This document shows, one piece after another, positions 1-64,000 of a DNA stretch of 64,000 nucleotides; position 1 is the first letter of the stretch, and the number at the start of each line of letters is the position of its first letter. The stretch is taken from the NCBI GenBank assembly GCA_021787615.1, contig JAJYLP010000003.1, forward strand, positions 37,812 through 101,811. Direction: 5' to 3'. The notes below the pieces were generated by a model. The model ran no database searches. It had not been told where the DNA came from and saw only the letters and a list, made by a program, of their open reading frames with translations. This stretch comes from Pseudomonadota bacterium. Lineage in GTDB: Bacteria > Pseudomonadota > Gammaproteobacteria > Steroidobacterales > Steroidobacteraceae. The translations under genes and the position numbers were made by a program.

Positions 1-58
1 GGCTCGCCAAGCCCGCCTGATACGCGCGGGAGCGCGCGCCGCGTGACGCGGCGAGCGC
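1..58. other. Edge sequence, no gene seen
   Basis: GC-rich sequence downstream of the first leftward gene. It is too short to assign; it may be intergenic or the end of a gene that lies outside the window. Confidence 0.3.
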
Positions 59-1039
59 TCACAGCGGTTCGGGTACCACGGCGCGCGCTCCCCCGTGCGC
101 CAGCGGATTGCGCAGCGGCAGCAGGAACGCATCCGCGCTGATGTCGAACACATCGCCCGGTTCGGCGCGCACCCGATCGCTGAAGGACAGAGTCGCGGTA
201 CCGAAGAAATGCACGTGAACGTCGCCAGGCCGGCGGAAGTTGGCGTATTTGAAGTGGTGCTGCTCGAGGTTGGCGATCGAGTGCGACATGTTCGCCTCGC
301 CGGTGAGGAACGGCTTCTCCCACAGCACACGAGCGCCCCGCCGGATGCGGCTCATGCCGCGCACGTCGGCCGGCAGCGCGCCGCTGAGCAGCTCCGGCCC
401 CAGCGCCACCGGACGGAGCTTGGAGTGCGCGAGCCACAGGTAGTTGTGCCGCTCGGTGATGTGGTCGGAGAACTCGTTGGCGAGGCAGAAACCGAGCCGC
501 CGCGGCACGCCCGCGGGGTCGATCAGATAGATGCCGGCGATTTCCGGCTCCTCGCCCCCGTCGAGGGCAAAGGCCGGGGAGACGAGCGGCGCCCCGCTCG
601 GCACCACGCTCGAGCCATCGCCCTTGTAGAACCACTCCGGCTGGGCGCCGACGGCGCCCGCGGCGGGCTTCCCGCCCTCGAGCCCTTCGCGAAAGATGCG
701 CATCGAGTCGGTCTGACCGGACTCGGCGGCGGCGAGCGCGTGCATCTTGTCGCGACTCTCCGCCGAACCGAGATGCGTCAGCCCCGTGCCGGTGAGATAC
801 AGATGGGCCGGGTCCGGATGATCGATGGGCGGCAGCAGCCGCGCACGGGCGAGCTCGACGTGCCGCCCCGTCCGTGCGCGCTCGACCGCCTGCGCCAGGC
901 TGACACCATCGGCCATGGCGGCCGCGGCGAGGGCATATACGCTCGAGGTGTCCGCGAGCCGCTCGGCGCGCTCGGCATCCGCCAGCGCGGCGACGCAGCG
1001 CTCCCCGCCCGATTCGATCTGTACGAGACGCAAGGACAT
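59..1039 (-). CDS. AraD1/GguC-type FAH-superfamily protein
   Basis: A 326-residue protein resembling the GguC/AraD1 family, a branch of the fumarylacetoacetate-hydrolase fold linked to sugar-acid catabolism (2-keto-3-deoxy sugar acids). Supporting stretches are LYLTGTGLTHLGSAESRDKM near residue 80 and GDVHVHFFGTATLSFSD near residue 270, with acidic residues in the middle (EEPEIAG) that could bind the metal. I chose the ATG at 1039 (MSLRLVQIES) because GGGAGAG lies a few bases upstream; an upstream in-frame ATG at 1099 would add 20 residues without family resemblance. It diverges from the FucP-type permease, so the two probably serve one sugar. The substrate cannot be read from sequence; hydrolase or dehydratase activity on a keto-deoxy acid is inference. 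Confidence 0.75.
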   Translation of the reverse strand: MSLRLVQIESGGERCVAALADAERAERLADTSSVYALAAAAMADGVSLAQAVERARTGRHVELARARLLPPIDHPDPAHLYLTGTGLTHLGSAESRDKMHALAAAESGQTDSMRIFREGLEGGKPAAGAVGAQPEWFYKGDGSSVVPSGAPLVSPAFALDGGEEPEIAGIYLIDPAGVPRRLGFCLANEFSDHITERHNYLWLAHSKLRPVALGPELLSGALPADVRGMSRIRRGARVLWEKPFLTGEANMSHSIANLEQHHFKYANFRRPGDVHVHFFGTATLSFSDRVRAEPGDVFDISADAFLLPLRNPLAHGGARAVVPEPL

Positions 1040-1100
1040 GAACTCTCCCGGCCCGGACCGCGACGCTCCGGGCCAAATCATAGTGCAACGGACGGTCATA

Positions 1101-1164
1101 TGTCTGAGTAAATGGCCGCCCTTGACAGGCGGCCGGAGCGCTCCTTATTGTCTGATTAATTGGC
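1101..1164 (+). promoter_or_regulatory. Promoter and paired operator-like repeats before the permease gene
   Basis: TTGACA at 1122-1127 is followed after 17 bases by TTATTG at 1145-1150, a plausible sigma-70 promoter for the permease. It is bracketed by two direct copies of a 16-base word, TGTCTGAGTAAATGGC (1101-1116) and TGTCTGATTAATTGGC (1149-1164), identical at 14 positions and 48 bases apart. The spacing on one DNA face and the position around the promoter suggest binding sites for a regulator, perhaps the FadR-type protein encoded just downstream. The binding protein is inference. Confidence 0.45.
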
Positions 1165-1222
1165 GAGCCATGGCGCCGCGATGCGCGCGCAGGGCCGAGC
1201 CCCCCGATCCGGAGCCCTTACC

Positions 1223-2533
1223 ATGGCAGTCATCATCGGCGGCGATTCAGGCGTGACGCACCCGCGGACGGGCGCCTCGCAGAAGTACACAGGCGCCCTC
1301 GTGGTGCTCGCGACCGTGTTCTTCATGTGGGGCTTCGCCACCGTCCTGAACGACACCCTGATCCCGCACCTGAAGTCGGCATTCCGGCTGGACTACGCGC
1401 AAGTCCTGCTCATCCAGTTCGTGTTCTTCCTGGCGTACCTGATCATGGCCATGCCGTCGGCCAAGATCCTCGAGCGCACCGGATACAAGCTGGCGGTCGT
1501 GCTCGGCCTGCTCGGCATGGCGGTGAGCGCCGCCGGCTTCATTCCCGCAGCCATGCTCGAGTCCTACGGGCTGTTCCTGGTGGCGCTGTTCCTGCTCGCC
1601 GCCTCGATCACGCTGCTGCAGGTGGCCGCCAACCCGTACGTGGCGGTGATCGGGCCGCCCGAGACCGCCTCCAGCCGGCTCAATCTCGTGCAGGCGTTCA
1701 ATTCCGCCGGCACGTGGCTCGCGCCGCTGTTCGGCAGCCTGCTCATTCTTGGCCACGGCGCCGCGGGGGCGCACAGTGCCGCGCACCTGACGGCGCAGCA
1801 GCGCGCCGCGAGCGTGCACTCGGTCGAGCTGCCCTACGCGATCATCGCGGCGGTGCTGCTGGCACTCACGCTGCTCGTGTGGCGGGTGCGGCTGCCGGAC
1901 CTCGGCAAGGAGACGCGGCGCGCGGCACGCGCCGAGCGTGCCCAGCACAGCCTCTGGCGGCATCGCAACCTCGTGCTCGGCGTACCGGCGATCGCACTCT
2001 ATGTGATGTGCGAAGTGGCGATCGGCTCGACCCTCATCAACTTCATGTCCCAGCCGTCGATCGGCGCTCTGTCGCACGCGCGGGCCGCCGATTACCTCAT
2101 GCTCTACTGGGGCGGCGCGATGACCGGCCGGTTCATCGGCTCGTGGTTCCTGCGCTGGATGCGCCCGCATCGGGTACTGGTGGCGGTGACGCTCGGGGCG
2201 CTCGCGCTGCTCGCCCTGACGATCGTCTCGAGCGGCCACCTGGCGATGTGGAGCCTGCTCGCGGTGGGCCTGTGCAACTCGATCATGTTCCCGACGATCT
2301 TCACGCTCGGTATCCGCGGCCTCGGCCCCCTGACCGAGGAAGGCTCGGGCCTGCTCGTCATGGCCATCGCCGGCGGCGGACTCGCGGAACTGCAGGGCGT
2401 GCTGGCCGACTCCATCGGCCTGCACCTCTCGTACCTTCTGCCGTGGGCCGGGTACTGCTACGTGCTCTTCTACGCGCTGTGGGGCTACCGCGCTACCGGC
2501 GCCGTGCACGACGAGCAGCTGATGGCCTCCTGA
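1223..2533 (+). CDS. FucP/GluP-type sugar:proton symporter (MFS)
   Basis: A 436-residue polytopic inner-membrane protein of the fucose/glucose-galactose permease branch of the major facilitator superfamily. The N-terminal helix FFMWGFATVLNDTLIPHLK and the stretch LLQVAANPYVAVIGPPETASSRLNLVQAFNS (split here by a family-typical helix boundary) are hallmarks of FucP/GluP proteins. About twelve hydrophobic segments are visible. The start at 1223 (MAVIIGG) has GGAG eight bases upstream; an earlier ATG at 1160 lacks a good site. The gene is convergent with the FadR-type regulator and their ends overlap by about 40 bases. The transported sugar is not determined; L-fucose, D-galactose or a related aldose is most likely from the family. 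Confidence 0.88.
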   Translation: MAVIIGGDSGVTHPRTGASQKYTGALVVLATVFFMWGFATVLNDTLIPHLKSAFRLDYAQVLLIQFVFFLAYLIMAMPSAKILERTGYKLAVVLGLLGMAVSAAGFIPAAMLESYGLFLVALFLLAASITLLQVAANPYVAVIGPPETASSRLNLVQAFNSAGTWLAPLFGSLLILGHGAAGAHSAAHLTAQQRAASVHSVELPYAIIAAVLLALTLLVWRVRLPDLGKETRRAARAERAQHSLWRHRNLVLGVPAIALYVMCEVAIGSTLINFMSQPSIGALSHARAADYLMLYWGGAMTGRFIGSWFLRWMRPHRVLVAVTLGALALLALTIVSSGHLAMWSLLAVGLCNSIMFPTIFTLGIRGLGPLTEEGSGLLVMAIAGGGLAELQGVLADSIGLHLSYLLPWAGYCYVLFYALWGYRATGAVHDEQLMAS

Positions 2534-3266
2534 GCGGCCTGGCGCGCGTGGTGTCGAGCAGCGCCAGGCGCACCAGATCGGTCATGGCCGCACGCGCGGC
2601 CGCCGGATCGCGCCGCTCGACCGCCTCGCAAACCCGCTGATGGTCGGGCAGCGGATCGCGTCTGAGCGGCGCCGTGCGCTGTTTGAAGATCGTGGTCCAG
2701 GTGACCGCGGCGGCGATGCCGCTGGTGAGGGAGGCCAGAAACGGATTGCCCGAGGCTTCGAGCAGCACCGAGTGAAACAGCCGGTCCGCCTGTCGGCCCG
2801 CATCGACGGCGAGGGACTCGGCGGCCATGTCATCGAGCGCGCGCCGCAGGGTGTGCAGCTGCTCCTGGGTGCGCCGCGTGGCGGCGAGCGCGGCCGCGGC
2901 CGGCTCGACGATGGTGCGCAGCTCGAACAGGCCGTTGAGCAGCCGCTCATCGGGATGGGCGCTGAAGATCCACGACACCACGTCCGGGTCGAGCAGATGC
3001 CAGGCGCCCGGATCGCTGACCCGCGTGCCGAGCTTCGGCCGCGACTCGACCAGCCCCTTGGCCGCAAGGATGCGCAGCGCCTCGCGATAGGCCGTACGGG
3101 ACACCTTGAGCTGCTCGCTGGCGGCGATCTCCCCATCCAACACGCCGCCGGAGGCGAGCCGGCCGGTTACGATGCGCACGCCGATGTCGCGGGCGATGGT
3201 CCCGTGCAGCCGCAGGGCCTTCGTGCCCGGGGCGCTGGCGGAGGAAGCGGGCGTCCTCGGTCGCAT
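2493..3266 (-). CDS. FadR-type (GntR family) transcriptional regulator
   Basis: A 257-residue regulator with an N-terminal GntR winged helix (residues about 15-85; VSRTAYREALRILAAKGLVESRPKLGTRV is the recognition region, of which the key part is SRTAYREALRIL) and a C-terminal all-helical FCD ligand/metal domain (residues about 105-240; FELRTIVEPAAAALAA and DRLFHSVLLEASGN). Such regulators usually respond to sugar acids, lactate or short organic acids. The ATG at 3266 is preceded by GAGAG; the frame is open further upstream but lacks GntR-like sequence. It is divergent from the GlcD-type gene and convergent with the permease, so it probably controls one or both. The last dozen residues are Arg-rich and of low complexity. 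Confidence 0.85.
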   Translation of the reverse strand: MRPRTPASSASAPGTKALRLHGTIARDIGVRIVTGRLASGGVLDGEIAASEQLKVSRTAYREALRILAAKGLVESRPKLGTRVSDPGAWHLLDPDVVSWIFSAHPDERLLNGLFELRTIVEPAAAALAATRRTQEQLHTLRRALDDMAAESLAVDAGRQADRLFHSVLLEASGNPFLASLTSGIAAAVTWTTIFKQRTAPLRRDPLPDHQRVCEAVERRDPAAARAAMTDLVRLALLDTTRARPLRRPSAARRARRR

Positions 3267-3377
3267 CGATGGCGTACTCTCGGAGCGGTTGACGCCGATG
3301 AGTATAACGCCCCACGCCGCGGCGAATCTCGAATCATCACCCTGAGCGCTCGCTGCGCACCCAACACCGCGGACCGC

Positions 3378-3421
3378 TTGACGCTGGCCGGGCGGTCGAC
3401 TCATGATATTTATATTATTTA
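3378..3421 (+). promoter_or_regulatory. AT-rich divergent promoter between regulator and flavoprotein
   Basis: TTGACG at 3378-3383 is followed after 17-18 bases by TCATGAT within an AT-rich block (3401-3421), which stands out in this GC-rich DNA. This is a plausible rightward promoter for the GlcD-type gene and a likely operator for the divergent FadR-type regulator. CTCATGATATTT (3400-3411) also partly resembles the CTCATwwTGTGG word seen at the rhamnose promoters, but only weakly. Confidence 0.4.
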
Positions 3422-3449
3422 ATGGCCCTCGTGAGGCGGGCAGAGCGCC

Positions 3450-4853
3450 ATGACGCAACTGATCGATCAACTGGCGGCCGCGCTCGGCCGGGACGCCGTC
3501 TTGAGCGGCGCGGCCGCGCGCGAAGCGCGTGATGCCGCGCAGACTCACGGGCTCGCCGTCGATCTGGGCGCGCCGCTTGCGGTCCTGCGGCCCCGCACGA
3601 CCGCCGATGTGGCGCGCATTCTCAGGTTCGCGCATGCCGCAGGCCGGGCCGTGGTGCCCTGGGGGGGCTGCACGGGGCTCGTGGATGGAGCGAGCGCCGA
3701 GGGCGCGCTGGCGCTGTCGCTCGAGCGGATGAACGCCATCGAGCAGATCGACGAGACCCACCGCGTGATGCGCGTGCAGGCCGGCTGCATTCTGCAGAAG
3801 GCCTGTGAGGGGGCCGAGGCCCGCGGCCTGCTCCTGCCGCTCGATCTGGGCGCGCGCGGCTCCGCCACCGTAGGCGGGGTGATCGCCACCAACGCCGGCG
3901 GCAATCGGGTGCTGCGCTGGGGGATGACCCGCGACATGGTGCTCGGGCTCGAGGCGGTGCTCGCCGACGGCACGGTAATCAGCACGCTGAACACGCTCAT
4001 CAAGAACAACGCGGGCTACGATCTGAAGCAGCTGTTCATCGGCTCGGAGGGCACGCTCGGCGTCGTGACGCGCGCCGTGCTGCGCCTACGCCCGAAACCG
4101 CTGAGCGAAAACGTCGCGCTGCTCGGCGTGGACGCGTTCGAGCACCTGCCGCGCACGCTCACGCGGCTCGAGCGCGAGTTGGGCGGCTCGCTGTCATCCT
4201 TCGAGGTGATGTGGGCGGAGTTCTACCGTCTGGTGACGACGGCGCCGGCGCTCGGCCGGCCGGTCCTGCCGCACGGCCATCGGTTCTATGTCCTGGTCGA
4301 GACCCGCGGGGTGAATGTGCCGGCCGATGCGGAGCATTTCGAGCACGTGCTCGCGGGCGCGCTCGAGGCCGGCGAGGTGGCCGATGCGGTCATTGCCAAA
4401 TCGGATACCGAGCGCAAGGCAATGTGGGGCCTGCGAGACGACGTGCCGCAGGTGACGCGCGAGGGGCCGATGTGCGCGTTCGACGTAAGCCTCAAGATCG
4501 ACGACATGCCGGGCTACCTGGACGAAGTCCACCGCGCGCTGAGCGCGCGCTGGGGAAGCGAGTGCCGTTTCGTGGTGTGGGGTCATCTCGGTGACGGGAA
4601 CCTGCACTTGATGGTCGGATTGAAGGACGCATCGCCGCAGGCGCAACACGAGATCGAGGCACAGGTCTACGGCGCGCTCGCGAGGCGCCCCGGATCGTCG
4701 ATCTCCGGCGAGCACGGCATCGGCTTGCAGAAGCGCGCCTACCTGTCGTGCTCGCGCACGCCGGAGGAAATCGCGCTGATGCGCACGCTCAAGACGGCGC
4801 TCGATCCGCGCAACATCCTCAATCCCGGCAAGGTGCTCCCCGGAACCGGCTGA
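3450..4853 (+). CDS. FAD-linked (D)-2-hydroxy-acid dehydrogenase, GlcD/Dld type
   Basis: A 467-residue flavoprotein with an N-terminal PCMH-type FAD-binding domain (residues about 40-215; VPWGGCTGLVDGA is the pyrophosphate-binding loop, GGVIATNAGGNRVLRWGMTRD and IGSEGTLGVVTRAVLRL follow) and a C-terminal FAD-oxidase domain ending in SISGEHGIGLQKR and DPRNILNPGKVLP. This is the architecture of glycolate oxidase subunit D and D-lactate dehydrogenase. It would oxidise a D-2-hydroxy acid and pass electrons to the respiratory chain. No GlcE or GlcF gene is next to it, so a stand-alone D-lactate or sugar-acid dehydrogenase is likelier than glycolate oxidase. A diverged copy of its last codons reappears near 7431-7483. 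Confidence 0.88.
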   Translation: MTQLIDQLAAALGRDAVLSGAAAREARDAAQTHGLAVDLGAPLAVLRPRTTADVARILRFAHAAGRAVVPWGGCTGLVDGASAEGALALSLERMNAIEQIDETHRVMRVQAGCILQKACEGAEARGLLLPLDLGARGSATVGGVIATNAGGNRVLRWGMTRDMVLGLEAVLADGTVISTLNTLIKNNAGYDLKQLFIGSEGTLGVVTRAVLRLRPKPLSENVALLGVDAFEHLPRTLTRLERELGGSLSSFEVMWAEFYRLVTTAPALGRPVLPHGHRFYVLVETRGVNVPADAEHFEHVLAGALEAGEVADAVIAKSDTERKAMWGLRDDVPQVTREGPMCAFDVSLKIDDMPGYLDEVHRALSARWGSECRFVVWGHLGDGNLHLMVGLKDASPQAQHEIEAQVYGALARRPGSSISGEHGIGLQKRAYLSCSRTPEEIALMRTLKTALDPRNILNPGKVLPGTG

Positions 4854-4865
4854 ACCGACGCCGCC

Positions 4866-4946
4866 ATGCCTCGGCGGGCCGGGCAGGGCCGCGGGGTCGC
4901 ACCGGCTGCGCGGCCTGAGATCGCGCGCCGTGCGGCGGCCATTCAT
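4866..4946 (-). pseudogene. Remnant of the 3' end of a hydroxy-acid dehydrogenase gene
   Basis: Read leftwards, this stretch encodes RRTARDLRPRSR, which resembles the carboxyl end of the intact hydroxy-acid dehydrogenase at 7501-8697 (CRTVRDLGPHLL). The DNA from 4801 to 4880 aligns with 7431-7510, with 67 of 80 bases identical by hand count. It therefore looks like a decayed tail of a second lldD copy beside the intact glcD gene. There is no start codon and no open gene. The mirror-image remnant, a glcD tail, lies at 7431-7483. Confidence 0.65.
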
Positions 4947-4980
4947 TCATTTCTTGCCGGTGGCTTTAGGACGTGGATCG

Positions 4981-7185
4981 ATGCGCAAACGACTGATGGG
5001 ATGTCTGCTGGCCGTGGCGCTTGCGCCATGCGCGCACGCGGCCAAGCCACCGTCGATCGGGGGTGGGCCGCGCCTTCAGGTCTTCACCATCAATCACCAG
5101 CTTCGAGCGAATTCCAGAGCCGACGTGCGTTTCCTGCTGTCCGCGCCTGCGGGCAAGGCGGGTTTCATCCGCGTTGCCGGCGGCCACCTGGTCACGCCGG
5201 ATGGCAAACGCTTTCGAATCTGGGGCGTCAACGTGACCGGTTGGACTCCAGGCTCGGCGTTGCTCCCCCCCAAACAGGACGCCAAAATCTATGCGCGGGC
5301 CTTGGCGCAACTGGGCGTGAACTGCGTTCGCTTCCAATTCCTGGATTTGACCAAGCAGCAACATCGCGCGGCGGGGAGCACTCCCGTCACCTACACGCCC
5401 AGCGGTCTGTTGGATGCAGATGCGCCCACGAGCCAGGTCATGGACCCAGGCCAATTGGACCGCCTCGATTATCTCGTCTACCAACTGAAGAAGAACGGGA
5501 TTTACGTCGACTTTAACCTCAACGTCGGCCGCCGCTACAAGAAAGGAGACGATGTCCGCGACTACAAGCTGATTGGCGTCGCAAAGGCGATCACGGAATT
5601 TGACCCGCGCCTGATCCAGCTTCAGAAAGACTACGCACGGCAGTTGCTGACCCACTTCAACCCCTACACAAAGACGCGATACAACGACGAGCCGGCAGTC
5701 GCCATCGTCGAAATCGTAAATGAAAACTCGCTGCTCGAGTTTTGGCAGAGGAATTGGCTCCGGGGCAAGCTCGTGCCCGGCGCGCCGCGCTTCCAGCTCG
5801 ATTTGACGCCCTATTACAAAGCGATGCTGACGCGCCAGTACAACAGTTGGTTGCAAGCGACGTACTCTCCGGCCGAGCTCGGCCGCCTTCGCAAGCTGGC
5901 CGGTCTCAGCGCGGGAAAGCCCTTTGCAATTACCCAGAGGCAGGATTTCGACTCAACTCCCGCGCCGGTTTTCTATGCCGAAGCGGCCTTTTTTAACCAT
6001 GTTGAGAGCAGCTTCCTTCAAAACATGCGCTCGTACCTCAAGCAGACGCTTCACGTGAAGTCTCTGATCATGGGGACGGCCGACCACACCTATTTCATCC
6101 CCGGCATGCCCCTACTGCGCGCCAATTCGAAAATGGATATTGTGGGCGCGCACGGCTATTGGCAGCATCCTGCGATCACGGTTCACCGCAACACTCCGAT
6201 GGTCGACGATCCGCTGCACTCGCTGCCCGTCTTACTCAGCCGCTCAACAATGGCCGATAAGCCTTTCATCGTCAGCGAGGTGAACGAGCCGTTCCCCAGT
6301 GACTACGAAGCCGAGCTGATCCCGATTCTGGCTGCTTACGGCGCGTTCCAGGATTGGGATGGGATTTTCATTTATAGCTTCGAGCCCAAGGTGACTGGCT
6401 TGTGGCGCCCGGTGATCGGCGACCATTTTGATATTTCGGAAGATCCGGTCAAGATGGCGCAGATGCCCGTAGGCGCGCTTCTGTTCCTGCGCCACGATGT
6501 CGCTGCGGCCAAAAGAATCGTCGAGCGCACTTATTCGACGCAGCAGGTTGACGAGAGCATGCGCCTCCCGCAGTCCTTCATGCCGTACTTCACTCCTGGC
6601 TTCCCGCTCTTCCTGCCCCTCGAGCATGGCTCGCGCATCCGCTGCCTGGATTGCCAGCCAACCCAGGGCTTTCATGACGAGCCGTCCAACCCTTTCCGCT
6701 CCGACACCGGACAGTTGGCCTGGTGGCATTCGCGTGCCAAAGGAGGCTTGGTCACGATTGACACGCCCAGGAGCACGGCGCTCGTCGGCTTCGTTTCAGC
6801 CTATGGGGCTGGCACCTCGCACTTATCCGCCGACGTTGAAAACATGTTCTGCGCCATCACCCTGTCCTCGCTGGATGGCAAGCCGTTGTCGACATCGTCC
6901 CTGATGCTGCTCACCGCAACCGGCAGAGTCGAAAACACCGGCTCGGTCTGGAATGCAAGCCGCACCGACTTCAGTGTTTGGGGCAAGGCGCCGACGCGCA
7001 TCGAGGTGATCCGCGGCTGGGTGAAGCTGAAGGACATCGTCGGAGCGGTGGGGATGATCGTCACCCCGCTCGATGGCGAATCCCGTCCTCTGGGCGAGCT
7101 GCGGGGCAAAATGGTCGAAACCGGCTGGGACATTCCCATCGGCGCCCACCCGGCCACCAGCTACCTGATTCACGTCATTCGCTGA
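4981..7185 (+). CDS. Exported clan-A glycoside hydrolase (cellulase-like), probably inserted
   Basis: A 734-residue secreted protein with a Sec signal peptide (RKRLMGCLLAVALAPCAHA) and a probable TIM-barrel glycosidase domain. GKRFRIWGVNVTGW is the usual opening of GH5-like enzymes, VAIVEIVNENSLLEFW (near residue 240) supplies the Asn-Glu acid/base pair and FIVSEVNEPFPSD (near residue 430) a candidate nucleophile Glu. The last 150 residues look like a beta-rich accessory domain. I chose the ATG at 4981 because AGGA lies upstream and the signal peptide begins there. Family and substrate are unknown; a beta-linked plant polysaccharide is plausible. Its base composition is visibly lower in GC, with more A/T in third positions than its neighbours, and it lies between two diverged copies of the glcD/lldD junction, both signs of acquisition. 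Confidence 0.75.
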   Translation: MRKRLMGCLLAVALAPCAHAAKPPSIGGGPRLQVFTINHQLRANSRADVRFLLSAPAGKAGFIRVAGGHLVTPDGKRFRIWGVNVTGWTPGSALLPPKQDAKIYARALAQLGVNCVRFQFLDLTKQQHRAAGSTPVTYTPSGLLDADAPTSQVMDPGQLDRLDYLVYQLKKNGIYVDFNLNVGRRYKKGDDVRDYKLIGVAKAITEFDPRLIQLQKDYARQLLTHFNPYTKTRYNDEPAVAIVEIVNENSLLEFWQRNWLRGKLVPGAPRFQLDLTPYYKAMLTRQYNSWLQATYSPAELGRLRKLAGLSAGKPFAITQRQDFDSTPAPVFYAEAAFFNHVESSFLQNMRSYLKQTLHVKSLIMGTADHTYFIPGMPLLRANSKMDIVGAHGYWQHPAITVHRNTPMVDDPLHSLPVLLSRSTMADKPFIVSEVNEPFPSDYEAELIPILAAYGAFQDWDGIFIYSFEPKVTGLWRPVIGDHFDISEDPVKMAQMPVGALLFLRHDVAAAKRIVERTYSTQQVDESMRLPQSFMPYFTPGFPLFLPLEHGSRIRCLDCQPTQGFHDEPSNPFRSDTGQLAWWHSRAKGGLVTIDTPRSTALVGFVSAYGAGTSHLSADVENMFCAITLSSLDGKPLSTSSLMLLTATGRVENTGSVWNASRTDFSVWGKAPTRIEVIRGWVKLKDIVGAVGMIVTPLDGESRPLGELRGKMVETGWDIPIGAHPATSYLIHVIR

Positions 7186-7430
7186 GGGCCCCAATGGTTC
7201 GGGCGTCCGGTCGACTCACGGAGCGCGAAGATCGCTTGCGCATCAGGCCGGCCACGCTGCGCCGGCGGGCGAACCGGCTCGGAGATCGGCATCGCGCCAG
7301 CCCCCGGGCCACCCATACGTCGGGGTGCTGCAGGGCAGTCGCGCTCTGATCGAGTACACCGAGCACCGAGCGGCCCCCGCGAGGCGGGGATTCGCCACGG
7401 CGCAGCGGGCGGAATAGCTGGCAGCGGCGC
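7186..7430. other. Intergenic region with possible gene debris
   Basis: No convincing gene. The stretch around 7371-7395 (ccgcgaggcgggg) resembles the leader of the GlcD-type gene near 3431 (ctcgtgaggcggg), so this may be what remains of a glcD copy with a large internal deletion. That match is short and tentative. Confidence 0.3.
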
Positions 7431-7483
7431 CCGATCCGCGCAACACCCTCAACCCCGGCAAGGTGCTCGCCGAATCCGACTGA
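7431..7483 (+). pseudogene. Remnant of the 3' end of a GlcD-type gene
   Basis: The sequence encodes DPRNTLNPGKVLAESD followed by a stop, nearly identical to the end of the intact flavoprotein at 3450-4853 (DPRNILNPGKVLPGTG). The following bases also match what follows the intact gene. No upstream coding sequence remains. Together with the lldD remnant at 4866-4946 it shows that the convergent glcD/lldD junction exists twice, with the exported glycosidase gene between the copies. Confidence 0.75.
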
Positions 7484-7500
7484 ACCGATGCCGCCGTGCC

Positions 7501-8697
7501 TCAGCGGCTGGGCGGAACCCCGGGGCCGCGCAGCAGATGCGGCCCGAGATCGCGCACCGTTCGGCAGCTCAGCTGACCGAGCACGCGGTCGAGCTCGACC
7601 GTGAGCATCTCCAGGGCGCGCCGCACGCCGGCCTCCCCGGCCGCTGCGAGTCCATAGAGCGCCGCCCGTCCCACCAGCACCGCATCGGCGCCGAGGGCGA
7701 GCGCCTTGGCGATGTCGGTGCCGCGCCGAAAGCCGCTGTCGATCAGCACGGTGAGGCGGTCGCCGACCTCGGCGGCGATTTCGCCGAGCACCTCGATGGG
7801 CGCGACACAGTAATCAAGCTGGCGGCCGCCGTGATTGGTGAGCACGACGCCATCGCAGCCGAGCTCGGCGGCGCGGCGTGCATCGGCGACGCTGAGCACG
7901 CCCTTGATGAAGAGCTTGCGCGGCCAATGCTCCCGCACCCACGCGATGTCCTCCCACGTGATGGTGGGAAGGAACATCTGCGGAATGATGGTGCTGCCGC
8001 CGACCGCATTCGCGGCGCCCGGCGGCAGGAAGGCCTCGATGTTGCGGAAGCTCGGGATACCGTGACGCAGAAGGACTTGCGTCAGCCAACGGGGATGGCG
8101 GAGTGTGTCGAGCGCCGCGCGCAGGCGAGGGTGACCGGGCGTGCGGTAATTGCGTTTGTCCCATTCACGGCTGCCGAACACGTTCGCGTCGGTGGTGAAC
8201 AGCAGCGCCTCGTAGCCGCTCGCCGCCGCGCGGTGCATGATGTCTTCGGCGATCGCGCGATTGCGCATCACGTAGAGCTGCATCCACAGCCGGCCGCCGG
8301 CCTGCTTTGCCACCTCCTCCAGCAGCGTCGTCGAAACAGTGCTCAGCGTATAGGGAATGCCGAAGGCGGCGGCGGCCCGCGCGAGGGCAATGTCGCCGTG
8401 CGGATGCAGCATGCCGTTCAGACCCGTCGGGGCGATTGCAAGTGGTGCGCCGCACGGTGCGCCAAGCAGTTCTGTGGCGAGGCTGCGCCCCTCGGTGTTG
8501 ACGAGCGTCGGCGGAACGAACCGCAGCGCCGCGAACGCCTCGCGGTTGCCGCGCAGCGTCGCTTCGTCCTCGGCGCCGCCCTCGACGTACTCGAAGGCGA
8601 AGCCCGGCACGCGGCGGCGCGCCGCTTCGCGAAGATCGGCGATGTTCAACGCCGCGCTGAGATCGCGCCCGGTGTAGGGACGGCGTTTCCAGGGCAT
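7501..8697 (-). CDS. FMN-dependent (S)-2-hydroxy-acid dehydrogenase (LldD family)
   Basis: A 398-residue enzyme of the L-lactate dehydrogenase/glycolate oxidase/mandelate dehydrogenase family. It begins with NIADLREAARRRVPGFAFEYVEGGA, has WMQLYVMRNRAIAEDIMHRA in the barrel, the catalytic His-Gly-Gly-Arg motif TNHGGRQLD, and the FMN phosphate site DSGFRRGTDIAKALALGADAVLVGRA (key part GADAVLVGRA). It should oxidise an L-2-hydroxy acid to the 2-oxo acid and reduce the quinone pool. The ATG at 8697 has GGAG nine bases upstream. It is the last gene of the leftward ten-gene set, 50 bases after the SDR gene. L-lactate is a plausible substrate because the nearby L-rhamnose pathway should release L-lactate, but its operon suggests it could also act on an intermediate of the local unknown pathway. 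Confidence 0.9.
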   Translation of the reverse strand: MPWKRRPYTGRDLSAALNIADLREAARRRVPGFAFEYVEGGAEDEATLRGNREAFAALRFVPPTLVNTEGRSLATELLGAPCGAPLAIAPTGLNGMLHPHGDIALARAAAAFGIPYTLSTVSTTLLEEVAKQAGGRLWMQLYVMRNRAIAEDIMHRAAASGYEALLFTTDANVFGSREWDKRNYRTPGHPRLRAALDTLRHPRWLTQVLLRHGIPSFRNIEAFLPPGAANAVGGSTIIPQMFLPTITWEDIAWVREHWPRKLFIKGVLSVADARRAAELGCDGVVLTNHGGRQLDYCVAPIEVLGEIAAEVGDRLTVLIDSGFRRGTDIAKALALGADAVLVGRAALYGLAAAGEAGVRRALEMLTVELDRVLGQLSCRTVRDLGPHLLRGPGVPPSR

Positions 8698-8747
8698 GTG
8701 CGGACGCTCCGGTGACGTTGAGTTCGGTATGTTCGCGGCAATCCCGC

Positions 8748-9488
8748 TCAGATGCTCCAGCCGCCGTCGATGACGTGGATCTGACCGGTGGTGTAGGTGG
8801 CCCCGGCGAGATACACCACCAGCTCGGCGATCTCCTCCGGGCGACCGATCCGGCCGATCGGCTGGCGGGCGACGAAGGCGGCGCGCGTCTGCTCGTAGTT
8901 CCCCTGGGAGCGCAGCCGCTGCTCAAGCGACGGTGTCTCCACCGTCCCGGGACAAATGGCGTTGCAACGGATGCCGCGGCCGACGAAGTCGGCGGCCAGG
9001 GACTTGGTCAGGCCGACCACCGCGGCCTTGGTCGTTGCGTACACGCACCGCAGCGGCACGCCTTTGACGCTGCTCGCCACCGAGGACATGTTGATGATGC
9101 ACCCGTCCCCGCGCTCGAGCATGCCTGGCAGCACGGCGCGAATCGTGCGGAACATCGACTTGACGTTGAGGTCGTAGGCGAAGTCGAGCTCCTCATCGGT
9201 GCTGTCGAGCAGAGTGCCGTGATGCACGCAGCCTGCGCAGTTGAAGAGAATGTCGAGCGCCCCGGCGCGGGCGACCGCCGCGGCGACACTCCTGTCGTCG
9301 CGAACGTCCATGCGGTAGACCTCAATGCCCTGCCCGGCAAGGGGGGCGAGCTGCGCCTCGTCGATATCGGTGGCAAGCACGCGCGCCCCTGCGGCCGCGA
9401 GCGCCAGCGCGCTCGCGCGGCCGATACCCTGGGCAGCGGCGGTCACCAGCGCGCTCTTGCCTTTCAGACTGATCGCAGTGTGGGGCAT
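8748..9488 (-). CDS. SDR oxidoreductase, 2-keto-3-deoxy-sugar-acid dehydrogenase-like
   Basis: A 246-residue classical short-chain dehydrogenase. The cofactor motif is TAAAQGIGRA (residues about 15-24), with an acidic residue after beta-2 (LATDIDE) that favours NAD. The active site has NMSSVASSVKG and YATTKAAV (Tyr-x-x-x-Lys). NCAGCVHHGTLLDSTDEE and NVKSMFRTIRAVLPGML strongly recall the DHRS6/2-keto-3-deoxy-L-fuconate dehydrogenase branch. The start at 9488 (MPHTAISLKG) precedes the Rossmann fold as in that branch. It lies 22 bases after the Gfo/Idh gene in the leftward set. It likely oxidises a hydroxyl of a keto-deoxy or lactonised sugar acid; the exact substrate is inference. Confidence 0.85.
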   Translation of the reverse strand: MPHTAISLKGKSALVTAAAQGIGRASALALAAAGARVLATDIDEAQLAPLAGQGIEVYRMDVRDDRSVAAAVARAGALDILFNCAGCVHHGTLLDSTDEELDFAYDLNVKSMFRTIRAVLPGMLERGDGCIINMSSVASSVKGVPLRCVYATTKAAVVGLTKSLAADFVGRGIRCNAICPGTVETPSLEQRLRSQGNYEQTRAAFVARQPIGRIGRPEEIAELVVYLAGATYTTGQIHVIDGGWSI

Positions 9489-9510
9489 GTCTCGCCTCGA
9501 ATCGTCGACG

Positions 9511-10581
9511 TCAGGATTGCGGAACCGGCGTCGCCGGGGCTTCGTTGGATCGGTAACAGGCCTCGACCAGCGCCATGGTATGCCAGGCGTCCTCGACCGA
9601 AGTCCGCAGCGTCTCGTCCTCGCCGCTCGCAAAGCGCTGAACGTTGGACATCGTGCCGATGAAGGCATCCGGAAACCACGCGCCCTCGAGCGGCACCGCC
9701 TGCCAGGGACCGCCGCGCGGGGCGATCCACAGCTCATCGGGCTCGCCGCGCGGATAGTCGAGCAGCAGGCCGAGTTTCACGAGCGCCGCGCCGCGCTCCC
9801 CTTCGATACGCAGCGTCGCATCCTGGAATCGCCGGCCGAAATCGTGGTGATGATTGATCGAGAGCGTCACCCGGCGCTCCGGCCCGTAATCGAGGATCGC
9901 AGAGGTGCGCGTCTGCGCCAGCGCGCTGCCCGGATAGTGATACGTGCGGGCCAGCACGCCGCGCGGCTCGCCGGCGAGCGCGCGAATGGTGTCCAGATAA
10001 TGAATGGAATGCGAGACGATTTCGACGCGGCGGTTGGGGATCAGATGCGGGAACAGCTCCCAGGGCGTCACCAGGCTCAGGCGCACCTCGATGTCGATCA
10101 GCCGCCCGAGGAGACCGCGCTCCTGGGCGGCCGCGACGGCCTCCATCATCGGGGCGAAACGCAGTTGAAAGTTCACGGCGGCGGCGAGACGCCGCTCGCG
10201 ACAGACCGCGCGGATGGCGCTGGCCTGCGCGAGATCGAGGCCGAGGGGCTTCTGGATGAGCACCGCCGAGCCGGGCTTGAGGGCCGCGAGAATGGCGCGG
10301 TGCGCCACCGGCGGGGCGCCGATATCGAAGATGCAGCCTTCGGCGGCGGCCGCTTCTTCCAGGGACCCATACACCGGCTCGATTCCCCAGCGGCTGGCCG
10401 TAGCGCGCGCTTTGTCGGCATCGACGTCGTAGACGCCCGCCACCGCGAAGCCGGCCTTGCGGTAGGCCGGCAGGTGCGCGTCGTTGACGATGCCGCCGGT
10501 GCCGATGATGACGATCGGTTGGGGCGCGCTCGGCAGGGGATGGCGCTGGCGCAGGCCCGATACGTTCCACTCGGCGCTCAT
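9511..10581 (-). CDS. Gfo/Idh/MocA-type sugar dehydrogenase
   Basis: A 356-residue NAD(P)-dependent oxidoreductase. The N-terminal Rossmann domain has IVIIGTGGIVNDAHLPAY (residues about 23-40) and the catalytic-lysine motif appears as IQKPLGLD (usually EKPLG). The C-terminal alpha/beta domain carries VEIVSHSIHYLDTIRALAG with the conserved histidines. Members oxidise aldoses or their derivatives; D-apiose dehydrogenase belongs to this superfamily, which matters given the RuBisCO-like protein nearby. Its start overlaps the stop of the upstream solute-binding-like gene by four bases (ATGA), so the two are translationally coupled. Substrate unknown. Confidence 0.87.
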   Translation of the reverse strand: MSAEWNVSGLRQRHPLPSAPQPIVIIGTGGIVNDAHLPAYRKAGFAVAGVYDVDADKARATASRWGIEPVYGSLEEAAAAEGCIFDIGAPPVAHRAILAALKPGSAVLIQKPLGLDLAQASAIRAVCRERRLAAAVNFQLRFAPMMEAVAAAQERGLLGRLIDIEVRLSLVTPWELFPHLIPNRRVEIVSHSIHYLDTIRALAGEPRGVLARTYHYPGSALAQTRTSAILDYGPERRVTLSINHHHDFGRRFQDATLRIEGERGAALVKLGLLLDYPRGEPDELWIAPRGGPWQAVPLEGAWFPDAFIGTMSNVQRFASGEDETLRTSVEDAWHTMALVEACYRSNEAPATPVPQS

Positions 10582-11768
10582 GCGATGAGCACCTCGAGAC
10601 GCCGCTGCGCCTCATCCAGCAGCGCGCGGCTCGACTCATCCGTGTCGAGCGCGCGCGCGAGCAGCTCATCGATCACCCGCGAGACCTCCGCGAGTCGCGG
10701 ATGCAGGGGCAGTTCCCGGGCGTGCTCGTGCAGCGCATCCAGCTTGTGATAGAAGGGGACCCGGCGGTTGACCTCCTCGTCCGACCAGGTGGAGCGACGC
10801 ACGCCGATCGCACCCTCGAGTGTGGTCACTTTGTCCATGGGGGCCGTCGCGACGTGCCGCAGGAAGTCCCAGGCGAGCGCCTTCTGGCGCGAGCCCGAGG
10901 CGAGCGCGACGACCCAATAGACGTTCAGCGAGACGCTGCGCCCGCCTGGTCCCTGCGGCAGCGGCGCGACCTCCACGCGGCCCTTGACCCGGCTCTCGGC
11001 CCAGGTCTCGGCGAGCGCCGCGAAGCCGAACCAGTTGGCCATCAGCGCCACCTTGCCGGCGCAGAACAGCAGGCCCGCCTTGACGCTGTCGAGCTCGCGC
11101 GCCCCCGGCGCGATCGCTGCTCCGTCGCGCGCGAGGCGGCGCAGAAAATCAAGTGCCGCCTCCGCCTCGCCCGTGCGCAGCTGGGGCCGCGCACCCGGGC
11201 CGAAGGGCTCGCCGCCGCGCGACCAGACATGGATGCAGAAGTCGTAAAAGCCGTTGTGTCCGTCGGGATAAAGTGCGAGGGTCGTGCCATACACATTCTG
11301 CGCGGGAGCCTGCAGCCGCCGCGCGGCGGCATGGAATGCCTCCCAGGTGCGCGGCACCTCGAGTCCGACCGCCTGCAGCAGGTCCTTGCGGTAGATGAGG
11401 CACTGCGGACCGTCGTGGTACGGCAGCCCCCAGAACCCGCCGGCGAAATCCTGCAGCGTCACGAGCGAGCGGCTCCAGGCCGCAGGGAAGTCGGCGATCG
11501 GCGCGCGCGCCAGATGCGGGCGCAGATTCTCGATCAGGCCGGCCGCTTGCGCCTCGGCGAGCCAGTCAGTCGAGAGGAAGGCCAGATCGATCGAGCCGTC
11601 GCCGAGACCGCCCGCAGCGAACAACCGCGCATGCAGATCGTTCAGCTCCAGGGCCTCGATCTCGAGGCTGGGCGCCTCGCCGCGCGCGCGCGCGAAATCC
11701 GCGAACTGCCGGCGGATGGCGCTCTCGAACGGGTCAAACCTGCGGACCGCTATGCGGACTGCTCGCAC
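10578..11768 (-). CDS. Family-1 solute-binding-like protein without signal peptide
   Basis: A 396-residue protein with the fold signature of sugar-binding proteins of ABC importers: GFWGLPYHDGPQCLIYRKDLLQAVGLEVPRTWEAFHAAARRL near residue 110 (key part YRKDLLQAVGLEVPRTWEAF), MANWFGF near residue 225, and a C-terminal helical end. It starts with MRAVRIAVRRFDPF and has no hydrophobic export signal, and no MalF/MalG-type permeases are present. The GTG start at 11768 is supported by GAGGAGG six bases upstream and makes the gene overlap the end of the IclR gene by 35 bases. It may act in the cytoplasm or be exported by other means; its role is unknown. A second protein of the same kind is encoded at 17916-19052. 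Confidence 0.75.
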   Translation of the reverse strand: MRAVRIAVRRFDPFESAIRRQFADFARARGEAPSLEIEALELNDLHARLFAAGGLGDGSIDLAFLSTDWLAEAQAAGLIENLRPHLARAPIADFPAAWSRSLVTLQDFAGGFWGLPYHDGPQCLIYRKDLLQAVGLEVPRTWEAFHAAARRLQAPAQNVYGTTLALYPDGHNGFYDFCIHVWSRGGEPFGPGARPQLRTGEAEAALDFLRRLARDGAAIAPGARELDSVKAGLLFCAGKVALMANWFGFAALAETWAESRVKGRVEVAPLPQGPGGRSVSLNVYWVVALASGSRQKALAWDFLRHVATAPMDKVTTLEGAIGVRRSTWSDEEVNRRVPFYHKLDALHEHARELPLHPRLAEVSRVIDELLARALDTDESSRALLDEAQRRLEVLIA

Positions 11769-12573
11769 CGCGCACCTCCTCTTCGGGCTTCAGCCCGGCG
11801 TGCACCGCGATCACGTCGGCACAGGCCTTCAGCGCCGGAAGCATGCTCTCCAGACTCGGCCCGCTCTTTTCCTTCAGCGTGGCAATGGTCAGGGCCGCCT
11901 TGATGGAGGAGCCGGGCGAGCCGACCGGCACGCCCAGATCAAGTCCACCGACGAACCGCTCGCCCTCGGAGCGCTCGTAACCGCGCGCGCGGATCGCCGC
12001 GAGGCGCTTCATGAACTGCGCGCGGGCGGCGGGCTTCTCGCGGCGCCATTCGAGCTCGTGGGTGAGCAGCTCCTCGCAGTCCTCGGCATCCATGTTCGCG
12101 AGCAGTACGCGCCCCGAAGTGGTGTGCATGGGCGAGTGCTGCGAGCCGACTTCGACCGACAGGCGAAACGGCCTCGGGCTCTCTTCCTGGGCCAGCACCA
12201 GCACGCGCTCGCGGTGCAGCACGGACAGGTGGCACGACTCGCGCAGGTCCTCGGCGAGCCCGCGCATCAGCGGCTGTGCGGCCTTCAGGAGCACCTCGTA
12301 GGGCGAGTGAGTCCGCGACAGCTCGAACAGCTTCAGCGTCAGCGAATACGCGCCCGTGTTGGGCTCGCGCCTGAGATAACCGCGGCTCTCCAGGCAGGCG
12401 AGCATACGAAAGATCTCCCCGGCCTGGCGGTTCAGGACGCGCGCCAGCTGCGCCTGGGTGAGCGGCACGGCCTGGTCGGACAGGTATTCCAGGACATCGA
12501 GGCCCTTCTCCAGCGCCGGCACGGAGTACTTGGAGCGACGCTCCTCGAGACTGAGCAGCTTATCATTCGTCAT
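11734..12573 (-). CDS. IclR family transcriptional regulator
   Basis: A 279-residue regulator with an N-terminal winged helix (YSVPALEKGLDVLEYLSD, then LTQAQLARVLNRQAGEIFRMLACLESRGYL, residues about 16-70) and a C-terminal effector domain (residues about 95-255) with TTSGRVLLANMD and GERFVGGLDLGVPVGSP. IclR proteins sense small organic acids or aromatic compounds and often repress the operon they sit in. It is embedded in the leftward set, 15 bases after the ABC permease gene, and overlaps the next gene. It is the best local candidate to bind the inverted repeat at 17859-17877; that is inference. Confidence 0.9.
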   Translation of the reverse strand: MTNDKLLSLEERRSKYSVPALEKGLDVLEYLSDQAVPLTQAQLARVLNRQAGEIFRMLACLESRGYLRREPNTGAYSLTLKLFELSRTHSPYEVLLKAAQPLMRGLAEDLRESCHLSVLHRERVLVLAQEESPRPFRLSVEVGSQHSPMHTTSGRVLLANMDAEDCEELLTHELEWRREKPAARAQFMKRLAAIRARGYERSEGERFVGGLDLGVPVGSPGSSIKAALTIATLKEKSGPSLESMLPALKACADVIAVHAGLKPEEEVRGASSPHSGPQV

Positions 12574-12588
12574 GTAACCTCCTTCAGC

Positions 12589-13620
12589 TCAGAGGACGGC
12601 TGGCTGGGATTGTGCCTGATGCGCATCCGGCGCGCCGGGCGGCGGGCCCGCGCGGCGGCGCGGCGCGCGCCGACGCCCCCCCACCGTGTAGATTGCGGCG
12701 GCCGCGATCAGCACGCTCCCTTCGATCAGGCCCTGATAGTTCGCGCCGAGGTTCAGCACATTGAAGCCGTTGGTCAGGGTGTACAGCACGAGCGCTCCGG
12801 CGACGGTCTTGAGCACACTGCCGGCGCCGCCGAAGAGCGATGTGCCGCCGAGGATCGCCGCTGCGATCACCGTCAGCTCCTCGCCCTGCAGGGCAGTCGG
12901 GTTCATGGCGCCGAACCGCGAGGCGTACAGGACGCCGGCGAAACCCGCCGCGAGGGCCGAAAGGACGAACGCGCCGAGCTTGTAGCCGCGCACGTTGATG
13001 CCCGCGAGCCGCGCCGCCTCCGGACTTCCGCCCGCGGCATAGAGGCGCCGCCCCGCTGTGGTGAAGCGCAGCAGCAGCCAGGCGAGCAGCGTGAAGCCCG
13101 CCATGTACAGAATCGGCAGCGGCAGACCCGCGGCGCGCCCGCTCTCGAAGCTCGTCATGGCCGCGAGCGCCGCGGGCGTGCCGACCATGAGCGAGCGGCC
13201 GTCGGTGAGCACCAGCACCAGACCCCGGATCGCGGTGAGCGTGCCCAGCGTGACGATGAAGGCGTTGATGCCGACGAGCTCGACCATCACCCCGTTGAGC
13301 ACTCCCACCGCCCCGGCGGTGGCGAGCGAGACAGCCATCGCGGCCCAGAAGCCGACGTGATCGATCACCAGGATGTTGACGGCCGCGGCCAGCGCGGCGA
13401 CCGAGGCCACCGAGAGGTCGAAGTTGCCCGTGATCAGCACCACGGTCATGGCCACACCCATGATGGCGACCGGCGCGGTCTGATAGAGGATGTTGGTGAG
13501 GTTGACGGGGCTGAGATAGCTCGGCCGGCCGAGCACGGCGGTGATCGCGGTCAGCGCGGCCACCAGCAGCGCCAGCGCGTAGTAGACGCCCGCCTCGCGC
13601 AGGCCCAGCATGCGTCGCAT
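12589..13620 (-). CDS. ABC sugar transporter permease, RbsC type
   Basis: A 343-residue inner-membrane permease of the ribose/xylose/galactose (CUT2) class. It shows about eight to ten hydrophobic helices, with TVVLITGNFDLSVASVAALAA near residue 65 and the cytoplasmic coupling motif SPEAARLAGINVRGYK near residue 225, followed by NPTALQGEELTVIAAAILGGTSLFGG (key part GEELTVIAAAILGGTSLFGG). I chose the start at 13620 (MRRMLGLREAG) because a G-rich site lies just upstream and the stop of the ATPase gene is 17 bases away. It forms one importer with the ATPase and binding protein encoded upstream. The C-terminal 30 residues are Arg/Pro-rich. Confidence 0.92.
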   Translation of the reverse strand: MRRMLGLREAGVYYALALLVAALTAITAVLGRPSYLSPVNLTNILYQTAPVAIMGVAMTVVLITGNFDLSVASVAALAAAVNILVIDHVGFWAAMAVSLATAGAVGVLNGVMVELVGINAFIVTLGTLTAIRGLVLVLTDGRSLMVGTPAALAAMTSFESGRAAGLPLPILYMAGFTLLAWLLLRFTTAGRRLYAAGGSPEAARLAGINVRGYKLGAFVLSALAAGFAGVLYASRFGAMNPTALQGEELTVIAAAILGGTSLFGGAGSVLKTVAGALVLYTLTNGFNVLNLGANYQGLIEGSVLIAAAAIYTVGGRRRAPRRRAGPPPGAPDAHQAQSQPAVL

Positions 13621-13637
13621 CGATCCCCCCGAACCCG

Positions 13638-15170
13638 TCACTGTAATGTTTCCGGCCGGCGCAGCCCGGCAGCGGCGCCGCGGGCGGCTCCGGCGGCGAG
13701 CCGTATCAGCTCTGCCTCGTCGGTTTGCGCGGCGAGGCGTTCCGCCACGATCGCGCCCTCGCGCATCACGAGGATGCGGTCGGCCTCCTCGAGCAGCAGT
13801 TTCAGCTCCGAGTCGACCAGGATGACCGCCACCCCGGAGGCGGCGAGCGCCCGGACCTGATCGAGGATTTCCGCCTTGGCGCCGACGTCGATCCCCGCGG
13901 TCGGCTCGTCGAGCAGCAGCAGCCGCGTCGGTCCGCACAGCCAGCGGGCGATGCTCACCTTTTGGGCGTTGCCGCCGGAGAGGTCCCCGACCGCCGCATC
14001 GAGGTCGCGCGTCTTGATCAGCAGGCGCCTGACGGCCCCGGCCGCGGCCTCGCGCTCGAGCCGCGCCTGCGGGAACACGCCCCAGCGCGAAAAACGCACC
14101 AGATGCGCGAGCGTCATGTTCTGCCACAGCGGCAGGCCGGGCACCAGCGCCTGCGCGGCCCGATCCTCGGGCACCAAGGCGACCCCGGCGCGCACCGCGG
14201 CGATCGGGGAGCGCGGCAGGGTCCGGCCGAGCAGGCGCACCGCGCCGCGGGCGTCGCGGTCAGCGCCGAAGACCGCATGGAGCAGCTCGCTGCGTCCCGA
14301 GCCGAGAAACCCGGCGATCCCGAGCACCTCGCCGGCGCGCACGCTGAAGGTGCACGGCGCCAGATGTCCGGGCGAGCGCAGCGCGTCGATCTCGGCAACG
14401 ACCTCGGCGCCGGCACACGCGGCCGCTCTGGCAGTCCGATGTATCGCGCGCCCGGCGATCGCGGCCGCGATTGCAGCTTCATCGACCGCTGCGGTCTCGG
14501 CGCTCATCACCACGGCGCCGTCGCGCAGCACGGTCAGCGCGCCGGTCAGCGCCAGCGCTTCGTCGAGAAAGTGGGTCACGAACAGCACCGTGCGGCCCTC
14601 GGCGGCGAGTCGGCGGATCGCGCGGTGCACGAGCTGCCGCTCGGGGGCGGCGAGCGAGGCGGTCGGCTCGTCCATGACGATGAGCTGCGCATCGGCCGCG
14701 AGCGCCTGCAGAATGCCGACCATCTGCCGCTCGCCGATCGCGAGCGCCGCGACCGGCGTCTCGGCGGGCAGGTGATAGCCGATCGAGTCCATCAGCCGCG
14801 ACAGCCGCCGGCGCTCCTCGCGCCCGCGCCGCCAGTATCCGCGCTGCCCGAGAAATACGTTCTCCAGCACCGACAGCGCGCCGACCAGGGGAATCTGCTG
14901 GTGCAGCGTGGCGATGCCGGCCGCGCGCGCGCGCGCCGGATGCGGCCACTGCACCGCCGCGCCACGCCAGCGGATGGTGCCGGCGGTGGCCGGCGTGGCC
15001 CCGCAGAGGATGCGGATGAGGGTCGACTTGCCCGCGCCGTTGGCCCCGAGCAGGCCGTGCACGGTCCCGGGGTCGACCGAGAGATCTACGCCGCGCAGCG
15101 CGGCGGTGCCGTTGGGATAGATCTTTGCCAGGCGTTCGAGCGAAAGCAGCGGTTGGGCGGCGCTCGACAT
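13638..15170 (-). CDS. ABC sugar transporter ATPase, RbsA/MglA type
   Basis: A 510-residue fused double ATPase of CUT2 sugar importers. The first domain has Walker A GANGAGKST (near residue 38) and Walker B VMDEPTASL; the second domain has the degenerate nucleotide site GFLGSGRSELL (near residue 285), signature LSGGNAQK and LLLDEPTAGID. That asymmetry is normal in this class. The start at 15170 (MSSAAQPLLSLERLAKIYPNG) is the usual distance from the first Walker A. It is separated by 7 bases from the binding-protein gene and by 17 from the permease gene. It energises uptake of an unidentified monosaccharide. Confidence 0.93.
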   Translation of the reverse strand: MSSAAQPLLSLERLAKIYPNGTAALRGVDLSVDPGTVHGLLGANGAGKSTLIRILCGATPATAGTIRWRGAAVQWPHPARARAAGIATLHQQIPLVGALSVLENVFLGQRGYWRRGREERRRLSRLMDSIGYHLPAETPVAALAIGERQMVGILQALAADAQLIVMDEPTASLAAPERQLVHRAIRRLAAEGRTVLFVTHFLDEALALTGALTVLRDGAVVMSAETAAVDEAAIAAAIAGRAIHRTARAAACAGAEVVAEIDALRSPGHLAPCTFSVRAGEVLGIAGFLGSGRSELLHAVFGADRDARGAVRLLGRTLPRSPIAAVRAGVALVPEDRAAQALVPGLPLWQNMTLAHLVRFSRWGVFPQARLEREAAAGAVRRLLIKTRDLDAAVGDLSGGNAQKVSIARWLCGPTRLLLLDEPTAGIDVGAKAEILDQVRALAASGVAVILVDSELKLLLEEADRILVMREGAIVAERLAAQTDEAELIRLAAGAARGAAAGLRRPETLQ

Positions 15171-15177
15171 GAACGGC

Positions 15178-16140
15178 TCACCACTGCGCCCGGCAGTCGC
15201 GGACGTTCGCCCGGGTGATACCGGGGGTCCGGTACGTGATGAACGCCGCGCGCAGGGGTTTCTTGCCCGTGACGTCGCCGTAGAGCGCATCGAAAGCGAG
15301 CGCGCCGAGCTCCACGGGCTTGTAGCACACTGTGCCGTCGATGCGTCCCGCCTCGAGCGAGAGCACGGCCAGGCGCGAACCGCCGATGCCGATCAGCTTC
15401 GCGTGCGAACCGGCGGAGCGCACCGCGCGGGCGCAGCCGACCGCCATGTCGTCGGCCTCGTTGAAGAAGAGCTCGACGTTGGGATGCGCCTCGAGGATGT
15501 TCTGACAGGCCACGTCCGCATCCTCCGTGCGCCAGTAGCCGGGCTGCGTCGCGACGATCCGGTAGCGCACGTGCGCCGCGCGCAGTGCCTGTTTGAATCC
15601 GTCCTCGCGCTGCAGAACTTCCGGGAATCCGGGCGCGCCCTGGATGACGGCGATGTGCGCGATGCGACCCCGCGGCAGCAGCCGGGCGGCCAGCCGGCCG
15701 GCCTCGCGGCCCGCGGCGGTCTCATTCTGGGTGACCAGGGCCACGAGCTGCGGATAGACCTCGCGCAGCGGCCGCCGGCGCGGGTTGCCGACCTGCGAGC
15801 CCACCGCCACGACGGGGATGCCGGCGCGCGCCGCGTGGTTCACCCAGCTCTCGGCGATGACCGAATCGAGCGGCATGAGCACAATGCCGTTGACCCGCTC
15901 GGCGATCAGGTCCTGCAGATCGTTCGCCTGTTTCTGCACGCGGTTCTGGGCATCGAGGACGATGGCCTGGACGCCCGCGCGGGCGGCCGCCTGCTGGAAG
16001 CCTTTGGCGATGGCCGCGGCGAACGGATAGCTCAGCCCGGCGCTCGAGAGGCCGAAGCGCAGCGGCGCAGCGGCCGCCCCCTGCGCGAGCAACACCCCGC
16101 ACAGGGTCGCCGCAACTGCCGTGGCGCGCCCGGTGCTCAC
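15178..16140 (-). CDS. Periplasmic sugar-binding protein, RbsB type
   Basis: A 320-residue periplasmic protein of the ribose-binding (type I) fold. A Sec signal peptide (ATAVAATLCGVLLAQGAAA) is followed by PLRFGLSSAGLSYPFAAAIAKGF, then VNGIVLMPLDS and AGIPVVAVGSQ, and later LFFNEADDMAVGCARAV, which forms part of the ligand cleft. It starts with GTG at 16140; no strong ribosome-binding site is visible, so translation may depend on the MaoC gene that ends 19 bases earlier. It belongs to the importer with the RbsA- and RbsC-type genes. The ligand is unknown and would be the most direct clue to the pathway. Confidence 0.9.
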   Translation of the reverse strand: MSTGRATAVAATLCGVLLAQGAAAAPLRFGLSSAGLSYPFAAAIAKGFQQAAARAGVQAIVLDAQNRVQKQANDLQDLIAERVNGIVLMPLDSVIAESWVNHAARAGIPVVAVGSQVGNPRRRPLREVYPQLVALVTQNETAAGREAGRLAARLLPRGRIAHIAVIQGAPGFPEVLQREDGFKQALRAAHVRYRIVATQPGYWRTEDADVACQNILEAHPNVELFFNEADDMAVGCARAVRSAGSHAKLIGIGGSRLAVLSLEAGRIDGTVCYKPVELGALAFDALYGDVTGKKPLRAAFITYRTPGITRANVRDCRAQW

Positions 16141-16159
16141 GCGCTCGGCCCGCGGCGTG

Positions 16160-16612
16160 TCATGCCAGTGCCTCGCGCCGCTCGACCAGATACAGGTGTT
16201 CGCAGGCGAGGACGGTCTGGCCGTCCTGGTTGGCGATTTCGACCTGTTCCACGATGATGCCGTGCGTCTTGTGCTTGGGATGGTCGCGCCGGCCGCTGAT
16301 GCGAGCGGTCACCGTGAGAGTATCGCCGATGAACACCGGGCGGATGAAGCGCACGCGATCGTACCCATACGACATCGCTCTGGGGTTGATGGTGCTGGCG
16401 GTCATCCCGATGCCGATGCTCAGCACCAGCGTGCCGTGGGCAATACGCCGCTTGAAGGGCTGCTGCGCGCACCACTGCGCGTCCATGTGGTGCGGGAACA
16501 AATCCCCGGTCTGGCCCGCGTGTATCACGATGTCCGCTTCGGTGAGCGTGCGGCCGAACGTGCGCCGCTCGGCGCCGATCTCATAATCCTCGAAGTACTG
16601 CTCGACGATCAT
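16160..16612 (-). CDS. MaoC-type acyl-CoA hydratase/dehydratase
   Basis: A 150-residue hot-dog-fold protein. [24 protein letters not shown] is the usual N-terminus (key part [11 protein letters not shown]), and the hydratase motif appears around [12 protein letters not shown] and [15 protein letters not shown], with the catalytic Asp/His-type residues in [20 protein letters not shown] completes the fold. It would add or remove water at an enoyl-CoA. The start at 16612 overlaps the CaiB stop by four bases, so the two proteins are made together and probably act on the same CoA ester. A related pair (CoA-transferase plus MaoC-type hydratase) acts in itaconate and mesaconate breakdown, but the lyase of those pathways is not present here. 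Confidence 0.87.
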
Positions 16613-17817
16613 GCCGGCTCCCCAGGCGAGTCGAGCCCGAAGCGGCGCAGGATCTCGTCGGTGTCGCGGCCGAGCGGCGGGGCGCCGCGCGAGGCGCCGA
16701 GCACCGTCCCGTCGATGCGGATCGGGCAGCGCGTCGTGCGCAGCCTGCCGTGATCGCCGTCGCGGATCTCCTGCGTCAGCGCAAGCGCCGCAAAACCCTC
16801 GTGCTCGAGCAGCTCGGGCCAGGTGAGCACCTCGGCGCACCACACGTCGGCCGGCTCGAGGATCGCCAGCCAGTGCGCGGTCGGCTGGGCGGCGAGGTGC
16901 GCCGCGAGTGCGGTCTTGATCCGGGCCCGCTCGGTGAACCAGCGATCCGGATCGGTGTAGGCCCGCAGCGGCTCGCAGCCGATGAGCGCCCCGAGCCGGT
17001 CGATCGGGGCCATGGCGACCGCGAGATAGCCGTCGGCGGTCTGATAGATGCCGTACGGCGCGCCGAGGTACACGCTGGCGTTGTTGACTGCATCGCGGGC
17101 CGGCTGCTCGCCCTCGCCGTTGAGAAACGCGGTGAACTGCTCGAACTGCATGTCGATGGCGGATTCGAACAGGCTCACGTCCACCCGTCCGCCCTTTCCG
17201 GTGCGCCCGCGCCGCACCAGCAGCGCGAGCACCCCCTGGCACAGGTGCGCGCCGGCCATCAGGTCGGCGATGGACACGCCCATGGGCACCGGCCCTTGGG
17301 CGGCATCGCCCGAGAGCCAGGCCAGTCCCGAGATGGCCTGAACGAGCAGGTCCTGCCCCGGCTTCGTGCGCCAGGGCCCTTCGGTACCGTAGCCGGTGAT
17401 AGCCGCGTAGATCAGGCTCGGGTTCAGGGCCGCCACCGTGGCGTAGCCGAGGCCGAGGCGGTCCATGACGCCTGGGCGGAAATTGTGCACCATCACGTCG
17501 GCGCGCCGGATCAGCGCCTTGACCCGCGCCAGATCGGTGGGATTCTTCAGATCCGCGGCGAAGCTTGCCTTATTGCGGTTGATGGTATGAAAGAGCGCGC
17601 TGTCCCCGCCGAAAGACTGATCGGCGAGATAGAGACGGCGGGACAGATCTCCCCCCTGTGGACGCTCCACCTTGATGACCTCGGCACCGAGATCCGCCAG
17701 CCGCAGGCAACAGGAAGGCCCGGCTAGAAACTGGCTGAAATCCAGTACCAGCACCCCCTCCAGCGGTCGCTCCGCGGTCGTCCCCGGCGCGTCGCGGTCC
17801 GCGTGCGCTGTCTTCAA
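16609..17817 (-). CDS. CaiB/BaiF family (class III) CoA-transferase
   Basis: A 402-residue cytoplasmic CoA-transferase. [39 protein letters not shown] (key part [18 protein letters not shown]) opens the fold, [14 protein letters not shown] and [18 protein letters not shown] follow, and [10 protein letters not shown] carries the conserved catalytic Asp near residue 185. It would move CoA from a donor thioester to a carboxylic acid. It is the first gene of the leftward set and lies directly beside the divergent operator. CoA activation is unusual in a sugar-import operon; the acid substrate is unknown. Confidence 0.9.
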
Positions 17818-17858
17818 CCGAACTCCTCGCGTATAGTTTGCAGATAAATGCTATGTTC

Positions 17859-17877
17859 GTTGACAAACGGTGTCAAC
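17859..17877. promoter_or_regulatory. Inverted-repeat operator in the divergent intergenic region
   Basis: GTTGACA-AACGG-TGTCAAC is a perfect 7-base inverted repeat with a 5-base spacer, midway between the divergent CaiB and solute-binding-like genes (17818-17915). For leftward transcription the TTGACA box is followed after 17 bases by TAGCAT, so the palindrome would overlap the -35 region of a leftward promoter. This placement suits a repressor site controlling both operons. AT-rich sequence (gtatagtttgcagataaatg) fills the rest. Confidence 0.6.
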
Positions 17878-17915
17878 TCGACGGCGGGACGCCGGACGGA
17901 CGAGGGGGATGGGCG

Positions 17916-19052
17916 ATGCGCAAAGACCGCGCGATCCTGCTGCGGGGCATGACCTGGGATCACCCGCGCGGCTACGGGCCGCTCGCGGCCTGCTCGGCCG
18001 CCTGGCTCGGGCGCACCGGGGCGCGGATCGAGTGGGAGCGGCGCTCGCTGCAGGATTTCGAGTCCTTTCCGGTGGCCGAGCTGGCCGCCCGCTACGACCT
18101 GATCGTCATCGACCACCCGCACGTCGGGCAGGTGACGCGCGAGGGCTGCCTGATACCGCTCGATGCGGTCCTCGATGCGGACGATCCGGCGCCCGCGGCG
18201 GTCGGGGCTTCGCTCTCAAGCTACCGCTGGGAGGGTCTGCTCTGGGCGCTGCCCATCGACGCGGCGGCACAGGTTCAGGCGTGGCGGCCGGACCGTCTGA
18301 GCGCCCCGCCCGCCGACTGGCCGGCTGTGCTCGAGCTGGCGGCGGCCGGCGCGGTACAGTGTCCGCTGCGTCCGCCGCACAATCTGATGGCGCTGTTCAC
18401 GCTGTGCGGACTGGCCGGACATCCGGCCCGAGCGAGCGGCGGGGAGCTGTTCGAGCCGGCGGCGGGGCGTGAGGCCTATGAACGTCTGCGGGAGCTCGTC
18501 GCGCGAGTCGATCCGTTGTGCGCTGAACAGGACCCGATCGCGGTGCTGGAGGGGATAGCGGCGCCGGACTCGGCCACCGCCTGCGTGCCCCTCGTTTATG
18601 GTTATGTCAGTTATTCCAGGCGCGGCGCCCCAGGGGCGCGCATCGCATTCGCGGATCTCGCGCCGCTCGCGCGCGGCGGCTCGTGCGCCGGCTCGGCGCT
18701 CGGCGGTACCGGCATCGCCGTCTCGGCGCGTTCCGCCGAGCGCACCGCCGCGATCGCCTTCGCCCGCTGGGTCGCAGGCCGCGAGGCGCAGTGCGGGCCG
18801 TATCTGGCCGGCGGCGGCCAGCCGGCGCACCGCGCCGCCTGGGACGATCCGGCCGCCAATGACGAGTCGCTCGGCTTCTACCGCAACACGCGCGCGACGC
18901 TCGAGGGCGCCTGGGTGCGCCCGCGTCACGTCGGCTACATGAGCTTCCAGGAAACCGCCGCGCGGCGCCTGCAGGCGGCGCTCGGCGCGCGGGAACCGGC
19001 CGCCGCAGTGATCACGGCGCTCAATCGACTGTATCTCGAGGCATCACCATGA
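17916..19052 (+). CDS. Second solute-binding-like protein without signal peptide
   Basis: A 378-residue protein that resembles family-1 sugar-binding proteins: an N-terminal lobe RAILLRGMTWDHPRGYGPL, the hinge-like DLIVIDHPHVGQV, and the C-terminal SAERTAAIAFARWVAGREAQ and NRLYLEASP. I chose the ATG at 17916 because GAGGGGG lies upstream; an earlier in-frame ATG at 17838 would place the operator inside the gene. There is no export signal. The gene is first in the rightward operon and overlaps the GH127 start by four bases. Like the protein at 10578-11768 it has no dedicated permease nearby. Its function is unknown. Confidence 0.7.
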   Translation: MRKDRAILLRGMTWDHPRGYGPLAACSAAWLGRTGARIEWERRSLQDFESFPVAELAARYDLIVIDHPHVGQVTREGCLIPLDAVLDADDPAPAAVGASLSSYRWEGLLWALPIDAAAQVQAWRPDRLSAPPADWPAVLELAAAGAVQCPLRPPHNLMALFTLCGLAGHPARASGGELFEPAAGREAYERLRELVARVDPLCAEQDPIAVLEGIAAPDSATACVPLVYGYVSYSRRGAPGARIAFADLAPLARGGSCAGSALGGTGIAVSARSAERTAAIAFARWVAGREAQCGPYLAGGGQPAHRAAWDDPAANDESLGFYRNTRATLEGAWVRPRHVGYMSFQETAARRLQAALGAREPAAAVITALNRLYLEASP

Positions 19053-20884
19053 ACCGACCCACCTCACGCCGCGCGTTTCTCCAATCGGCCGCGACGGCCG
19101 CCGGACTCGGGGTCATCGGCGGCCGCGCTCGGTGGGCCCGCGCGCGCGCGCTGACGGCGCGCGATGCAGCACAGGGCTCGGCCGTCGAGCGTCTGCGTGA
19201 GTTCGACTACGGCGATGTCGCCCTCACCGGCGGACCGCTGAGAGCGCAGTACGACTTCATTCACGCGCATTACCTCGCGCTCGACAACGAGCGGCTGCTG
19301 CAGGTGTACCGCGAGCACGCCGGCCTGCCCGCGCCCGGCATCGACATGGGCGGATGGTACGGCGCCGGGGGCTTCATTCCGGGCCACTCTTTCGGTCAGT
19401 ACGTCTCGGGCATTGCGCGCATCGGGCGCTGCACCGGCGACGAGGCGTGCCGCACGAAAGTGCACGAGCTGATACGCGGCTTCGGCAAGGCGCTCGATGC
19501 CAACCCGGTTCCCTACGCCGGCGAGGGCGCCTGGAAGATGTGGCCGGCCTACGTGCTCGACAAGCACATGATCGGGCTGATCGATGCCTACCGGCTGAGC
19601 GGCATGCAGCCGGCGCGCGGGCTGATCCCGCGGGTAATCCGCGGCGCGCTGCCGTTCATCTCGCCGGTCAGCCGCGATCGGATCGGCGTGAAGACCCCTC
19701 CCTACGACGAAACCTACATCGTCTCGGAGAACCTGTTCACCGCGGCGCACCTGACCGGGGAGCGCAGCGTGCGCGATCTGGCGGTGAAATACCTGCTCGA
19801 CAAACCGTATTTCGACCCGCTGGCACGCGGCGAGAACGTGCTCGCCGGCCGCCAGGCCTACAGTCATGTGATGGCGCTGAGTTCGGCGGCCAAAGCCTAT
19901 ATCGAGCTCGGCGAACCGCGCTACCGCGAGGCGATCGTCAACGGCTGGAGGTTCCTCGACGAACAGAGCTACGCCACCGGCGGCTGGGGGCCGAACGAGC
20001 TGCTGATCGCGCCCGGGACCGGCGCGCTCTACTCGAGCCTGACCCACAGCGCAGATCACTTCGAGACGCCGTGCGGGACGTATGCGACCATGAAGCTTGC
20101 CCGCTATCTGCTGCGCTTCACGGGCGATGCGCGCTACGGCGACGGGCTCGAGCGCATCATGTGGAACGGGCTGCTCGCGGTCCGCCCGCCGGACTCCAAC
20201 GGCAACTCGCCGTATTATTCGAGCTACAACCCGGACGCGCAGAAAGTCTTTTATCCGCAGAAGTGGCCATGCTGCTCCGGCACGCTGGTCCAGGGCGTAG
20301 CCGACTACGTGCGCAACGTCTATTTTCATGCGCCCGGCTCGCTCTACGTGAATCTGTTTACGCCCTCGCGGGTCCGCTGGCGCAGCGGCGGACGGGCGGT
20401 GACCCTCACACAACACACCGATTACCCGGCTGGCGAATCGGTAACACTGCAGGTCGCGACCGCCGCGCCGGCGGCGTTCGCACTCATGATCCGCGTTCCC
20501 GGCTGGCTCGCCGCCGAGCCCGAGATCCGCGTCAACGGCCGGCGCGTGTCCGGGGCAGCCGCGCCGGGCACGTTCGCCGCGCTCAGGCGCACCTGGCGCG
20601 ACGGTGACCGGGTGGAGCTGCGCCTGCCGCAGGCGCTGCGCACGCAGCCCGTTGACCGCTCCCATCCCGACACCGTCGCCCTGCTGCGCGGGCCGCTCGT
20701 CTACAGCGCACTCAACTTCACCGGCCCCGGCACACCCGTGCCGCGGCTCGATGTGGCCGGGATCACGCCGGTGGCAGGCTTGGCCGAGACCTACCGGCAG
20801 ATGGACCGCGGACAGCAGATCCTCTTCGTGCCGTTCTACAAGGTTCTCAACGAGTCCTACAATGTCTACTTCCAGAGGGCCTGA
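19049..20884 (+). CDS. Tat-exported GH127-type (DUF1680) glycoside hydrolase
   Basis: A 611-residue enzyme of the beta-L-arabinofuranosidase (GH127 and relatives) family. It begins with a twin-arginine signal (SRRAFLQSAATAAGLGVIGG). The (alpha/alpha)6 barrel includes GWYGAGGFIPGHSFGQYVSG, HFETPCGTYATMKLARYLL (near residue 340, a Glu followed by Cys) and KWPCCSGTLVQGVADYV (near residue 410), which hold the candidate Glu and Cys catalytic residues of the family. The C-terminal third is beta-rich. It is translationally coupled to the gene before it, and the next gene begins within its last codons. It probably releases a furanose or related sugar in the periplasm to feed the importer; the actual sugar may not be arabinose. 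Confidence 0.83.
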   Translation: MNRPTSRRAFLQSAATAAGLGVIGGRARWARARALTARDAAQGSAVERLREFDYGDVALTGGPLRAQYDFIHAHYLALDNERLLQVYREHAGLPAPGIDMGGWYGAGGFIPGHSFGQYVSGIARIGRCTGDEACRTKVHELIRGFGKALDANPVPYAGEGAWKMWPAYVLDKHMIGLIDAYRLSGMQPARGLIPRVIRGALPFISPVSRDRIGVKTPPYDETYIVSENLFTAAHLTGERSVRDLAVKYLLDKPYFDPLARGENVLAGRQAYSHVMALSSAAKAYIELGEPRYREAIVNGWRFLDEQSYATGGWGPNELLIAPGTGALYSSLTHSADHFETPCGTYATMKLARYLLRFTGDARYGDGLERIMWNGLLAVRPPDSNGNSPYYSSYNPDAQKVFYPQKWPCCSGTLVQGVADYVRNVYFHAPGSLYVNLFTPSRVRWRSGGRAVTLTQHTDYPAGESVTLQVATAAPAAFALMIRVPGWLAAEPEIRVNGRRVSGAAAPGTFAALRRTWRDGDRVELRLPQALRTQPVDRSHPDTVALLRGPLVYSALNFTGPGTPVPRLDVAGITPVAGLAETYRQMDRGQQILFVPFYKVLNESYNVYFQRA

Positions 20885-22148
20885 GGGCGCGCGCGTCACC
20901 GCGCGCTACTGGATCGAGACCGCCCGCCCGCTGGAGGAGGCCGCCGCCACGATGGCCGGTGAGCAGTCGACCGGCACGTTCGTGCGGGTCGCGGGAGAGA
21001 CCGATGCGCTGCGCGAGCGCTTCGCCGCCCGCATCGAGGCGCTGACGCCCATTGGCGAGACCAACGCGCCGTCGCTTCCCGGGGCCTGGCGGCCGAGCGG
21101 CGGGTCGGCCGTGTGGCACACCGCGCAGGTCACGCTGTCCTGGCCGCTGCACAACTTCGGACCGTCGCTGCCGAACCTGCTCGCCACCGTCGCGGGGAAT
21201 CTGTGGGAGCTGAAGGCGTTCTCGGGAATGCGGCTGCTCGATCTTACGCTGCCGGCTGAGTTTCTCTCGGTGTACCCGGGTCCGCAGTTCGGCGTAGCCG
21301 GCACACGCGCCGTGAGCGGCGTGCGCGGCCGGCCGCTCATCGGCACGATCATCAAGCCGAGCGTCGGTCTCTCGCCGGATGCCACTGCCGCGCGGGTCGC
21401 CGAGCTCGCCGCCGCCGGCGTGGACTTCATCAAGGACGACGAGCTGCAAGCGGACGGCCCTCACTGCCCGTTCGAGGCGCGCTTCAGCGCAGTGATGCGC
21501 GTGCTGCGCGAGCACGCAGAGCGCACCGGGCAGCGGGTCCTCTATGCGGTCAACATCACCGGCGAGATCGATCAGATGCTGCGCCGCCACGAGCGTGTCG
21601 TGTCCGAGGGCGGCAACTGCGTCATGGTGAGCCTCAACAGCATCGGCCTGCCGGCGCTCACGGCGCTGCGCGCGCACTGTCAGGTGCCGATCCACGGGCA
21701 CCGCAACGGCTGGGGCCTGCTCGGGCGCTCGCCGGCAATCGGCGTGAGCTTCCCGGCCTGGCAGAAGCTGTGGCGGCTCGCAGGCATCGACCACGTGCAC
21801 GTCAACGGGCTCGACAACAAATTCTGCGAGAGCAACGAGTCGGTCATCGCCTCCGCGCGCGAGTGTCGCACGCCGATGTTTCCGCCGCCGGCGCGCGGTT
21901 GCGAAATCATGCCGGTGTTCTCCTCCGGTCAGACGGCGCTGCAGGTGCCGGGCACGTGGCAGGCGCTCGGCACGGTGGATCTCATTCACGCCTGCGGCGG
22001 CGGGATCATCGGCCATCCCGGCGGCGCGGTCGCCGGCGTGCGCAGCCTGCGTCAGGCGTGGGAAGCGGCCGTCGCGGACATCCCGCTCGGCGAATATGCG
22101 CGCGAGCACCGGGAGCTCGCCGAGGCGATCGCGACCTTCGCCCGCTGA
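20862..22148 (+). CDS. RuBisCO-like protein with intact active-site residues
   Basis: A 428-residue homologue of the RuBisCO large subunit. Key positions are retained: GEQSTGTF (Glu 34, Thr 38), GNLWELK (Asn 113), GTIIKPSVGLSP (Lys 165), FIKDDE (Lys 191, Asp 193, Glu 194, the carbamate/metal triad), HGHRNGWG, HVNGLDNKFCE (Lys 320, loop-6 lysine), FSSGQTA and HACGGGIIGHPGG for phosphate binding. The changed loop 6 and the overall sequence indicate a RuBisCO-like enzyme and not a carboxylase for CO2 fixation. Known relatives beside DUF1537 kinases decarboxylate or transcarboxylate 3-oxo-isoapionate 4-phosphate. The ATG at 20862 overlaps the GH127 gene by 23 bases. A phosphorylated 3-oxo sugar acid is the expected substrate; its identity is inference. 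Confidence 0.9.
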   Translation: MSTSRGPEGARVTARYWIETARPLEEAAATMAGEQSTGTFVRVAGETDALRERFAARIEALTPIGETNAPSLPGAWRPSGGSAVWHTAQVTLSWPLHNFGPSLPNLLATVAGNLWELKAFSGMRLLDLTLPAEFLSVYPGPQFGVAGTRAVSGVRGRPLIGTIIKPSVGLSPDATAARVAELAAAGVDFIKDDELQADGPHCPFEARFSAVMRVLREHAERTGQRVLYAVNITGEIDQMLRRHERVVSEGGNCVMVSLNSIGLPALTALRAHCQVPIHGHRNGWGLLGRSPAIGVSFPAWQKLWRLAGIDHVHVNGLDNKFCESNESVIASARECRTPMFPPPARGCEIMPVFSSGQTALQVPGTWQALGTVDLIHACGGGIIGHPGGAVAGVRSLRQAWEAAVADIPLGEYAREHRELAEAIATFAR

Positions 22149-22158
22149 GGGAGGCATC

Positions 22159-23472
22159 ATGTCCGGTCGTCTGTATGCGTATTACGGCGACGACTTCACC
22201 GGCTCGACCGACGTGCTCGAGGTGTTGGCGTCGGCCGGCGTGCGCAGCGTGCTGTTCATCGGGCCGCCGAGCGGGACACGCGAGCGGGGTTTTTCGGATT
22301 GTCAGGCCTTCGGTATCGCGGGCGACAGCCGCAGCCGCACCCCGCAGTGGATGAGCGAGCATCTGCCGGCGCTGTTTGCGCGGCTGGGCGAATTCGGCGC
22401 GCCGATCACACACTACAAGACCTGCTCCACTTTCGACAGTTCGCCCTGGATCGGCTCGATCGGTCGCGCGCTCGAAATCGGCCGCGACACGCTGGCCGGG
22501 CCTGTCATTCCGATCGTGGTCGCCGCGCCGCACCTCGGGCGCTACGTGGCCTTCGGCAACCTGTTCGCGGCCGCCGCCGGCGTCGTGTACCGCATCGACC
22601 GCCATCCGAGCATGCGCGCCCACCCGGTAACGCCCATGCACGAGGCGGATCTGCGCCGCCACCTGGCCGCGCAGACCTCCATGCGCATCGGATTGATCGA
22701 GCTACCGTCGCTGGCGCGGAACACGGCCGCCGAGGCGCTGGCCGGCGGCATGGCCGCGGGCGAGGCGGCCGTGCTGTTCGATGGGGTCAGCGAGGCGGAC
22801 CTGGCGCAGACCGGGCGGGTGCTGTGGCGCGCCGCCGAGCGCCACGCGCTGTTTTGTGCCGGCAGCTCCGGTCTGCCGTACGCTCTGCTCACGCCGTGGC
22901 GTGAAGCCGGGCTGATACCAGCGCGCCTCGATCCGCCGCCGCGCGCCCGGCCCGTGGACACGCTGCTGGTCATGAGCGGCAGCTGCTCCCCGGTGACCGA
23001 GCGGCAGATTCAAGCGGCGCTGCGCGCCGGCTATCATGGCATGACGCTCGATCCCAAAGTGCTTCTCAGCGAAGCGCGCGGTCCCGAAGCAGCCGGACAA
23101 TTGGTGCGGCAGACGGTCTCCAATCTGCGCGAGGGCCGCAGCACCGTCGTCTACAGCACTCTCGGACCTCTGGGCGCGGGCGCGGGCGCCGCAGGCGAGG
23201 CGCTCGGAAAGTGTATGGGCGATGTGCTCTTGCGCATCCTCGCCGAAGCGCCCGTGCCGCGCGTGCTGCTCGCCGGCGGCGACACCTCGAGCCACGCCGT
23301 GTCCCGGCTGGGTCTATACGCCCTCACTTGGCTGGCGAGCCTCGAGCCGGGCGCGCCGCTGTGCCGTGCTCACGCCGACACGCGGACCGGCCTAGATGGC
23401 TTGGAGCTGGTGCTCAAGGGCGGTCAAGTGGGGAGCGAGGCGTTCATCGAACGTGCACGGGTCGGGCGCTAG
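22159..23472 (+). CDS. DUF1537 (four-carbon acid-sugar kinase family) kinase
   Basis: A 437-residue kinase of the OtnK/OiaK family. The N-terminal sugar-binding domain opens with YAYYGDDFTGSTDVLEVL and contains HYKTCSTFDSSPWIGSIGRA; the C-terminal nucleotide-binding domain has VMSGSCSPVTERQI and LLAGGDTSSHAVSRLGLYALTW (key part LAGGDTSSHAV). These proteins phosphorylate tetronates or 3-oxo acid sugars with ATP. The start at 22159 has GGGAGG five bases upstream and lies 10 bases after the RuBisCO-like gene, so the two products probably act in sequence: phosphorylation, then decarboxylation or carbon-carbon cleavage. It is the last gene of the rightward operon. Confidence 0.9.
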   Translation: MSGRLYAYYGDDFTGSTDVLEVLASAGVRSVLFIGPPSGTRERGFSDCQAFGIAGDSRSRTPQWMSEHLPALFARLGEFGAPITHYKTCSTFDSSPWIGSIGRALEIGRDTLAGPVIPIVVAAPHLGRYVAFGNLFAAAAGVVYRIDRHPSMRAHPVTPMHEADLRRHLAAQTSMRIGLIELPSLARNTAAEALAGGMAAGEAAVLFDGVSEADLAQTGRVLWRAAERHALFCAGSSGLPYALLTPWREAGLIPARLDPPPRARPVDTLLVMSGSCSPVTERQIQAALRAGYHGMTLDPKVLLSEARGPEAAGQLVRQTVSNLREGRSTVVYSTLGPLGAGAGAAGEALGKCMGDVLLRILAEAPVPRVLLAGGDTSSHAVSRLGLYALTWLASLEPGAPLCRAHADTRTGLDGLELVLKGGQVGSEAFIERARVGR

Positions 23473-23808
23473 CCAGGCAGCGTGGAGCCGCTCGAGGCTC
23501 GCCTGACTCCCCCGTCGCCGACCTGACGCCAATGCCGGCGGCCCTCGAGGTGTGCCCGCCGACCCGCAACACCTGGTGCTGCCGCCAGGGCGGGTGACAG
23601 AGGTCCCACCGCTCGACCAAGCAGAGACCCCCTGGGCAATTCAAGGCGGTGCCGCCGGGTCACAGCGCCATTTCTGGCGCAAGAGGGAACACAGCACGCG
23701 TTCTCGGACCCGCCGGCTGGGCGACAGTGTCCGCGCCCCGGCTTCGCCCGCGGCGCCTTCCGACTCATGCGCCGCAATTTCCCGAGCGCTCGGGTTTTTG
23801 CTGTGATC
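23473..23808. other. Intergenic region, nothing recognisable
   Basis: About 340 bases between the kinase gene and the DUF4160 gene. I see no gene, no strong terminator with a T-run and no clear repeat. A CGAGCGCTCGGG palindrome near 23783-23794 followed by TTTTT is the only terminator-like element and could end rightward transcription. Confidence 0.4.
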
Positions 23809-24135
23809 ATGCCGACCGTGCTGAGACTCGACGTCCTGCGGCTCGTCATCTACCCAAACGATCACCGGCCCGAGCACCTTCACGTGATCGGGCCCGACTG
23901 CGAGGCGGTGATCGAGCTGCATTGTCCCGATGGCCCGCCGGCTCCGCGGGAATCGACCGGGTTCACGGCACACCAACTTCCCCGTCTGACCGGTGACCTC
24001 GGCCCGGCGCTGAGGGCCCTTTGCACGGCCTGGAGGACGATTCATGACACTGAGCGATGCCGACATTCTCGGGGCCGGGAAGCGCCTGCGTGGGCGCCTG
24101 CGGACAGAGCTCCACGCCACCGGTGCCCGCTATAA
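23809..24135 (+). CDS. DUF4160 protein, C-terminus probably damaged
   Basis: The first 80 residues fit the small DUF4160 family: MPTVLRLDVLRLVIYPNDH, then HLHVIGPDCEAVIEL and LPRLTGDLGPALRALCTAWRTIHD, with the RPEHLHV histidine motif. Proteins of this family are usually about 80 residues and are encoded just before a DUF2442 protein, a pair sometimes discussed as toxin-antitoxin-like. Here the frame runs on for about 28 low-complexity residues into the next gene, which suggests that the original stop was lost. The ribosome-binding site is weak. Probably non-functional, or at least degenerating. Confidence 0.65.
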   Translation: MPTVLRLDVLRLVIYPNDHRPEHLHVIGPDCEAVIELHCPDGPPAPRESTGFTAHQLPRLTGDLGPALRALCTAWRTIHDTERCRHSRGREAPAWAPADRAPRHRCPL

Positions 24136-24172
24136 TCGGCGCGCCGGGAAAGTCATCGCGAGCCGAAGGTGA
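24044..24172 (+). pseudogene. N-terminal fragment of a DUF2442 gene
   Basis: A 42-codon fragment (MTLSDADILGAGKRLRGRL, then ELHATGARYNRRAGKVIASRR) that matches the start of DUF2442 proteins, which commonly read MTLTDADID...SARYDRRTGRVVVDL. It stops abruptly just where the family's beta-strand core should follow. The rest of the gene reappears at about 25554-25826. It overlaps the DUF4160 frame, the normal arrangement for this pair. Confidence 0.65.
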
Positions 24173-24439
24173 CAGCGCGGATGAGACGGCCCAATACGCT
24201 CGTCAACACGGCGAGCGCCGCGGGCATGCGCAGTCGAGATGCGACTGCACAAGGCGGCGTGATCCACAGGGATCCTGGCAACAGCTGAGCGTCAGGCCGC
24301 CGAATCCGTAGGGGTGCATGGAATCTCTCGGAATCCAATGAATATGAGGGATTCGCCTTCGGGCTCCATCGTCTCAAAACTTTGAGACTCCGGGAAACCT
24401 GGGGGGAGTTCAATGCACCGACACGCCTTCGCGTAGAGA
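24173..24439. other. Intervening DNA with one perfect hairpin
   Basis: No gene is seen. GTCTCAAA-AC-TTTGAGAC (24371-24388) is a perfect 8-base inverted repeat with a 2-base loop, about 50 bases beyond the lipoprotein stop. It has no T-run, so a terminator role is uncertain. The composition is lower in GC than the flanks, which fits inserted DNA. Confidence 0.4.
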
Positions 24440-24757
24440 CTATTTTGTTCCAAGGCTCCTCGCGGGTGGGCACCGGTAGGCGATCCCATCAATTGGTTCG
24501 CTCGCGAGAACACTGACAGTGATCAAACCGGCGTTCCCGTCGTACCCCACGACGCGATTGCGGAAATTAAATGCCGCATAAGTGCCCTGCTGGCTTGGCG
24601 GCAAGTTGATATTACCCACTGGAGTACAGCCAGCCACTTCCGCCGGATTGCGGGTCAGTCGGACATTATTGGCCCCAGGGGCGGGAACCATTGTTGCGCA
24701 GCTTGCCATCGCAATACAGCAACAAATTGTGATGACCCCACCAAGAAGACGCTGCAT
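24440..24757 (-). CDS. Small putative outer-membrane lipoprotein
   Basis: A 105-residue protein with a lipoprotein signal (MQRLLGGVITICCCIAMASC) whose lipobox MASC places the lipidated Cys at residue 20. The mature part, NNVRLTRNPAEVAGCTPVGNI, resembles DUF4156-type lipoproteins, in which a Cys follows a VRLT...DVAGC pattern. GGAGG sits four bases before the ATG. It lies inside the DNA that splits the DUF2442 gene, so it may be cargo of that insertion. Function unknown; envelope association is inferred from the lipobox. Confidence 0.7.
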   Translation of the reverse strand: MQRLLGGVITICCCIAMASCATMVPAPGANNVRLTRNPAEVAGCTPVGNINLPPSQQGTYAAFNFRNRVVGYDGNAGLITVSVLASEPIDGIAYRCPPARSLGTK

Positions 24758-24902
24758 ACGGCCTCCATAAGTTCCTTGCCATGATCGGGAGCGTTCCGCT
24801 TGGAAGAATATGACGCGAGGAAGTTCGTGTCGAGCAGTCTATTCGGCAGCGTAGAGGTCGGAACGATCGCGGTGCGGACGCTCAATGCTGAGCACCCATA
24901 TC

Positions 24903-25010
24903 ATAAGTGCGTATTCCGGCCCATCGTGACCGCTGATTCCGAACCAACCTGACCGGCCGTTCCGGCCGAATGTGACAGCTCATTCCGCTGGAAGGTGACC
25001 GATCTTGGGC
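24903..25010. repeat. 23-bp-period direct repeats, possible IS21-type end
   Basis: At least four units start at 24903, 24926, 24949 and 24972, and a weaker fifth starts at 24995, all exactly 23 bases apart. Each of the middle units begins with yTGACmG-like sequence (GTGACCG, CTGACCG, GTGACAG) and carries TTCCG eleven bases in. Spaced terminal repeats of this style are typical of IS21-family elements, which carry several repeats inside each end to bind the transposase. No transposase gene remains nearby, so this would be a remnant. The IS21 assignment is inference from memory of the family. Confidence 0.5.
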
Positions 25011-25550
25011 TTGTGGCCGGATTCGGGCTTCGTGCGGTGCGTTCTGGTGACGCAAGCCTCATCCCGGGCGCCCCTCGCCCTTCCATGCCGCCCACACCCA
25101 TCCGTTACCGTGGGCCGCAGACCCAGTACCGTTCCGCGGTCCCGCTCAACGATCTGTAAGGGTCAGCGGGTGACCGGCGCCGGATTTCCGATCGCGGCGC
25201 CACGCCGGCACCGTCCGGGACTGCCGTCACGCTGATCGTTCGCGCCATCCGCCGCTGCCCGAGAGCTTCAGGAAGGCCCGCTCGGGGTAGCGGATCACCC
25301 GGCGGATGCGCGTGGCAGACAGAGGTTGCACGATGGAGTCCTCGTGCTCGACGTGCGCCCCGGTCGCGCAACCGCGGCTGACCACGGACCGTCTCGCGAC
25401 GGAAGATACCGTCCCCACCGGCGATCCGAGCAGCGCGAGGGGGACGTCCGCCTCGATCAGCGCAGGGGCCCCGATCGCCCGGAGCGCAGGCGACGCGACC
25501 AAGTCGGCCTCGTGGGAGTTGTAGAGCGCCCCAGCAGCGGGATCGAGCTC
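25011..25550. other. Intervening DNA without a convincing gene
   Basis: Several open frames exist on both strands but none has recognisable domains, sensible start sites or consistent composition. This is most likely debris between the repeat region and the DUF2442 tail. Confidence 0.35.
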
Positions 25551-25553
25551 GGC

Positions 25554-25826
25554 GTGCCCGTGCGTCCGGCACAAGGCCTCTGTGGCGCGTCGCACTCGGA
25601 ATTGACCGAAATCCAGATCACTGCAACGGGCTTGGGGCTGCATTGGCCGAAGCTCGATGCGGACCTGTATCTTCCGGCGCTGATCGAGGGGATTTTCGGC
25701 ACGCGCCGCTGGATCGCCCGCGTGCTGGGCAAGCGCGGCGGGCAAGCGAGCTCCGCCGCGAGGACGGCCGCCGCCCGCGTGAACGGCAGACGAGGGGGCC
25801 GGCCTCGCAAAGCGGTGCATGCCTGA
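25554..25826 (+). pseudogene. C-terminal fragment of a DUF2442 gene
   Basis: In frame, this encodes VPVRPAQGLCGASHSELTEI, then GLGLHWPKLDADLYLPALIEG, FGTRRWIARVLGKRGG and the usual tail AAARVNGRRGGRPRKAVHA. This is the second half of a DUF2442 protein. There is no start codon of its own with a ribosome-binding site. With the N-terminal fragment at 24044-24172 it rebuilds nearly one whole gene apart from roughly ten residues, so about 1.4 kb has been inserted into it. Confidence 0.7.
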
Positions 25827-25905
25827 TTCGATGATCCCAGCGACGCCGCCTCGCGCCATGTTCGCGACGTCGGCGGCCGACGAGCCGGGCGGCCCGGCGA
25901 GAGCG

Positions 25906-27177
25906 CTAGCCCGGCGCGGCTTCCCCGAGCGTCTCGGGCTCAACTGTCAGCCCCGCCGTGCAATCCACGCGCGAGAATACGATCGCCGCGATCAGCACCA
26001 TCAGCGCCACCGCCTGCACGGGCAGTTCATAGTTGCCCGTGGCGCCGACGATATAACCAAATGCAAGGGTGCACAGCACCCCGCCAGCCTGGCCGGCCGT
26101 GTTCATCACTCCGGTGGCCGCCCCGCCGTGATTGCCGCCGATGCTCATGCACATGGCCCAGGCTGCCGGCAGCATCAGGTCCATGGTGGCGAAGCCGGCG
26201 GTGGCCAGGACCACGATCGCGATGCGGTCGGTGACGAGGCTCATGGCGAGCAGCAGCCCCGCGCCCGCGATCAGGCAGCCGGCGGTCATCAGGCGCGTGG
26301 CGCTGCGCAGGCCGATCCTCACTCCCAACCGGTCGCACACCGTCCCGCCGATGAGGTTGCTGCCGATGCCGAGCAGAAACGGCAAGGCCGCATACACGCC
26401 CATCTGCCGCAGCGTGAAGTGCCCGGCATGCACCATCCAGGTCGGAAACCAGTTGAAGTAGAACCAGCTGCCGGCGCCGTAGCAGCCGTATGCGAGCACG
26501 ATAAGCCACAGCTGGGGCAGCTTCAGCAGGCGGCCGAGCACGCCCCTGCCGCCGTGCGCATCGCCGCGGCGCTCGCCGATTTCTGCGAGTTCCTCCGGGC
26601 GAATGCCCGGCTGCTCGGCCGGACGGTCGTGATACCACAGCCACCAGGCGAGCGCCCATGCCGCGCCGATGATGGCCAACACCCAGAACACCGCTCGCCA
26701 GCCGAAGTGGATCGCGAGCGGCACCAGCAGCAGCGGTGCGAGCGCCCCACCGAGACGGCTCGCGGCCCACACCGCGCCCTGCCCGCGCGCCCGCTCGCGT
26801 GCCGGCAGCCAGCGCCACAGCACGCCGGAGGCGTTTGGATACGCCCCCGCCGAGCCGATGCCGAAGCAGAAGCGCACGATGGCGAGCGGTATGAAGCGCG
26901 TGCACGCGCCAGTGAGCGCGGTGAAGCCTGACCACCAGGCGGCGATGCGCGAGAGCTCGCGCCGCTGACCGTGACGATCGCCGAGAGCACCGGAGGGGAT
27001 CTCGAACAAGCCGTAGGCGATCACATAGGCGCTGAGCACCCAGCCCCACTGCTCCGGGGTGAGCCCGAGGTCGTGTTGAATGCTGGGTCCCAGCACTGAG
27101 ATGGCCATCCGGTCGAGGAAGGTGATGACCGAGACGACGCTCAGCAGCCCGACGACGGCATAACGTTTCTTGAGCAT
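25906..27177 (-). CDS. MFS transporter, anion:cation symporter (ACS) type
   Basis: A 423-residue inner-membrane carrier with about twelve hydrophobic segments. ITFLDRMAISVLGPSIQHDLGLTPEQWGW and FEIPSGALGDRHGQRREL (motif A) are typical of the hexuronate/glucarate/phthalate ACS branch, as are RFCFGIGSAGAYPNASGVLWRW (key part GAYPNASGVLWRW) and the GAATGVMNTAGQAGG helix. It is the last gene of the leftward rhamnose operon; its ATG abuts the racemase stop with no gap. It may import a uronate or sugar acid, such as galacturonate fragments from rhamnogalacturonan, but its substrate cannot be read from sequence. Confidence 0.87.
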   Translation of the reverse strand: MLKKRYAVVGLLSVVSVITFLDRMAISVLGPSIQHDLGLTPEQWGWVLSAYVIAYGLFEIPSGALGDRHGQRRELSRIAAWWSGFTALTGACTRFIPLAIVRFCFGIGSAGAYPNASGVLWRWLPARERARGQGAVWAASRLGGALAPLLLVPLAIHFGWRAVFWVLAIIGAAWALAWWLWYHDRPAEQPGIRPEELAEIGERRGDAHGGRGVLGRLLKLPQLWLIVLAYGCYGAGSWFYFNWFPTWMVHAGHFTLRQMGVYAALPFLLGIGSNLIGGTVCDRLGVRIGLRSATRLMTAGCLIAGAGLLLAMSLVTDRIAIVVLATAGFATMDLMLPAAWAMCMSIGGNHGGAATGVMNTAGQAGGVLCTLAFGYIVGATGNYELPVQAVALMVLIAAIVFSRVDCTAGLTVEPETLGEAAPG

Positions 27178-27852
27178 TCAGCCGGCCCCGAGGCCGAACA
27201 CCTCGCGCACCTGACGCACACCGGACTCGGGACTCGACAGCACGGGCGCCTTGACGGCGCCCGGCGGCAGGGCCGCCACCACGCGGGCCATGGACGCCTG
27301 CGCCAACACGATGACGTCGACGTCGCGCATCCTTTCGGTCAGCGCCGCGCTCACAAGGCGGTCGTGCGTGGCGGTATCGCCCGCGAGCACCGCCTCGAAT
27401 GCGCCCTCGCACAGACACTCGACTACATCGATCGTGCGTCCTGCTTCAAGCGCAGCGGTCCGTACCAGCGCCGACGTGGGCTCGAGCGTTGTGCGAAGCG
27501 TAGCGAGAACGCCGATCCGCCGACCCTGCCGCACGGCGGCGCGCGCCATGGGCGCATCGACCCGCAGCACGGGCGGATCGTACAACTGCCGGGCAATGTC
27601 CACGGCCGGGCCAATGGACGAGCAGGTCACCAGCACGCCGTCCGCGCCGGCCTCGAGCGCGGATCCGACCAGCGTGGCGAGCCGGCGCACGGTGGTCTTC
27701 TCCAGCCGCCCGGCCTGTATCGTGTTCTTGATCAGGCTCTCATCGACGGTGTGGAAGATCTGCACTTCCGGCAGCCATTGCGCGCACAGGGATGCGAACA
27801 GAGGCGTCAGGACCGGCGAGGTGTGCAACAGGGCGAGCTTGCGGTGCGGCAT
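27178..27852 (-). CDS. Asp/Glu/hydantoin racemase-like protein, one catalytic Cys missing
   Basis: A 224-residue protein of the aspartate/glutamate racemase superfamily. The first catalytic Cys is present in GVLVTCSSIGPAVD (near residue 79), but the second, which usually sits in a GCT- or ACTGM-like motif, is replaced: the matching stretch reads VIVLAQASMARVV (near residue 180). A two-base racemase mechanism would therefore be impaired, so an isomerase, decarboxylase or lyase-type role, or a one-base reaction, is possible. It lies between the GH78 gene (1-base gap) and the MFS gene (0-base gap), so it is firmly part of the operon. Substrate unknown. Confidence 0.8.
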   Translation of the reverse strand: MPHRKLALLHTSPVLTPLFASLCAQWLPEVQIFHTVDESLIKNTIQAGRLEKTTVRRLATLVGSALEAGADGVLVTCSSIGPAVDIARQLYDPPVLRVDAPMARAAVRQGRRIGVLATLRTTLEPTSALVRTAALEAGRTIDVVECLCEGAFEAVLAGDTATHDRLVSAALTERMRDVDVIVLAQASMARVVAALPPGAVKAPVLSSPESGVRQVREVFGLGAG

Positions 27853-27853
27853 G

Positions 27854-30800
27854 TCAGTCTCTCGTCAAGTCATAGGTTCCCGAGCCCAACTCGGCGGTGA
27901 AAGCAGCGGACCCAGGCGTCACGGGACCGAGCGCGGCCGTTCTCAACGGCGCGCCGTCGGCGCGCCACTCGGCCGGCAGGCCCGGCAGATGCACCTCGGC
28001 GCGGCTGTTCGCCGGTACCCGCACCTGCAGCCGCGCGAGGCCGCGCGCATCTCCCTCGAGCTCCGTCGAGATCGGCCCGAGGCACGAGGCGTAGTGGGCA
28101 CGCACGCGCGGAATGCGCGCATCAAAGATCGGATCGACCTTGATGCGCCGGAAGCCGGGCGCGGCCTCGTTGATGCCGCCGACGCGCCGGTACATGAACC
28201 CGACCACCGCGCCGAGCGCGTAATGATTGAAGGAGTTCATGGACTGATCGACCGCATTGCCGTTCCAGCGCTCCCACATCGTGGTCGCGCCGTGATCGAT
28301 CATGTAGCCCCAGGACGGGTATTTCGTCTGCAGCAGCAGCGTGATCGCGAGGCGCTGCTGGCCGGTGTCGGCGAGCGCATCGAGCAGACAGGGGGTGCCG
28401 AGAAAACCCGTGGACAGCAGGTTGCCCCGGGCCTCGACATTCGCGGCGAGCCGCGCCCCGGCGCGCCTGCGCAGCGCCGACGGTACCAGCCCGAAGCGCA
28501 GCGAGAGCGCGTAGCTGGTCTGGCTGCCGTTGCCGACGGTACCGTCTGCGCGGAGGAATTCACGTACGAATGCCTGTTCGATGCGCCGGCGCATGCTGGC
28601 GTAGCGCTGCGCCTCGTCGGCGTGACCGATGGCCGCGGCCATCTCGGCCATCAAGGCCGCGCAGCGGGCCCAATAGGCCGTCGCGACGAGTGTCTTCGGC
28701 GTCGTTGCCTCGGCGGGATTCGGCGCGACATCAGCGTTGGTGGAGACGACCGACAGCCAGTCGCCGAGATCGATGCCGCGACGCTGCCGCCAGATGAAAT
28801 CCGGATTGGCCGCGGCCACGTAGTCGACCCAGCGTTGCATGTGGATCCAGTTCTCTTCGATCACGGCGGTGTCGCCGTAGCGCCGATACAGCGTCCAGGG
28901 CAGGATCACGCCCGCATCGCTCCACCCCGCGGTCACCAGCTCGGGGAAAGAGCGCGGCTGGGGCGTGACGATGGGGAAAGCACCATCGGGCGTTTGACCA
29001 GCGCGCACCTCGCCCATGAAGCGGCGGATGAACGCGTCGACGTCCATGTTGAACGCGGCGGCGTCCAGGAACACCTGGATATCGCCCATCCAGCCCATGC
29101 GCTCGTCGCGCTGCGGACAGTCGGTCGGCACGCCGAAGAAGTTAGAGCGCTGGCTCCAGAGAGCGTTATGCCAGATCTGCTGCGCGATCGGCTGCTCGAG
29201 CTCGAGCGCGCCGCTCTCGGCGGCATCGGTGTGCGCCACCACGCCTTCGAGGCACTCGCGGGTGGGCACGCCGGGATAGCCGGTGATCTCCACGTAACGG
29301 AAGCCGTGGTAGGTGAAATGCGGCTCGTAGGTCTCGCCATGCGGATCGCCGCGCAGCGTGTAGTGGTCCGTTGCAAGCGCCGCACGCAGGTTAGATGTGT
29401 TGATGGTACCGTCCGGGTAGAGGATCTCCGCGTGCCGCAGGCGCACCCTCGCGCCCGCCGGCCCCGTGACGTGCAGCCGGCACCAGCCGGCGAAGTTCTG
29501 CCCGAAGTCGCAGACGTAGACGCCCGGCCGCGGCTGCGTGATCGCGCGCACCGCCAGTGTCATCAGAGCGCGGATCGGTGGGTCGACCTGTGCCACGAGC
29601 CGCTCGCGCGGCCGTGCGCCGATCGCAGCGGTCTGCCAGGCGGAGGCGTCGTAATCCGGCAGATTCCAACCGGGGCGCTCCAGCCGCGCGTCGTAATCCT
29701 CGCCGTTGTAGATTTCCGACGAGAGGATCATCGAGTCGGCCAGCCGCCAGCTCGAGTCCGTGACAATGACGTCGCGGCTGCCATCGGTGTACTCGAGCAC
29801 CAGCTGCGCGAGAAATCGACGCGGACTGCCGGCGAGGGAATAACGCTCGTTCGTCCAACTGAATGCAGAGGCATACCACCCATCGCCGATCAGTGCGCCG
29901 AGCGCGTTGCGGCCGGGATGCACCTGCTCGGTGGCGTCGTAGCATTGATATAACACGTGGTCGTTGGCCACGGTGATTTCCGGCGACAGCCGGGCCGTAC
30001 CCAGCCGCCCCCCGTTGAGGTACAGCTCATAGGCACCGAGAGCCGTTGCGTAGAGTCTGGCACGCGCCAGTGGCTTCAGGACGTCGAATTCGCGGCGCGC
30101 GAACATCGCCATGCGCGGCGGACGCGGATCGCACCGCGGGGCAGTGGCGGCGGGACGCGCGCGTGGCCAGTCGCTGTCATCGAAGCCTGGCTGAGTCCAG
30201 CCGGCCGGTGCCGTACGCGAGGCTCGCCAATCCGGTCCGCTCGGGAAACGACCGATCGTTCCATCGCGGTGCCACACCTTCACCATCGCGGCGAGCGCAC
30301 CGCCCGTCCCTGGCATGAAGGTGCCCGGGTCCGCGCGGCCGCTCACGGCAATGACGTGCGCGCCAGCGGTCACCGGCAGCGCGATGCGCTGCATCGACCC
30401 CCAGGGCCGCTCGGCGGGCAGCGAGACCGGCTGGCCGTCGATCCACACGCCGAGCAGGTCGTCCTTGGCGGACAACCATAGCTGCGCCTGCCGCACGCCC
30501 CCGGGCAGGGTGAACCGATGTCGCAACTGCTGCGGTTCAGGGGCGAGCGCCGGCGCGTCGCTCCAGATCCAGTGAATGCCGACCGCGCGGTCGGCGCGCT
30601 CGTGCGGGTCCTCGATGTCCAGCCATTCGGCCTGCCAGTCGGATGGCTGCAGCAGCCCCATCTCGAACCAGGCGGGCTCGCTGGGTGCCGATGGACGGTC
30701 GTCGCCGTCCCACACCTGCACCCGCCACCACACACGCTGCGCAGAATGGAGCGTCCTGCCTTCGTAGAGCACCTCGAAGCAGCGGTCCGAGCGCACAACA

Positions 30801-31111
30801 CCGCTGTCCCAGAGGTCGGCCCCGCCCGCCTCGAGTCGTTCGCGCGTCGAGGCGGCCGTGATGCGATAGGCGCCCTGCATCACACCGCGCGCACGGCTCG
30901 CGAGCGCCCAGGACAGGCGCGGCTGCTCGGCCTCGAGGCCGAGCGGCTGCTCGCTGCGCTCCGCGCGCAGGCGCGTCGGCCGGACCCCCTCGGCAAGCGG
31001 GGCCGCGACATCTCCTTCGGCACCGTGCGCGGCCGAGGGCCGCAGCAGCGCCGGTGCGGCCGCGAGCAATCCCGTGCCGAGCAGCGCGCGGCGGCGGCTG
31101 ATCCTGGCCAT
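27854..31111 (-). CDS. Tat-exported GH78 alpha-L-rhamnosidase (first)
   Basis: A 1085-residue multidomain rhamnosidase. A twin-arginine signal (ARISRRRALLGTGLLAAAPA) precedes N-terminal beta domains, including GWYASAFSWTNERYS near residue 455 and YNGEDYDARLERPGW. The (alpha/alpha)6 catalytic domain has the GH78 signature DCPQRDERMGWMGD (near residue 690), with general-acid and base candidates in the acidic residues, and ends with MWERWNGNAVDQSMNSFNHY. It cleaves terminal alpha-L-rhamnose from polysaccharide or oligosaccharide side chains in the periplasm or outside the cell. The ATG at 31111 has GAGG upstream and lies 11 bases after the SGNH gene. It is co-transcribed with the L-rhamnose importer and catabolic genes. 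Confidence 0.92.
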   Translation of the reverse strand: MARISRRRALLGTGLLAAAPALLRPSAAHGAEGDVAAPLAEGVRPTRLRAERSEQPLGLEAEQPRLSWALASRARGVMQGAYRITAASTRERLEAGGADLWDSGVVRSDRCFEVLYEGRTLHSAQRVWWRVQVWDGDDRPSAPSEPAWFEMGLLQPSDWQAEWLDIEDPHERADRAVGIHWIWSDAPALAPEPQQLRHRFTLPGGVRQAQLWLSAKDDLLGVWIDGQPVSLPAERPWGSMQRIALPVTAGAHVIAVSGRADPGTFMPGTGGALAAMVKVWHRDGTIGRFPSGPDWRASRTAPAGWTQPGFDDSDWPRARPAATAPRCDPRPPRMAMFARREFDVLKPLARARLYATALGAYELYLNGGRLGTARLSPEITVANDHVLYQCYDATEQVHPGRNALGALIGDGWYASAFSWTNERYSLAGSPRRFLAQLVLEYTDGSRDVIVTDSSWRLADSMILSSEIYNGEDYDARLERPGWNLPDYDASAWQTAAIGARPRERLVAQVDPPIRALMTLAVRAITQPRPGVYVCDFGQNFAGWCRLHVTGPAGARVRLRHAEILYPDGTINTSNLRAALATDHYTLRGDPHGETYEPHFTYHGFRYVEITGYPGVPTRECLEGVVAHTDAAESGALELEQPIAQQIWHNALWSQRSNFFGVPTDCPQRDERMGWMGDIQVFLDAAAFNMDVDAFIRRFMGEVRAGQTPDGAFPIVTPQPRSFPELVTAGWSDAGVILPWTLYRRYGDTAVIEENWIHMQRWVDYVAAANPDFIWRQRRGIDLGDWLSVVSTNADVAPNPAEATTPKTLVATAYWARCAALMAEMAAAIGHADEAQRYASMRRRIEQAFVREFLRADGTVGNGSQTSYALSLRFGLVPSALRRRAGARLAANVEARGNLLSTGFLGTPCLLDALADTGQQRLAITLLLQTKYPSWGYMIDHGATTMWERWNGNAVDQSMNSFNHYALGAVVGFMYRRVGGINEAAPGFRRIKVDPIFDARIPRVRAHYASCLGPISTELEGDARGLARLQVRVPANSRAEVHLPGLPAEWRADGAPLRTAALGPVTPGSAAFTAELGSGTYDLTRD

Positions 31112-31122
31112 GCCCGGGCGCC

Positions 31123-32382
31123 TCAGCCGCGCGGGCCGGCGGCCGCGGCGCGAGAGAGCGGCCGGCTCGGCGCAAACAACTCCTTGTACGCGGTCTCGGC
31201 CATGAGGTGATACCCGGCGTCGTTCGGGTGCAGATCGTCGCCGCACTGGTCCGAGCCGATGAAGTGGTGCGGATGGCGCGGATCGCGCAGCGCGCCGTCG
31301 AAATGGATGACGCCGTCGAAGCCGTGGCCCCTGCGGATCCAGGCGTTGACCTGCTCGCGCACCTTCTCGCCCTCGGGATGCTCGTACGTCGCCCCGAGGT
31401 AGGGCGTGAGCGTGCCGAGGAAAATCTTGATGCCGTGCGCGTGCGCGCGCCGAATCAGATCGCGGTAGGCGCCGATGATGGCCGCGGCCGGCAGCGGACC
31501 GGTGTCGCCGCGCGGATCGTAGGCCCACCCGATGTCATTGATGCCCTCGAGCAGGACGATGGCGTGCACGCCGGCGATATCGAGCGCGTCGCGCCCGAAT
31601 CGCGCCAGCGCCTTCGGGCCGGCGCCGTCGTGCAGCAGCCGATTGCCGCTGATGCCGGAGTTGATCACCACCCAGCGCCGCTCCGCGGCATGCGCCGCGA
31701 GCAGACGGGCGAGTTGCTCCGGATAGTCGCGGTGCGTGCCGGGAGTGGAGCAGAAGCCCTCGGTGATGGAATCGCCGAACGCGACCAGCACGGGATGCGG
31801 ACGGACGGTGGACACTTCGACGCCGCTGGCGAGCCCCGGCGCCTGGGGACGTGCACCCTGCGGCCAGAGCGCCTCGGTCACGTGATTGCCCGGCGGGGAC
31901 ACCCACAGGTGTTTCAGATGGCCCGCCGGCGTGGCGCCGCTGGGGTAGTACACGGAGATCGCGACGTTCTCGAAACGGTGAACCTTCATGCCGAGCGGAT
32001 CGCTCACCCACGCCTTGCCGATGGGAATGACGCCGCCGCGCTTGCCGCCGAAGGTGAGTACGTGAACGGCGCCCTGCAGCACGCCGTTCGGCGATGACGC
32101 CGCGACGGTGACTTCGCCGAATCGCACCGGTGAGAGCCCGAGCTCGTTGGTCAGGCGCACGCGCACGCGGTTGCCGCCGGCCTCAAGCTGCACCACCTGG
32201 CGCACTGACTGATGCGTGAAGGTGCGCACCTGATTGCAGCCCCACACCGCAGTGATCGGAAACGGCGGGGAGTACCAGGCTTCAGTCCAGTGCCCGGCGG
32301 CCCACGCCGCCGGCGCGCCGATAAACACCGCGAGCGCCGCGGCGCCCCGCACGATTTTGCGGCCCCAGCCCCCGGCGCTCAT
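31123..32382 (-). CDS. Exported SGNH/GDSL-type esterase
   Basis: A 419-residue secreted hydrolase. A signal peptide (VRGAAALAVFIGAPAAWA) is followed by a beta-rich N-terminal domain (about residues 30-190) and an SGNH domain whose blocks are clear: FGDSITEGF (nucleophile Ser), NSGISGNRLL (Gly), LLEGINDIGW (Asn) and DDLHPNDAGYHLM (Asp-x-x-His). Such enzymes remove acetyl or other acyl groups from carbohydrates, and rhamnogalacturonan acetylesterases belong here. The ATG overlaps the RhaT stop by four bases. In this operon it probably de-acetylates the rhamnose-containing glycan so that the glycosidases can work. Confidence 0.88.
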   Translation of the reverse strand: MSAGGWGRKIVRGAAALAVFIGAPAAWAAGHWTEAWYSPPFPITAVWGCNQVRTFTHQSVRQVVQLEAGGNRVRVRLTNELGLSPVRFGEVTVAASSPNGVLQGAVHVLTFGGKRGGVIPIGKAWVSDPLGMKVHRFENVAISVYYPSGATPAGHLKHLWVSPPGNHVTEALWPQGARPQAPGLASGVEVSTVRPHPVLVAFGDSITEGFCSTPGTHRDYPEQLARLLAAHAAERRWVVINSGISGNRLLHDGAGPKALARFGRDALDIAGVHAIVLLEGINDIGWAYDPRGDTGPLPAAAIIGAYRDLIRRAHAHGIKIFLGTLTPYLGATYEHPEGEKVREQVNAWIRRGHGFDGVIHFDGALRDPRHPHHFIGSDQCGDDLHPNDAGYHLMAETAYKELFAPSRPLSRAAAAGPRG

Positions 32383-33461
32383 CCGCGCACCACGAGGTAG
32401 TTGCCGAGACCGATCACGACCGTCGCGCCGACCAGGGTGGCGAGGCCCGCGGTCATGATGAGCAAGCTGCGCGCGCTCGCGCCCTTCCACTCCCTGAGCG
32501 CCAGTCCCCACAGGGTGGCAAAGATGATGATGCTGGACATATGCAGCGTCCAGCTGGAGAAGGCGTATCGGCCCATCTGGCTTTCCCCCATGGTGTAGAA
32601 GAAGAACTGCAGGTACCAGGCCGTGCCGCCGAGGGCGCACAGCAGGTAGTTGCGCGGCAAGGAGACCCTCGCGCCGTCGGCGTCGACGCCCGTCTTGAAG
32701 TCCCGTCCGCTGGCATTGCGCACGATCAGATACAGGCACCAGATGGCGTTGGTGGTGAAGCCGCCGAGCAGCACCACCACCAGCACGGGCAGTCCCTGCC
32801 AGAGCGTGCCGGTGCCCTGCGCCAGCGTCAGATGTTGGATCGGGCCGCCGGCATCGAGCCCGTAGGCGAAGCAGCTGCTCATGATGCCTGAGAAAATCGC
32901 CACCGCGATGCCCTTGCGGAAGTCGGTCTCGCGCGGCAGGGCGCGGTCCTGCTCGGTGAGATGACGTTGCGCCTGCTCGTGCTCCTTGTCGTGGCCGGCT
33001 TTGCCGACGACGGCGATACCGCCCAGCGCCACCGCCACGCCGAGCAGCACGATCCGCCCGCCGGTTCCGTGGATGAGGCTGCCGAACAGCTGGCCGCTCA
33101 CCAGCGGCGGAATCAGCGTACCGAAGGCGGCGGTGAGGCCCAGGGCGACTGCGGTGCCGAGGGAGATCCCGAGGTAGCGCATGGTCAGACCGAAAGTGAG
33201 GCCGCCGAAACCCCACAGCACGCCGAAGAAGTAGCACAGCGCCAGCGTGCGCGGCGGCGTCGCCGCCAGCACGGCGAGCAGATGGTGGGTCTGCACGCCA
33301 GCGAACAGCCACGGCGCGATGATCCAGCTGAACACCCCGCCGATCAGCCAGAACACCTCCCATGACCAGCCGCGCACGGCGCGGTACGGCACGTAGAAAC
33401 TCGCCGAGGCGAGCCCGCCGATCCAGTGGAAGACGACGCCGAGCAGTGGATTGGGTGTCAT
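32379..33461 (-). CDS. rhaT: L-rhamnose:proton symporter
   Basis: A 360-residue inner-membrane protein that clearly belongs to the RhaT family: GVVFHWIGGLASASFYVPYRAVRGWSWEVFWL (key part SASFYVPYRAVRGWSWEVFW), FFGVLWGFGGLTFGLTMRYLG and LGTAVALGLTAAFGTLIPPL are near-copies of the enterobacterial protein, and about ten helices can be seen. It imports L-rhamnose with protons. It lies 59 bases after the lactonase gene and is translationally coupled to the esterase. Together with the L-rhamnonate dehydratase gene it identifies the operon's substrate. Confidence 0.95.
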   Translation of the reverse strand: MTPNPLLGVVFHWIGGLASASFYVPYRAVRGWSWEVFWLIGGVFSWIIAPWLFAGVQTHHLLAVLAATPPRTLALCYFFGVLWGFGGLTFGLTMRYLGISLGTAVALGLTAAFGTLIPPLVSGQLFGSLIHGTGGRIVLLGVAVALGGIAVVGKAGHDKEHEQAQRHLTEQDRALPRETDFRKGIAVAIFSGIMSSCFAYGLDAGGPIQHLTLAQGTGTLWQGLPVLVVVLLGGFTTNAIWCLYLIVRNASGRDFKTGVDADGARVSLPRNYLLCALGGTAWYLQFFFYTMGESQMGRYAFSSWTLHMSSIIIFATLWGLALREWKGASARSLLIMTAGLATLVGATVVIGLGNYLVVRG

Positions 33462-33520
33462 ACCGGTCCGCCAGGTGGAACGTGTGGAGATCGGGAGGCG
33501 CAGCTCAGGGTCACGGCAGT

Positions 33521-34423
33521 TCAGATGCGGTAGATGCGCTCGGCCGTGCCGGCGAAGAGGTCGGCGCGCTCGGCGGCGCTTGCGCCGCCGAGGATCTGCC
33601 CGTAGACCTCGAAGTACCGCCCGAACGTGCCGAACAGCCGATCGACGGGGAAGTTGCTGGCGAGCATGGTGCGCGCCGCGCCGAATATCTCGAGCGTCTC
33701 GAGCACGAACGGGCGCAGCGACTCCCCGCTCCAGTGCCAGTCGAGCATCGCGAGGCCGGAGATCTTCGCCGCTACGTTCGGCTGCGCCGCCAGCAGCCGC
33801 ATGCCGCTGCGCCAGACCGCGAGTCCCTCCGCGTCCTTCTCGAGCGGCATGCCGGTGTGGTTGAGAATCAGGGGCGTGTTGGGATGGCGCGCGGCGAGGC
33901 GGGCCGCGGCCGGCATCTGCGCCGGGTAGATCTGCAGGTCGAATGAGAGGCTGTGGCGCGCGAGCTGCGCGAAGCCCGCATGCCAGGCGTCCTCTTCGAG
34001 CAGGTTGCGCGCGGTGTAGGTCTTGGCCGGATCGGGGTGCCAGTTGAGGATCTGGCGGATGCCGCGCACGTTGCGATGCGCGGCGTGCTGTCTGAGCAAG
34101 GCCGGCGCGCCGGGTTTCTCGAGCTCGGCGTGGGCGACGATGGCCTGCGGAAAGCCCCGCGCGTCGGCGGTCTGCTGCAGCCAGCGCGTCTCGGCGAGGG
34201 CATCGGCAGGGTTGGCGCCCGCCTCGATGTGGACGATCTTGACGGCATGCACGCCGCCGACCGCGGCGTCGCGCAGATAGTCGTCGAGCAGGTAATCGCG
34301 CGCAATGGGTGCCACGTCGCCGGTGATGCCCACGGGCAGCGGCGGGGTGAGCCAGGGATAGCGGATGCGCTTGAGGTCCCACAGATGCATGTGGGCGTCA
34401 ACGAGAGTCAGCTGTTCGCTCAT
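33521..34423 (-). CDS. Amidohydrolase-2 family sugar lactonase (L-rhamnono-lactonase)
   Basis: A 300-residue TIM-barrel hydrolase of the amidohydrolase-2 family. The metal-site opening is LVDAHMHLWDL, the middle carries VKIVHIEAGANP and PLILNHTGMP, and the end has TMLASNFPVDRL with the conserved Asp. This is the pattern of L-fucono- and L-rhamnono-1,4-lactonases. It should open L-rhamnono-1,4-lactone to L-rhamnonate, the step between rhamnose dehydrogenase (gene at 47301) and rhamnonate dehydratase (gene at 36182). An L-fuconolactone substrate cannot be excluded because a fucosidase is also present. Confidence 0.88.
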   Translation of the reverse strand: MSEQLTLVDAHMHLWDLKRIRYPWLTPPLPVGITGDVAPIARDYLLDDYLRDAAVGGVHAVKIVHIEAGANPADALAETRWLQQTADARGFPQAIVAHAELEKPGAPALLRQHAAHRNVRGIRQILNWHPDPAKTYTARNLLEEDAWHAGFAQLARHSLSFDLQIYPAQMPAAARLAARHPNTPLILNHTGMPLEKDAEGLAVWRSGMRLLAAQPNVAAKISGLAMLDWHWSGESLRPFVLETLEIFGAARTMLASNFPVDRLFGTFGRYFEVYGQILGGASAAERADLFAGTAERIYRI

Positions 34424-34505
34424 GACGGTCGCCGCGGGAATGCACGCGGCCGCCCGGTGGCGGGCGGGGAAATCGCGACGGCGCAGATCCGTGCAGCGAA
34501 GCGCA

Positions 34506-35255
34506 TCAGTACGTCGTTCGTCCGCCGGAGATGTCGAACGTGGCGGCGGTGGAGAACGAGCACTCCTCGCTCGAGAGCCAGCACACCAGCGCGGCCACCT
34601 CCTCGACCTCTCCGAGCCGTCCCATGGGGATCTTCGAGCGCATGTAGTCGATCTGGCTCTGCGGCAGCTGCGCGAGAATCGGGCTCTTGAACGTTGCCGG
34701 CGTCACGCTGTTGACGCGCACGCCCGTCTGGGCGAGCTCCTTGCCGAGGGACTTGGTGAGGCCGATGACCGCGGCCTTGGCGGCCGAGTAGGCCGAGGCG
34801 TTCGGATTGCCCTCCTTGCCCGCGACCGAGGCGATGTTGACGATCCGCCCGTAGCCATTCTTTAGCATGTACGGCACGACGGAGCGGCAGGAGTTGAAGA
34901 CGCCGATGAGATCGACGTCGATGACGCGCCGCCACTCCTGCGGCGGATACTCCCACAGCGTGGCGGTGGGCCCGGTGATGCCGGCGCTCGCGATGAGCAC
35001 GTCAATGCGCCCGAAGTCTCCGAAGGCTCGCTCGGCCGCGCGGGACACCTGTTCGGCGTCCGCCACGTCCACCTTGGCGGCTTGCGCGCCGGGAATGGCC
35101 TGCGCCGCCGCGCTCAGGGCTTTTTCGTCCCAGTCCCAGAGGCACACCTTACCGCCCTCGGCAGCGATGCGCATCGCCGCCTCGCGCCCGACGCCCGATG
35201 CGCCGCCGGTGATCACCGCGGCCCGATGCTGGAAACGTCCCGCGTACACACTCAT
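34506..35255 (-). CDS. SDR dehydrogenase, probable L-2-keto-3-deoxyrhamnonate 4-dehydrogenase
   Basis: A 249-residue classical SDR with TGGASGVGREAAM (residues about 16-28), CLWDWDEKAL giving an acidic residue for NAD, IASAGITGPTA, NIASVAGKEGNPNASAYSAAKAAV with the catalytic Ser, Tyr and Lys (key part ASAYSAAKAAV), and the ending DISGGRTTY. In the non-phosphorylative rhamnose pathway an SDR of this kind oxidises 2-keto-3-deoxy-L-rhamnonate to the 2,4-diketo acid. The hydrolase gene for that product lies 13 bases upstream, which supports the role. A rhamnose 1-dehydrogenase role is less likely because a much better match to that enzyme is encoded at 47301. Confidence 0.85.
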   Translation of the reverse strand: MSVYAGRFQHRAAVITGGASGVGREAAMRIAAEGGKVCLWDWDEKALSAAAQAIPGAQAAKVDVADAEQVSRAAERAFGDFGRIDVLIASAGITGPTATLWEYPPQEWRRVIDVDLIGVFNSCRSVVPYMLKNGYGRIVNIASVAGKEGNPNASAYSAAKAAVIGLTKSLGKELAQTGVRVNSVTPATFKSPILAQLPQSQIDYMRSKIPMGRLGEVEEVAALVCWLSSEECSFSTAATFDISGGRTTY

Positions 35256-35268
35256 GTCCCCGTCCTCC

Positions 35269-36123
35269 TCAACGCCGCCGCCAGGCGTGCACGGTCTGGC
35301 TCTGTTCGCCGAGCTTCTCGATGCCGAGCCGGATGCGGTCCCCGGGAGCGAGATACACTGGCGCGGGTTTCTGCCCCATGCCGACGCCGGGCGGCGTGCC
35401 CGTGGTGATGATGTCGCCGGACTCCAGGGTCATGAAGCGGCTGACGTAGCTCACCAGAGTCGCGACTGCGAAGATCATGGTGCGCGTGTTGCCCGTCTGC
35501 TTGCGCTCGCCGTTGACCTCGAGCCACATGCCGAGGTTCTGCACGTCGCCGACTTCATCGCGCGTCACCAGCCACGGGCCGACCGGCCCGAAGGTGTCGC
35601 AGCCCTTGCCCTTGTCCCAGGTGCCGCCGCGCTCGATCTGGTACTCACGCTCGGACAGATCGTTGACCACGACGTAGCCGGCGACGTAGTCCAGCGCGTC
35701 GCGCTCCTCGACGTAGCGGGCCGTCGTTCCGATCACGACACCGAGCTCGACCTCCCAGTCGCTCTTGCGCGAATCCTTCGGCAGCATGACCGCGTCGTTC
35801 GGGCCCTGCAGGCAGCTGACGGCCTTGGTAAACACCACCGGCTCGGTGGGGATGGGCAGGTTGGATTCCGCGGCGTGGTCGGCGTAGTTCAAGCCGATGG
35901 CGAGAAATTTGCGCGTGCCGGCGACGGGCACGCCGAGGCGCGGGCTGCCGGCGACGGCCGGCAGGCTCGCAGGATCGATCGCGGCCAGCCGCGCCAGACT
36001 CGCCGGCGCGAGATGCGCGGCGTCGAGGTCCGGGATCTGCCCAGCCAGCGAGCGGAGCGTGCCGTGTCCGTCGATGAGTCCGGGCTGTTCATGGCCGGCG
36101 GGGCCGTAGCGCAACAGTTTCAT
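35269..36123 (-). CDS. 2,4-diketo-3-deoxy-L-rhamnonate (or fuconate) hydrolase, FAH family
   Basis: A 284-residue fumarylacetoacetate-hydrolase-fold enzyme. LAIGLNYADHAAES and EPVVFTKAVSCLQGPND are the fold's usual blocks, SDWEVELGVVIG provides the metal-binding Glu-x-Glu, YVVVNDLSEREYQ provides Asp, and GDIITTGTPPGVGMG closes the site. This branch hydrolyses 2,4-diketo-3-deoxy-L-rhamnonate or -fuconate to pyruvate plus L-lactate. Its position between the SDR and rhamnonate dehydratase genes fits exactly. The L-lactate product gives a natural reason for the hydroxy-acid dehydrogenase at 7501-8697. Confidence 0.9.
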   Translation of the reverse strand: MKLLRYGPAGHEQPGLIDGHGTLRSLAGQIPDLDAAHLAPASLARLAAIDPASLPAVAGSPRLGVPVAGTRKFLAIGLNYADHAAESNLPIPTEPVVFTKAVSCLQGPNDAVMLPKDSRKSDWEVELGVVIGTTARYVEERDALDYVAGYVVVNDLSEREYQIERGGTWDKGKGCDTFGPVGPWLVTRDEVGDVQNLGMWLEVNGERKQTGNTRTMIFAVATLVSYVSRFMTLESGDIITTGTPPGVGMGQKPAPVYLAPGDRIRLGIEKLGEQSQTVHAWRRR

Positions 36124-36181
36124 GGCGTAGCGATCGATTTCCTGCAGCAGCGTGAATCGGGGGGAAGACGGGGCGGACGGC

Positions 36182-37360
36182 TCAGCGCGGATACGGGCGG
36201 TGCAGCGGCAGGCCGCGGTTGAGCTCGACGCCGAAGCCCGGCGTGTCGGGAAGCTTCAGCCGCCCGTTGACGGGCACCGGCTCGCCGATCAGCTGCGGGT
36301 GGAACATGGGCACGACGCGGTCGGCCTCGGGCGCCATCATGAGGAATTCCGCGAAGGGGCTGTTGTGGCGCGTGATGACGAAGTGATAGCTGTAGACGCT
36401 CGAGCCGTGCGGGATCACCAATGCGCCGTGGCTATCGGCAAGCGCGGCGATCTTCTGCAGTTCCGTGAGCCCGCCGCACCAGCCGACGTCGGGCTGGATG
36501 ATGTCGCAGCAGTCCATCTCGAGCAGCATTCGGAATCCCCAGCGGGTCGCTTCGTGCTCCCCGGTAGTCACCAACATCCCGGGCGGCGTGCTACGCTTCA
36601 GCTGTGCGTAACCCCAGTAGTCATCGGGCGATAGCGCCTCCTCGATCCATTTCAAGCCGTGCGCCTGCGCGCCATGCGCCAGCCTGACCGCGTAGGGAAG
36701 ATCGAGGCTCATCCAGCAATCGAGCATGAGCCAGAAGTCGCGGCCCACGCGGCTGCGCATCTCGCCGAGGGCCTCGAGATTGCGCCGCAGACCTTGTTCG
36801 CCTTCGGCCGGACCGTGATGCAGCGGCAGTTTGCCGCCGATGAACCCGAGCTTCTCGGCCAGATCCGGCCGCGAGCCGGTCGCATAGAAGATGAGTTCCT
36901 CGCGGACCTTGCCGCCGAGCAGCTGATAGACCGGCTCGCGGCGCAGCCGCCCGAGCAGATCCCACAGCGCGAGGTCGACGCCGGAGATGGCGTTCACGAC
37001 CAGGCCCTTGCGCCCGTAGTACTGGGTCGCGAAATACATCTGATCCCAGATCTGCTCCACGCACGCCGGATCACGGCCCTCGAGAAAACGGGCGAGATGA
37101 TGCTCGACGATGTAGGCGGCCGGCTCCCCGCCCGTGGTCACCGCGAATCCGATCGTGCCGTCAGCCGCTTCGATTTCCACTACCAGCGTGCCGAGCACGT
37201 TGATGCCGAAGCTGCGCCGGCTCTGGCGATACTCCGGATAGCGGCTCATGGGCGTCGCGATGTGATCGTCTATCCAGTGGGCGCCGGCCTGGTCGTGGTA
37301 ATCGGCGCCACCGCCGCGGATGACGAAGGCGCGCACTTGTCGGATCAGCGGGAACGTCAT
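36182..37360 (-). CDS. rhmD: L-rhamnonate dehydratase (enolase superfamily)
   Basis: A 392-residue enzyme very close to the enterobacterial L-rhamnonate dehydratase RhmD/YfaW: it shares [82 protein letters not shown] and [15 protein letters not shown], including the metal ligands in the barrel and the His of the PHGSS segment. It dehydrates L-rhamnonate to 2-keto-3-deoxy-L-rhamnonate. It is the promoter-proximal gene of the nine-gene leftward operon and diverges from the IclR regulator gene. This is the most secure functional call in the operon. Confidence 0.95.
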
Positions 37361-37435
37361 GTACTGCGTCGGGTCTCAGGTCGGGGGCGGACGGACGGGC
37401 TGCGGGTCGCTGTGGTTGCGGCCGCGGCCCCTGTC

Positions 37436-37466
37436 CCACATACTAATACGGGTACCACATAATGAG
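37436..37466. promoter_or_regulatory. Divergent rhmD/IclR control region with repeated CCACATA
   Basis: CCACATA occurs at 37436-37442 and again at 37455-37461, 19 bases apart. The second copy runs into the start codon, giving CCACATAATGAG (37455-37466), whose complement CTCATTATGTGG matches CTCATATTGTGG at 41231-41242 in 10 of 12 positions. TACTAATAC between the copies could be a -10 region, so IclR transcription may begin close to the start codon. A regulator binding here would control both directions. The binding protein, probably the adjacent IclR product, is inference. Confidence 0.5.
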
Positions 37467-38349
37467 AAGCACGCGACACGCAGGCCGGGACGAGCACCTC
37501 GCCGCGCGCGGTGAGGCGCCGCAGCGCGCCCGCCTCGGCAGCCAGACGCTGCTGCGCGGACTCGACGTGATCGACGTCGTCGCCGAGGGCCCGATCAAGC
37601 TCGGCGACCTGGCGGCGCGGCTCGGCCTGACGCGCAGCACCACACACCGTCTGGCCTCGGCGCTGACCGACCGGCGCTATCTGTCGTTCGTGCCGCACAG
37701 CGGCTACAGCCTCGGCCCCAAGCTGCTCGAGCTCGGCTTCCGGGTGCGAGATGAGCTCGATCTGCCGCGCGTGGCGGCGCCGCATCTGGAGCGCCTGGCG
37801 CTGCTCACCGAGGACACCGTGCACCTCGGCGTGCTCGACCACGGCCACGTGCTGTACCTCGACAAGGTCCCGGGCAAGCGCCGCATCAATATCAGCTCGC
37901 GGATCGGCGAGCTGCAGCCGGTAAGCTCCACCGGGCTCGGCAAGGCGCTGATCCTCGATCTCGACGACGACGCCTGGGTGGAGCTGTTTCGCAGCGAGCG
38001 CGCCGAGCGGCGAAGCGAGATGAGCCTGCAGGAGTGGCTCGAGCGCATGCGCCGCTACGCGCGCGTCGGATACGCGTTCGATCTGGAAGAGAACGAGGAT
38101 CAGATCCGCTGCATCGCCGCGCCGATCCGCGACGTCGCCGGCCGCACCATCGCGGCGATCAGTGTCTCGAGCGCGGCGCAGTACATGAGCGACCAGCGTA
38201 TGCACACGCTGAGCCGGGATGTGCTCACCACCGCGCAGCGCATCAGCGAGGATCTCGGCTGGACGGGCCGGCACCCCGCCGCGCCGCAGCAGCGGCAAGC
38301 GGCCGGCAGCGCCAAGGCGCGGTCGCGCGTCGGCTCGCAGCGGCGCTGA
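37462..38349 (+). CDS. IclR family regulator, probable rhamnose-pathway regulator
   Basis: A 295-residue regulator. The winged helix covers about residues 25-90 (GSQTLLRGLDVIDVVAEGPIKLGDLAARLGLTRSTTHRLASAL; key part LGLTRSTTHRLASAL), and the effector domain covers about residues 110-270, with ISSRIGELQPVSSTGLGKALI and IRCIAAPIRDVAGRTIAAISVSS (key part AAPIRDVAGRTIAAISVS). It diverges from the rhamnose operon, and its end faces that of the second GH78 gene 20 bases away. The ATG at 37462 has no ribosome-binding site upstream and an in-frame stop lies at 37444, so it may be translated from a leaderless or near-leaderless mRNA. The last 25 residues are Gln/Arg/Ala-rich. Confidence 0.9.
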   Translation: MRSTRHAGRDEHLAARGEAPQRARLGSQTLLRGLDVIDVVAEGPIKLGDLAARLGLTRSTTHRLASALTDRRYLSFVPHSGYSLGPKLLELGFRVRDELDLPRVAAPHLERLALLTEDTVHLGVLDHGHVLYLDKVPGKRRINISSRIGELQPVSSTGLGKALILDLDDDAWVELFRSERAERRSEMSLQEWLERMRRYARVGYAFDLEENEDQIRCIAAPIRDVAGRTIAAISVSSAAQYMSDQRMHTLSRDVLTTAQRISEDLGWTGRHPAAPQQRQAAGSAKARSRVGSQRR

Positions 38350-38369
38350 GCGGGGGTCCCCGGGGAGCC

Positions 38370-41159
38370 CTAACGGCTGGTCAGGACGTATCGGCCCGCT
38401 CCTTTCAGCATCACGATGGCGCGCTTACCGCCGTCGGCAGGCCGGCTCGCCCTGGGCCTGCCGTTGACCAGCACCGGTGCACCGGGAGCGGGAACCGGCA
38501 CGGACACCCGCGCCACGACCTGCGCGGGCAGATGAATCGTCGTGATGTAACCGTGCGCATTGCGGATCGCGACGCGCAGCAGCCCATGCGGCGTCGGTTC
38601 CGACCCTTTCGCCCACTCCAGGCCGATCAGGTCCGGCCGGATGTCAACGCGCGCGAATCCGCCGGCGGTCGGCCGGATGCCCAGCACCTGGCTCATCAAC
38701 CACGGCGTGACGCCGCTCGACCAGCCGTGCGCCAGGCTCACGCTGAAACCCGACACATTGTCGGCCTGCAGGGACTCGTGGAAGAGATAGCCCTTGAACC
38801 AGGTCGGGTTGTAGCCCTCCCAGAAACTGGTCGCGCCCTCGCGCACCATGCCGCCCCAGTAGCGGCGGATCCAGTTCAGTGCCGCGCGCCGGTGCCCCAT
38901 CTTGGCCATCGCGCTGACGACGTAGAAGTTGTAATACGGCGTGATGATGTAGGAGCGGTATTTAGGATTGCCGGCCTGCGCAAGCACTTGGTGCCAGATC
39001 GCCGCGTACTGAGCCTGGTTCGCGACGCCCGAGAGAACGGCGTAGGCATTGGGTTGCCAGCGATCCCCGAACGTGCCGTGCGCATCCCGCATGTACTTCT
39101 GCGCCGCGGCCTTGAGCGCGCTCGCTTCGCTCGCCATGCGTGCAGCGTTCTTCTCATCGTGCAACACGCGCAGCAGATAGGCGCCGTCCTTGAACGCCGC
39201 ATAGTATTCGAACTGAGTCGCCATGCGCGTCTGGGCGGTGTAGCCGCTCATGCCCGGCGCCCAGTCCACGAACGGCCAGGCGTGCGTCAGGTCGGAGAAC
39301 AGATCGCGGCGGTCGAGATCCTTCTCCATGTATTGCAGCAGCTGCACGAGGCGCGTGTGCACGCTGCGCAGCTGCTGCAGCGAGCCGGTATGCAGGTAAT
39401 ACTCACGCTCACCGGTCACCCAGAAGGCCGAGTAGCCGGGAATGCCGTTCACGTGCTGCTTGATGGGCTCAGGGCCGAGCAGGCGGTTGAGCGTGTCGCG
39501 CATCAGGAAGTGATCGCCGAATACATCGGCGATGGTGCGCCCGCTCACGTCGAGATCACCCATCCAGCGGTTGCGGTCCCGCTTGGGCGCATCCCAGATG
39601 TCATCCTGCATGCACAGGTGCGCCGTGTAGGCGCCGATGGCCCACATTCTGTTGAGCAGCGGATCGGAGGACTCGAACGACCCCTGGTATCTCACCGGAT
39701 ACGCGATGCCATCGAGACGAATCGTCCGCAATGGGGTCGAGCGCCCGCCGGTGAAGCGGATGACGGCGTAGCGGAATGCGCTCTTCGGTCCGTATGCGGT
39801 GCCATGCGGCGGCAGATAGACCGGGTCCACACCCAGGTACGGCTGCATCAGGGCCTCGGCCTCGGATTCGCCGTACTGCACAGTCACTTGAGCGGGCGCG
39901 TCCGAATCGGATTGCAGTTCGATGCGGCCGTTCACTTCGCGTCCGAAATCGAGCTCGACCTGCGGGGCGCTCTGCAGCGAAACGTGCGCGCGGGGCAGCG
40001 TCACGGTGAAGTCACCGCCGTGCCAATCTGCGGTCAGCGCGTGGAGGTTGTTGATCGCGCCCACACCGGCCGAAACGCGGCGCACCTCCATGGCCTCGAG
40101 CGCATAGTGCGCAAGAAACGGCGAAATCCCGTCATAGCCCGGCCAGGCGTACATGCCCGCGTCGGCGTTAGCCTGGAACAGGCCGATCGAGCTTTCGATG
40201 CCGCCGAGGGCATCGACTTGCGGCCAGCTCGATGCATCGAAGCGCGGATCCTGCCATCCCCTCGGCACCGGCCCCGCGGTGGCTCGCCAATGCGCATCGC
40301 TCATCACCAGCGGTGTCGCCTGCATCGCACGTTGCGCCGGGACGATCATCACGGCGAGCACCTTCCCGTCGCGCAGATGCCGGCTGACGGCATCCTCGGC
40401 CTCATTGCCGGCCAGCGGCCCGCGCACCGCCTTGATGGCGAGCACGTTCCGGCCCGCACGCACGAGGCCGGTGACGTCGCATTCATACACGCGAATGCCC
40501 ATCGGGAAGTCCAGGTTCAGCTGGAAGTGGCCCACTTCCCTGCCGTTGAGATAAATCGTGGCGCGGCGCGGGCCGGCCACATAAAGCGTGGCGTGCGCCG
40601 GGGGCGCCGTGACGTCAAAGGCGCGCCGGAAATAGTGCGGTCCCAGACCGTATGCGCTCGCTTTGTGCACGCGTGTCCAGATATATTGCTCCGGCAGCGG
40701 ACGATGCAGCGCGCTCTGGAGCTGAGAGAGCTTGAGTCTGCGTGCCGGATCGAGCTCGGCATCCGCAATGTTCGTCGCGCCATTGGGCGGCTGGCGCACT
40801 TCGACTCGCTCGGGCGCGGCGGGCACCTGCGCGAGCGCGGCGTCGATCTTCGCCAGCACCGCGTCCGTCAGCCGCGTCGAATCGAAGGGCTGCACCGCCT
40901 TCAGCGTCATGTGCCGGCCCCGGTCGGCGACACGTGTGGCGCTGAATCCCGGCACGTACCCGTCGAGAATGGCGCGGGTCTTCGGGTTGGCGATCAGTGC
41001 GCCAATGGTGGAGTGCGCGACGCTGTATCCCGCCGGGGACGAGACAGTCGCTGCGGCGGGTCGCGCCTGCACCGCGGCCGTCGCAGACATCAGGACGCAG
41101 CCGATGAGGAGACTCGCGGCTTTCGCGGGGGTCAGGCGGGGGAAGAGTGGTTTTGGCAT
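38370..41159 (-). CDS. Exported GH78-type alpha-L-rhamnosidase (second)
   Basis: A 929-residue secreted enzyme. The start at 41159 (MPKPLFPRLTPAKAASLLIG) gives a clean Sec signal ending near VQA. N-terminal beta domains include ATIYLNGREVGHFQLNLDFP and VELDFGREVNGRIEL; the (alpha/alpha)6 catalytic domain has DDIWDAPKRDRNRWMGDLDVSGRT (key part DAPKRDRNRWMGDL, near residue 525) in place of the classic DCPQRDERxGWxGD, and SFWEGYNPTW later. It belongs to a more distant GH78-like subgroup, so its aglycone preference may differ from that of the other two. The residues upstream of 41159 in the same frame do not look like an export signal. Divergent from the GH42 pair, with the CTCATATTGTGG word between. 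Confidence 0.85.
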   Translation of the reverse strand: MPKPLFPRLTPAKAASLLIGCVLMSATAAVQARPAAATVSSPAGYSVAHSTIGALIANPKTRAILDGYVPGFSATRVADRGRHMTLKAVQPFDSTRLTDAVLAKIDAALAQVPAAPERVEVRQPPNGATNIADAELDPARRLKLSQLQSALHRPLPEQYIWTRVHKASAYGLGPHYFRRAFDVTAPPAHATLYVAGPRRATIYLNGREVGHFQLNLDFPMGIRVYECDVTGLVRAGRNVLAIKAVRGPLAGNEAEDAVSRHLRDGKVLAVMIVPAQRAMQATPLVMSDAHWRATAGPVPRGWQDPRFDASSWPQVDALGGIESSIGLFQANADAGMYAWPGYDGISPFLAHYALEAMEVRRVSAGVGAINNLHALTADWHGGDFTVTLPRAHVSLQSAPQVELDFGREVNGRIELQSDSDAPAQVTVQYGESEAEALMQPYLGVDPVYLPPHGTAYGPKSAFRYAVIRFTGGRSTPLRTIRLDGIAYPVRYQGSFESSDPLLNRMWAIGAYTAHLCMQDDIWDAPKRDRNRWMGDLDVSGRTIADVFGDHFLMRDTLNRLLGPEPIKQHVNGIPGYSAFWVTGEREYYLHTGSLQQLRSVHTRLVQLLQYMEKDLDRRDLFSDLTHAWPFVDWAPGMSGYTAQTRMATQFEYYAAFKDGAYLLRVLHDEKNAARMASEASALKAAAQKYMRDAHGTFGDRWQPNAYAVLSGVANQAQYAAIWHQVLAQAGNPKYRSYIITPYYNFYVVSAMAKMGHRRAALNWIRRYWGGMVREGATSFWEGYNPTWFKGYLFHESLQADNVSGFSVSLAHGWSSGVTPWLMSQVLGIRPTAGGFARVDIRPDLIGLEWAKGSEPTPHGLLRVAIRNAHGYITTIHLPAQVVARVSVPVPAPGAPVLVNGRPRASRPADGGKRAIVMLKGAGRYVLTSR

Positions 41160-41230
41160 GCGGGCACTCGTCTGGCGGAAGGGACTGCATCGGGACGTCA
41201 CGCCTCGACCCTGAAGAGCGGTCCCCATAT

Positions 41231-41242
41231 CTCATATTGTGG
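41231..41242. promoter_or_regulatory. Shared operator-like word between GH78 and GH42 genes
   Basis: CTCATATTGTGG lies in an AT-rich island (41227-41252; tatctcatattgtggacta is the core) in the divergent region between the second GH78 gene and the GH42 pair. It matches the complement of the word at the rhmD/IclR start (10 of 12) and resembles CTCATAATATGA at 52191-52202 (9 of 12). TATAAT follows at 41245-41250 and could be a rightward -10 box for the GH42 operon, so a bound regulator would block or recruit polymerase there. Confidence 0.5.
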
Positions 41243-41318
41243 ACTATAATTTCACGGAGTGAAACACTGCGCCCCGGGGCCCTGCGCTCCGGTTCTCGCC
41301 TCGCACCCGGAGATGCTC

Positions 41319-43427
41319 ATGCTGCTGAACTCTGAGGGCCACTCGCCGGCGCGCGGGCGCGGATCCGCCGCGCGCGCCGCGCTGCTCGGTCTCATGCTGC
41401 TCGGCGGCAGCCTGATCTCGGGCCGGCCGGCGCAGGCGGCCCGGGCCGCGCCGCCTGCGCTGCTGCTCGGAACCGCCTGGTACCCGGAGCAGTGGCCCGA
41501 GTCGCGCTGGCCGAAGGACCTCGCCCTGATGCAGGCGGCGCACATCCGCGTCGTGCGCGTCGGGGAGTTCGCCTGGAGCACCTTCGAGCCGCGCCAGGGC
41601 GAGTATCACTTCGGCTGGCTCGAGCGCGCCATCGCGGCGGCGGCGCGCCACCACATCTTCGTGGTCATCGGCACGCCCACCGCCGCCCCGCCGGCCTGGC
41701 TGACAAGCCGTTACCCGCAGACCCTGCGCGTGCATGCCGACGGCCGGCGGGCGCAGCACGGCAACCGCCAGCAGTTCTCCTTCTCGAGCCCGCGGTATCG
41801 CAAGTTCTGCCGCGACATCGCCGCGCGCCTGGCGCAGCACTTCGGGCACAACCCCGACGTGATCGGCTGGCAGATCGACAATGAGATGGGTCCGCCCTCG
41901 TTCGATGCCGAGACCCGCCGCCAGTTCCACGCCTGGCTGCGGCGCAAGTATCACACCATCGCCGCGCTCAACCGTCACTGGACGACCGCGTACTGGAGCC
42001 AGACGTACGATCACTTCAGCCAGGTGCCGATGCGCGCCCAGGGCGAGAACCCCGGCCTGTTGCTCGACTTCAAGCGCTTCGTGAGCGCGACCTGGTCCAG
42101 TTACGTGGAAAACCAGGTCCGGGCGATCCGCCGCCACGCCGCGCCGCGCCAGTTCATCACCACCAACACGACCCACTGGGGCGATCAGTTCGATCAATAC
42201 GCGATCAGCCGCGAGCTGACTCTCGCCGCGTGGGACGATTACGTCCCGGACGGCCATTTTCACTGGCTCGAGAACGCCGTTCAGGATGATCTGGTGCGCG
42301 GCTACAAGCGCCGGGACTTCTGGGTGATGGAGACGCAGCCGGCGTTCGTCGACTGGGCTCCGGTCAACGCGGCGTTGCCGCCGTACCGCATGCCCGAGCT
42401 CGCCTGGCAGGACGTCGGGCACGGCGCCAACGCGGTGCTCTATTGGCAGTGGCGCAGCGCGCTCAATGGCCAGGAGCAGTACCACGGCACGCTCGTCGGG
42501 CCGGACGGCGAGCCGGTGCCGGCGTACCGGGTGGTGCAGGCTATCGGCGCGCAATTCGCGCTCGCCGGCCCGGCGCTTGCGGGCACGGCGCCGCGCAGCC
42601 GCGTGGCGCTGCTGCAGTCCTACGCCAGCCGCTGGGCCATCGACTTTCAGCGCCAGACTGTTCGCTTCGGTGTCGTGCGCGAATTCACGGCGTTCTACAA
42701 GCCGCTCGAGCGGTTCGCGCAGTCGGTGGACGTGATCTCGCCGCGCGCGCCGCTCGGGCGTTACCGGCTGGTGGTCGCGCCCGCGCTCAACGTGCTCTCG
42801 CGCGCCGAGGCGCATCATCTGGCCGCTTACGTGCGCGCAGGCGGCCACCTGGTCCTGGGCCCGCGCAGCGGCATGAAGGACCCGTACGATGCGCTGTGGG
42901 CCGAGCGCCAGCCCGGTCCGCTGGTGCCGCTCCTCGGTGGTCACGTCGGGGAGTACTACTCGCTGCTGAAGCCCGTGCCGCTCATCGGGCGGCTCGGCTC
43001 GGGACATGCCTCCGTCTGGGCCGAGACGCTGGTTCCGCAGGCGCCCGATACCCGCGTGCTGATGCGTTACGGCAAAAGCAACGGCTGGCTGAACGGCACG
43101 CCCGCCATCATCACGCGCCGCGTGGGCAAGGGATCCATTACGTATATCGGTGCATGGCTCGATCCCCCACTGATGAGCACCGTGCTCGATGAGCTCGCGC
43201 GAGCGGCGAACGTTCACCCTCTCATTGCGAGGGTGGCGCGCAACGTCGAGGTGTGCGAGCGGCTCGGTGACGGCAAGCGTGTGTGGATCCTCATCAACCA
43301 TGGACGCAAGCCTCACTCTGTGCGCCTGCCGGCGCCGGCCTCACCGCTGCTCTCCGGCGGTCCGGCCCGCCGGACGATAAAGCTCGCACCCCATGAAGTC
43401 AGCGTGCTGCTGGCGCCGCTCACATGA
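41319..43427 (+). CDS. Exported GH42-type beta-galactosidase (first of a tandem pair)
   Basis: A 702-residue enzyme with a signal peptide (AARAALLGLMLLGGSLISG) and the three GH42 domains. The TIM barrel opens with GTAWYPEQWPESRWPKDL, holds the acid/base Glu in VIGWQIDNEMG (near residue 189) and the nucleophile Glu in FWVMETQPAFVDW (near residue 339); a trimerisation-type domain and a small beta domain follow. I chose the ATG at 41319 because GGAG lies six bases upstream; GTG at 41259 and ATG at 41313 are alternatives. It should release beta-linked galactose from side chains such as galactan or arabinogalactan. Its stop overlaps the next gene's start (ATGA). Most GH42 enzymes are cytoplasmic, so export is notable. 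Confidence 0.92.
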   Translation: MLLNSEGHSPARGRGSAARAALLGLMLLGGSLISGRPAQAARAAPPALLLGTAWYPEQWPESRWPKDLALMQAAHIRVVRVGEFAWSTFEPRQGEYHFGWLERAIAAAARHHIFVVIGTPTAAPPAWLTSRYPQTLRVHADGRRAQHGNRQQFSFSSPRYRKFCRDIAARLAQHFGHNPDVIGWQIDNEMGPPSFDAETRRQFHAWLRRKYHTIAALNRHWTTAYWSQTYDHFSQVPMRAQGENPGLLLDFKRFVSATWSSYVENQVRAIRRHAAPRQFITTNTTHWGDQFDQYAISRELTLAAWDDYVPDGHFHWLENAVQDDLVRGYKRRDFWVMETQPAFVDWAPVNAALPPYRMPELAWQDVGHGANAVLYWQWRSALNGQEQYHGTLVGPDGEPVPAYRVVQAIGAQFALAGPALAGTAPRSRVALLQSYASRWAIDFQRQTVRFGVVREFTAFYKPLERFAQSVDVISPRAPLGRYRLVVAPALNVLSRAEAHHLAAYVRAGGHLVLGPRSGMKDPYDALWAERQPGPLVPLLGGHVGEYYSLLKPVPLIGRLGSGHASVWAETLVPQAPDTRVLMRYGKSNGWLNGTPAIITRRVGKGSITYIGAWLDPPLMSTVLDELARAANVHPLIARVARNVEVCERLGDGKRVWILINHGRKPHSVRLPAPASPLLSGGPARRTIKLAPHEVSVLLAPLT

Positions 43428-45541
43428 AGCGTTTCGTTCGATCGCGCGTAGCCTGCGCAGCCGCCTTCGCCGCGCTGGCCTTCACCGCCGGCGGCCGCGC
43501 GGCATCCGCTGCCCCCGTGCACCCGCGCATGCCGTCCCCGGCCGCGCGCACCGCGCTCGGCCGGCTGTGGCTCGGCGCGGCCTGGTACCCGGAGCAGTGG
43601 CCCGAGTCCCGCTGGCCGAGGGACCTTGCCCTGATGCAGGCCGCGGGCATCAATGTGGTGCGCGTCGGGGAGTTTGCCTGGAGCAGACTCGAGCCGCACC
43701 AGGGCGTCTATCACTTCGGCTGGCTGGCGCGCGCCATTGCGCAGGCGGCACGGCACCACATCTACGTCGTGATCGGCACACCGACCGATGCGCCGCCGGT
43801 GTGGCTGACGAGCCGCTATCCGCAGGTGCTGCGCGTGCATGCCGACGGACGGACGGCCCAGCACGGCAACCGCCGGCAGTTCTCGTACGCGAGTCCGCTC
43901 TATCGGAAATTCTGCCGCGACATCGTCACCCGCCTCGCGAGGCGCTTCGGCCACAACCCGGACGTCATCGGCTGGCAGATCGACAATGAGTACACCAACG
44001 AGTCGTACGACGCCGGCACGCGGCGGCGGTTCCAGCTGTGGCTCAAGCGCCGTTACGGTACGCTCGCGGCGCTCAATCGCGACTGGACTGCTGCGTACTG
44101 GAGCCAGACCTACACCGCCTGGAGCCAGATCCCGCTGAATGCCCTGCCCGGCAACCCCGGGCTGATGCTCGCGCACCGGCAGTTCGTCACCGCCACCTGG
44201 CTCGGGTTCCAACGCAATCAGCTGCAGGCGCTGCGCGCGCACATCGCGCCGCGGCAGTTCGTCACCACCAACATCGGCGGTCTCGGCTGGAGCGACAACT
44301 GGGATCACTATGTGATCACCCGTCCGCTCGATATCGCGGCCTGGGACGACTACGTCGGGGAAGGCCAGCTCGATTTCTACCGCAACGGCGCAATGAGCGA
44401 TTTCGTGCGCGGCTGGAAACGGCAGGACTACTGGGTCATGGAGGCCCAGCCCGGCTTCGTCGATTGGGCACCCGTCAACAACTCGCTGGTTAAGGGCGCC
44501 GTGCGCGCGATGACCTGGGAGTCGATCGGACACGGCGCCGATGCAGTGCTCTACTGGCAGTGGCGCAGCGCGCTCGGCGGCCAGGAGCAGTACCACGGCA
44601 CGCTGGTCGGACCGGACGGCAGGCCCGAGCCGCTGTACGCCGAAGTGCGGCGCATCGGCGGGGAGTTCAAGCGCGCATCCGCCGTCATCGCCGGCACGAG
44701 CCCGCGGTCGCGGGCGGCGCTGCTCGTCTCGTACGACAGCCGCTGGGCAATCGACTTCCAGCGCCAGACCCGTCGCTACCACCAGCTGCGCGTGCTGCTC
44801 GATTACTACCGTCCGCTCGAGAACCTGACTCACTCGGTGGACATCGTCTCGGCAGGTGCGCCGCTCGGGCAGTACCGGGTCGTCTTCGCGCCGAGCCTGA
44901 ACGTGATCTGCCGCCCGCTGGCGCGCCATCTGCGCGCGTACGTGCTCGGCGGGGGCATACTGGTGCTCGGCCCGCGCAGCGGCATGAAGGATCAGTACAG
45001 CCGCCTCAACGTCGAGCGCCAGCCCGGCCCGCTGGTGCCGCTGCTCGGCGCTCGGGTACAGCAGTATTACGCGCTCGATGCGCCCGTCGCGGTGCACGGC
45101 GCCGCCGGCCGCGGCATCGGGCGGATCTGGGCGGAGGCGCTGACACCGCGCTCGGACGCGACGCGGGTGCTGCTGCGCTACGGGGCGGGCAACGCCTGGC
45201 TCACTGGCGAGCCGGCGGCGGTCGAGCACCGCTACGGGCACGGCGCCATCATTTACCTGGGCACCATCCTCGATCGGCAGCTGATGCACGCATTCGTCGA
45301 GCGACTGCTTGCGCAAGCGCGCGTACGCTCACCGTTCGGCGTGCTGCCGCGCGGCGTCGAGCTGATGCGGCGGGTCGGCGCGGGGCGCGAGGTACTGATC
45401 ATCATCAACCATGGCGAGACCGCCCGCACGGTGCGTCTGCCCTACGACATGCACGACGTACTGCATCCGGGCCACGTCGTTCGAACGCTGACGCTGCGCT
45501 CCCAGGGCGTCGCGGTCCTCGCACGCGCCTTTCGGGGATGA
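43424..45541 (+). CDS. Exported GH42-type beta-galactosidase (second of a tandem pair)
   Basis: A 705-residue paralogue of the preceding gene, similar along its whole length. A signal peptide (ACAAAFAALAFTAGGRAASA) precedes the barrel; GAAWYPEQWPESRWPRDL, WQIDNEYTNES (acid/base near residue 189) and YWVMEAQPGFVDW (nucleophile near residue 340) are intact. The substitution of EMGPPS by EYTNES beside the acid/base, and the different loops after residue 285, suggest a different linkage or aglycone preference. It is translationally coupled to the first copy and followed 48 bases later by the fucosidase gene. Confidence 0.92.
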   Translation: MKRFVRSRVACAAAFAALAFTAGGRAASAAPVHPRMPSPAARTALGRLWLGAAWYPEQWPESRWPRDLALMQAAGINVVRVGEFAWSRLEPHQGVYHFGWLARAIAQAARHHIYVVIGTPTDAPPVWLTSRYPQVLRVHADGRTAQHGNRRQFSYASPLYRKFCRDIVTRLARRFGHNPDVIGWQIDNEYTNESYDAGTRRRFQLWLKRRYGTLAALNRDWTAAYWSQTYTAWSQIPLNALPGNPGLMLAHRQFVTATWLGFQRNQLQALRAHIAPRQFVTTNIGGLGWSDNWDHYVITRPLDIAAWDDYVGEGQLDFYRNGAMSDFVRGWKRQDYWVMEAQPGFVDWAPVNNSLVKGAVRAMTWESIGHGADAVLYWQWRSALGGQEQYHGTLVGPDGRPEPLYAEVRRIGGEFKRASAVIAGTSPRSRAALLVSYDSRWAIDFQRQTRRYHQLRVLLDYYRPLENLTHSVDIVSAGAPLGQYRVVFAPSLNVICRPLARHLRAYVLGGGILVLGPRSGMKDQYSRLNVERQPGPLVPLLGARVQQYYALDAPVAVHGAAGRGIGRIWAEALTPRSDATRVLLRYGAGNAWLTGEPAAVEHRYGHGAIIYLGTILDRQLMHAFVERLLAQARVRSPFGVLPRGVELMRRVGAGREVLIIINHGETARTVRLPYDMHDVLHPGHVVRTLTLRSQGVAVLARAFRG

Positions 45542-45589
45542 GTCATTCCACCGTATCCACACTTCGTCCATCGAGCGAACGAGTTCGAC

Positions 45590-47290
45590 ATGTTCTACAG
45601 CCTCCGTTGCGTTCCCCGCCGCGCGCCTGACCGCGCGCCCCGGGCGCTGAAATATTCCCTGCTCGCCGCGTTCGGCCTGATCCTGGGCGCGCTGCCGCCC
45701 GGGGCGGCGGCGGCGAGCCGGCCGGCCGCGCAGGTGCGCAGCGTGCATACCTTCCCGCCGCTCTGGGATGAGCCGAAGGACTATGAGCAGGCCTTGCATC
45801 GGCAGATGCACGAGGTGGCGGCCAGGATCCGTCGTGGCCCGTTCAAAGCCCGCTGGCATTCCCTCGAGGCCTATCACGTGCCCCGCTGGTTCCGGAACGC
45901 CAAGTTCGGCATCTTCATCCACTGGGGCGTGTTCTCGGTGCCGGCGTTTCAGAACGAGTGGTACTCGCGCGACATGTACGTCCAGGGCTCGCTCGCCTAC
46001 GATTACCAGCGCGCGGTCTACGGCCCGCAGTCGAAGTTCGGCTATCGGAATTTCATCGCCCATTTCACCATGGCGAAGTTCAATCCCAAGGCCTGGGCCG
46101 CACTGTTCAAGCAGGCGGGGGCCCGCTATGTGGTGCCGGTGGCCGAGCATTGCGACGGATTCGCCGAGTACAACTCGAAGTTCACGCTGTGGGACGCGGT
46201 GCGCATGGGTCCGAAGCAGGACCTGGTCGGGGAGCTGGAGAAGGCGGTGCGTGCCGAGGGCATGCGCTTCGGCGTCTCCTCGCACCGGGCCGAGCACTGG
46301 TGGTGGTATCACCCGGGCACGAAGTACGATGCGGACCTCAACAATCCCCGCTATGCGGGCCTCTACGGCCCCGCCGAGCCGATGCATCTGCCCGCAGACC
46401 ACTCGCGCGGCGAGCCCGACCCGAATCAGCTGCAGGACTGGCTGCCGCCCTCGAAGGCGTTCCTTCAGGACTGGCTGGCGCGCAGCACCGAACTCGTCGA
46501 CGAGTATCACCCGGATTTCCTTTACTTTGACTGGTGGATCAATCAGCCGGCGTTCGCGCCGTATCTGAAGCGCATGGCCGCGTATTACTATGACGTCGCC
46601 GCGGCACGCCACCAGGGAGTCGTCCTGACGTACAAGCTGCAGGCGTTCCCGGCCGGGACCGCCGTGCTCGACATCGAGCGCGGCAAGCTCGATACGCTGC
46701 GGCTGCGGCCGTGGGAAAGCGACACGTCGGTGAGCCTGGACTCCTGGGGGTACGTGCGCCATGACAAGTATCGCAGCGCCCGCTCCCTGCTCACCGACCT
46801 GATCGACATCGTCAGCAAGAACGGCGACATGCTGCTGAACATCGGGCCGCGCGCCAACGGAACGATTCCGGGCAAGGTGCGACGCATCCTGCTCGCGATG
46901 GGAGCATGGCTGAGGGTGAACGGTCAGGCGATCTACGGCACGCGGCCCTGGGTGCTCTACGGGGAGGGTCCGACGCGCTCGCCCAAGGGCCGGGACAATG
47001 GCCAGCGCTACACCCCGGAGGATTTCCGCTTCACACGCAAGCACGGTGTGGTGTATGCGCTTGGCATGGTCCGCCCGCGCGACGGCAAGGCGCTGATCGA
47101 GACGCTGTACCGCGCGACGCCGTATCTGCCCGGGCCCATCACCCAGGTGCAGCTCCTCGGCGATCCGCGGCCGATCCGCTGGCAACAGACTGCCGATGGC
47201 CTGGCGGTGCGGTTGCCGCGCACGGCGAGCGGCATGCCATACGCGCTGAAAATCCTTGCCCGCCCGGCCGCCGGCCATTCCGTGCATTGA
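45590..47290 (+). CDS. Exported GH29 alpha-L-fucosidase
   Basis: A 566-residue secreted fucosidase. After a hydrophobic export segment (YSLLAAFGLILGALPPGAAA) come the GH29 blocks WFRNAKFGIFIHWGVFSVPA, VVPVAEHCDGFAEYNS, SSHRAEHWWWY and DFLYFDWWINQP, in which Asp 314 is the expected nucleophile; NGDMLLNIGPRANGTI precedes the C-terminal beta domain. The acid/base is not conserved in sequence in this family and cannot be assigned by eye. It releases terminal alpha-L-fucose (or a related 6-deoxyhexose or galactose). The L-rhamnose dehydrogenase gene starts 11 bases after its stop. Confidence 0.92.
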   Translation: MFYSLRCVPRRAPDRAPRALKYSLLAAFGLILGALPPGAAAASRPAAQVRSVHTFPPLWDEPKDYEQALHRQMHEVAARIRRGPFKARWHSLEAYHVPRWFRNAKFGIFIHWGVFSVPAFQNEWYSRDMYVQGSLAYDYQRAVYGPQSKFGYRNFIAHFTMAKFNPKAWAALFKQAGARYVVPVAEHCDGFAEYNSKFTLWDAVRMGPKQDLVGELEKAVRAEGMRFGVSSHRAEHWWWYHPGTKYDADLNNPRYAGLYGPAEPMHLPADHSRGEPDPNQLQDWLPPSKAFLQDWLARSTELVDEYHPDFLYFDWWINQPAFAPYLKRMAAYYYDVAAARHQGVVLTYKLQAFPAGTAVLDIERGKLDTLRLRPWESDTSVSLDSWGYVRHDKYRSARSLLTDLIDIVSKNGDMLLNIGPRANGTIPGKVRRILLAMGAWLRVNGQAIYGTRPWVLYGEGPTRSPKGRDNGQRYTPEDFRFTRKHGVVYALGMVRPRDGKALIETLYRATPYLPGPITQVQLLGDPRPIRWQQTADGLAVRLPRTASGMPYALKILARPAAGHSVH

Positions 47291-47300
47291 GGTGAGCGCC

Positions 47301-48062
47301 ATGCTGCTCGAAGGCAAGAACGTCCTGATCACCGGTGCCTCGCGCGGCATCGGCCGCGCCACGGCCATCGAGTGCGCGCGCCACGGCGCCGATGTGGCCT
47401 TGAACTGGTTCAAGGACCGCGAGGGGATGGAGGAGACCCTCGCCGAGGTCGCGCGCCTGGGGCGGCACGCTGTCGAAGTGGAAGGCGATGTGGCGCGCCC
47501 GGAATCCGCCGAGCGGTTCGTCTCGGCCGCGGCCGCGGCGCTCGGGGGCGTGGACGTGTTCGTGAGCAACGCGGGCATCTGCCCGTTTCACGCGTTTCTG
47601 GATACGCCGCTCGAGGTGTTCGAGCGGACCATGGCCGTGAACCTGCACGGCGCGTACTACATGACACAGGCGGCGGCGCGGCAGATGAAGCAGCAGGGCA
47701 CCGGCGGGGCGCTGATCGCGATCAGCTCGATCAGCGCGCTGGTCGGCGGCGGGATGCAGGCGCATTACACACCGACCAAGGCCGGCGTGCACTCGCTGAT
47801 GCAGTCGTGCGCGATCGCGCTCGGGCCCTATGGGATCCGCTGCAATTCCGTCATGCCGGGCACCATCGCGACGGATATCAACAGGGAGGATCTCGCCGAT
47901 CCGGCCAAGCGCGCCTACATGGAAAAGCGCATCCCCCTCGGGCGGCTGGGTGAGGCGCGGGATGTCGCCGGCTGCGTGGTGTTCCTGGCATCGGATCTGG
48001 CGCGCTATGTCACGGGCGCCTCGGTACTGGTCGACGGGGGGCTGTTCGTCAACCTGCAGTAG
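47301..48062 (+). CDS. L-rhamnose 1-dehydrogenase (SDR)
   Basis: A 253-residue SDR. It starts MLLEGKNVLITGASRGIGRA and continues with VSNAGICPFHAFLDTP, SSISALVGGGMQAHYTPTKAG (Ser, Tyr and Lys of the active site), SLMQSCAIALGPYGIRCNSV, PGTIATDINREDLADP and the ending ARYVTGASVLVDGGLFVNLQ. These blocks match my recollection of the Azotobacter L-rhamnose dehydrogenase almost word for word. It oxidises L-rhamnose to L-rhamnono-1,4-lactone, the first step of the pathway whose later genes are at 33521-37360. GAGGTGA before the ATG at 47301 supports the start. It shares an operon with the GH42 and GH29 genes, so entry into the pathway is tied to glycosidase expression. Confidence 0.9.
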   Translation: MLLEGKNVLITGASRGIGRATAIECARHGADVALNWFKDREGMEETLAEVARLGRHAVEVEGDVARPESAERFVSAAAAALGGVDVFVSNAGICPFHAFLDTPLEVFERTMAVNLHGAYYMTQAAARQMKQQGTGGALIAISSISALVGGGMQAHYTPTKAGVHSLMQSCAIALGPYGIRCNSVMPGTIATDINREDLADPAKRAYMEKRIPLGRLGEARDVAGCVVFLASDLARYVTGASVLVDGGLFVNLQ

Positions 48063-48079
48063 GGCGCTGTGCGCAGAAT

Positions 48080-48113
48080 GCGAGGCGCCGGCCATCCTGG
48101 CGCGGCGCCTCGC
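48080..48113. terminator. Strong hairpin between convergent genes
   Basis: GCGAGGCGCC (48080-48089) pairs perfectly with GGCGCCTCGC (48104-48113); inside, GCCA and TGGC extend the structure. It lies just after the rhamnose dehydrogenase stop and before the end of the facing propeller-glycosidase gene, where a bidirectional terminator would be expected. No T-run follows, so the terminator role is inference from position and stability. Confidence 0.55.
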
Positions 48114-48128
48114 GGGGGCTGGATCTGT

Positions 48129-49268
48129 TTAGCTCGTCCAGGGCCGCGAGCGCGCCACCGAGATGGCGCGGTCATCGTGCGGCCAACTGCCGCTGACGCA
48201 GCAGTAGAACTGATACAGAGTGTCCTTCGCGTAGATGATCGACGGCTTGTGCGCGAAGGTGTCATCGATCGATCCCGGCGGGCCCACGTTCAGCATGATC
48301 TCCGGGACCTTGGTGAGGTGATACGGGTCCGTGCCAAGCGCGAGCAGGTCGCGCGCGTGACCGTCATTGGCAAAGCCGTAGTAATACACGCCCCACCACG
48401 GACCCCAGCGGACCACGCATGGGTCGCTTGCAAAGCGCGCGTCCCACGCAGCCGGGCCGCCGTGATGAATGACAGGGTTGCCCGGATAGCGGGTCCAGGT
48501 CTTCAGATCCGGTGAGGTCGCAATGCCGATCTGCTCGATCCAGTCACGCGACTTGTCCGTCTTGGCGTTGTAGAAAATGTAATACCGGCCGTCGTTGCGG
48601 ATCAGGTACGGCTTGTAGAGCCCGCCGGCTTCCCAGGGGTACGCCGGATCGGGCCTCAGGATCGGCTCGGTGAGCTCCCAGTGGTAGAGATCGTCCGTCC
48701 AGGCAAGCCCGATGACCGCCGGCCCCTGCTCGTAGCCCGGCCGCGGATAGGCGTGCCAGGCGCCGACGTAGCGCCCGTCGACCTTGATGAGCGAACCCTT
48801 GGAGTGCAGTCCGTCCTCGTGCAGGATCGACATCAGGGCGATGTTGTAGCGGATGATCGGGTTGTCCCGGTCCCGCCGCAGGATCAGGCCGGCACGGCGC
48901 CAGTGCTCGAGATCATCGGACTCGGCGAGCCCGGTCTGGTAGCCGATGCCGTCGAACCCGAGGTAGGTCATGTAGAAGCGGCCGCAGTTCTCGAACACGA
49001 ACGGGCAGTCCACCTTCAGCCGGTCGAAGCTGCCGGGCACGCCCGAGCGCGCAAGGATCCGACGCCCGAGCTTGTAGGGAGTCCTGAACGGCGCGATGCC
49101 CGGCAGATTGGCGCCCGCGCCGCGCGGGCGCCCGGACGGGAAATCCGGGCCGGGGGCCCTGCCGCCGCGCAACGCGGCCGGCACGGCAGCCCCGGCCCCC
49201 TGACCCAGCCCAACGCCAGTCGCCGCCAACAGTCCCGCGAGGAGCGTCCGTCGCTGTTGGTCGATCAT
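48129..49268 (-). CDS. Exported five-bladed beta-propeller glycosidase (GH43-like)
   Basis: A 379-residue secreted protein. QQRRTLLAGLLAATGVGLG is a Tat-like signal. The repeated pattern of strand motifs, such as CPFVFENCGRFYMTYLGFDG, YQTGLAESDDLEHWRRAG, SLIKVDGRYVGAWHAYP, GLYKPYLIRNDGRYYIFYNA and IGIATSPDLKTWTRYPGNPV, is that of five-bladed-propeller glycosidases (GH43, GH117 and relatives), and acidic residues recur in the central positions. I cannot assign the family or the substrate; an arabinose- or galactose-type residue is plausible. The start is 19 bases after the TonB-dependent receptor stop, so the two form an operon. Confidence 0.75.
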   Translation of the reverse strand: MIDQQRRTLLAGLLAATGVGLGQGAGAAVPAALRGGRAPGPDFPSGRPRGAGANLPGIAPFRTPYKLGRRILARSGVPGSFDRLKVDCPFVFENCGRFYMTYLGFDGIGYQTGLAESDDLEHWRRAGLILRRDRDNPIIRYNIALMSILHEDGLHSKGSLIKVDGRYVGAWHAYPRPGYEQGPAVIGLAWTDDLYHWELTEPILRPDPAYPWEAGGLYKPYLIRNDGRYYIFYNAKTDKSRDWIEQIGIATSPDLKTWTRYPGNPVIHHGGPAAWDARFASDPCVVRWGPWWGVYYYGFANDGHARDLLALGTDPYHLTKVPEIMLNVGPPGSIDDTFAHKPSIIYAKDTLYQFYCCVSGSWPHDDRAISVARSRPWTS

Positions 49269-49287
49269 GGCTGTCTCTTCAATCTCC

Positions 49288-52035
49288 TTAGAACTTGACG
49301 TTCACGCCGAGCATCACCTGCCGGTCATCGATCGTCGCGCCCTGCGGCAGCGTCGGCACGCCGTAGTAGGACACGAGTTTCGTGCGCAGCAGGTTCGAGC
49401 CGTCGACATACACCTGGATGTGCTGCGTGACGTTGTATTCCAGCGAGGCGTCCAGCCAGCCGTAACTCGCCGTGTAGATCGGGTTGGCCGCCAGCTGAGC
49501 ATTCGAACCGGCGTACAGCGAGCTGTAGAACGCGCTGCGCCAGTTGTACGCGACACGGAAGGAGATGGGTCCCTTCTCGTAGATGCCGATCAGGTTGTAG
49601 CTGTCCTTCGAGAGGCCCGGCAGGGTCGTCGTCTGGCCGGCCACCGCCGTCGGCGCCGAGGCATCGATGTACGTGTAGTTGGCCGCGATGCCCAGTCCGC
49701 TCAGCCAGCCCGGCAGGTTGCGGAAGAACTGCTGGTAACCGAGTTCCGCGCCCTTGACGGTGGCGCTGCCGCCGTCGACCGCGCCCGTGAGGTTGTAATT
49801 GACTCCGTTGATGGTAAAGGCGCTCTGCTGTGTCTCGGAGAGCCAGAAGTTGCTCATGCGCTTGTAGAACACATCCGCAGTGAGCGCCGAGCCGCGTGCG
49901 AAATAGTACTCGAGCGACGTGTCGACCTGCGTAGCGGTCATCGGCTTCAGGTTGGGGTTGCCGCCGCTTGCAGCACCCTGCGCGGGCAGGAGACTGATGG
50001 ACGGGCGGATCTGGCTGAAGTCCGGGTAGGCGATCGCCTTGGAGGCCGCGATCCGCCACTGCAGGTCGTGGGTCAGCTTGAACAGCAGGTTGAGGCTTGG
50101 CAGCGGGTCGGTCTCCCCGTGCGAGAAATTCGCCGGTGTGTAAACGCCGCCGGTGCCGACTTCGCCGCTCATGAAGTCCTCGTGGCGCGCCAGGCGCACG
50201 CCGATGTTGCCCGACATGGGAATGCCGATATTCTCCGCGAAGTTCAACTGGACGAAGCCCTCGTAGCTGCGCTCATCGATGCGGTAGTCGGCTGTCCCGT
50301 TGTCGGTCGGCGCCGGCGCGCCGAACGCGGAATACACCGCTGCGCTGTTGAAGTGCAGCTGGTTGGGGTCGAACACGACGTACGGCGGATCAATCGGCAC
50401 CGACGAGGCGGCCGAGAAGAACGGGCTCAGCGGCACCGGGTTGAACCACTGGGAGTTGGCCTGAACCTGGCTGCTCACGATGTTCGCGAACGTGGACCAT
50501 TGGTTGAAGGCGTCTTTGCGGTCCGCCCAGCGGATGCCGCTTTCGATCGAGCTGAGGAACCCGTGTGCGAAGGCGTAGCTCACGTTGAGCGTAGCGGCCG
50601 TCTCGTCACCGCGGAAATGCTGCTCCGTGTCGTACAGGTAGCTCTGGTAGCTGAAGTTCTCGCCTCCGTAGTAAGCGAGGTCCAGAGGATTGAAGCCGTT
50701 GACGACCGAGCGCGTGACGCCCGACAGCGAGTTGATCTGCGTCAGCGTCGGTGGCGTCGGCGTCTGGGGCCCGAAGGCGCCGATGTCGACCGCCGGGTTG
50801 TTCAGCCGCTCGGTGGCCTTCGTGTAGCTGATGTCGCCCGTGACGGTCCACGGGATCGGGGTCCATCTGGCATGCAGGTTGAACTGGCGGTTGACGTCTT
50901 CGACGGTGCGCCAGGCGCCGACGGTGCTGTCGAGCGCGTTCTGGAAAGTGATCGACTGCACGTTGTTGGTGCCCGGGAACAGCGTCACCGAACCAGGCAC
51001 GATTTGGTTCACGACGCCGGCGAGGCCGGCCTGGTAACCGGCGAGACCCTGCGTATAGAAGGTGTATTGATTCTGTGCCCAGGTGAAGTCCTCGCTGGTC
51101 GCCTCGGCGTAGGTCTGGAAGTCCTGGGTCGGCTGCCACTGCAGCACGGCATCGACACCGATGCGGTGGCGGTTGCCGACGAACATCGTGTTATAGACGC
51201 CGTTGGTGAAATTGATCGTCTTGCCCGGCACCGCGGTGGTGCTGGTGGCGATCGCGCTGTTGGTAATGCCGTCTTCCCGGTACGCCCGGTCGTGGTAGGA
51301 CACATCGAGCAGCGCCCCGATCTTGCCGATACCCGTGTGCCAGATGTCGCTGCCGAGCACGTTGAAGTTAGGCTTGGCCGTGCCGACCATGTCGCCGTAG
51401 GTTTCCCCGGCGCTCAAGTCGAGTTCCCGCCCGGCAAAATCGAACGGCTTGTGGGTGCGCAGATTGACCGTGCCGGCCAGACCGCCGGCGATCAGGCTCG
51501 CCGTGGGGTCTTTGTAGACCTCGATGCCGGCCAGCAGCGCCGAGGGGATGTCCTCGAGATTCAGCACGCGGTCGCCCTGCGCGCTGAACACTTCGCGGCC
51601 GTTGAGGGTCGTTTCCGCGTAGGGCAGGCCGCGGATTTCATATCCGCTCATGATGACCGAGCCGCCGATGTTGACCGTGCCGCCGCCTTCCCCGAGCTGG
51701 CGGCTGATCTGAATGCCGGGGATGCGCTGCAGAGCGTCGATGGCGGTGACATCGGGAAGCTTGCCGATCTGGGAGGCAACGATCGCATCCACGATCGTAT
51801 CGGAGAAGCGCTTGATATTGAGCGCGCTCTCCATGCTGGCTCGGATGCCGCTCACCACCACCTCTTTCAGAACCGCCGGCTGCGCGGTCTTCTTGGCATT
51901 GTTCTCGCTCGCCGCGGTCGGGTTGGCGGACGAGGCGGCCTGGGGTCCGGGTCCGGCAGTTTTGGCCCAGGCGGGGATGGCACCCGCCATGGCCAGGGCA
52001 ACGGCCCCGGACACGAGCCTTGACGTAAGCTTCAT
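49288..52035 (-). CDS. TonB-dependent outer-membrane receptor for oligosaccharides
   Basis: A 915-residue receptor. A signal peptide (LVSGAVALAMAGAIPAWA) is followed by a short linker, a TonB-box-like start (VLKEVVVSGIRASMESALNIKR), the plug domain with IVASQIGKLPDVTAIDALQRIPG, EIRGLPYAETTLNGREVF and KDPTASLIAGGLAGTVNLRTHKPFD, and a long barrel ending in Phe (MLGVNVKF). The IGKLPD and N-terminal style is that of the Caulobacter/Xanthomonas carbohydrate receptors. It imports oligosaccharides freed by the surface glycosidases. I chose the ATG at 52035, with AGGGGGA upstream; a TTG two codons earlier is possible. Divergent from the third GH78 gene. Confidence 0.93.
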   Translation of the reverse strand: MKLTSRLVSGAVALAMAGAIPAWAKTAGPGPQAASSANPTAASENNAKKTAQPAVLKEVVVSGIRASMESALNIKRFSDTIVDAIVASQIGKLPDVTAIDALQRIPGIQISRQLGEGGGTVNIGGSVIMSGYEIRGLPYAETTLNGREVFSAQGDRVLNLEDIPSALLAGIEVYKDPTASLIAGGLAGTVNLRTHKPFDFAGRELDLSAGETYGDMVGTAKPNFNVLGSDIWHTGIGKIGALLDVSYHDRAYREDGITNSAIATSTTAVPGKTINFTNGVYNTMFVGNRHRIGVDAVLQWQPTQDFQTYAEATSEDFTWAQNQYTFYTQGLAGYQAGLAGVVNQIVPGSVTLFPGTNNVQSITFQNALDSTVGAWRTVEDVNRQFNLHARWTPIPWTVTGDISYTKATERLNNPAVDIGAFGPQTPTPPTLTQINSLSGVTRSVVNGFNPLDLAYYGGENFSYQSYLYDTEQHFRGDETAATLNVSYAFAHGFLSSIESGIRWADRKDAFNQWSTFANIVSSQVQANSQWFNPVPLSPFFSAASSVPIDPPYVVFDPNQLHFNSAAVYSAFGAPAPTDNGTADYRIDERSYEGFVQLNFAENIGIPMSGNIGVRLARHEDFMSGEVGTGGVYTPANFSHGETDPLPSLNLLFKLTHDLQWRIAASKAIAYPDFSQIRPSISLLPAQGAASGGNPNLKPMTATQVDTSLEYYFARGSALTADVFYKRMSNFWLSETQQSAFTINGVNYNLTGAVDGGSATVKGAELGYQQFFRNLPGWLSGLGIAANYTYIDASAPTAVAGQTTTLPGLSKDSYNLIGIYEKGPISFRVAYNWRSAFYSSLYAGSNAQLAANPIYTASYGWLDASLEYNVTQHIQVYVDGSNLLRTKLVSYYGVPTLPQGATIDDRQVMLGVNVKF

Positions 52036-52141
52036 GATCAATCCCCCTCAGTCTGTTGATGCAGTGCAGTTGCGCGAACGCCTGATGCCGCGATACTTGG
52101 CGGCTCCGCCCGCAGCGTCGTTTACAGGCGGACGATATCTT

Positions 52142-52202
52142 CGTATATAAATATAAATACCATTGGCGGACGGGGCGGCGCAAGAGGAATCTCATAATAT
52201 GA
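52142..52202. promoter_or_regulatory. AT-rich divergent promoter with rhamnose-motif word
   Basis: Between the TonB-dependent receptor and third GH78 genes (52036-52251) lie two AT-rich islands, GTATATAAATATAAATACC (52143-52161) and CTCATAATATGA (52191-52202). The second matches the shared CTCATwwTGTGG word in 9 of 12 positions. Such islands are rare in this GC-rich DNA and mark likely promoters and operators for the two divergent genes. Confidence 0.45.
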
Positions 52203-52251
52203 AACGGGAGACCATATTTTTGGACGACGGCGATTGTTGGGCGCGCGCAAC

Positions 52252-55104
52252 ATGACCTCGAGACGCGCGCTGCTGCGGCTGCTCGCGCTGGGCGGGCCGG
52301 CGGTTTCCGGGGTCAGCCGGGCACAGTCCACCGCCGCACCGCCGGGGCCCTGCGACGTAAGCGCCGTGGACCTGCAGGTGGAGTGGCGCTCCGCCGCGCA
52401 CGGCATCGACACGCGCCGGCCGCGATTCGCGTGGAGCCTCGCGGCCCGGAATCCGCAGCGGCGCGTGCTCGGCCAGGGTGCCTGGCAGGTCATCGTCGCC
52501 CGGTCGGCGGCGGCGATCCGCGCGGGCCGCGGGGGCGTCTGGAACAGCGGCCGCCAGTCAGGCGGCACATTGCGTGTAGCCCCGCAACGGGATCTGCCGC
52601 TGCACTCGCAAAGCCACTACTGGTGGGCGGTGCGCGTGTGGGATCAGCGCGGCCGCCCCAGTGAGTTCAGCCCGCCGGCGCTGTTCACCACGGGCATCCT
52701 CCATGCGGACGATTGGCGGGCGCAATGGGTTTCGGACGGGCCGGACTGGCCGCCGAGCCCCCTGCCGGCGCCGGCCATCAACCGCAGCCCGCCCTGCGCA
52801 CCGCGCCCGATGCCGCTGTTCCGCCGCGACTTCATCCTCGACAATCCGCCCGTGCGCGCGCTGCTGAGCGTGTGCGGCCTCGGCCAGTACACCCTGCGCG
52901 TCAATGGCCGGCCCGCCACCTCGAGCGTGCTCAATCCCGGCTGGACCGATTACCGCAAGACCGTTCTGTACGATACGTTGGACGTGACGGAACTGCTGCA
53001 GCCGGGCGCGAACGTGCTCGCGGTCGCGCTCGGCAACGGCTTCTTCAACGTCGAGAAATATCCCGGCCGGTACACCAAGTTCGTCGGCAGCTTCGGGCGG
53101 CCGAAGCTCATCCTGCAGCTGCGGCTGGTGTTTGCCGACGGCCGCGAGCAGTGGGTGCTCAGCGACGAGTCATGGCGCACCCATGCCGGGCCGATCGTGC
53201 TGTCCTCGGTGTACGGGGGCGAGGATTACGACGCGCGGGCCGCCCTGCCGGGCTGGGATCGGCCGGAGTTCGCCGGGCATGAGGCCTGGGCGCGCGCGAC
53301 CCGGGTCGCGACTCCCGGCGGGCGGCTGCGGGCCCAGAACGTCCCGCCGGTGCGGGTGGCGCGCACCCTGGAGCCGGTGACGGTGACTCAGCCCAAAGCC
53401 GGCGTGTTCGTCTACGACCTCGGTGAGAATTTCTCGGGCTGGCCCGTGATTGCCGTGCGCGGACCGGCCGGCCGCACGGTACGGCTGCTGCCGGGCGAGC
53501 TGCTCGAGGCGGACGGGTGTGTCACGCAACGCAGCGCAGCGGCGGGCCCCGGGGATGCGGTCTGGTTCACCTACACCCTCGCGGGCCGCGCTCTCGAGCA
53601 CTGGCGGCCGCGTTTCAGCTACTACGGCTTCCGCTACGTGCAGGTCGAAGGCGCGGCACCGAGCGGCACTGCGCGCCCGGGCGAAGTGGAGTTGCTCCAG
53701 CTGAGCGGGGAGTTCCTGCACGCCGCCCTGCCGCGGATCGGCACGCTCGAGACCGGCCAGCCGCTGCTGCAGCGCATCCACCAGCTGATCCTGCAGGCGC
53801 TGCACAGCAACAGTTTCAGCGTGCTCACCGACTGTCCGCAGCGCGAGAAACTTGGCTGGCTGGAGCAGAGCTATCTCAATGCCGACACGGTCTTCTATAA
53901 CGAGCAGGCGGTGACGGTCTACGAGAAGATGCTCCGCGACATGATGGACAGCCAGCGGCCCTCCGGGCTGGTGCCGAGCATCGCGCCGGAATACGTGGCG
54001 TTCATCGATCCCGACGGCCGCAACTCCGCGTTCCGCGACTCGCCGGAGTGGGGCTCGGCCATCGTGCTGTCGCCATGGGCGGCGTATCGCTTCACCGGCG
54101 ATCGGCGCCTGCTCGAGACCGGCTATGCCGCCATGTGCCGCTATGCGGCCTATCTGGCGTCCCGCGCGCAGGGCAATCTGCTCGACTACGGGCTCGGCGA
54201 CTGGTTCGACTGGGGCCCGGAGCCGCCGGGCGAATCGCAGCTGACGAGCAAGCGGCTCACCGCTTCCGCCACCTATTGTCGGCTGCTCGCCACGCTCGCG
54301 GCCATTGCCCGAGTGTTGGGGCGAGCGGCCGACGCGCAGCGCTTTGCGCGCAGCGCCGTGGCGGTGCGCCGCGCGCTGAATCGCGCACTGTTCGATCCGG
54401 CGACCAATGAATACGATCGCGCCAGCCAGACGGCCAACGCGATGCCGCTCGCCATCGGCTTGGTGCCGGCGCGGCACCGCGCAGCGGTGCTGGCGAATCT
54501 CGTCGCCGACATCCGCGCGCATGGCAATCACGTGACCGCGGGCGACATCGGCTACCTGTACGTGATTCTCGCGCTGATGCGCGGCGGTCGCAGCGACGTG
54601 CTGCTCGACATCCTCACGCAGACCACGGCGCCGAGTTACGGTTATCAGCTCGCGCGCGGCGCGACCGCCCTGACCGAGACCTGGAACGCCAACCCGGACA
54701 ATTCGCAGAATCACTTCATGCTCGGTCAGGCCGAGGCGTGGCTCTACGGCGGGCTCGCGGGCCTGCGCATCGACATGCACCGAGCGGCCAGCGAGCGCAT
54801 CCGTATCGAGCCGCAGCCGGTCAGGGGCATCCGCAGCGTCTCGGTGCGCTATCGGACGGTGGACGGTGAAGTCGCCGCGGGCTGGGAAAAGAACGAGGAG
54901 GAAACCCGCTTGCGGCTGCGGGTGGAAGTTCCCGCCGGAGCGCTGGCCACTGTTGTTCTGCCCTGCGCAGAGGCGACGCGCGTGCGCGAAGGCGGCCGGC
55001 CCCTCGGCAGCATCTTCGGCGTATTGCACGTGCGCTCCGCCGGCCATCGCACGCTCGTGACGGTCGGCTCAGGGCGCTACGTGTTCGATGCGCCGCTCGC
55101 CTGA
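52252..55104 (+). CDS. Tat-exported GH78 alpha-L-rhamnosidase (third)
   Basis: A 950-residue rhamnosidase. It starts MTSRRALLRLLALGGPAVSG, a twin-arginine signal. N-terminal beta domains include YTLRVNGRPATSSVLNPGWTDY, NVLAVALGNGFFNVEKYPGRY and YGGEDYDARAALPGWD; the catalytic domain has the GH78 signature DCPQREKLGWLEQSYLNADT (near residue 530), GLGDWFDWGPEPPGE and TALTETWNANPDNSQNH. I chose the ATG at 52252, though its ribosome-binding site is weak; TTG at 52234 in frame is an alternative. It differs from the first GH78 in its loops, so the three rhamnosidases probably split different linkages. Divergent from the TonB-dependent receptor. Confidence 0.9.
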   Translation: MTSRRALLRLLALGGPAVSGVSRAQSTAAPPGPCDVSAVDLQVEWRSAAHGIDTRRPRFAWSLAARNPQRRVLGQGAWQVIVARSAAAIRAGRGGVWNSGRQSGGTLRVAPQRDLPLHSQSHYWWAVRVWDQRGRPSEFSPPALFTTGILHADDWRAQWVSDGPDWPPSPLPAPAINRSPPCAPRPMPLFRRDFILDNPPVRALLSVCGLGQYTLRVNGRPATSSVLNPGWTDYRKTVLYDTLDVTELLQPGANVLAVALGNGFFNVEKYPGRYTKFVGSFGRPKLILQLRLVFADGREQWVLSDESWRTHAGPIVLSSVYGGEDYDARAALPGWDRPEFAGHEAWARATRVATPGGRLRAQNVPPVRVARTLEPVTVTQPKAGVFVYDLGENFSGWPVIAVRGPAGRTVRLLPGELLEADGCVTQRSAAAGPGDAVWFTYTLAGRALEHWRPRFSYYGFRYVQVEGAAPSGTARPGEVELLQLSGEFLHAALPRIGTLETGQPLLQRIHQLILQALHSNSFSVLTDCPQREKLGWLEQSYLNADTVFYNEQAVTVYEKMLRDMMDSQRPSGLVPSIAPEYVAFIDPDGRNSAFRDSPEWGSAIVLSPWAAYRFTGDRRLLETGYAAMCRYAAYLASRAQGNLLDYGLGDWFDWGPEPPGESQLTSKRLTASATYCRLLATLAAIARVLGRAADAQRFARSAVAVRRALNRALFDPATNEYDRASQTANAMPLAIGLVPARHRAAVLANLVADIRAHGNHVTAGDIGYLYVILALMRGGRSDVLLDILTQTTAPSYGYQLARGATALTETWNANPDNSQNHFMLGQAEAWLYGGLAGLRIDMHRAASERIRIEPQPVRGIRSVSVRYRTVDGEVAAGWEKNEEETRLRLRVEVPAGALATVVLPCAEATRVREGGRPLGSIFGVLHVRSAGHRTLVTVGSGRYVFDAPLA

Positions 55105-55848
55105 GCGCATCGCTCACTTCGATGCAGAAGGTCGGGAGATTGGCTAACGCGCTGATCGGCGGAGAGAGCGCCGAAGGACCCCCTGTGCCAATGTGACGTG
55201 CAACACCTGCCTTCTGGAATTTGCAGTCCGAGGTCGTGTCACTCATGGCAGCAGTACTGGATTGTTCGATGAACCCCGATCCGTCGACTTCGAGCCCGGG
55301 CATCCCGTCACTCGCCCTGCGGGCTCCTGACGGGAGCCCGGGGCCGCGACGTGGCCGGACCCTGAGGTCGTGGCGATTGGGCGGCGGCGGCCGTTTTCCG
55401 TCGGGGAGAAGCGCCCGCAGAGCGGGCACCGATGGGGGCACATCTGCGCCCCTCCCGCCGCTTTGAACCTATAACAAGCCGACGACTCGGCCTGCCTTAT
55501 TGAAGGCAGGCTATCGTACAGGGGGTGACGTCCGCTCAACCGCCGGTAGCGCCCGACTCCGTTTACTCAGTGCACTCGTCGGCGAGCTGAGAGCGCCGCT
55601 CTTTACCCCTGCAAACGCTGGAGTTTCGCGTCGGTGAGCGCCATGTGCGCCCCATGAGAATGGCCGCTGCCCCATGGAAATTCACCGCGTGCGCCACGAC
55701 AATCGTGTAACCCCCGCTGTCGGGCACCCATGAGGGCACGGTACCGCGGCGGCCCGTGGAGGGCAATGGACGAAGGGGGCGAAATGCCTTAAAACGAGGC
55801 ACTTCGTGAGAACTCACTGGATCTCGCCGGACGTCTCCCGACGGCGCG
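55105..55848. other. Long intergenic region with several hairpins
   Basis: About 740 bases separate the polysaccharide locus from mnmE. I find no convincing gene; a leftward frame at 55243-55539 has a CPHRCPLCG motif but a low-complexity remainder. Three inverted repeats stand out: CGGGCTCC/GGAGCCCG (55320-55340), GCCCGC/GCGGGC (55413-55427) and GCCTGCCTT/AAGGCAGGC (55490-55511, 9-base stem and 4-base loop). The last could end rightward or leftward transcription, but no T-run follows any of them. Confidence 0.45.
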
Positions 55849-57201
55849 CTATTTTCCGATGCAGAAGCTGCCGAAGATGCGTCCGAGCAGGTCCTCGCTG
55901 GTGAACTCGCCGGTGATTTCACCGAGGGCCTGCTGTGCGGCGCGCAGCTCCTCGGCGACGAGCTCCCCGGCGCGGCTGTCGCGCAGCCGCTGCTCGGCCG
56001 CCTCGACGTGACCGCGCGCGCACCGCAGCGCCTCGAGGTGCCGGCGGCGAGCCGAGACCGTGCCACCCTCGGCGCTCTTGAACCCCATGGACTCCTTCAG
56101 GTGCGCGCGCAGCCGCTCGAGCCCGCCGCCGGTCAGCGCAGACACGGCGATGCGCGGTGGCCCGGTAATCGTATCGGCGAGCGGGATGCCCGCGGCGAGA
56201 TCGGTCTTGTTCAACACCAGCGTGACCGGCACGTCGCGCGGCAGGCGATCCCTCTCCTGCGCATAGGCGGCGGCGTCCGGGTCGGCGACGAGATCGATCA
56301 CGAACAGCACCCGGTCGGCGCGGCGCATCTGCTCGTGCGCCCGACGGATGCCTTCCGCTTCGATCACATCCGCGCTGTCGCGCAGACCGGCGGTGTCGAG
56401 CACGTGCAGCGGCATGCCGTCGATGTCGAGCCGCTCGCGCACGATGTCGCGCGTCGTGCCGGGAATGGGCGTGACGATCGCCGCTTCGTAGCCGGCCAGC
56501 CGATTGAGCAGGCTCGACTTGCCGGCGTTGGGGCGGCCCGCGATCACGACCGTCATTCCCTCGCGCAGCAGCGCTCCCTGGCGCGCGCTCTGCTCGACGC
56601 CCTCGAAATGATCGGCGAGCGCGCGGAAGCGCTCGTGCAGCTGCCGGTCAGCCAGAAAGTCGACTTCCTCCTCGGGAAAATCGATGGCCGCCTCCACGTG
56701 CGCGCGCACGTCGGTCACCGCCTCGGTCAGTCCGTGCACCATGGCGGAAAACTCACCCTGCAGCGAGCGCATCGCGGCGCGGGCCGCTTCGCGCGAGCCG
56801 GCGTCGATCAGATCGGCGACCGCCTCGGCCTGCGCCAGATCGAGTTTGCCGTTGAGGAAGGCGCGCAGCGTGAACTCCCCCGGCTGCGCCCGCCGGGCGC
56901 CGATTTCCAGGACGCGCGCCACCACCGCCTCGAGCACCGCCGGGCCGCCGTGGCCATGCAGCTCGAGGACGTGCTCACCCGTGTAGGAATGCGGCCCCGG
57001 GAAGAACAGCGCCAGACCGGCATCGATGGGTTCGCGGCGGGCGTCCAGGAAACGCGCGAAGCGCGCGGTGCGCGCTGCGGGGAGCTCCCCGAGCAGCACC
57101 GCGGCGATCTCGGGGACCTTCGGTCCGGACACGCGCACGATGCCGATACCGCCGCGTCCCGGCGGGGTTGCCGGCGCCACGATCGTATCCGTACGCGTCA
57201 T
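55849..57201 (-). CDS. mnmE: tRNA uridine-5-carboxymethylaminomethyl modification GTPase MnmE
   Basis: A 450-residue GTPase that, with MnmG, modifies the wobble uridine of several tRNAs. The N-terminal tetrahydrofolate-binding domain (about residues 1-115) holds HSYTGEHVLELHGHGG; the G domain has GRPNAGKSSLLN (G1), GTTRD (G2), DTAGLR (G3) and NKTD (G4); the protein ends in the catalytic CIGK, with Cys close to the terminus. The ATG at 57201 is the usual start, with GGAGG somewhat far upstream. It closes the leftward rpmH-rnpA-yidD-yidC-mnmE series found at gammaproteobacterial origins. Confidence 0.97.
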   Translation of the reverse strand: MTRTDTIVAPATPPGRGGIGIVRVSGPKVPEIAAVLLGELPAARTARFARFLDARREPIDAGLALFFPGPHSYTGEHVLELHGHGGPAVLEAVVARVLEIGARRAQPGEFTLRAFLNGKLDLAQAEAVADLIDAGSREAARAAMRSLQGEFSAMVHGLTEAVTDVRAHVEAAIDFPEEEVDFLADRQLHERFRALADHFEGVEQSARQGALLREGMTVVIAGRPNAGKSSLLNRLAGYEAAIVTPIPGTTRDIVRERLDIDGMPLHVLDTAGLRDSADVIEAEGIRRAHEQMRRADRVLFVIDLVADPDAAAYAQERDRLPRDVPVTLVLNKTDLAAGIPLADTITGPPRIAVSALTGGGLERLRAHLKESMGFKSAEGGTVSARRRHLEALRCARGHVEAAEQRLRDSRAGELVAEELRAAQQALGEITGEFTSEDLLGRIFGSFCIGK

Positions 57202-57248
57202 GCCCGCAAGCGTACCTCCGGGCCGGGGGCGATGAAAGAGCCTGCCGC

Positions 57249-58934
57249 CTAGCTGCGCCGGCCCGTCGCCGCGCCGATACGGCGGTTGATGTTCCACTGC
57301 TGCGCAATCGACAGCAGGCTGTTCACGACGTAGTACAGCACCAGGCCCGAGGGGAAGAACGCGAACAGTCCGGCCATGACGATCGGCATGAACATGAACA
57401 TCTTGGCCTGAATCGGATCCGGCGGGGCCGGATTGAGCTTGAACTGCAGGAAGCCGGTGAGCGCCATGATGGCCGGCAGGATGAAGTATGGATCACGCGA
57501 GGAGAGGTCCTGGATCCACAGCACGAACGGCGCCTGGCGCAGCTCGACGCTGTAGAGCAGCACCCAGTAGAAGGCGATGAACACCGGGAACTGCAGAATC
57601 ATCGGCAGGCACCCGGAGACCGGGTTGACCTTCTCGCGCTTGTAGATCTCCATCATCGCGCGGCCGAGCTTCTCCTTGTCGTCCTTGTAGGTCTCCTGAA
57701 TGCTCTTGATGCGCGGCCCGAGCGCTTTCATCTTCGCCATGGAGCGGCCGCTCGCTTCCGAGAGCGGGTAGAAGACGAGCTTCAGCAGCACGGTCACCAG
57801 GATGATCGCCACGCCCCAGTTGCCGGTCAGGCGATGCGCCTGGCGCAGCAGCCAGAACAGCGGACGCGCCAGGAACGAGAGCTTGCCGTAGTTCTCGACG
57901 TAGGTGAGGGTCGGATCGGTGGCAGCCAGCTGCGCGTGCAGCGTGGGGCCGACGAACAGGGTCTGCCCGAGCGTGAGCGTCCCGCCGGGCGGCACGGTCC
58001 GCGTCGGTCCGAGGGCCGCCAGCAGGTAATCGGTCCCCGAGACCTGCGAGGTGAAGCGATAGCGCGCGCCCGTCGGCGGCACGACGGCGCTGACGAAGTC
58101 ATGTTGCGGCACGGCGATCCATCCGTCCGTGACGACACGCTGGTAGTGCTGGTAGTCGCTGCTCGAGGGATCGAGCTCGACGTATTCATGCCCGTTCCAC
58201 AGGGCCGGGCCGTGGTAGGCGGTGCTCGCCGGATCGAAGTAGCTGCTCTTGGTGCGCGGGTCGTTGCGGAACAGCTGCGCGTACTCGGAGAACGTCCAGA
58301 CTTCGGTACCGCCGTTGCGGATCGCGTACTCGAGGCCGATGCGGTAGGAGCCCTTGTGGAAGACGAACGTCTTGGTGACCGTGACGCCGCCGCTCTGCCA
58401 CGTGAGCGGCACTCGCAGCACGCCGGTGGCGCCCATCTGGTACTCGGCGCTCGCGGCGCTGAAGCGCGCCGTCTGGGTGGGATAGGCCCCGCCGGCCGGG
58501 CCGGTCAGGCCGGTCTGCAGCAGATATTCGGTCGCGGGGTCGGGATTCTCGAGCACCACGCGCGCGGGCTTGCCTTTGACCTTGGCGTACTTCAGCAGCT
58601 GCACCGTCTCGAGCGTGCCGCCCTGCGTGCTGATTTCGAGGTCATAGACGTCGGTGCGCACGTGAATGACCGGTGCGGATGAGGCGGCCGGCACTGACGG
58701 AGGGGCAACGGCCATTGCCGGCGCCGAAGCGCGCGACGGCGCGGGAACGCTCGCAGCGGCAGGCGCCGCGGCCTGCGGCACGTTGTTCGAGAGGCTGGGG
58801 ACCGCTGCGGGGCCCGGCGCCTGCATCGCCGCCGGAGTCGGCGCCGAGGCGAAATGCTCGGTCCACGTGGTGTAGTTGAACCACAGCAGCACCAGCAGTC
58901 CGAGCCAGAGGAAATAGCGCAGTTGATTAGTCAT
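57249..58934 (-). CDS. yidC: Membrane protein insertase YidC
   Basis: A 561-residue inner-membrane insertase and chaperone. The N-terminal helix [20 protein letters not shown] is followed by an Ala/Pro-rich linker, a large periplasmic beta-supersandwich domain (about residues 80-335), and the conserved five-helix core: [20 protein letters not shown] with the functional Arg-containing region, [20 protein letters not shown] and [16 protein letters not shown]. It inserts membrane proteins alone or with SecYEG. The ATG at 58934 overlaps the end of yidD by 8 bases. Length and domain order are normal for Gram-negative bacteria. Confidence 0.97.
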
Positions 58935-59172
58935 GTCGGTGAGCAATTCGAGTCGAGCCGTGAGCCGGCACGGGGTCGTAGCCGCCGGGATGCCAGGGAT
59001 GGCAGCGGCCGATGCGTCTGACCGCGAGCCAGCCGCCGCGCACTACGCCGAAGCGATCGATCGCCTCGAGCGCGTACTGGGAGCAGGAGGGATGGAATCG
59101 GCAGTTCGGGCCGAGCAGAGGACTGATCGTCCACTGATACAGGCGGATCAGGGCAACGGCGAGTGCGCGCAT
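58927..59172 (-). CDS. yidD: Membrane protein insertion efficiency factor YidD
   Basis: An 81-residue protein of the YidD family. [31 protein letters not shown] (key part [14 protein letters not shown]) and [15 protein letters not shown] are diagnostic, with three conserved Cys. It assists membrane-protein insertion beside YidC. I chose the ATG at 59172 (MRALAVAL); an in-frame ATG at 59193 would add seven residues. It overlaps the end of rnpA by 25 bases and the start of yidC by 8, the usual tight packing of this cluster. Confidence 0.95.
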
Positions 59173-59522
59173 CGCACGCTTACCTCGTTCCACAGGGCCC
59201 GCAGGCTTCCGTGCAGCTGCGCACCCGGGGCGCCCAGGGCCCTGGGGCGGGCGCTGACGACGATGTCCACCGCGGGCAGCGCCTGCTGATGCAGGCGAAA
59301 GGACTCGCGGACGATGCGGCGGATGCGGTTGCGTTCCACCGCGGTGCGGGCGACGCGCAGCGCGACCGCCAGGCCGAGACGGGGACCGGTCTTGTCGTTG
59401 CTGATCACTGTCACCGCGAAAAATCCGTTGCCAAAGCGCCGGCCTCCCGCACGCGCCGCGTCGAACTGCGATTTATGTCGCAGGCGCCTCGTTGCCGGAA
59501 AGGCCAGCCGCTCTCGAGGCAT
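59148..59522 (-). CDS. rnpA: Ribonuclease P protein component
   Basis: A 124-residue basic protein that assists the RNase P RNA in maturing tRNA 5' ends. [20 protein letters not shown] is the usual N-terminus, [27 protein letters not shown] carries the RNR motif, and VVSARPRA follows. The ATG at 59522 (MPRERLAFP) has GAGG eight bases upstream. An 80-base gap separates it from rpmH. Confidence 0.95.
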
Positions 59523-59602
59523 GTGGGCCACCTCGCTACCGTGCGCAGCGGCTGAGGATCGCACCGGCGGCAGTTGCACGGCGGACGGGGCGCCCTCCCG
59601 CT

Positions 59603-59737
59603 CTACGGGATCAGCTTCTTGCGTCCCTTGGCCCGGCGCCGGGCCAGCACCTTGCGGCCGTTTTGGGTCGCCATGCGCGCCCGGAACCCGTGCGTGCGCT
59701 TACGGCGCAGCTTGCTCGGTTGATAGGTCCGCTTCAT
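59603..59737 (-). CDS. rpmH: 50S ribosomal protein L34
   Basis: A 44-residue ribosomal protein: it begins [20 protein letters not shown] and ends [18 protein letters not shown], the near-invariant L34 sequence. It lies divergent from dnaA, as in other gammaproteobacteria, and leads the leftward rnpA-yidD-yidC-mnmE cluster. Confidence 0.98.
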
Positions 59738-59784
59738 ACCGGGGCTCCAGAAGGTCCGTTAGGGGTTCCAAAAAGGGGCGGCAA

Positions 59785-59813
59785 GGCTAAGCCGTTGACC
59801 GCCAAGGTGTCAA
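59785..59813 (-). promoter_or_regulatory. Probable rpmH promoter
   Basis: On the leftward strand TTGACA (59808-59813) is followed after 17 bases by TTAGCC (59785-59790), about 50 bases before the rpmH start. The -35 box is perfect and the -10 box weak. The rest of the rpmH-dnaA gap (59738-60058) contains an AT-rich patch (AATATTTTA at 59812-59820) and TATAGA (59855-59860), which could serve dnaA. Confidence 0.5.
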
Positions 59814-60058
59814 TATTTTATCGCGCGAAAATCTTCAGCAGGGCGTCCGATCGGTATAGACTGCCGAGCCTTTTCCACGAAGCCGGACCCATCCATGATG
59901 CACCTTCTGCGGGCGCGCCGCAGCGGCATCTTTCCGCGATCGCTCGGAAGGCGAAGCCTCCGGACCCAGAGGGGAGCGAGCGCGGAGACCTGCGTGCCGC
60001 ATTGCGCGAGCGCCGGAGCGTACATGGCCGGGATCGGCACCTAGAATCAGCAGGGGGA

Positions 60059-61408
60059 ATGCGCGTGGAAGCTTCGCTGTGGGCCCGGTGCGTATGTGCC
60101 CTGGAAGCCGAGCTTCCGGAACAGCAGTTCAATACCTGGGTGCGGCCGCTGCAGGCGCTCGAGGGCGCCGGCGCGCTGAAGCTGCTCGCGCCGAACCGCT
60201 TCGTGGTCGAGTGGATCAACGAGCGGCTGCTGCCGCGCATCGGTGAGCTGCTGCGCGACAAGAGCACCGGCGATGTGCCCATCGTGACCGTGGAGGTTGG
60301 CTCGCGCAGCCCGGTGTCCGAGCCGCCGCCGGCCGCGCCCATGCCCGAGGCGCCGAAGCGCCCGCGCCGCGCCGAGGGTCTGGTGATCGGCGCCCGGCTC
60401 AATGCCGATTTCTCCTTTGCGACCTTCGTCGAGGGCAAGAGCAATCAGATGGCGAAGGCGGCCGCGGTGCAGGTCGCGGAGAATCCCGGCAAGGCCTACA
60501 ACCCGCTGTTCCTCTACGGCGGCGTCGGTCTCGGCAAGACGCACCTGATGCACGCCATCGCCCATTACATCCGCGAGCGGAACGAGGAGGCGCGCATCGC
60601 GTATGTGCACTCCGAGCGCTTCGTAAGCGACATGGTGCGCGCGCTGCAGCACAATTCGATGAACGAGTTCAAGACGGCGTACCGCTCGCTCGATGCGCTG
60701 CTCATCGACGACATCCAGTTCTTCGCCGGCAAGGACCGCTCGCAGGAGGAGTTCTTCCATACCTTCAACGCGCTGCTCGAGGGCCAGCATCAGGTCATCC
60801 TCAGCTGCGACCGCTATCCCAAGGAGGTGCAGGGCCTCGAGGAGCGCCTGAAGTCGCGTTTCGGGTGGGGCCTGACGGTGGCGATCGAGCCGCCGGAGCT
60901 CGAGACCTGCGTCGCGATTCTGATCAGCAAATCGCGCCAGTTCGGCATGCCGGTGCCCGAAGAGGTGGCGTTCTTCATCGCCAAGCGGATCCGCTCGAAC
61001 GTGCGCGAGCTCGAGGGCGCGCTGCGCCGCGTAATCGCCAATGCGCGCTTCACCGCCCGCCCGATCACGCTGGAGTTCACCAAGGAGGCGCTGAAGGACC
61101 TGTTGTCCCTGCAGGCCAAGCTCGTGACCATCGAGAACATTCAAAAGACGGTCGCGGACTACTACAAGGTGCGCGTGGCGGAGCTGTTGTCCAAGCGGCG
61201 CAGCCGCTCGGTGGCGCGGCCCCGCCAGGTCGCGATGGCGCTCGCCAAGGAGCTCACCAGCCAGAGCCTGCCGGAGATCGGCGATGCGTTCGGCGGGCGC
61301 GACCACACCACGGTGCTGCACGCCTGCAAGCGGATCAAGGCGCTGAGGGACATCGACGTGAGGATGAGCGAGGACTACTCGAACCTGTTGAGAACCCTCA
61401 CGGCCTGA
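60059..61408 (+). CDS. dnaA: Chromosomal replication initiator DnaA
   Basis: A 449-residue AAA+ initiator. Domain I opens with [27 protein letters not shown] (key part [13 protein letters not shown]); a short linker follows; domain III has Walker [14 protein letters not shown], Walker [11 protein letters not shown] and the arginine-rich LKSRFGWGL; domain IV ends with the DnaA-box-binding signature [15 protein letters not shown]. It binds the boxes in the following intergenic region to start replication. The ATG at 60059 has AGGGGGA immediately upstream; an upstream extension of the frame to 59492 lacks homology. Confidence 0.98.
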
Positions 61409-61627
61409 TGTGCATAAGCCTGTGGATTACGCGTGCATGGCGATGGGGATAAAGTTACGCACAGCGGATGCACAGCTCACACCCAGACACTCCCCACATA
61501 GCGCGGGCGCGAGCGGCGCCTAAGCGATTGATCGGGCTGGGGCTCGGGCGAAATCACCGCTATCCACAGGGCCAATGATCACTACAATCTGAATTCTTAA
61601 AGATCCCAAGAGAAGAAGATAAGACTT
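61409..61627. promoter_or_regulatory. dnaA-dnaN intergenic region with DnaA boxes (probable origin region)
   Basis: Box-like 9-mers on either strand are TGTGCATAA (61409-61417; complement TTATGCACA, a full match to TTATNCACA), TGTGGATTA (61421-61429; 8 of 9 to TTATCCACA), TTACGCACA (61455-61463; 7 of 9) and CTATCCACA (61560-61568; 8 of 9). The end, AATCTGAATTCTTAAAG (about 61586-61602), is AT-rich and could be an unwinding or promoter element for dnaN. Such clustering is expected at or near oriC. Confidence 0.65.
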
Positions 61628-62722
61628 ATGAAGCTGATGGCGAAACGCGAGGAGCTGCTCGCTCCCCTGCAGAGCGTGATCGGTGTGGTGGAACGGCGGC
61701 AGACGATGCCGGTGCTGGCGAACGTGCTGCTGTCGGCGCGCGATAAGCGTCTCGGCATGACGGGAACCGACCTCGAGGTGGAGTTAGCTGCCACGAGTGC
61801 CGTTCAGGTCGAAGCCGCCGGGGACGTCACGGTGCCGGGGCGGAAATTTCTCGACATTCTCCGCGCGCTGCCCTCAGGCGTCGAGGTCATCCTCACGAGC
61901 GAAGGGGAGAAGGCGACGGTGCGCGCGGGCCGTAGCCGATTCACGCTGGCGACGCTGCCGGCCTCGGAGTTTCCGGTGCTGGAGGAGATTCATGCGCAGC
62001 AGACGCTCACGCTGGGGCAGGGAGAATTTCACCGGCTGATCGACAAGACGCACTTTTCGATGGCACAGCAGGACGTGCGCTACTACCTCAACGGCCTTCT
62101 GCTCGAGACGCAGGAGAGCACATTGCGCGCCGTCGCCACCGACGGGCACCGCCTGGCGCTGTGCGAGATGACGTTGCGCGAGGCAGCGCGGGGCGGTCAG
62201 GTCATCGTGCCCCGCAAGGCCATCCTGGAGCTGCAGCGTATCCTGGGTGTGGAGGGGGACATCGAGCTGGCCATCGGCACGAATCACGTTCGCGCTCAGA
62301 TCGGCGACATTCGCTTCACTTCGAAGCTGATCGATGGGCGTTTCCCGGAGTACAGCCGTGTCATTCCAGACAGTCCGCCCTGTGTGGCGTACGCGGAGCG
62401 TGAGCTGCTGCGCCAGGCGCTGCAGCGGACGGCGATTCTCTCGAACGAGAAGTACCGCGGCATCCGCGTCGGCATCAGATCCGGCGTGCTCACGCTCCAG
62501 GCCCACAACCCCGAGCACGAGGAAGCCGAGGACCAGATCGAGATCGAGTACACCGGCGAGGAGATCGAGATCGGCTTCAACGTGAATTACCTGCTGGACG
62601 CCTTGAGCTCCATCGAGACGGACCGGGTGGAGCTGGGGTTCACGGACGCGAACAGCAGCTGCCTGATCCGCGCGCCGGGGCTCGGAGGAGCCCGGTACGT
62701 GGTCATGCCGATGCGGCTCTGA
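61628..62722 (+). CDS. dnaN: DNA polymerase III beta sliding clamp
   Basis: A 364-residue clamp that encircles DNA and tethers the polymerase. The first domain shows LLAPLQSVIGVVERRQTMPVLANVLL (key part VVERRQTMPVLANVLL), the middle YYLNGLLLETQ and AVATDGHRLALCE, and the third NVNYLLDALSS and the terminal YVVMPMRL, which is diagnostic. The length is normal. It follows the DnaA-box region and precedes recF by 59 bases. Confidence 0.98.
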   Translation: MKLMAKREELLAPLQSVIGVVERRQTMPVLANVLLSARDKRLGMTGTDLEVELAATSAVQVEAAGDVTVPGRKFLDILRALPSGVEVILTSEGEKATVRAGRSRFTLATLPASEFPVLEEIHAQQTLTLGQGEFHRLIDKTHFSMAQQDVRYYLNGLLLETQESTLRAVATDGHRLALCEMTLREAARGGQVIVPRKAILELQRILGVEGDIELAIGTNHVRAQIGDIRFTSKLIDGRFPEYSRVIPDSPPCVAYAERELLRQALQRTAILSNEKYRGIRVGIRSGVLTLQAHNPEHEEAEDQIEIEYTGEEIEIGFNVNYLLDALSSIETDRVELGFTDANSSCLIRAPGLGGARYVVMPMRL

Positions 62723-62781
62723 GCCTACGGGAAGCCGGACACCTGGCTCGGGGACGATGCGGACGGCCACGAAGGGCGTCC

Positions 62782-64000
<1,219 letters not shown>

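Follow-up and report, generated by a model that had tools for sequence, protein, structure and literature searches.

Rhamnogalacturonan II (RG-II), a pectin, counts as one of the most complex glycans of plants, and hydrolases for its linkages are known. Its side chain B contains aceric acid (3-C-carboxy-5-deoxy-L-xylose), a rare branched acidic sugar, and the Bacteroides RG-II degradation system described by Ndeh and colleagues in 2017 reportedly includes an aceric acid hydrolase, the GH127 enzyme BT1003. We know of no described catabolic route for aceric acid and of no RuBisCO-like protein (RLP) route in B. thetaiotaomicron, and a literature search by title, thin on subscription papers, found no description of the bacterial fate of the freed sugar. 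The catabolism of D-apiose, studied by Carter and colleagues in 2018, is said to proceed via ApnO, OiaK and either OiaX or OiaT. Kim, Lim and Lee (2018, cited in PMC8914248) reportedly found an RLP oxygenase in D-hamamelose use. There, too, the RLP acts on a branched sugar acid. Here we analysed a stretch of 64,000 nucleotides from a Steroidobacteraceae genome (the window; genome G000), in which an RLP and a DUF1537 kinase adjoin a GH127-type enzyme.

The RLP operon and its conserved partners

Four plus-strand genes, which a sequence-only reading had described as tightly linked, are all present nearly as described, with no more than a few bases of overlap or gap between them; its assignments of a signal-less binding-like protein, a Tat-exported GH127-type enzyme, an RLP and a DUF1537 kinase hold. 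Absent from that reading were two conserved divergent partners: AG, 3.7 kb downstream of the RLP-kinase pair, and an adjoining anion transporter (MFS; arrangement hRKm'A').

17916..19052, plus strand: solute-binding-like protein without signal (SBPa), operon gene 1 (Pfam SBP_bac_8, 39.3 bits)
19049..20884, plus strand: GH127/GH146-like hydrolase with Tat signal (motif SRRAFL; Pfam GH127 catalytic domain, 131 bits)
20862..22148, plus strand: RLP (RuBisCO_large, 240 bits; N-domain, 44 bits)
22159..23472, plus strand: DUF1537 kinase, start ATG (SBD_N, 186 bits; NBD_C, 107 bits)
25906..27177, minus strand: MFS transporter of the anion:cation symporter kind (TIGR00893, D-galactonate transporter, 221 vs 395 bits)
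27178..27852, minus strand: AG, Asp/Glu-racemase-fold protein (PF01177, 73.5 bits)
27854..31111, minus strand: GH78 alpha-L-rhamnosidase, a conserved neighbour (Bac_rhamnosid6H, 404 bits)

The RLP belongs to form IV of the RuBisCO superfamily, with both large-chain domains (PF00016, 240 bits; PF02788, 44 bits) and the KDDE metal site; by inspection its best ATG is at 20862, and the GTC at 20895 is no start codon. Aligned to the true RuBisCO of the same genome, it keeps N123, K175, K201, D203, E204, H294, R295, H327, K334, S379, G381, G403 and G404, including the metal site and loop-6 Lys as read earlier, and carries I, S and S in place of T173, K177 and G380. Methionine salvage, named by the sequence-only reading as a counter-result, was rejected, as the RLP reached 160.6 bits with the MtnW model (TIGR03332), whose cut-off is 513.6. 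OiaX (3-oxo-isoapionate-4-phosphate decarboxylase, NF042437) is a full-length relative of the RLP, and OiaK (3-oxo-isoapionate kinase, NF042436) of the kinase, which carries both DUF1537-kinase domains; membership of either family was rejected because the scores (448 and 459 bits) lie well below the curated cut-offs of 700. The 3-oxo-tetronate kinase model gave 190 bits (cut-off 350). In RLP trees the window clade and the ApnO-linked clade are sisters, and AG-type proteins are not monophyletic; an ApnO-linked RLP from Xanthobacteraceae (L054, 63% identical) may be an OiaT.

AG falls in the Asp/Glu racemase family PF01177, and its AF2 model (pLDDT 95.5) confirmed the racemase fold, with Z scores of about 21 to aspartate racemases (21.2 to 1jfl). 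The fold is that of Asp/Glu/hydantoin racemases, maleate isomerase and arylmalonate decarboxylase, but AG differs from these enzymes in its single conserved Cys, its sugar-catabolism setting and its marginal sequence match to solved family members. Its invariant segments are T76-C77-S78-S79 and AQ-S-M; the second racemase Cys segment reads LAQAS and is Cys-free in the aligned proteins, so that only one of the two catalytic cysteines of the racemases has a counterpart in the alignment, C77.

The window's hydrolase belongs to the GH127/GH146 superfamily (PF07944, 131 bits; PF20736, 95 bits) and its Glu/Cys zinc site, which includes the nucleophilic Cys, is invariant (E339, C342, C408, C409); Glu and Cys are separated by one additional residue. 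It is no BT1003 orthologue, scoring 93 bits with the aceric acid hydrolase model (NF049879; cut-off 950), and both its sequence and its predicted fold are nearer to GH146 beta-L-arabinofuranosidases (closest solved structure 5opj, GH146). SBPa is accessory: it is present in gammaproteobacterial MAGs, Sphingomonas gei and Croceibacterium (orthologues at 54-90% in L033-L038, L043, L057 and L113), and neither it nor the inspected relatives of SBPa and of a second SBP-like protein have a signal peptide.

Recurrence and association with aceric acid hydrolase

The trio of RLP, kinase and AG is common to Acidobacteria, Proteobacteria, Bacteroidota, Verrucomicrobiota, Planctomycetota, Chloroflexota, Actinobacteria, Paenibacillus and one haloarchaeon. 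Seven or more bacterial phyla and one archaeon thus share it; its order is conserved, ApnO is normally missing, and the GH127-RLP-kinase order was found again in Acidobacteria, sphingomonads and gammaproteobacterial MAGs. Sorted by neighbourhood, the RLP-kinase loci comprised 32 with AG, 17 with ApnO, 24 with TRAP and VOC genes and 15 others. A GH127 gene lies within 10 kb on either side in 21/32 AG loci, compared with 0/17 ApnO and 0/24 VOC loci, and GH78 is present in 19/32 AG loci vs 0/41 of the ApnO or VOC type. Four further GH127 matches accompany RLPs of the window's own clade, with AG absent from the stretch of sequence covered. A class II aldolase was found as downstream partner at one locus only (L078). 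The earlier reading had named uniqueness to this genome as a second counter-result; the recurrence refutes a chance neighbourhood, for which nothing beyond the window itself speaks and whose probability we regard as negligible.

In other phyla BT1003 orthologues occupy the slot directly upstream of RLP-kinase-AG that is taken in the window by a different GH127/146-like subfamily. Against the NCBIfam model for aceric acid hydrolase these enzymes score 996.5 (L062), 943 (L078), 899 (L074) and 749 bits (L086), and the cut-off of 950 is reached in L062, G225, W01, G610 and G816. The two subfamilies exclude each other: of the 24 AG-type genomes or plasmids compared, 13 carry window-type GH127, 8 carry aceric acid hydrolase and none carries both. 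Genomes with the window type score at most 103 bits with the hydrolase model, and those without it carry the hydrolase at 1196, 1189, 998, 943, 899, 894, 779 and 748 bits. Since the window's enzyme is no BT1003 orthologue and is nearer to GH146, we infer its substrate from operon slot and exclusivity, and propose that it is the functional counterpart of aceric acid hydrolase.

The association is also directly observed in a survey of 395 Bacteroidota genomes; apart from the centre genome, neither AG nor the hydrolase played a part in their selection. AG was present in 8/395, and the hydrolase exceeded its cut-off in all eight vs 12/387 of the others (20/395 overall; p=9.2e-12, or p=1.8e-10 without the centre genome). 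G610 and G816 each hold one operon of hydrolase-RLP-kinase-AG-SBF, adjoining GH106 in the former and a BT_1020-like protein in the latter, and the window-type GH127 of L039 stands in the same order. The expectation that aceric acid hydrolase implies an RLP failed in 294 Planctomycetota, where the centre genome alone has both genes; AG therefore implies the hydrolase and not the reverse. Among five Planctomycetota with the hydrolase, the RLP is missing in four and AG in three. Likewise, 12/20 Bacteroidota carriers have the hydrolase without the cassette. Other fates of aceric acid must therefore exist. Whole-genome profile comparison found RLP-kinase-AG but no clear aceric acid hydrolase in Paenibacillus and the haloarchaeon. 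Proximity to RG-II enzymes could partly reflect shared RG-II context and not aceric acid itself.

D-apiose was our first working idea, with kinase and RLP acting like OiaK and OiaT on 3-oxo-isoapionate from RG-II apiose and on the phosphate of this acid, while AG replaces ApnO or acts downstream. The two systems share a related DUF1537 kinase-RLP pair and a predicted 3-oxo acid that is branched and phosphorylated beside its ketone; OiaX and OiaK are the nearest named families, the window RLP clade has ApnO-linked RLPs as sisters, GH140 exceeds 150 bits in 8/24 AG-type genomes, and L045 has ApnO together with AG. However, ApnO (PF16896) gave no match in G000 and is absent from 10/12 AG-type genomes searched (G000 and 9/11 others), with 3/3 control genomes with known ApnO loci positive. 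GH140 apiosidase (PF13204) is missing from G000, G019, G035, G217 and G224, and was found in control genomes. The earlier statement that neither enzyme is recognisable thus extends to the whole genome, and the window system also lacks ApsD and ApnL, having AG and an anion transporter instead. Conversely, G429 combines an RLP with ApnO, ApsD, ApnL and GH140 but has neither AG nor aceric acid hydrolase, and AG tracks the hydrolase in 8/8 genomes. A separate module of isomerase, split transketolase and FGGY kinase, which presumably resembles a non-oxidative apiose route, shares the locus with RLP-kinase-AG in L074, L076 and L052. After the searches for ApnO and GH140 and the AG-hydrolase survey we dropped the apiose idea, which we now consider unlikely. 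A weaker AG relative lies about 40 kb from ApnO in the ApnO-type genome G218.

We know of no glycan-degradation context and no AG described for the D-hamamelose pathway. Still, its RLP oxygenase, and the nearness of the window's hydrolase to GH146 beta-L-arabinofuranosidases, would fit another branched sugar acid accompanying RG-II-type glycans (hamamelonate-like or another 3-oxo acid), with an arabinofuranosidase sharing the operon by chance. We judge this quite improbable: in several phyla, and with members of two different subfamilies, the gene immediately upstream of the RLP encodes a GH127 enzyme, and those of the BT1003 type are aceric acid hydrolases (PMC10850190). The cassette quite probably serves aceric acid, which gives the earlier suggestion of a route differing from that of apiose a specific candidate substrate.

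A candidate route for aceric acid

The window also encodes a non-phosphorylating L-rhamnose pathway and a set of glycosidases (33521..52041, both strands), followed by a further GH78:

33521, minus strand: lactonase, rhamnose pathway
34506, minus strand: SDR, rhamnose pathway
35269, minus strand: diketo-hydrolase, rhamnose pathway
36182, minus strand: rhamnonate dehydratase
38370, minus strand: GH78
41259 and 43424, plus strand: two GH42
45590, plus strand: GH29
47256, plus strand: Lra1, rhamnose pathway
48129, minus strand: GH137-like
49288, minus strand: TonB receptor
52234-55104, plus strand: further GH78

This set would match the sugars of side chain B. A catabolic cassette for aceric acid, made up of RLP, kinase and AG, is on the whole a likely explanation, and we infer the following steps. 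GH78, GH42, GH29 and the GH137-like enzyme would trim chain B, and the GH127-type enzyme would free aceric acid outside the cytoplasm. Cassette transporters resemble anion carriers (MFS in the window, SBF/PanS-like in other lineages), which speaks against apiose; they would take up the acid, and we propose the MFS as a putative importer. AG would isomerise the aldose to the 2-ketose CH2OH-CO-C(OH)(COO-)-CHOH-CH3, a 2-C-(1-hydroxyethyl) 3-oxo-tetronate homologous to 3-oxo-isoapionate, which could be reached without oxidation, lactonase or ApnO. The DUF1537 kinase would phosphorylate the CH2OH adjacent to the ketone, and the RLP would act on the resulting branched 3-oxo acid.

For the RLP, OiaT-like carboxyl transfer and cleavage, giving 3-phosphoglycerate and lactate, is favoured over plain decarboxylation to 5-deoxypentulose 1-phosphate, because the window protein keeps N123, H327 and S379, none of which is present in the annotated OiaX used for comparison; going by these residues, we give an OiaT-like reaction an even chance. 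Of the branched-sugar operon in the sequence-only reading, the apiose-type kinase-RLP pair and the secreted GH127-type enzyme freeing a sugar remain. The oxidation step fell away because the conserved cassette includes no oxidoreductase. Simple removal of a carbon is not supported either: the retained active site is at least equally suggestive of carboxyl transfer and cleavage.

The role of AG as aldose-ketose isomerase is tentative, a little short of even, and to our knowledge lacks family precedent, as no racemase-fold aldose isomerase is known. This and its fold would suit an AG that acts after the RLP or as a racemase, with another isomerase in an otherwise unchanged aceric acid route, which we regard as a real if somewhat weaker possibility. 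Against it stand the Cys-free second segment and the planctomycete G438, where the RLP is absent, yet an apparent transketolase-AG-SBF operon lies 2.8 kb from the hydrolase; the AG step is therefore suggested to be upstream of the RLP. Taken in all its parts, an undescribed pathway in which AG is a cofactor-free isomerase and the RLP moves the sugar's own carboxyl and splits the skeleton to 3-phosphoglycerate and lactate, with transketolase replacing kinase and RLP in some Planctomycetes, is rather doubtful. If true, it would fill a gap in RG-II catabolism, the fate of aceric acid after release, give the RuBisCO superfamily a new job, bring the racemase fold into sugar isomerisation, and make RLP-kinase-AG a gene signature by which RG-II users could be recognised across many phyla and in a haloarchaeon.

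The upstream linked module

Eight linked minus-strand genes of doubtful role precede the operon (9511..17817):

9511-10581, minus strand: Gfo/Idh/MocA
10578-11768, minus strand: second signal-less SBP
11734-12573, minus strand: IclR
12589-13620, minus strand: ABC permease
13638-15170, minus strand: ATPase
15178-16140, minus strand: Peripla_BP_4
16160-16612, minus strand: MaoC
16609-17817, minus strand: CaiB-type CoA-transferase

Gfo, SBP, MaoC and CaiB genes adjoin the aceric acid hydrolase in Olivibacter, as do MaoC and Gfo in G563, and the whole module from Gfo to CaiB is also found on a Croceibacterium plasmid.

The operon and its surroundings

The window (bases 37812-101811 of contig 93) lies in a 3.7 Mb genome that is 99.7% complete. 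The four linked genes of the sequence-only reading, encoding a solute-binding-like (SBP-like) protein, a GH127-like hydrolase, a RuBisCO-like protein (RLP) and a DUF1537 kinase, were confirmed with the domains claimed. The proposed Tat export of the GH127-like protein is likewise borne out by a twin-arginine signal, also present in most of its relatives, and the SBP-like protein, described as signal-less, indeed has no signal peptide. Neither was one found in a second SBP-like protein of the window or in the relatives inspected (Croceibacterium, Olivibacter). These proteins may be cytoplasmic sensors or have some other role.

Features of the window
9511-17817, second module: CaiB-type CoA-transferase, MaoC dehydratase, signal-less SBP and Gfo/Idh/MocA oxidoreductase
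10578-11768, second signal-less SBP-like protein
17916-19052, signal-less SBP-like protein of the operon
20862, best start (ATG) of the RLP, within the 3' end of the GH127-like gene
22159, start (ATG) of the kinase, preceded by GGAGG
25906-27177, minus strand, MFS carrier, adjoining AG
27178-27852, minus strand, AG (Asp/Glu-racemase-fold protein), the partner of its locus class

In Olivibacter (L157; 41-59% identity) the second module likewise adjoins an aceric acid hydrolase, and in G563 (L159) part of it does; the module is also present on a Croceibacterium plasmid (L113) and in part in a haloarchaeon (L077). The latter, Natronoglomus mannanivorans, combines RLP-kinase-AG with GH29, GH137-like, Gfo, SBP and MaoC homologues, a gene content suggesting that archaea acquired much of the locus by transfer. 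An ARAGORN call of tRNA-Pro at 11045-11140 (minus strand) falls within the coding region of the second SBP-like protein and is probably spurious. Next to the locus, a run at 58927-63840 (yidC, yidD, rnpA, then dnaN- and recF-like genes, identified by eye only) looks like the replication-origin region. The genome also encodes a true RuBisCO large subunit (L001; contig 5, 32709-33632), and the organism may therefore be a facultative autotroph.

Placement of the RLP and contrast with apiose loci

The nearest NCBIfam families of the RLP and kinase are the D-apiose pathway enzymes OiaX (448 bits) and OiaK (459 bits), each with a cut-off of 700; RLPs of same-genus genomes score 436-453 bits against OiaX, and the nearest matches with a name are unclassified proteobacterial MAGs. 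The RLPs annotated oiaX in Rhizobium are only about 44% identical to that of the window, and in Rhizobium johnstonii the gene order is RLP-kinase-ApnO-ABC-ApsD-ApnL, where we take the unnamed neighbours to be ApnO, ApsD and ApnL from the apiose operon layout. In two trees the window RLP falls in a 27-member clade (support 100/100 and 100/99) of gammaproteobacterial MAGs, sphingomonads, an alteromonad and Acidobacteria, with ApnO-linked RLPs as sister group. Another clade with good support comprises Bacteroidota, Opitutales and Bythopirellula, and AG-linked RLPs occupy more than one clade. Alignment upheld the claimed retention of metal-site and loop 6 residues: the window RLP and almost all of those linked to AG preserve the RuBisCO positions that serve enolisation, metal, phosphate and loop 6, with Ser in place of K177.

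Mapping reference genes onto 88 RLP loci yielded four settings: an AG class, in which an MFS or SBF carrier is usual and GH127, GH78, GH29, GH42, GH137-like and GH33-like proteins are frequent; an ApnO class, the apiose operon; a TRAP and VOC class, within which 3nwr falls in the tree; and the remaining loci, several with an SDR. The window belongs to the AG class, and its order, GH127-RLP-kinase followed by divergent MFS and AG, is seen in 13 loci. The VOC class (L081, L088-L090, L092, L094-L103, L105-L112, L120) is large, separate and beta- and alphaproteobacterial; its RLP and DUF1537 operons carry a VOC/glyoxalase-like protein, mostly a TRAP carrier, and include PDB entry 3nwr.

Three Planctomycetota separate the gene sets. 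In G429, where RLP-kinase occurs with ApnO, ApsD, ApnL and GH140, both AG and aceric acid hydrolase are missing; G224 carries RLP-kinase-AG and the hydrolase, with GH140 not found. G438 has the hydrolase, no RLP found, and an apparent split transketolase-AG-SBF operon (L136, 6452-9972) 2.8 kb from it, possibly a transketolase variant of the same pathway. ApnO was not found in 10 of 12 AG-type genomes tested. L074, L076 and L052 encode an isomerase, a split transketolase and an FGGY kinase in the same locus as RLP-kinase-AG, arranged as in the non-oxidative apiose route; apiose would therefore have its own enzymes there. In Planctobacterium marinum (L045, L139), ApnO, RLP, kinase and AG stand together, with an aceric acid hydrolase and two GH78 genes about 21 kb off; apiose and aceric acid may share a single RLP/kinase pair there.

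Association with aceric acid

Chain B of rhamnogalacturonan II contains aceric acid, arabinose, rhamnose, O-methylfucose and galactose, and removal of O-methylfucose requires earlier loss of Araf and Rha (PMC12282258); BT1003 is a GH127 aceric acid hydrolase (PMC10850190). Aceric acid was first guessed because the window encodes GH137-like, GH78, GH42 and GH29 proteins and an L-rhamnose pathway, and was tested afterwards.

Scored with the aceric acid hydrolase model (cut-off 950 bits), the GH127s beside RLP-kinase-AG in other phyla reach 996, 943, 899 and 749 bits; their identity to the window enzyme is only 19-22%. In whole genomes (24, phylogenetically non-independent), AG-type members without a window-type GH127 all have the hydrolase (748-1196 bits), save two Paenibacillus and one haloarchaeon, which have no clear one; in those with a window-type GH127 it was not found. 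In a test independent of the RLP, AG occurred in 8 of 395 Bacteroidota genomes, all eight with a hydrolase above the cut-off (p=9.2e-12; counts rest on drawn samples); all eight loci show RLP-kinase-AG-SBF. G610 and G816 have a single run, hydrolase-RLP-kinase-AG-SBF, adjoining a BT_1020-like protein in G816. L039, where a window-type GH127 precedes RLP-kinase-AG-SBF, bridges the two arrangements. The hydrolase without the cassette is common. As the window GH127-like enzyme is nearer GH146, its putative role on aceric acid rests on its operon slot and the mutual exclusion.

A candidate route

The enzyme superfamilies are already known; their combination, the substrate and the role of AG appear undescribed in the literature searched, which left out most subscription papers and all preprints. 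Open-chain aceric acid is CHO-CHOH-C(OH)(COO-)-CHOH-CH3. Shifting its carbonyl from C1 to C2 would yield CH2OH-CO-C(OH)(COO-)-CHOH-CH3, which differs from 3-oxo-isoapionate only in having CHOH-CH3 in place of CH2OH. This isomerisation would fall to AG, the sole remaining conserved enzyme for the step. Its predicted structure, modelled at pLDDT 95.5, adopts the racemase fold (Z 21 against aspartate racemase) but with a single conserved cysteine, C77, the second-cysteine segment reading LAQAS; one-base chemistry would suit a 1,2-proton shift. The carbonyl shift would account at once for the missing ApnO and lactonase, for the DUF1537 kinase and the RLP of the 3-oxo-isoapionate branch that come after it, and for the resemblance of the carriers to anion carriers.

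For the RLP, plain decarboxylation to 5-deoxypentulose 1-phosphate is a possible but less favoured reaction. The window RLP retains the RuBisCO residues N123, H327 and S379, all lost in annotated OiaX; this favours a predicted reaction in which the carboxyl group is transferred and the skeleton cleaved, giving 3-phosphoglycerate and lactate.
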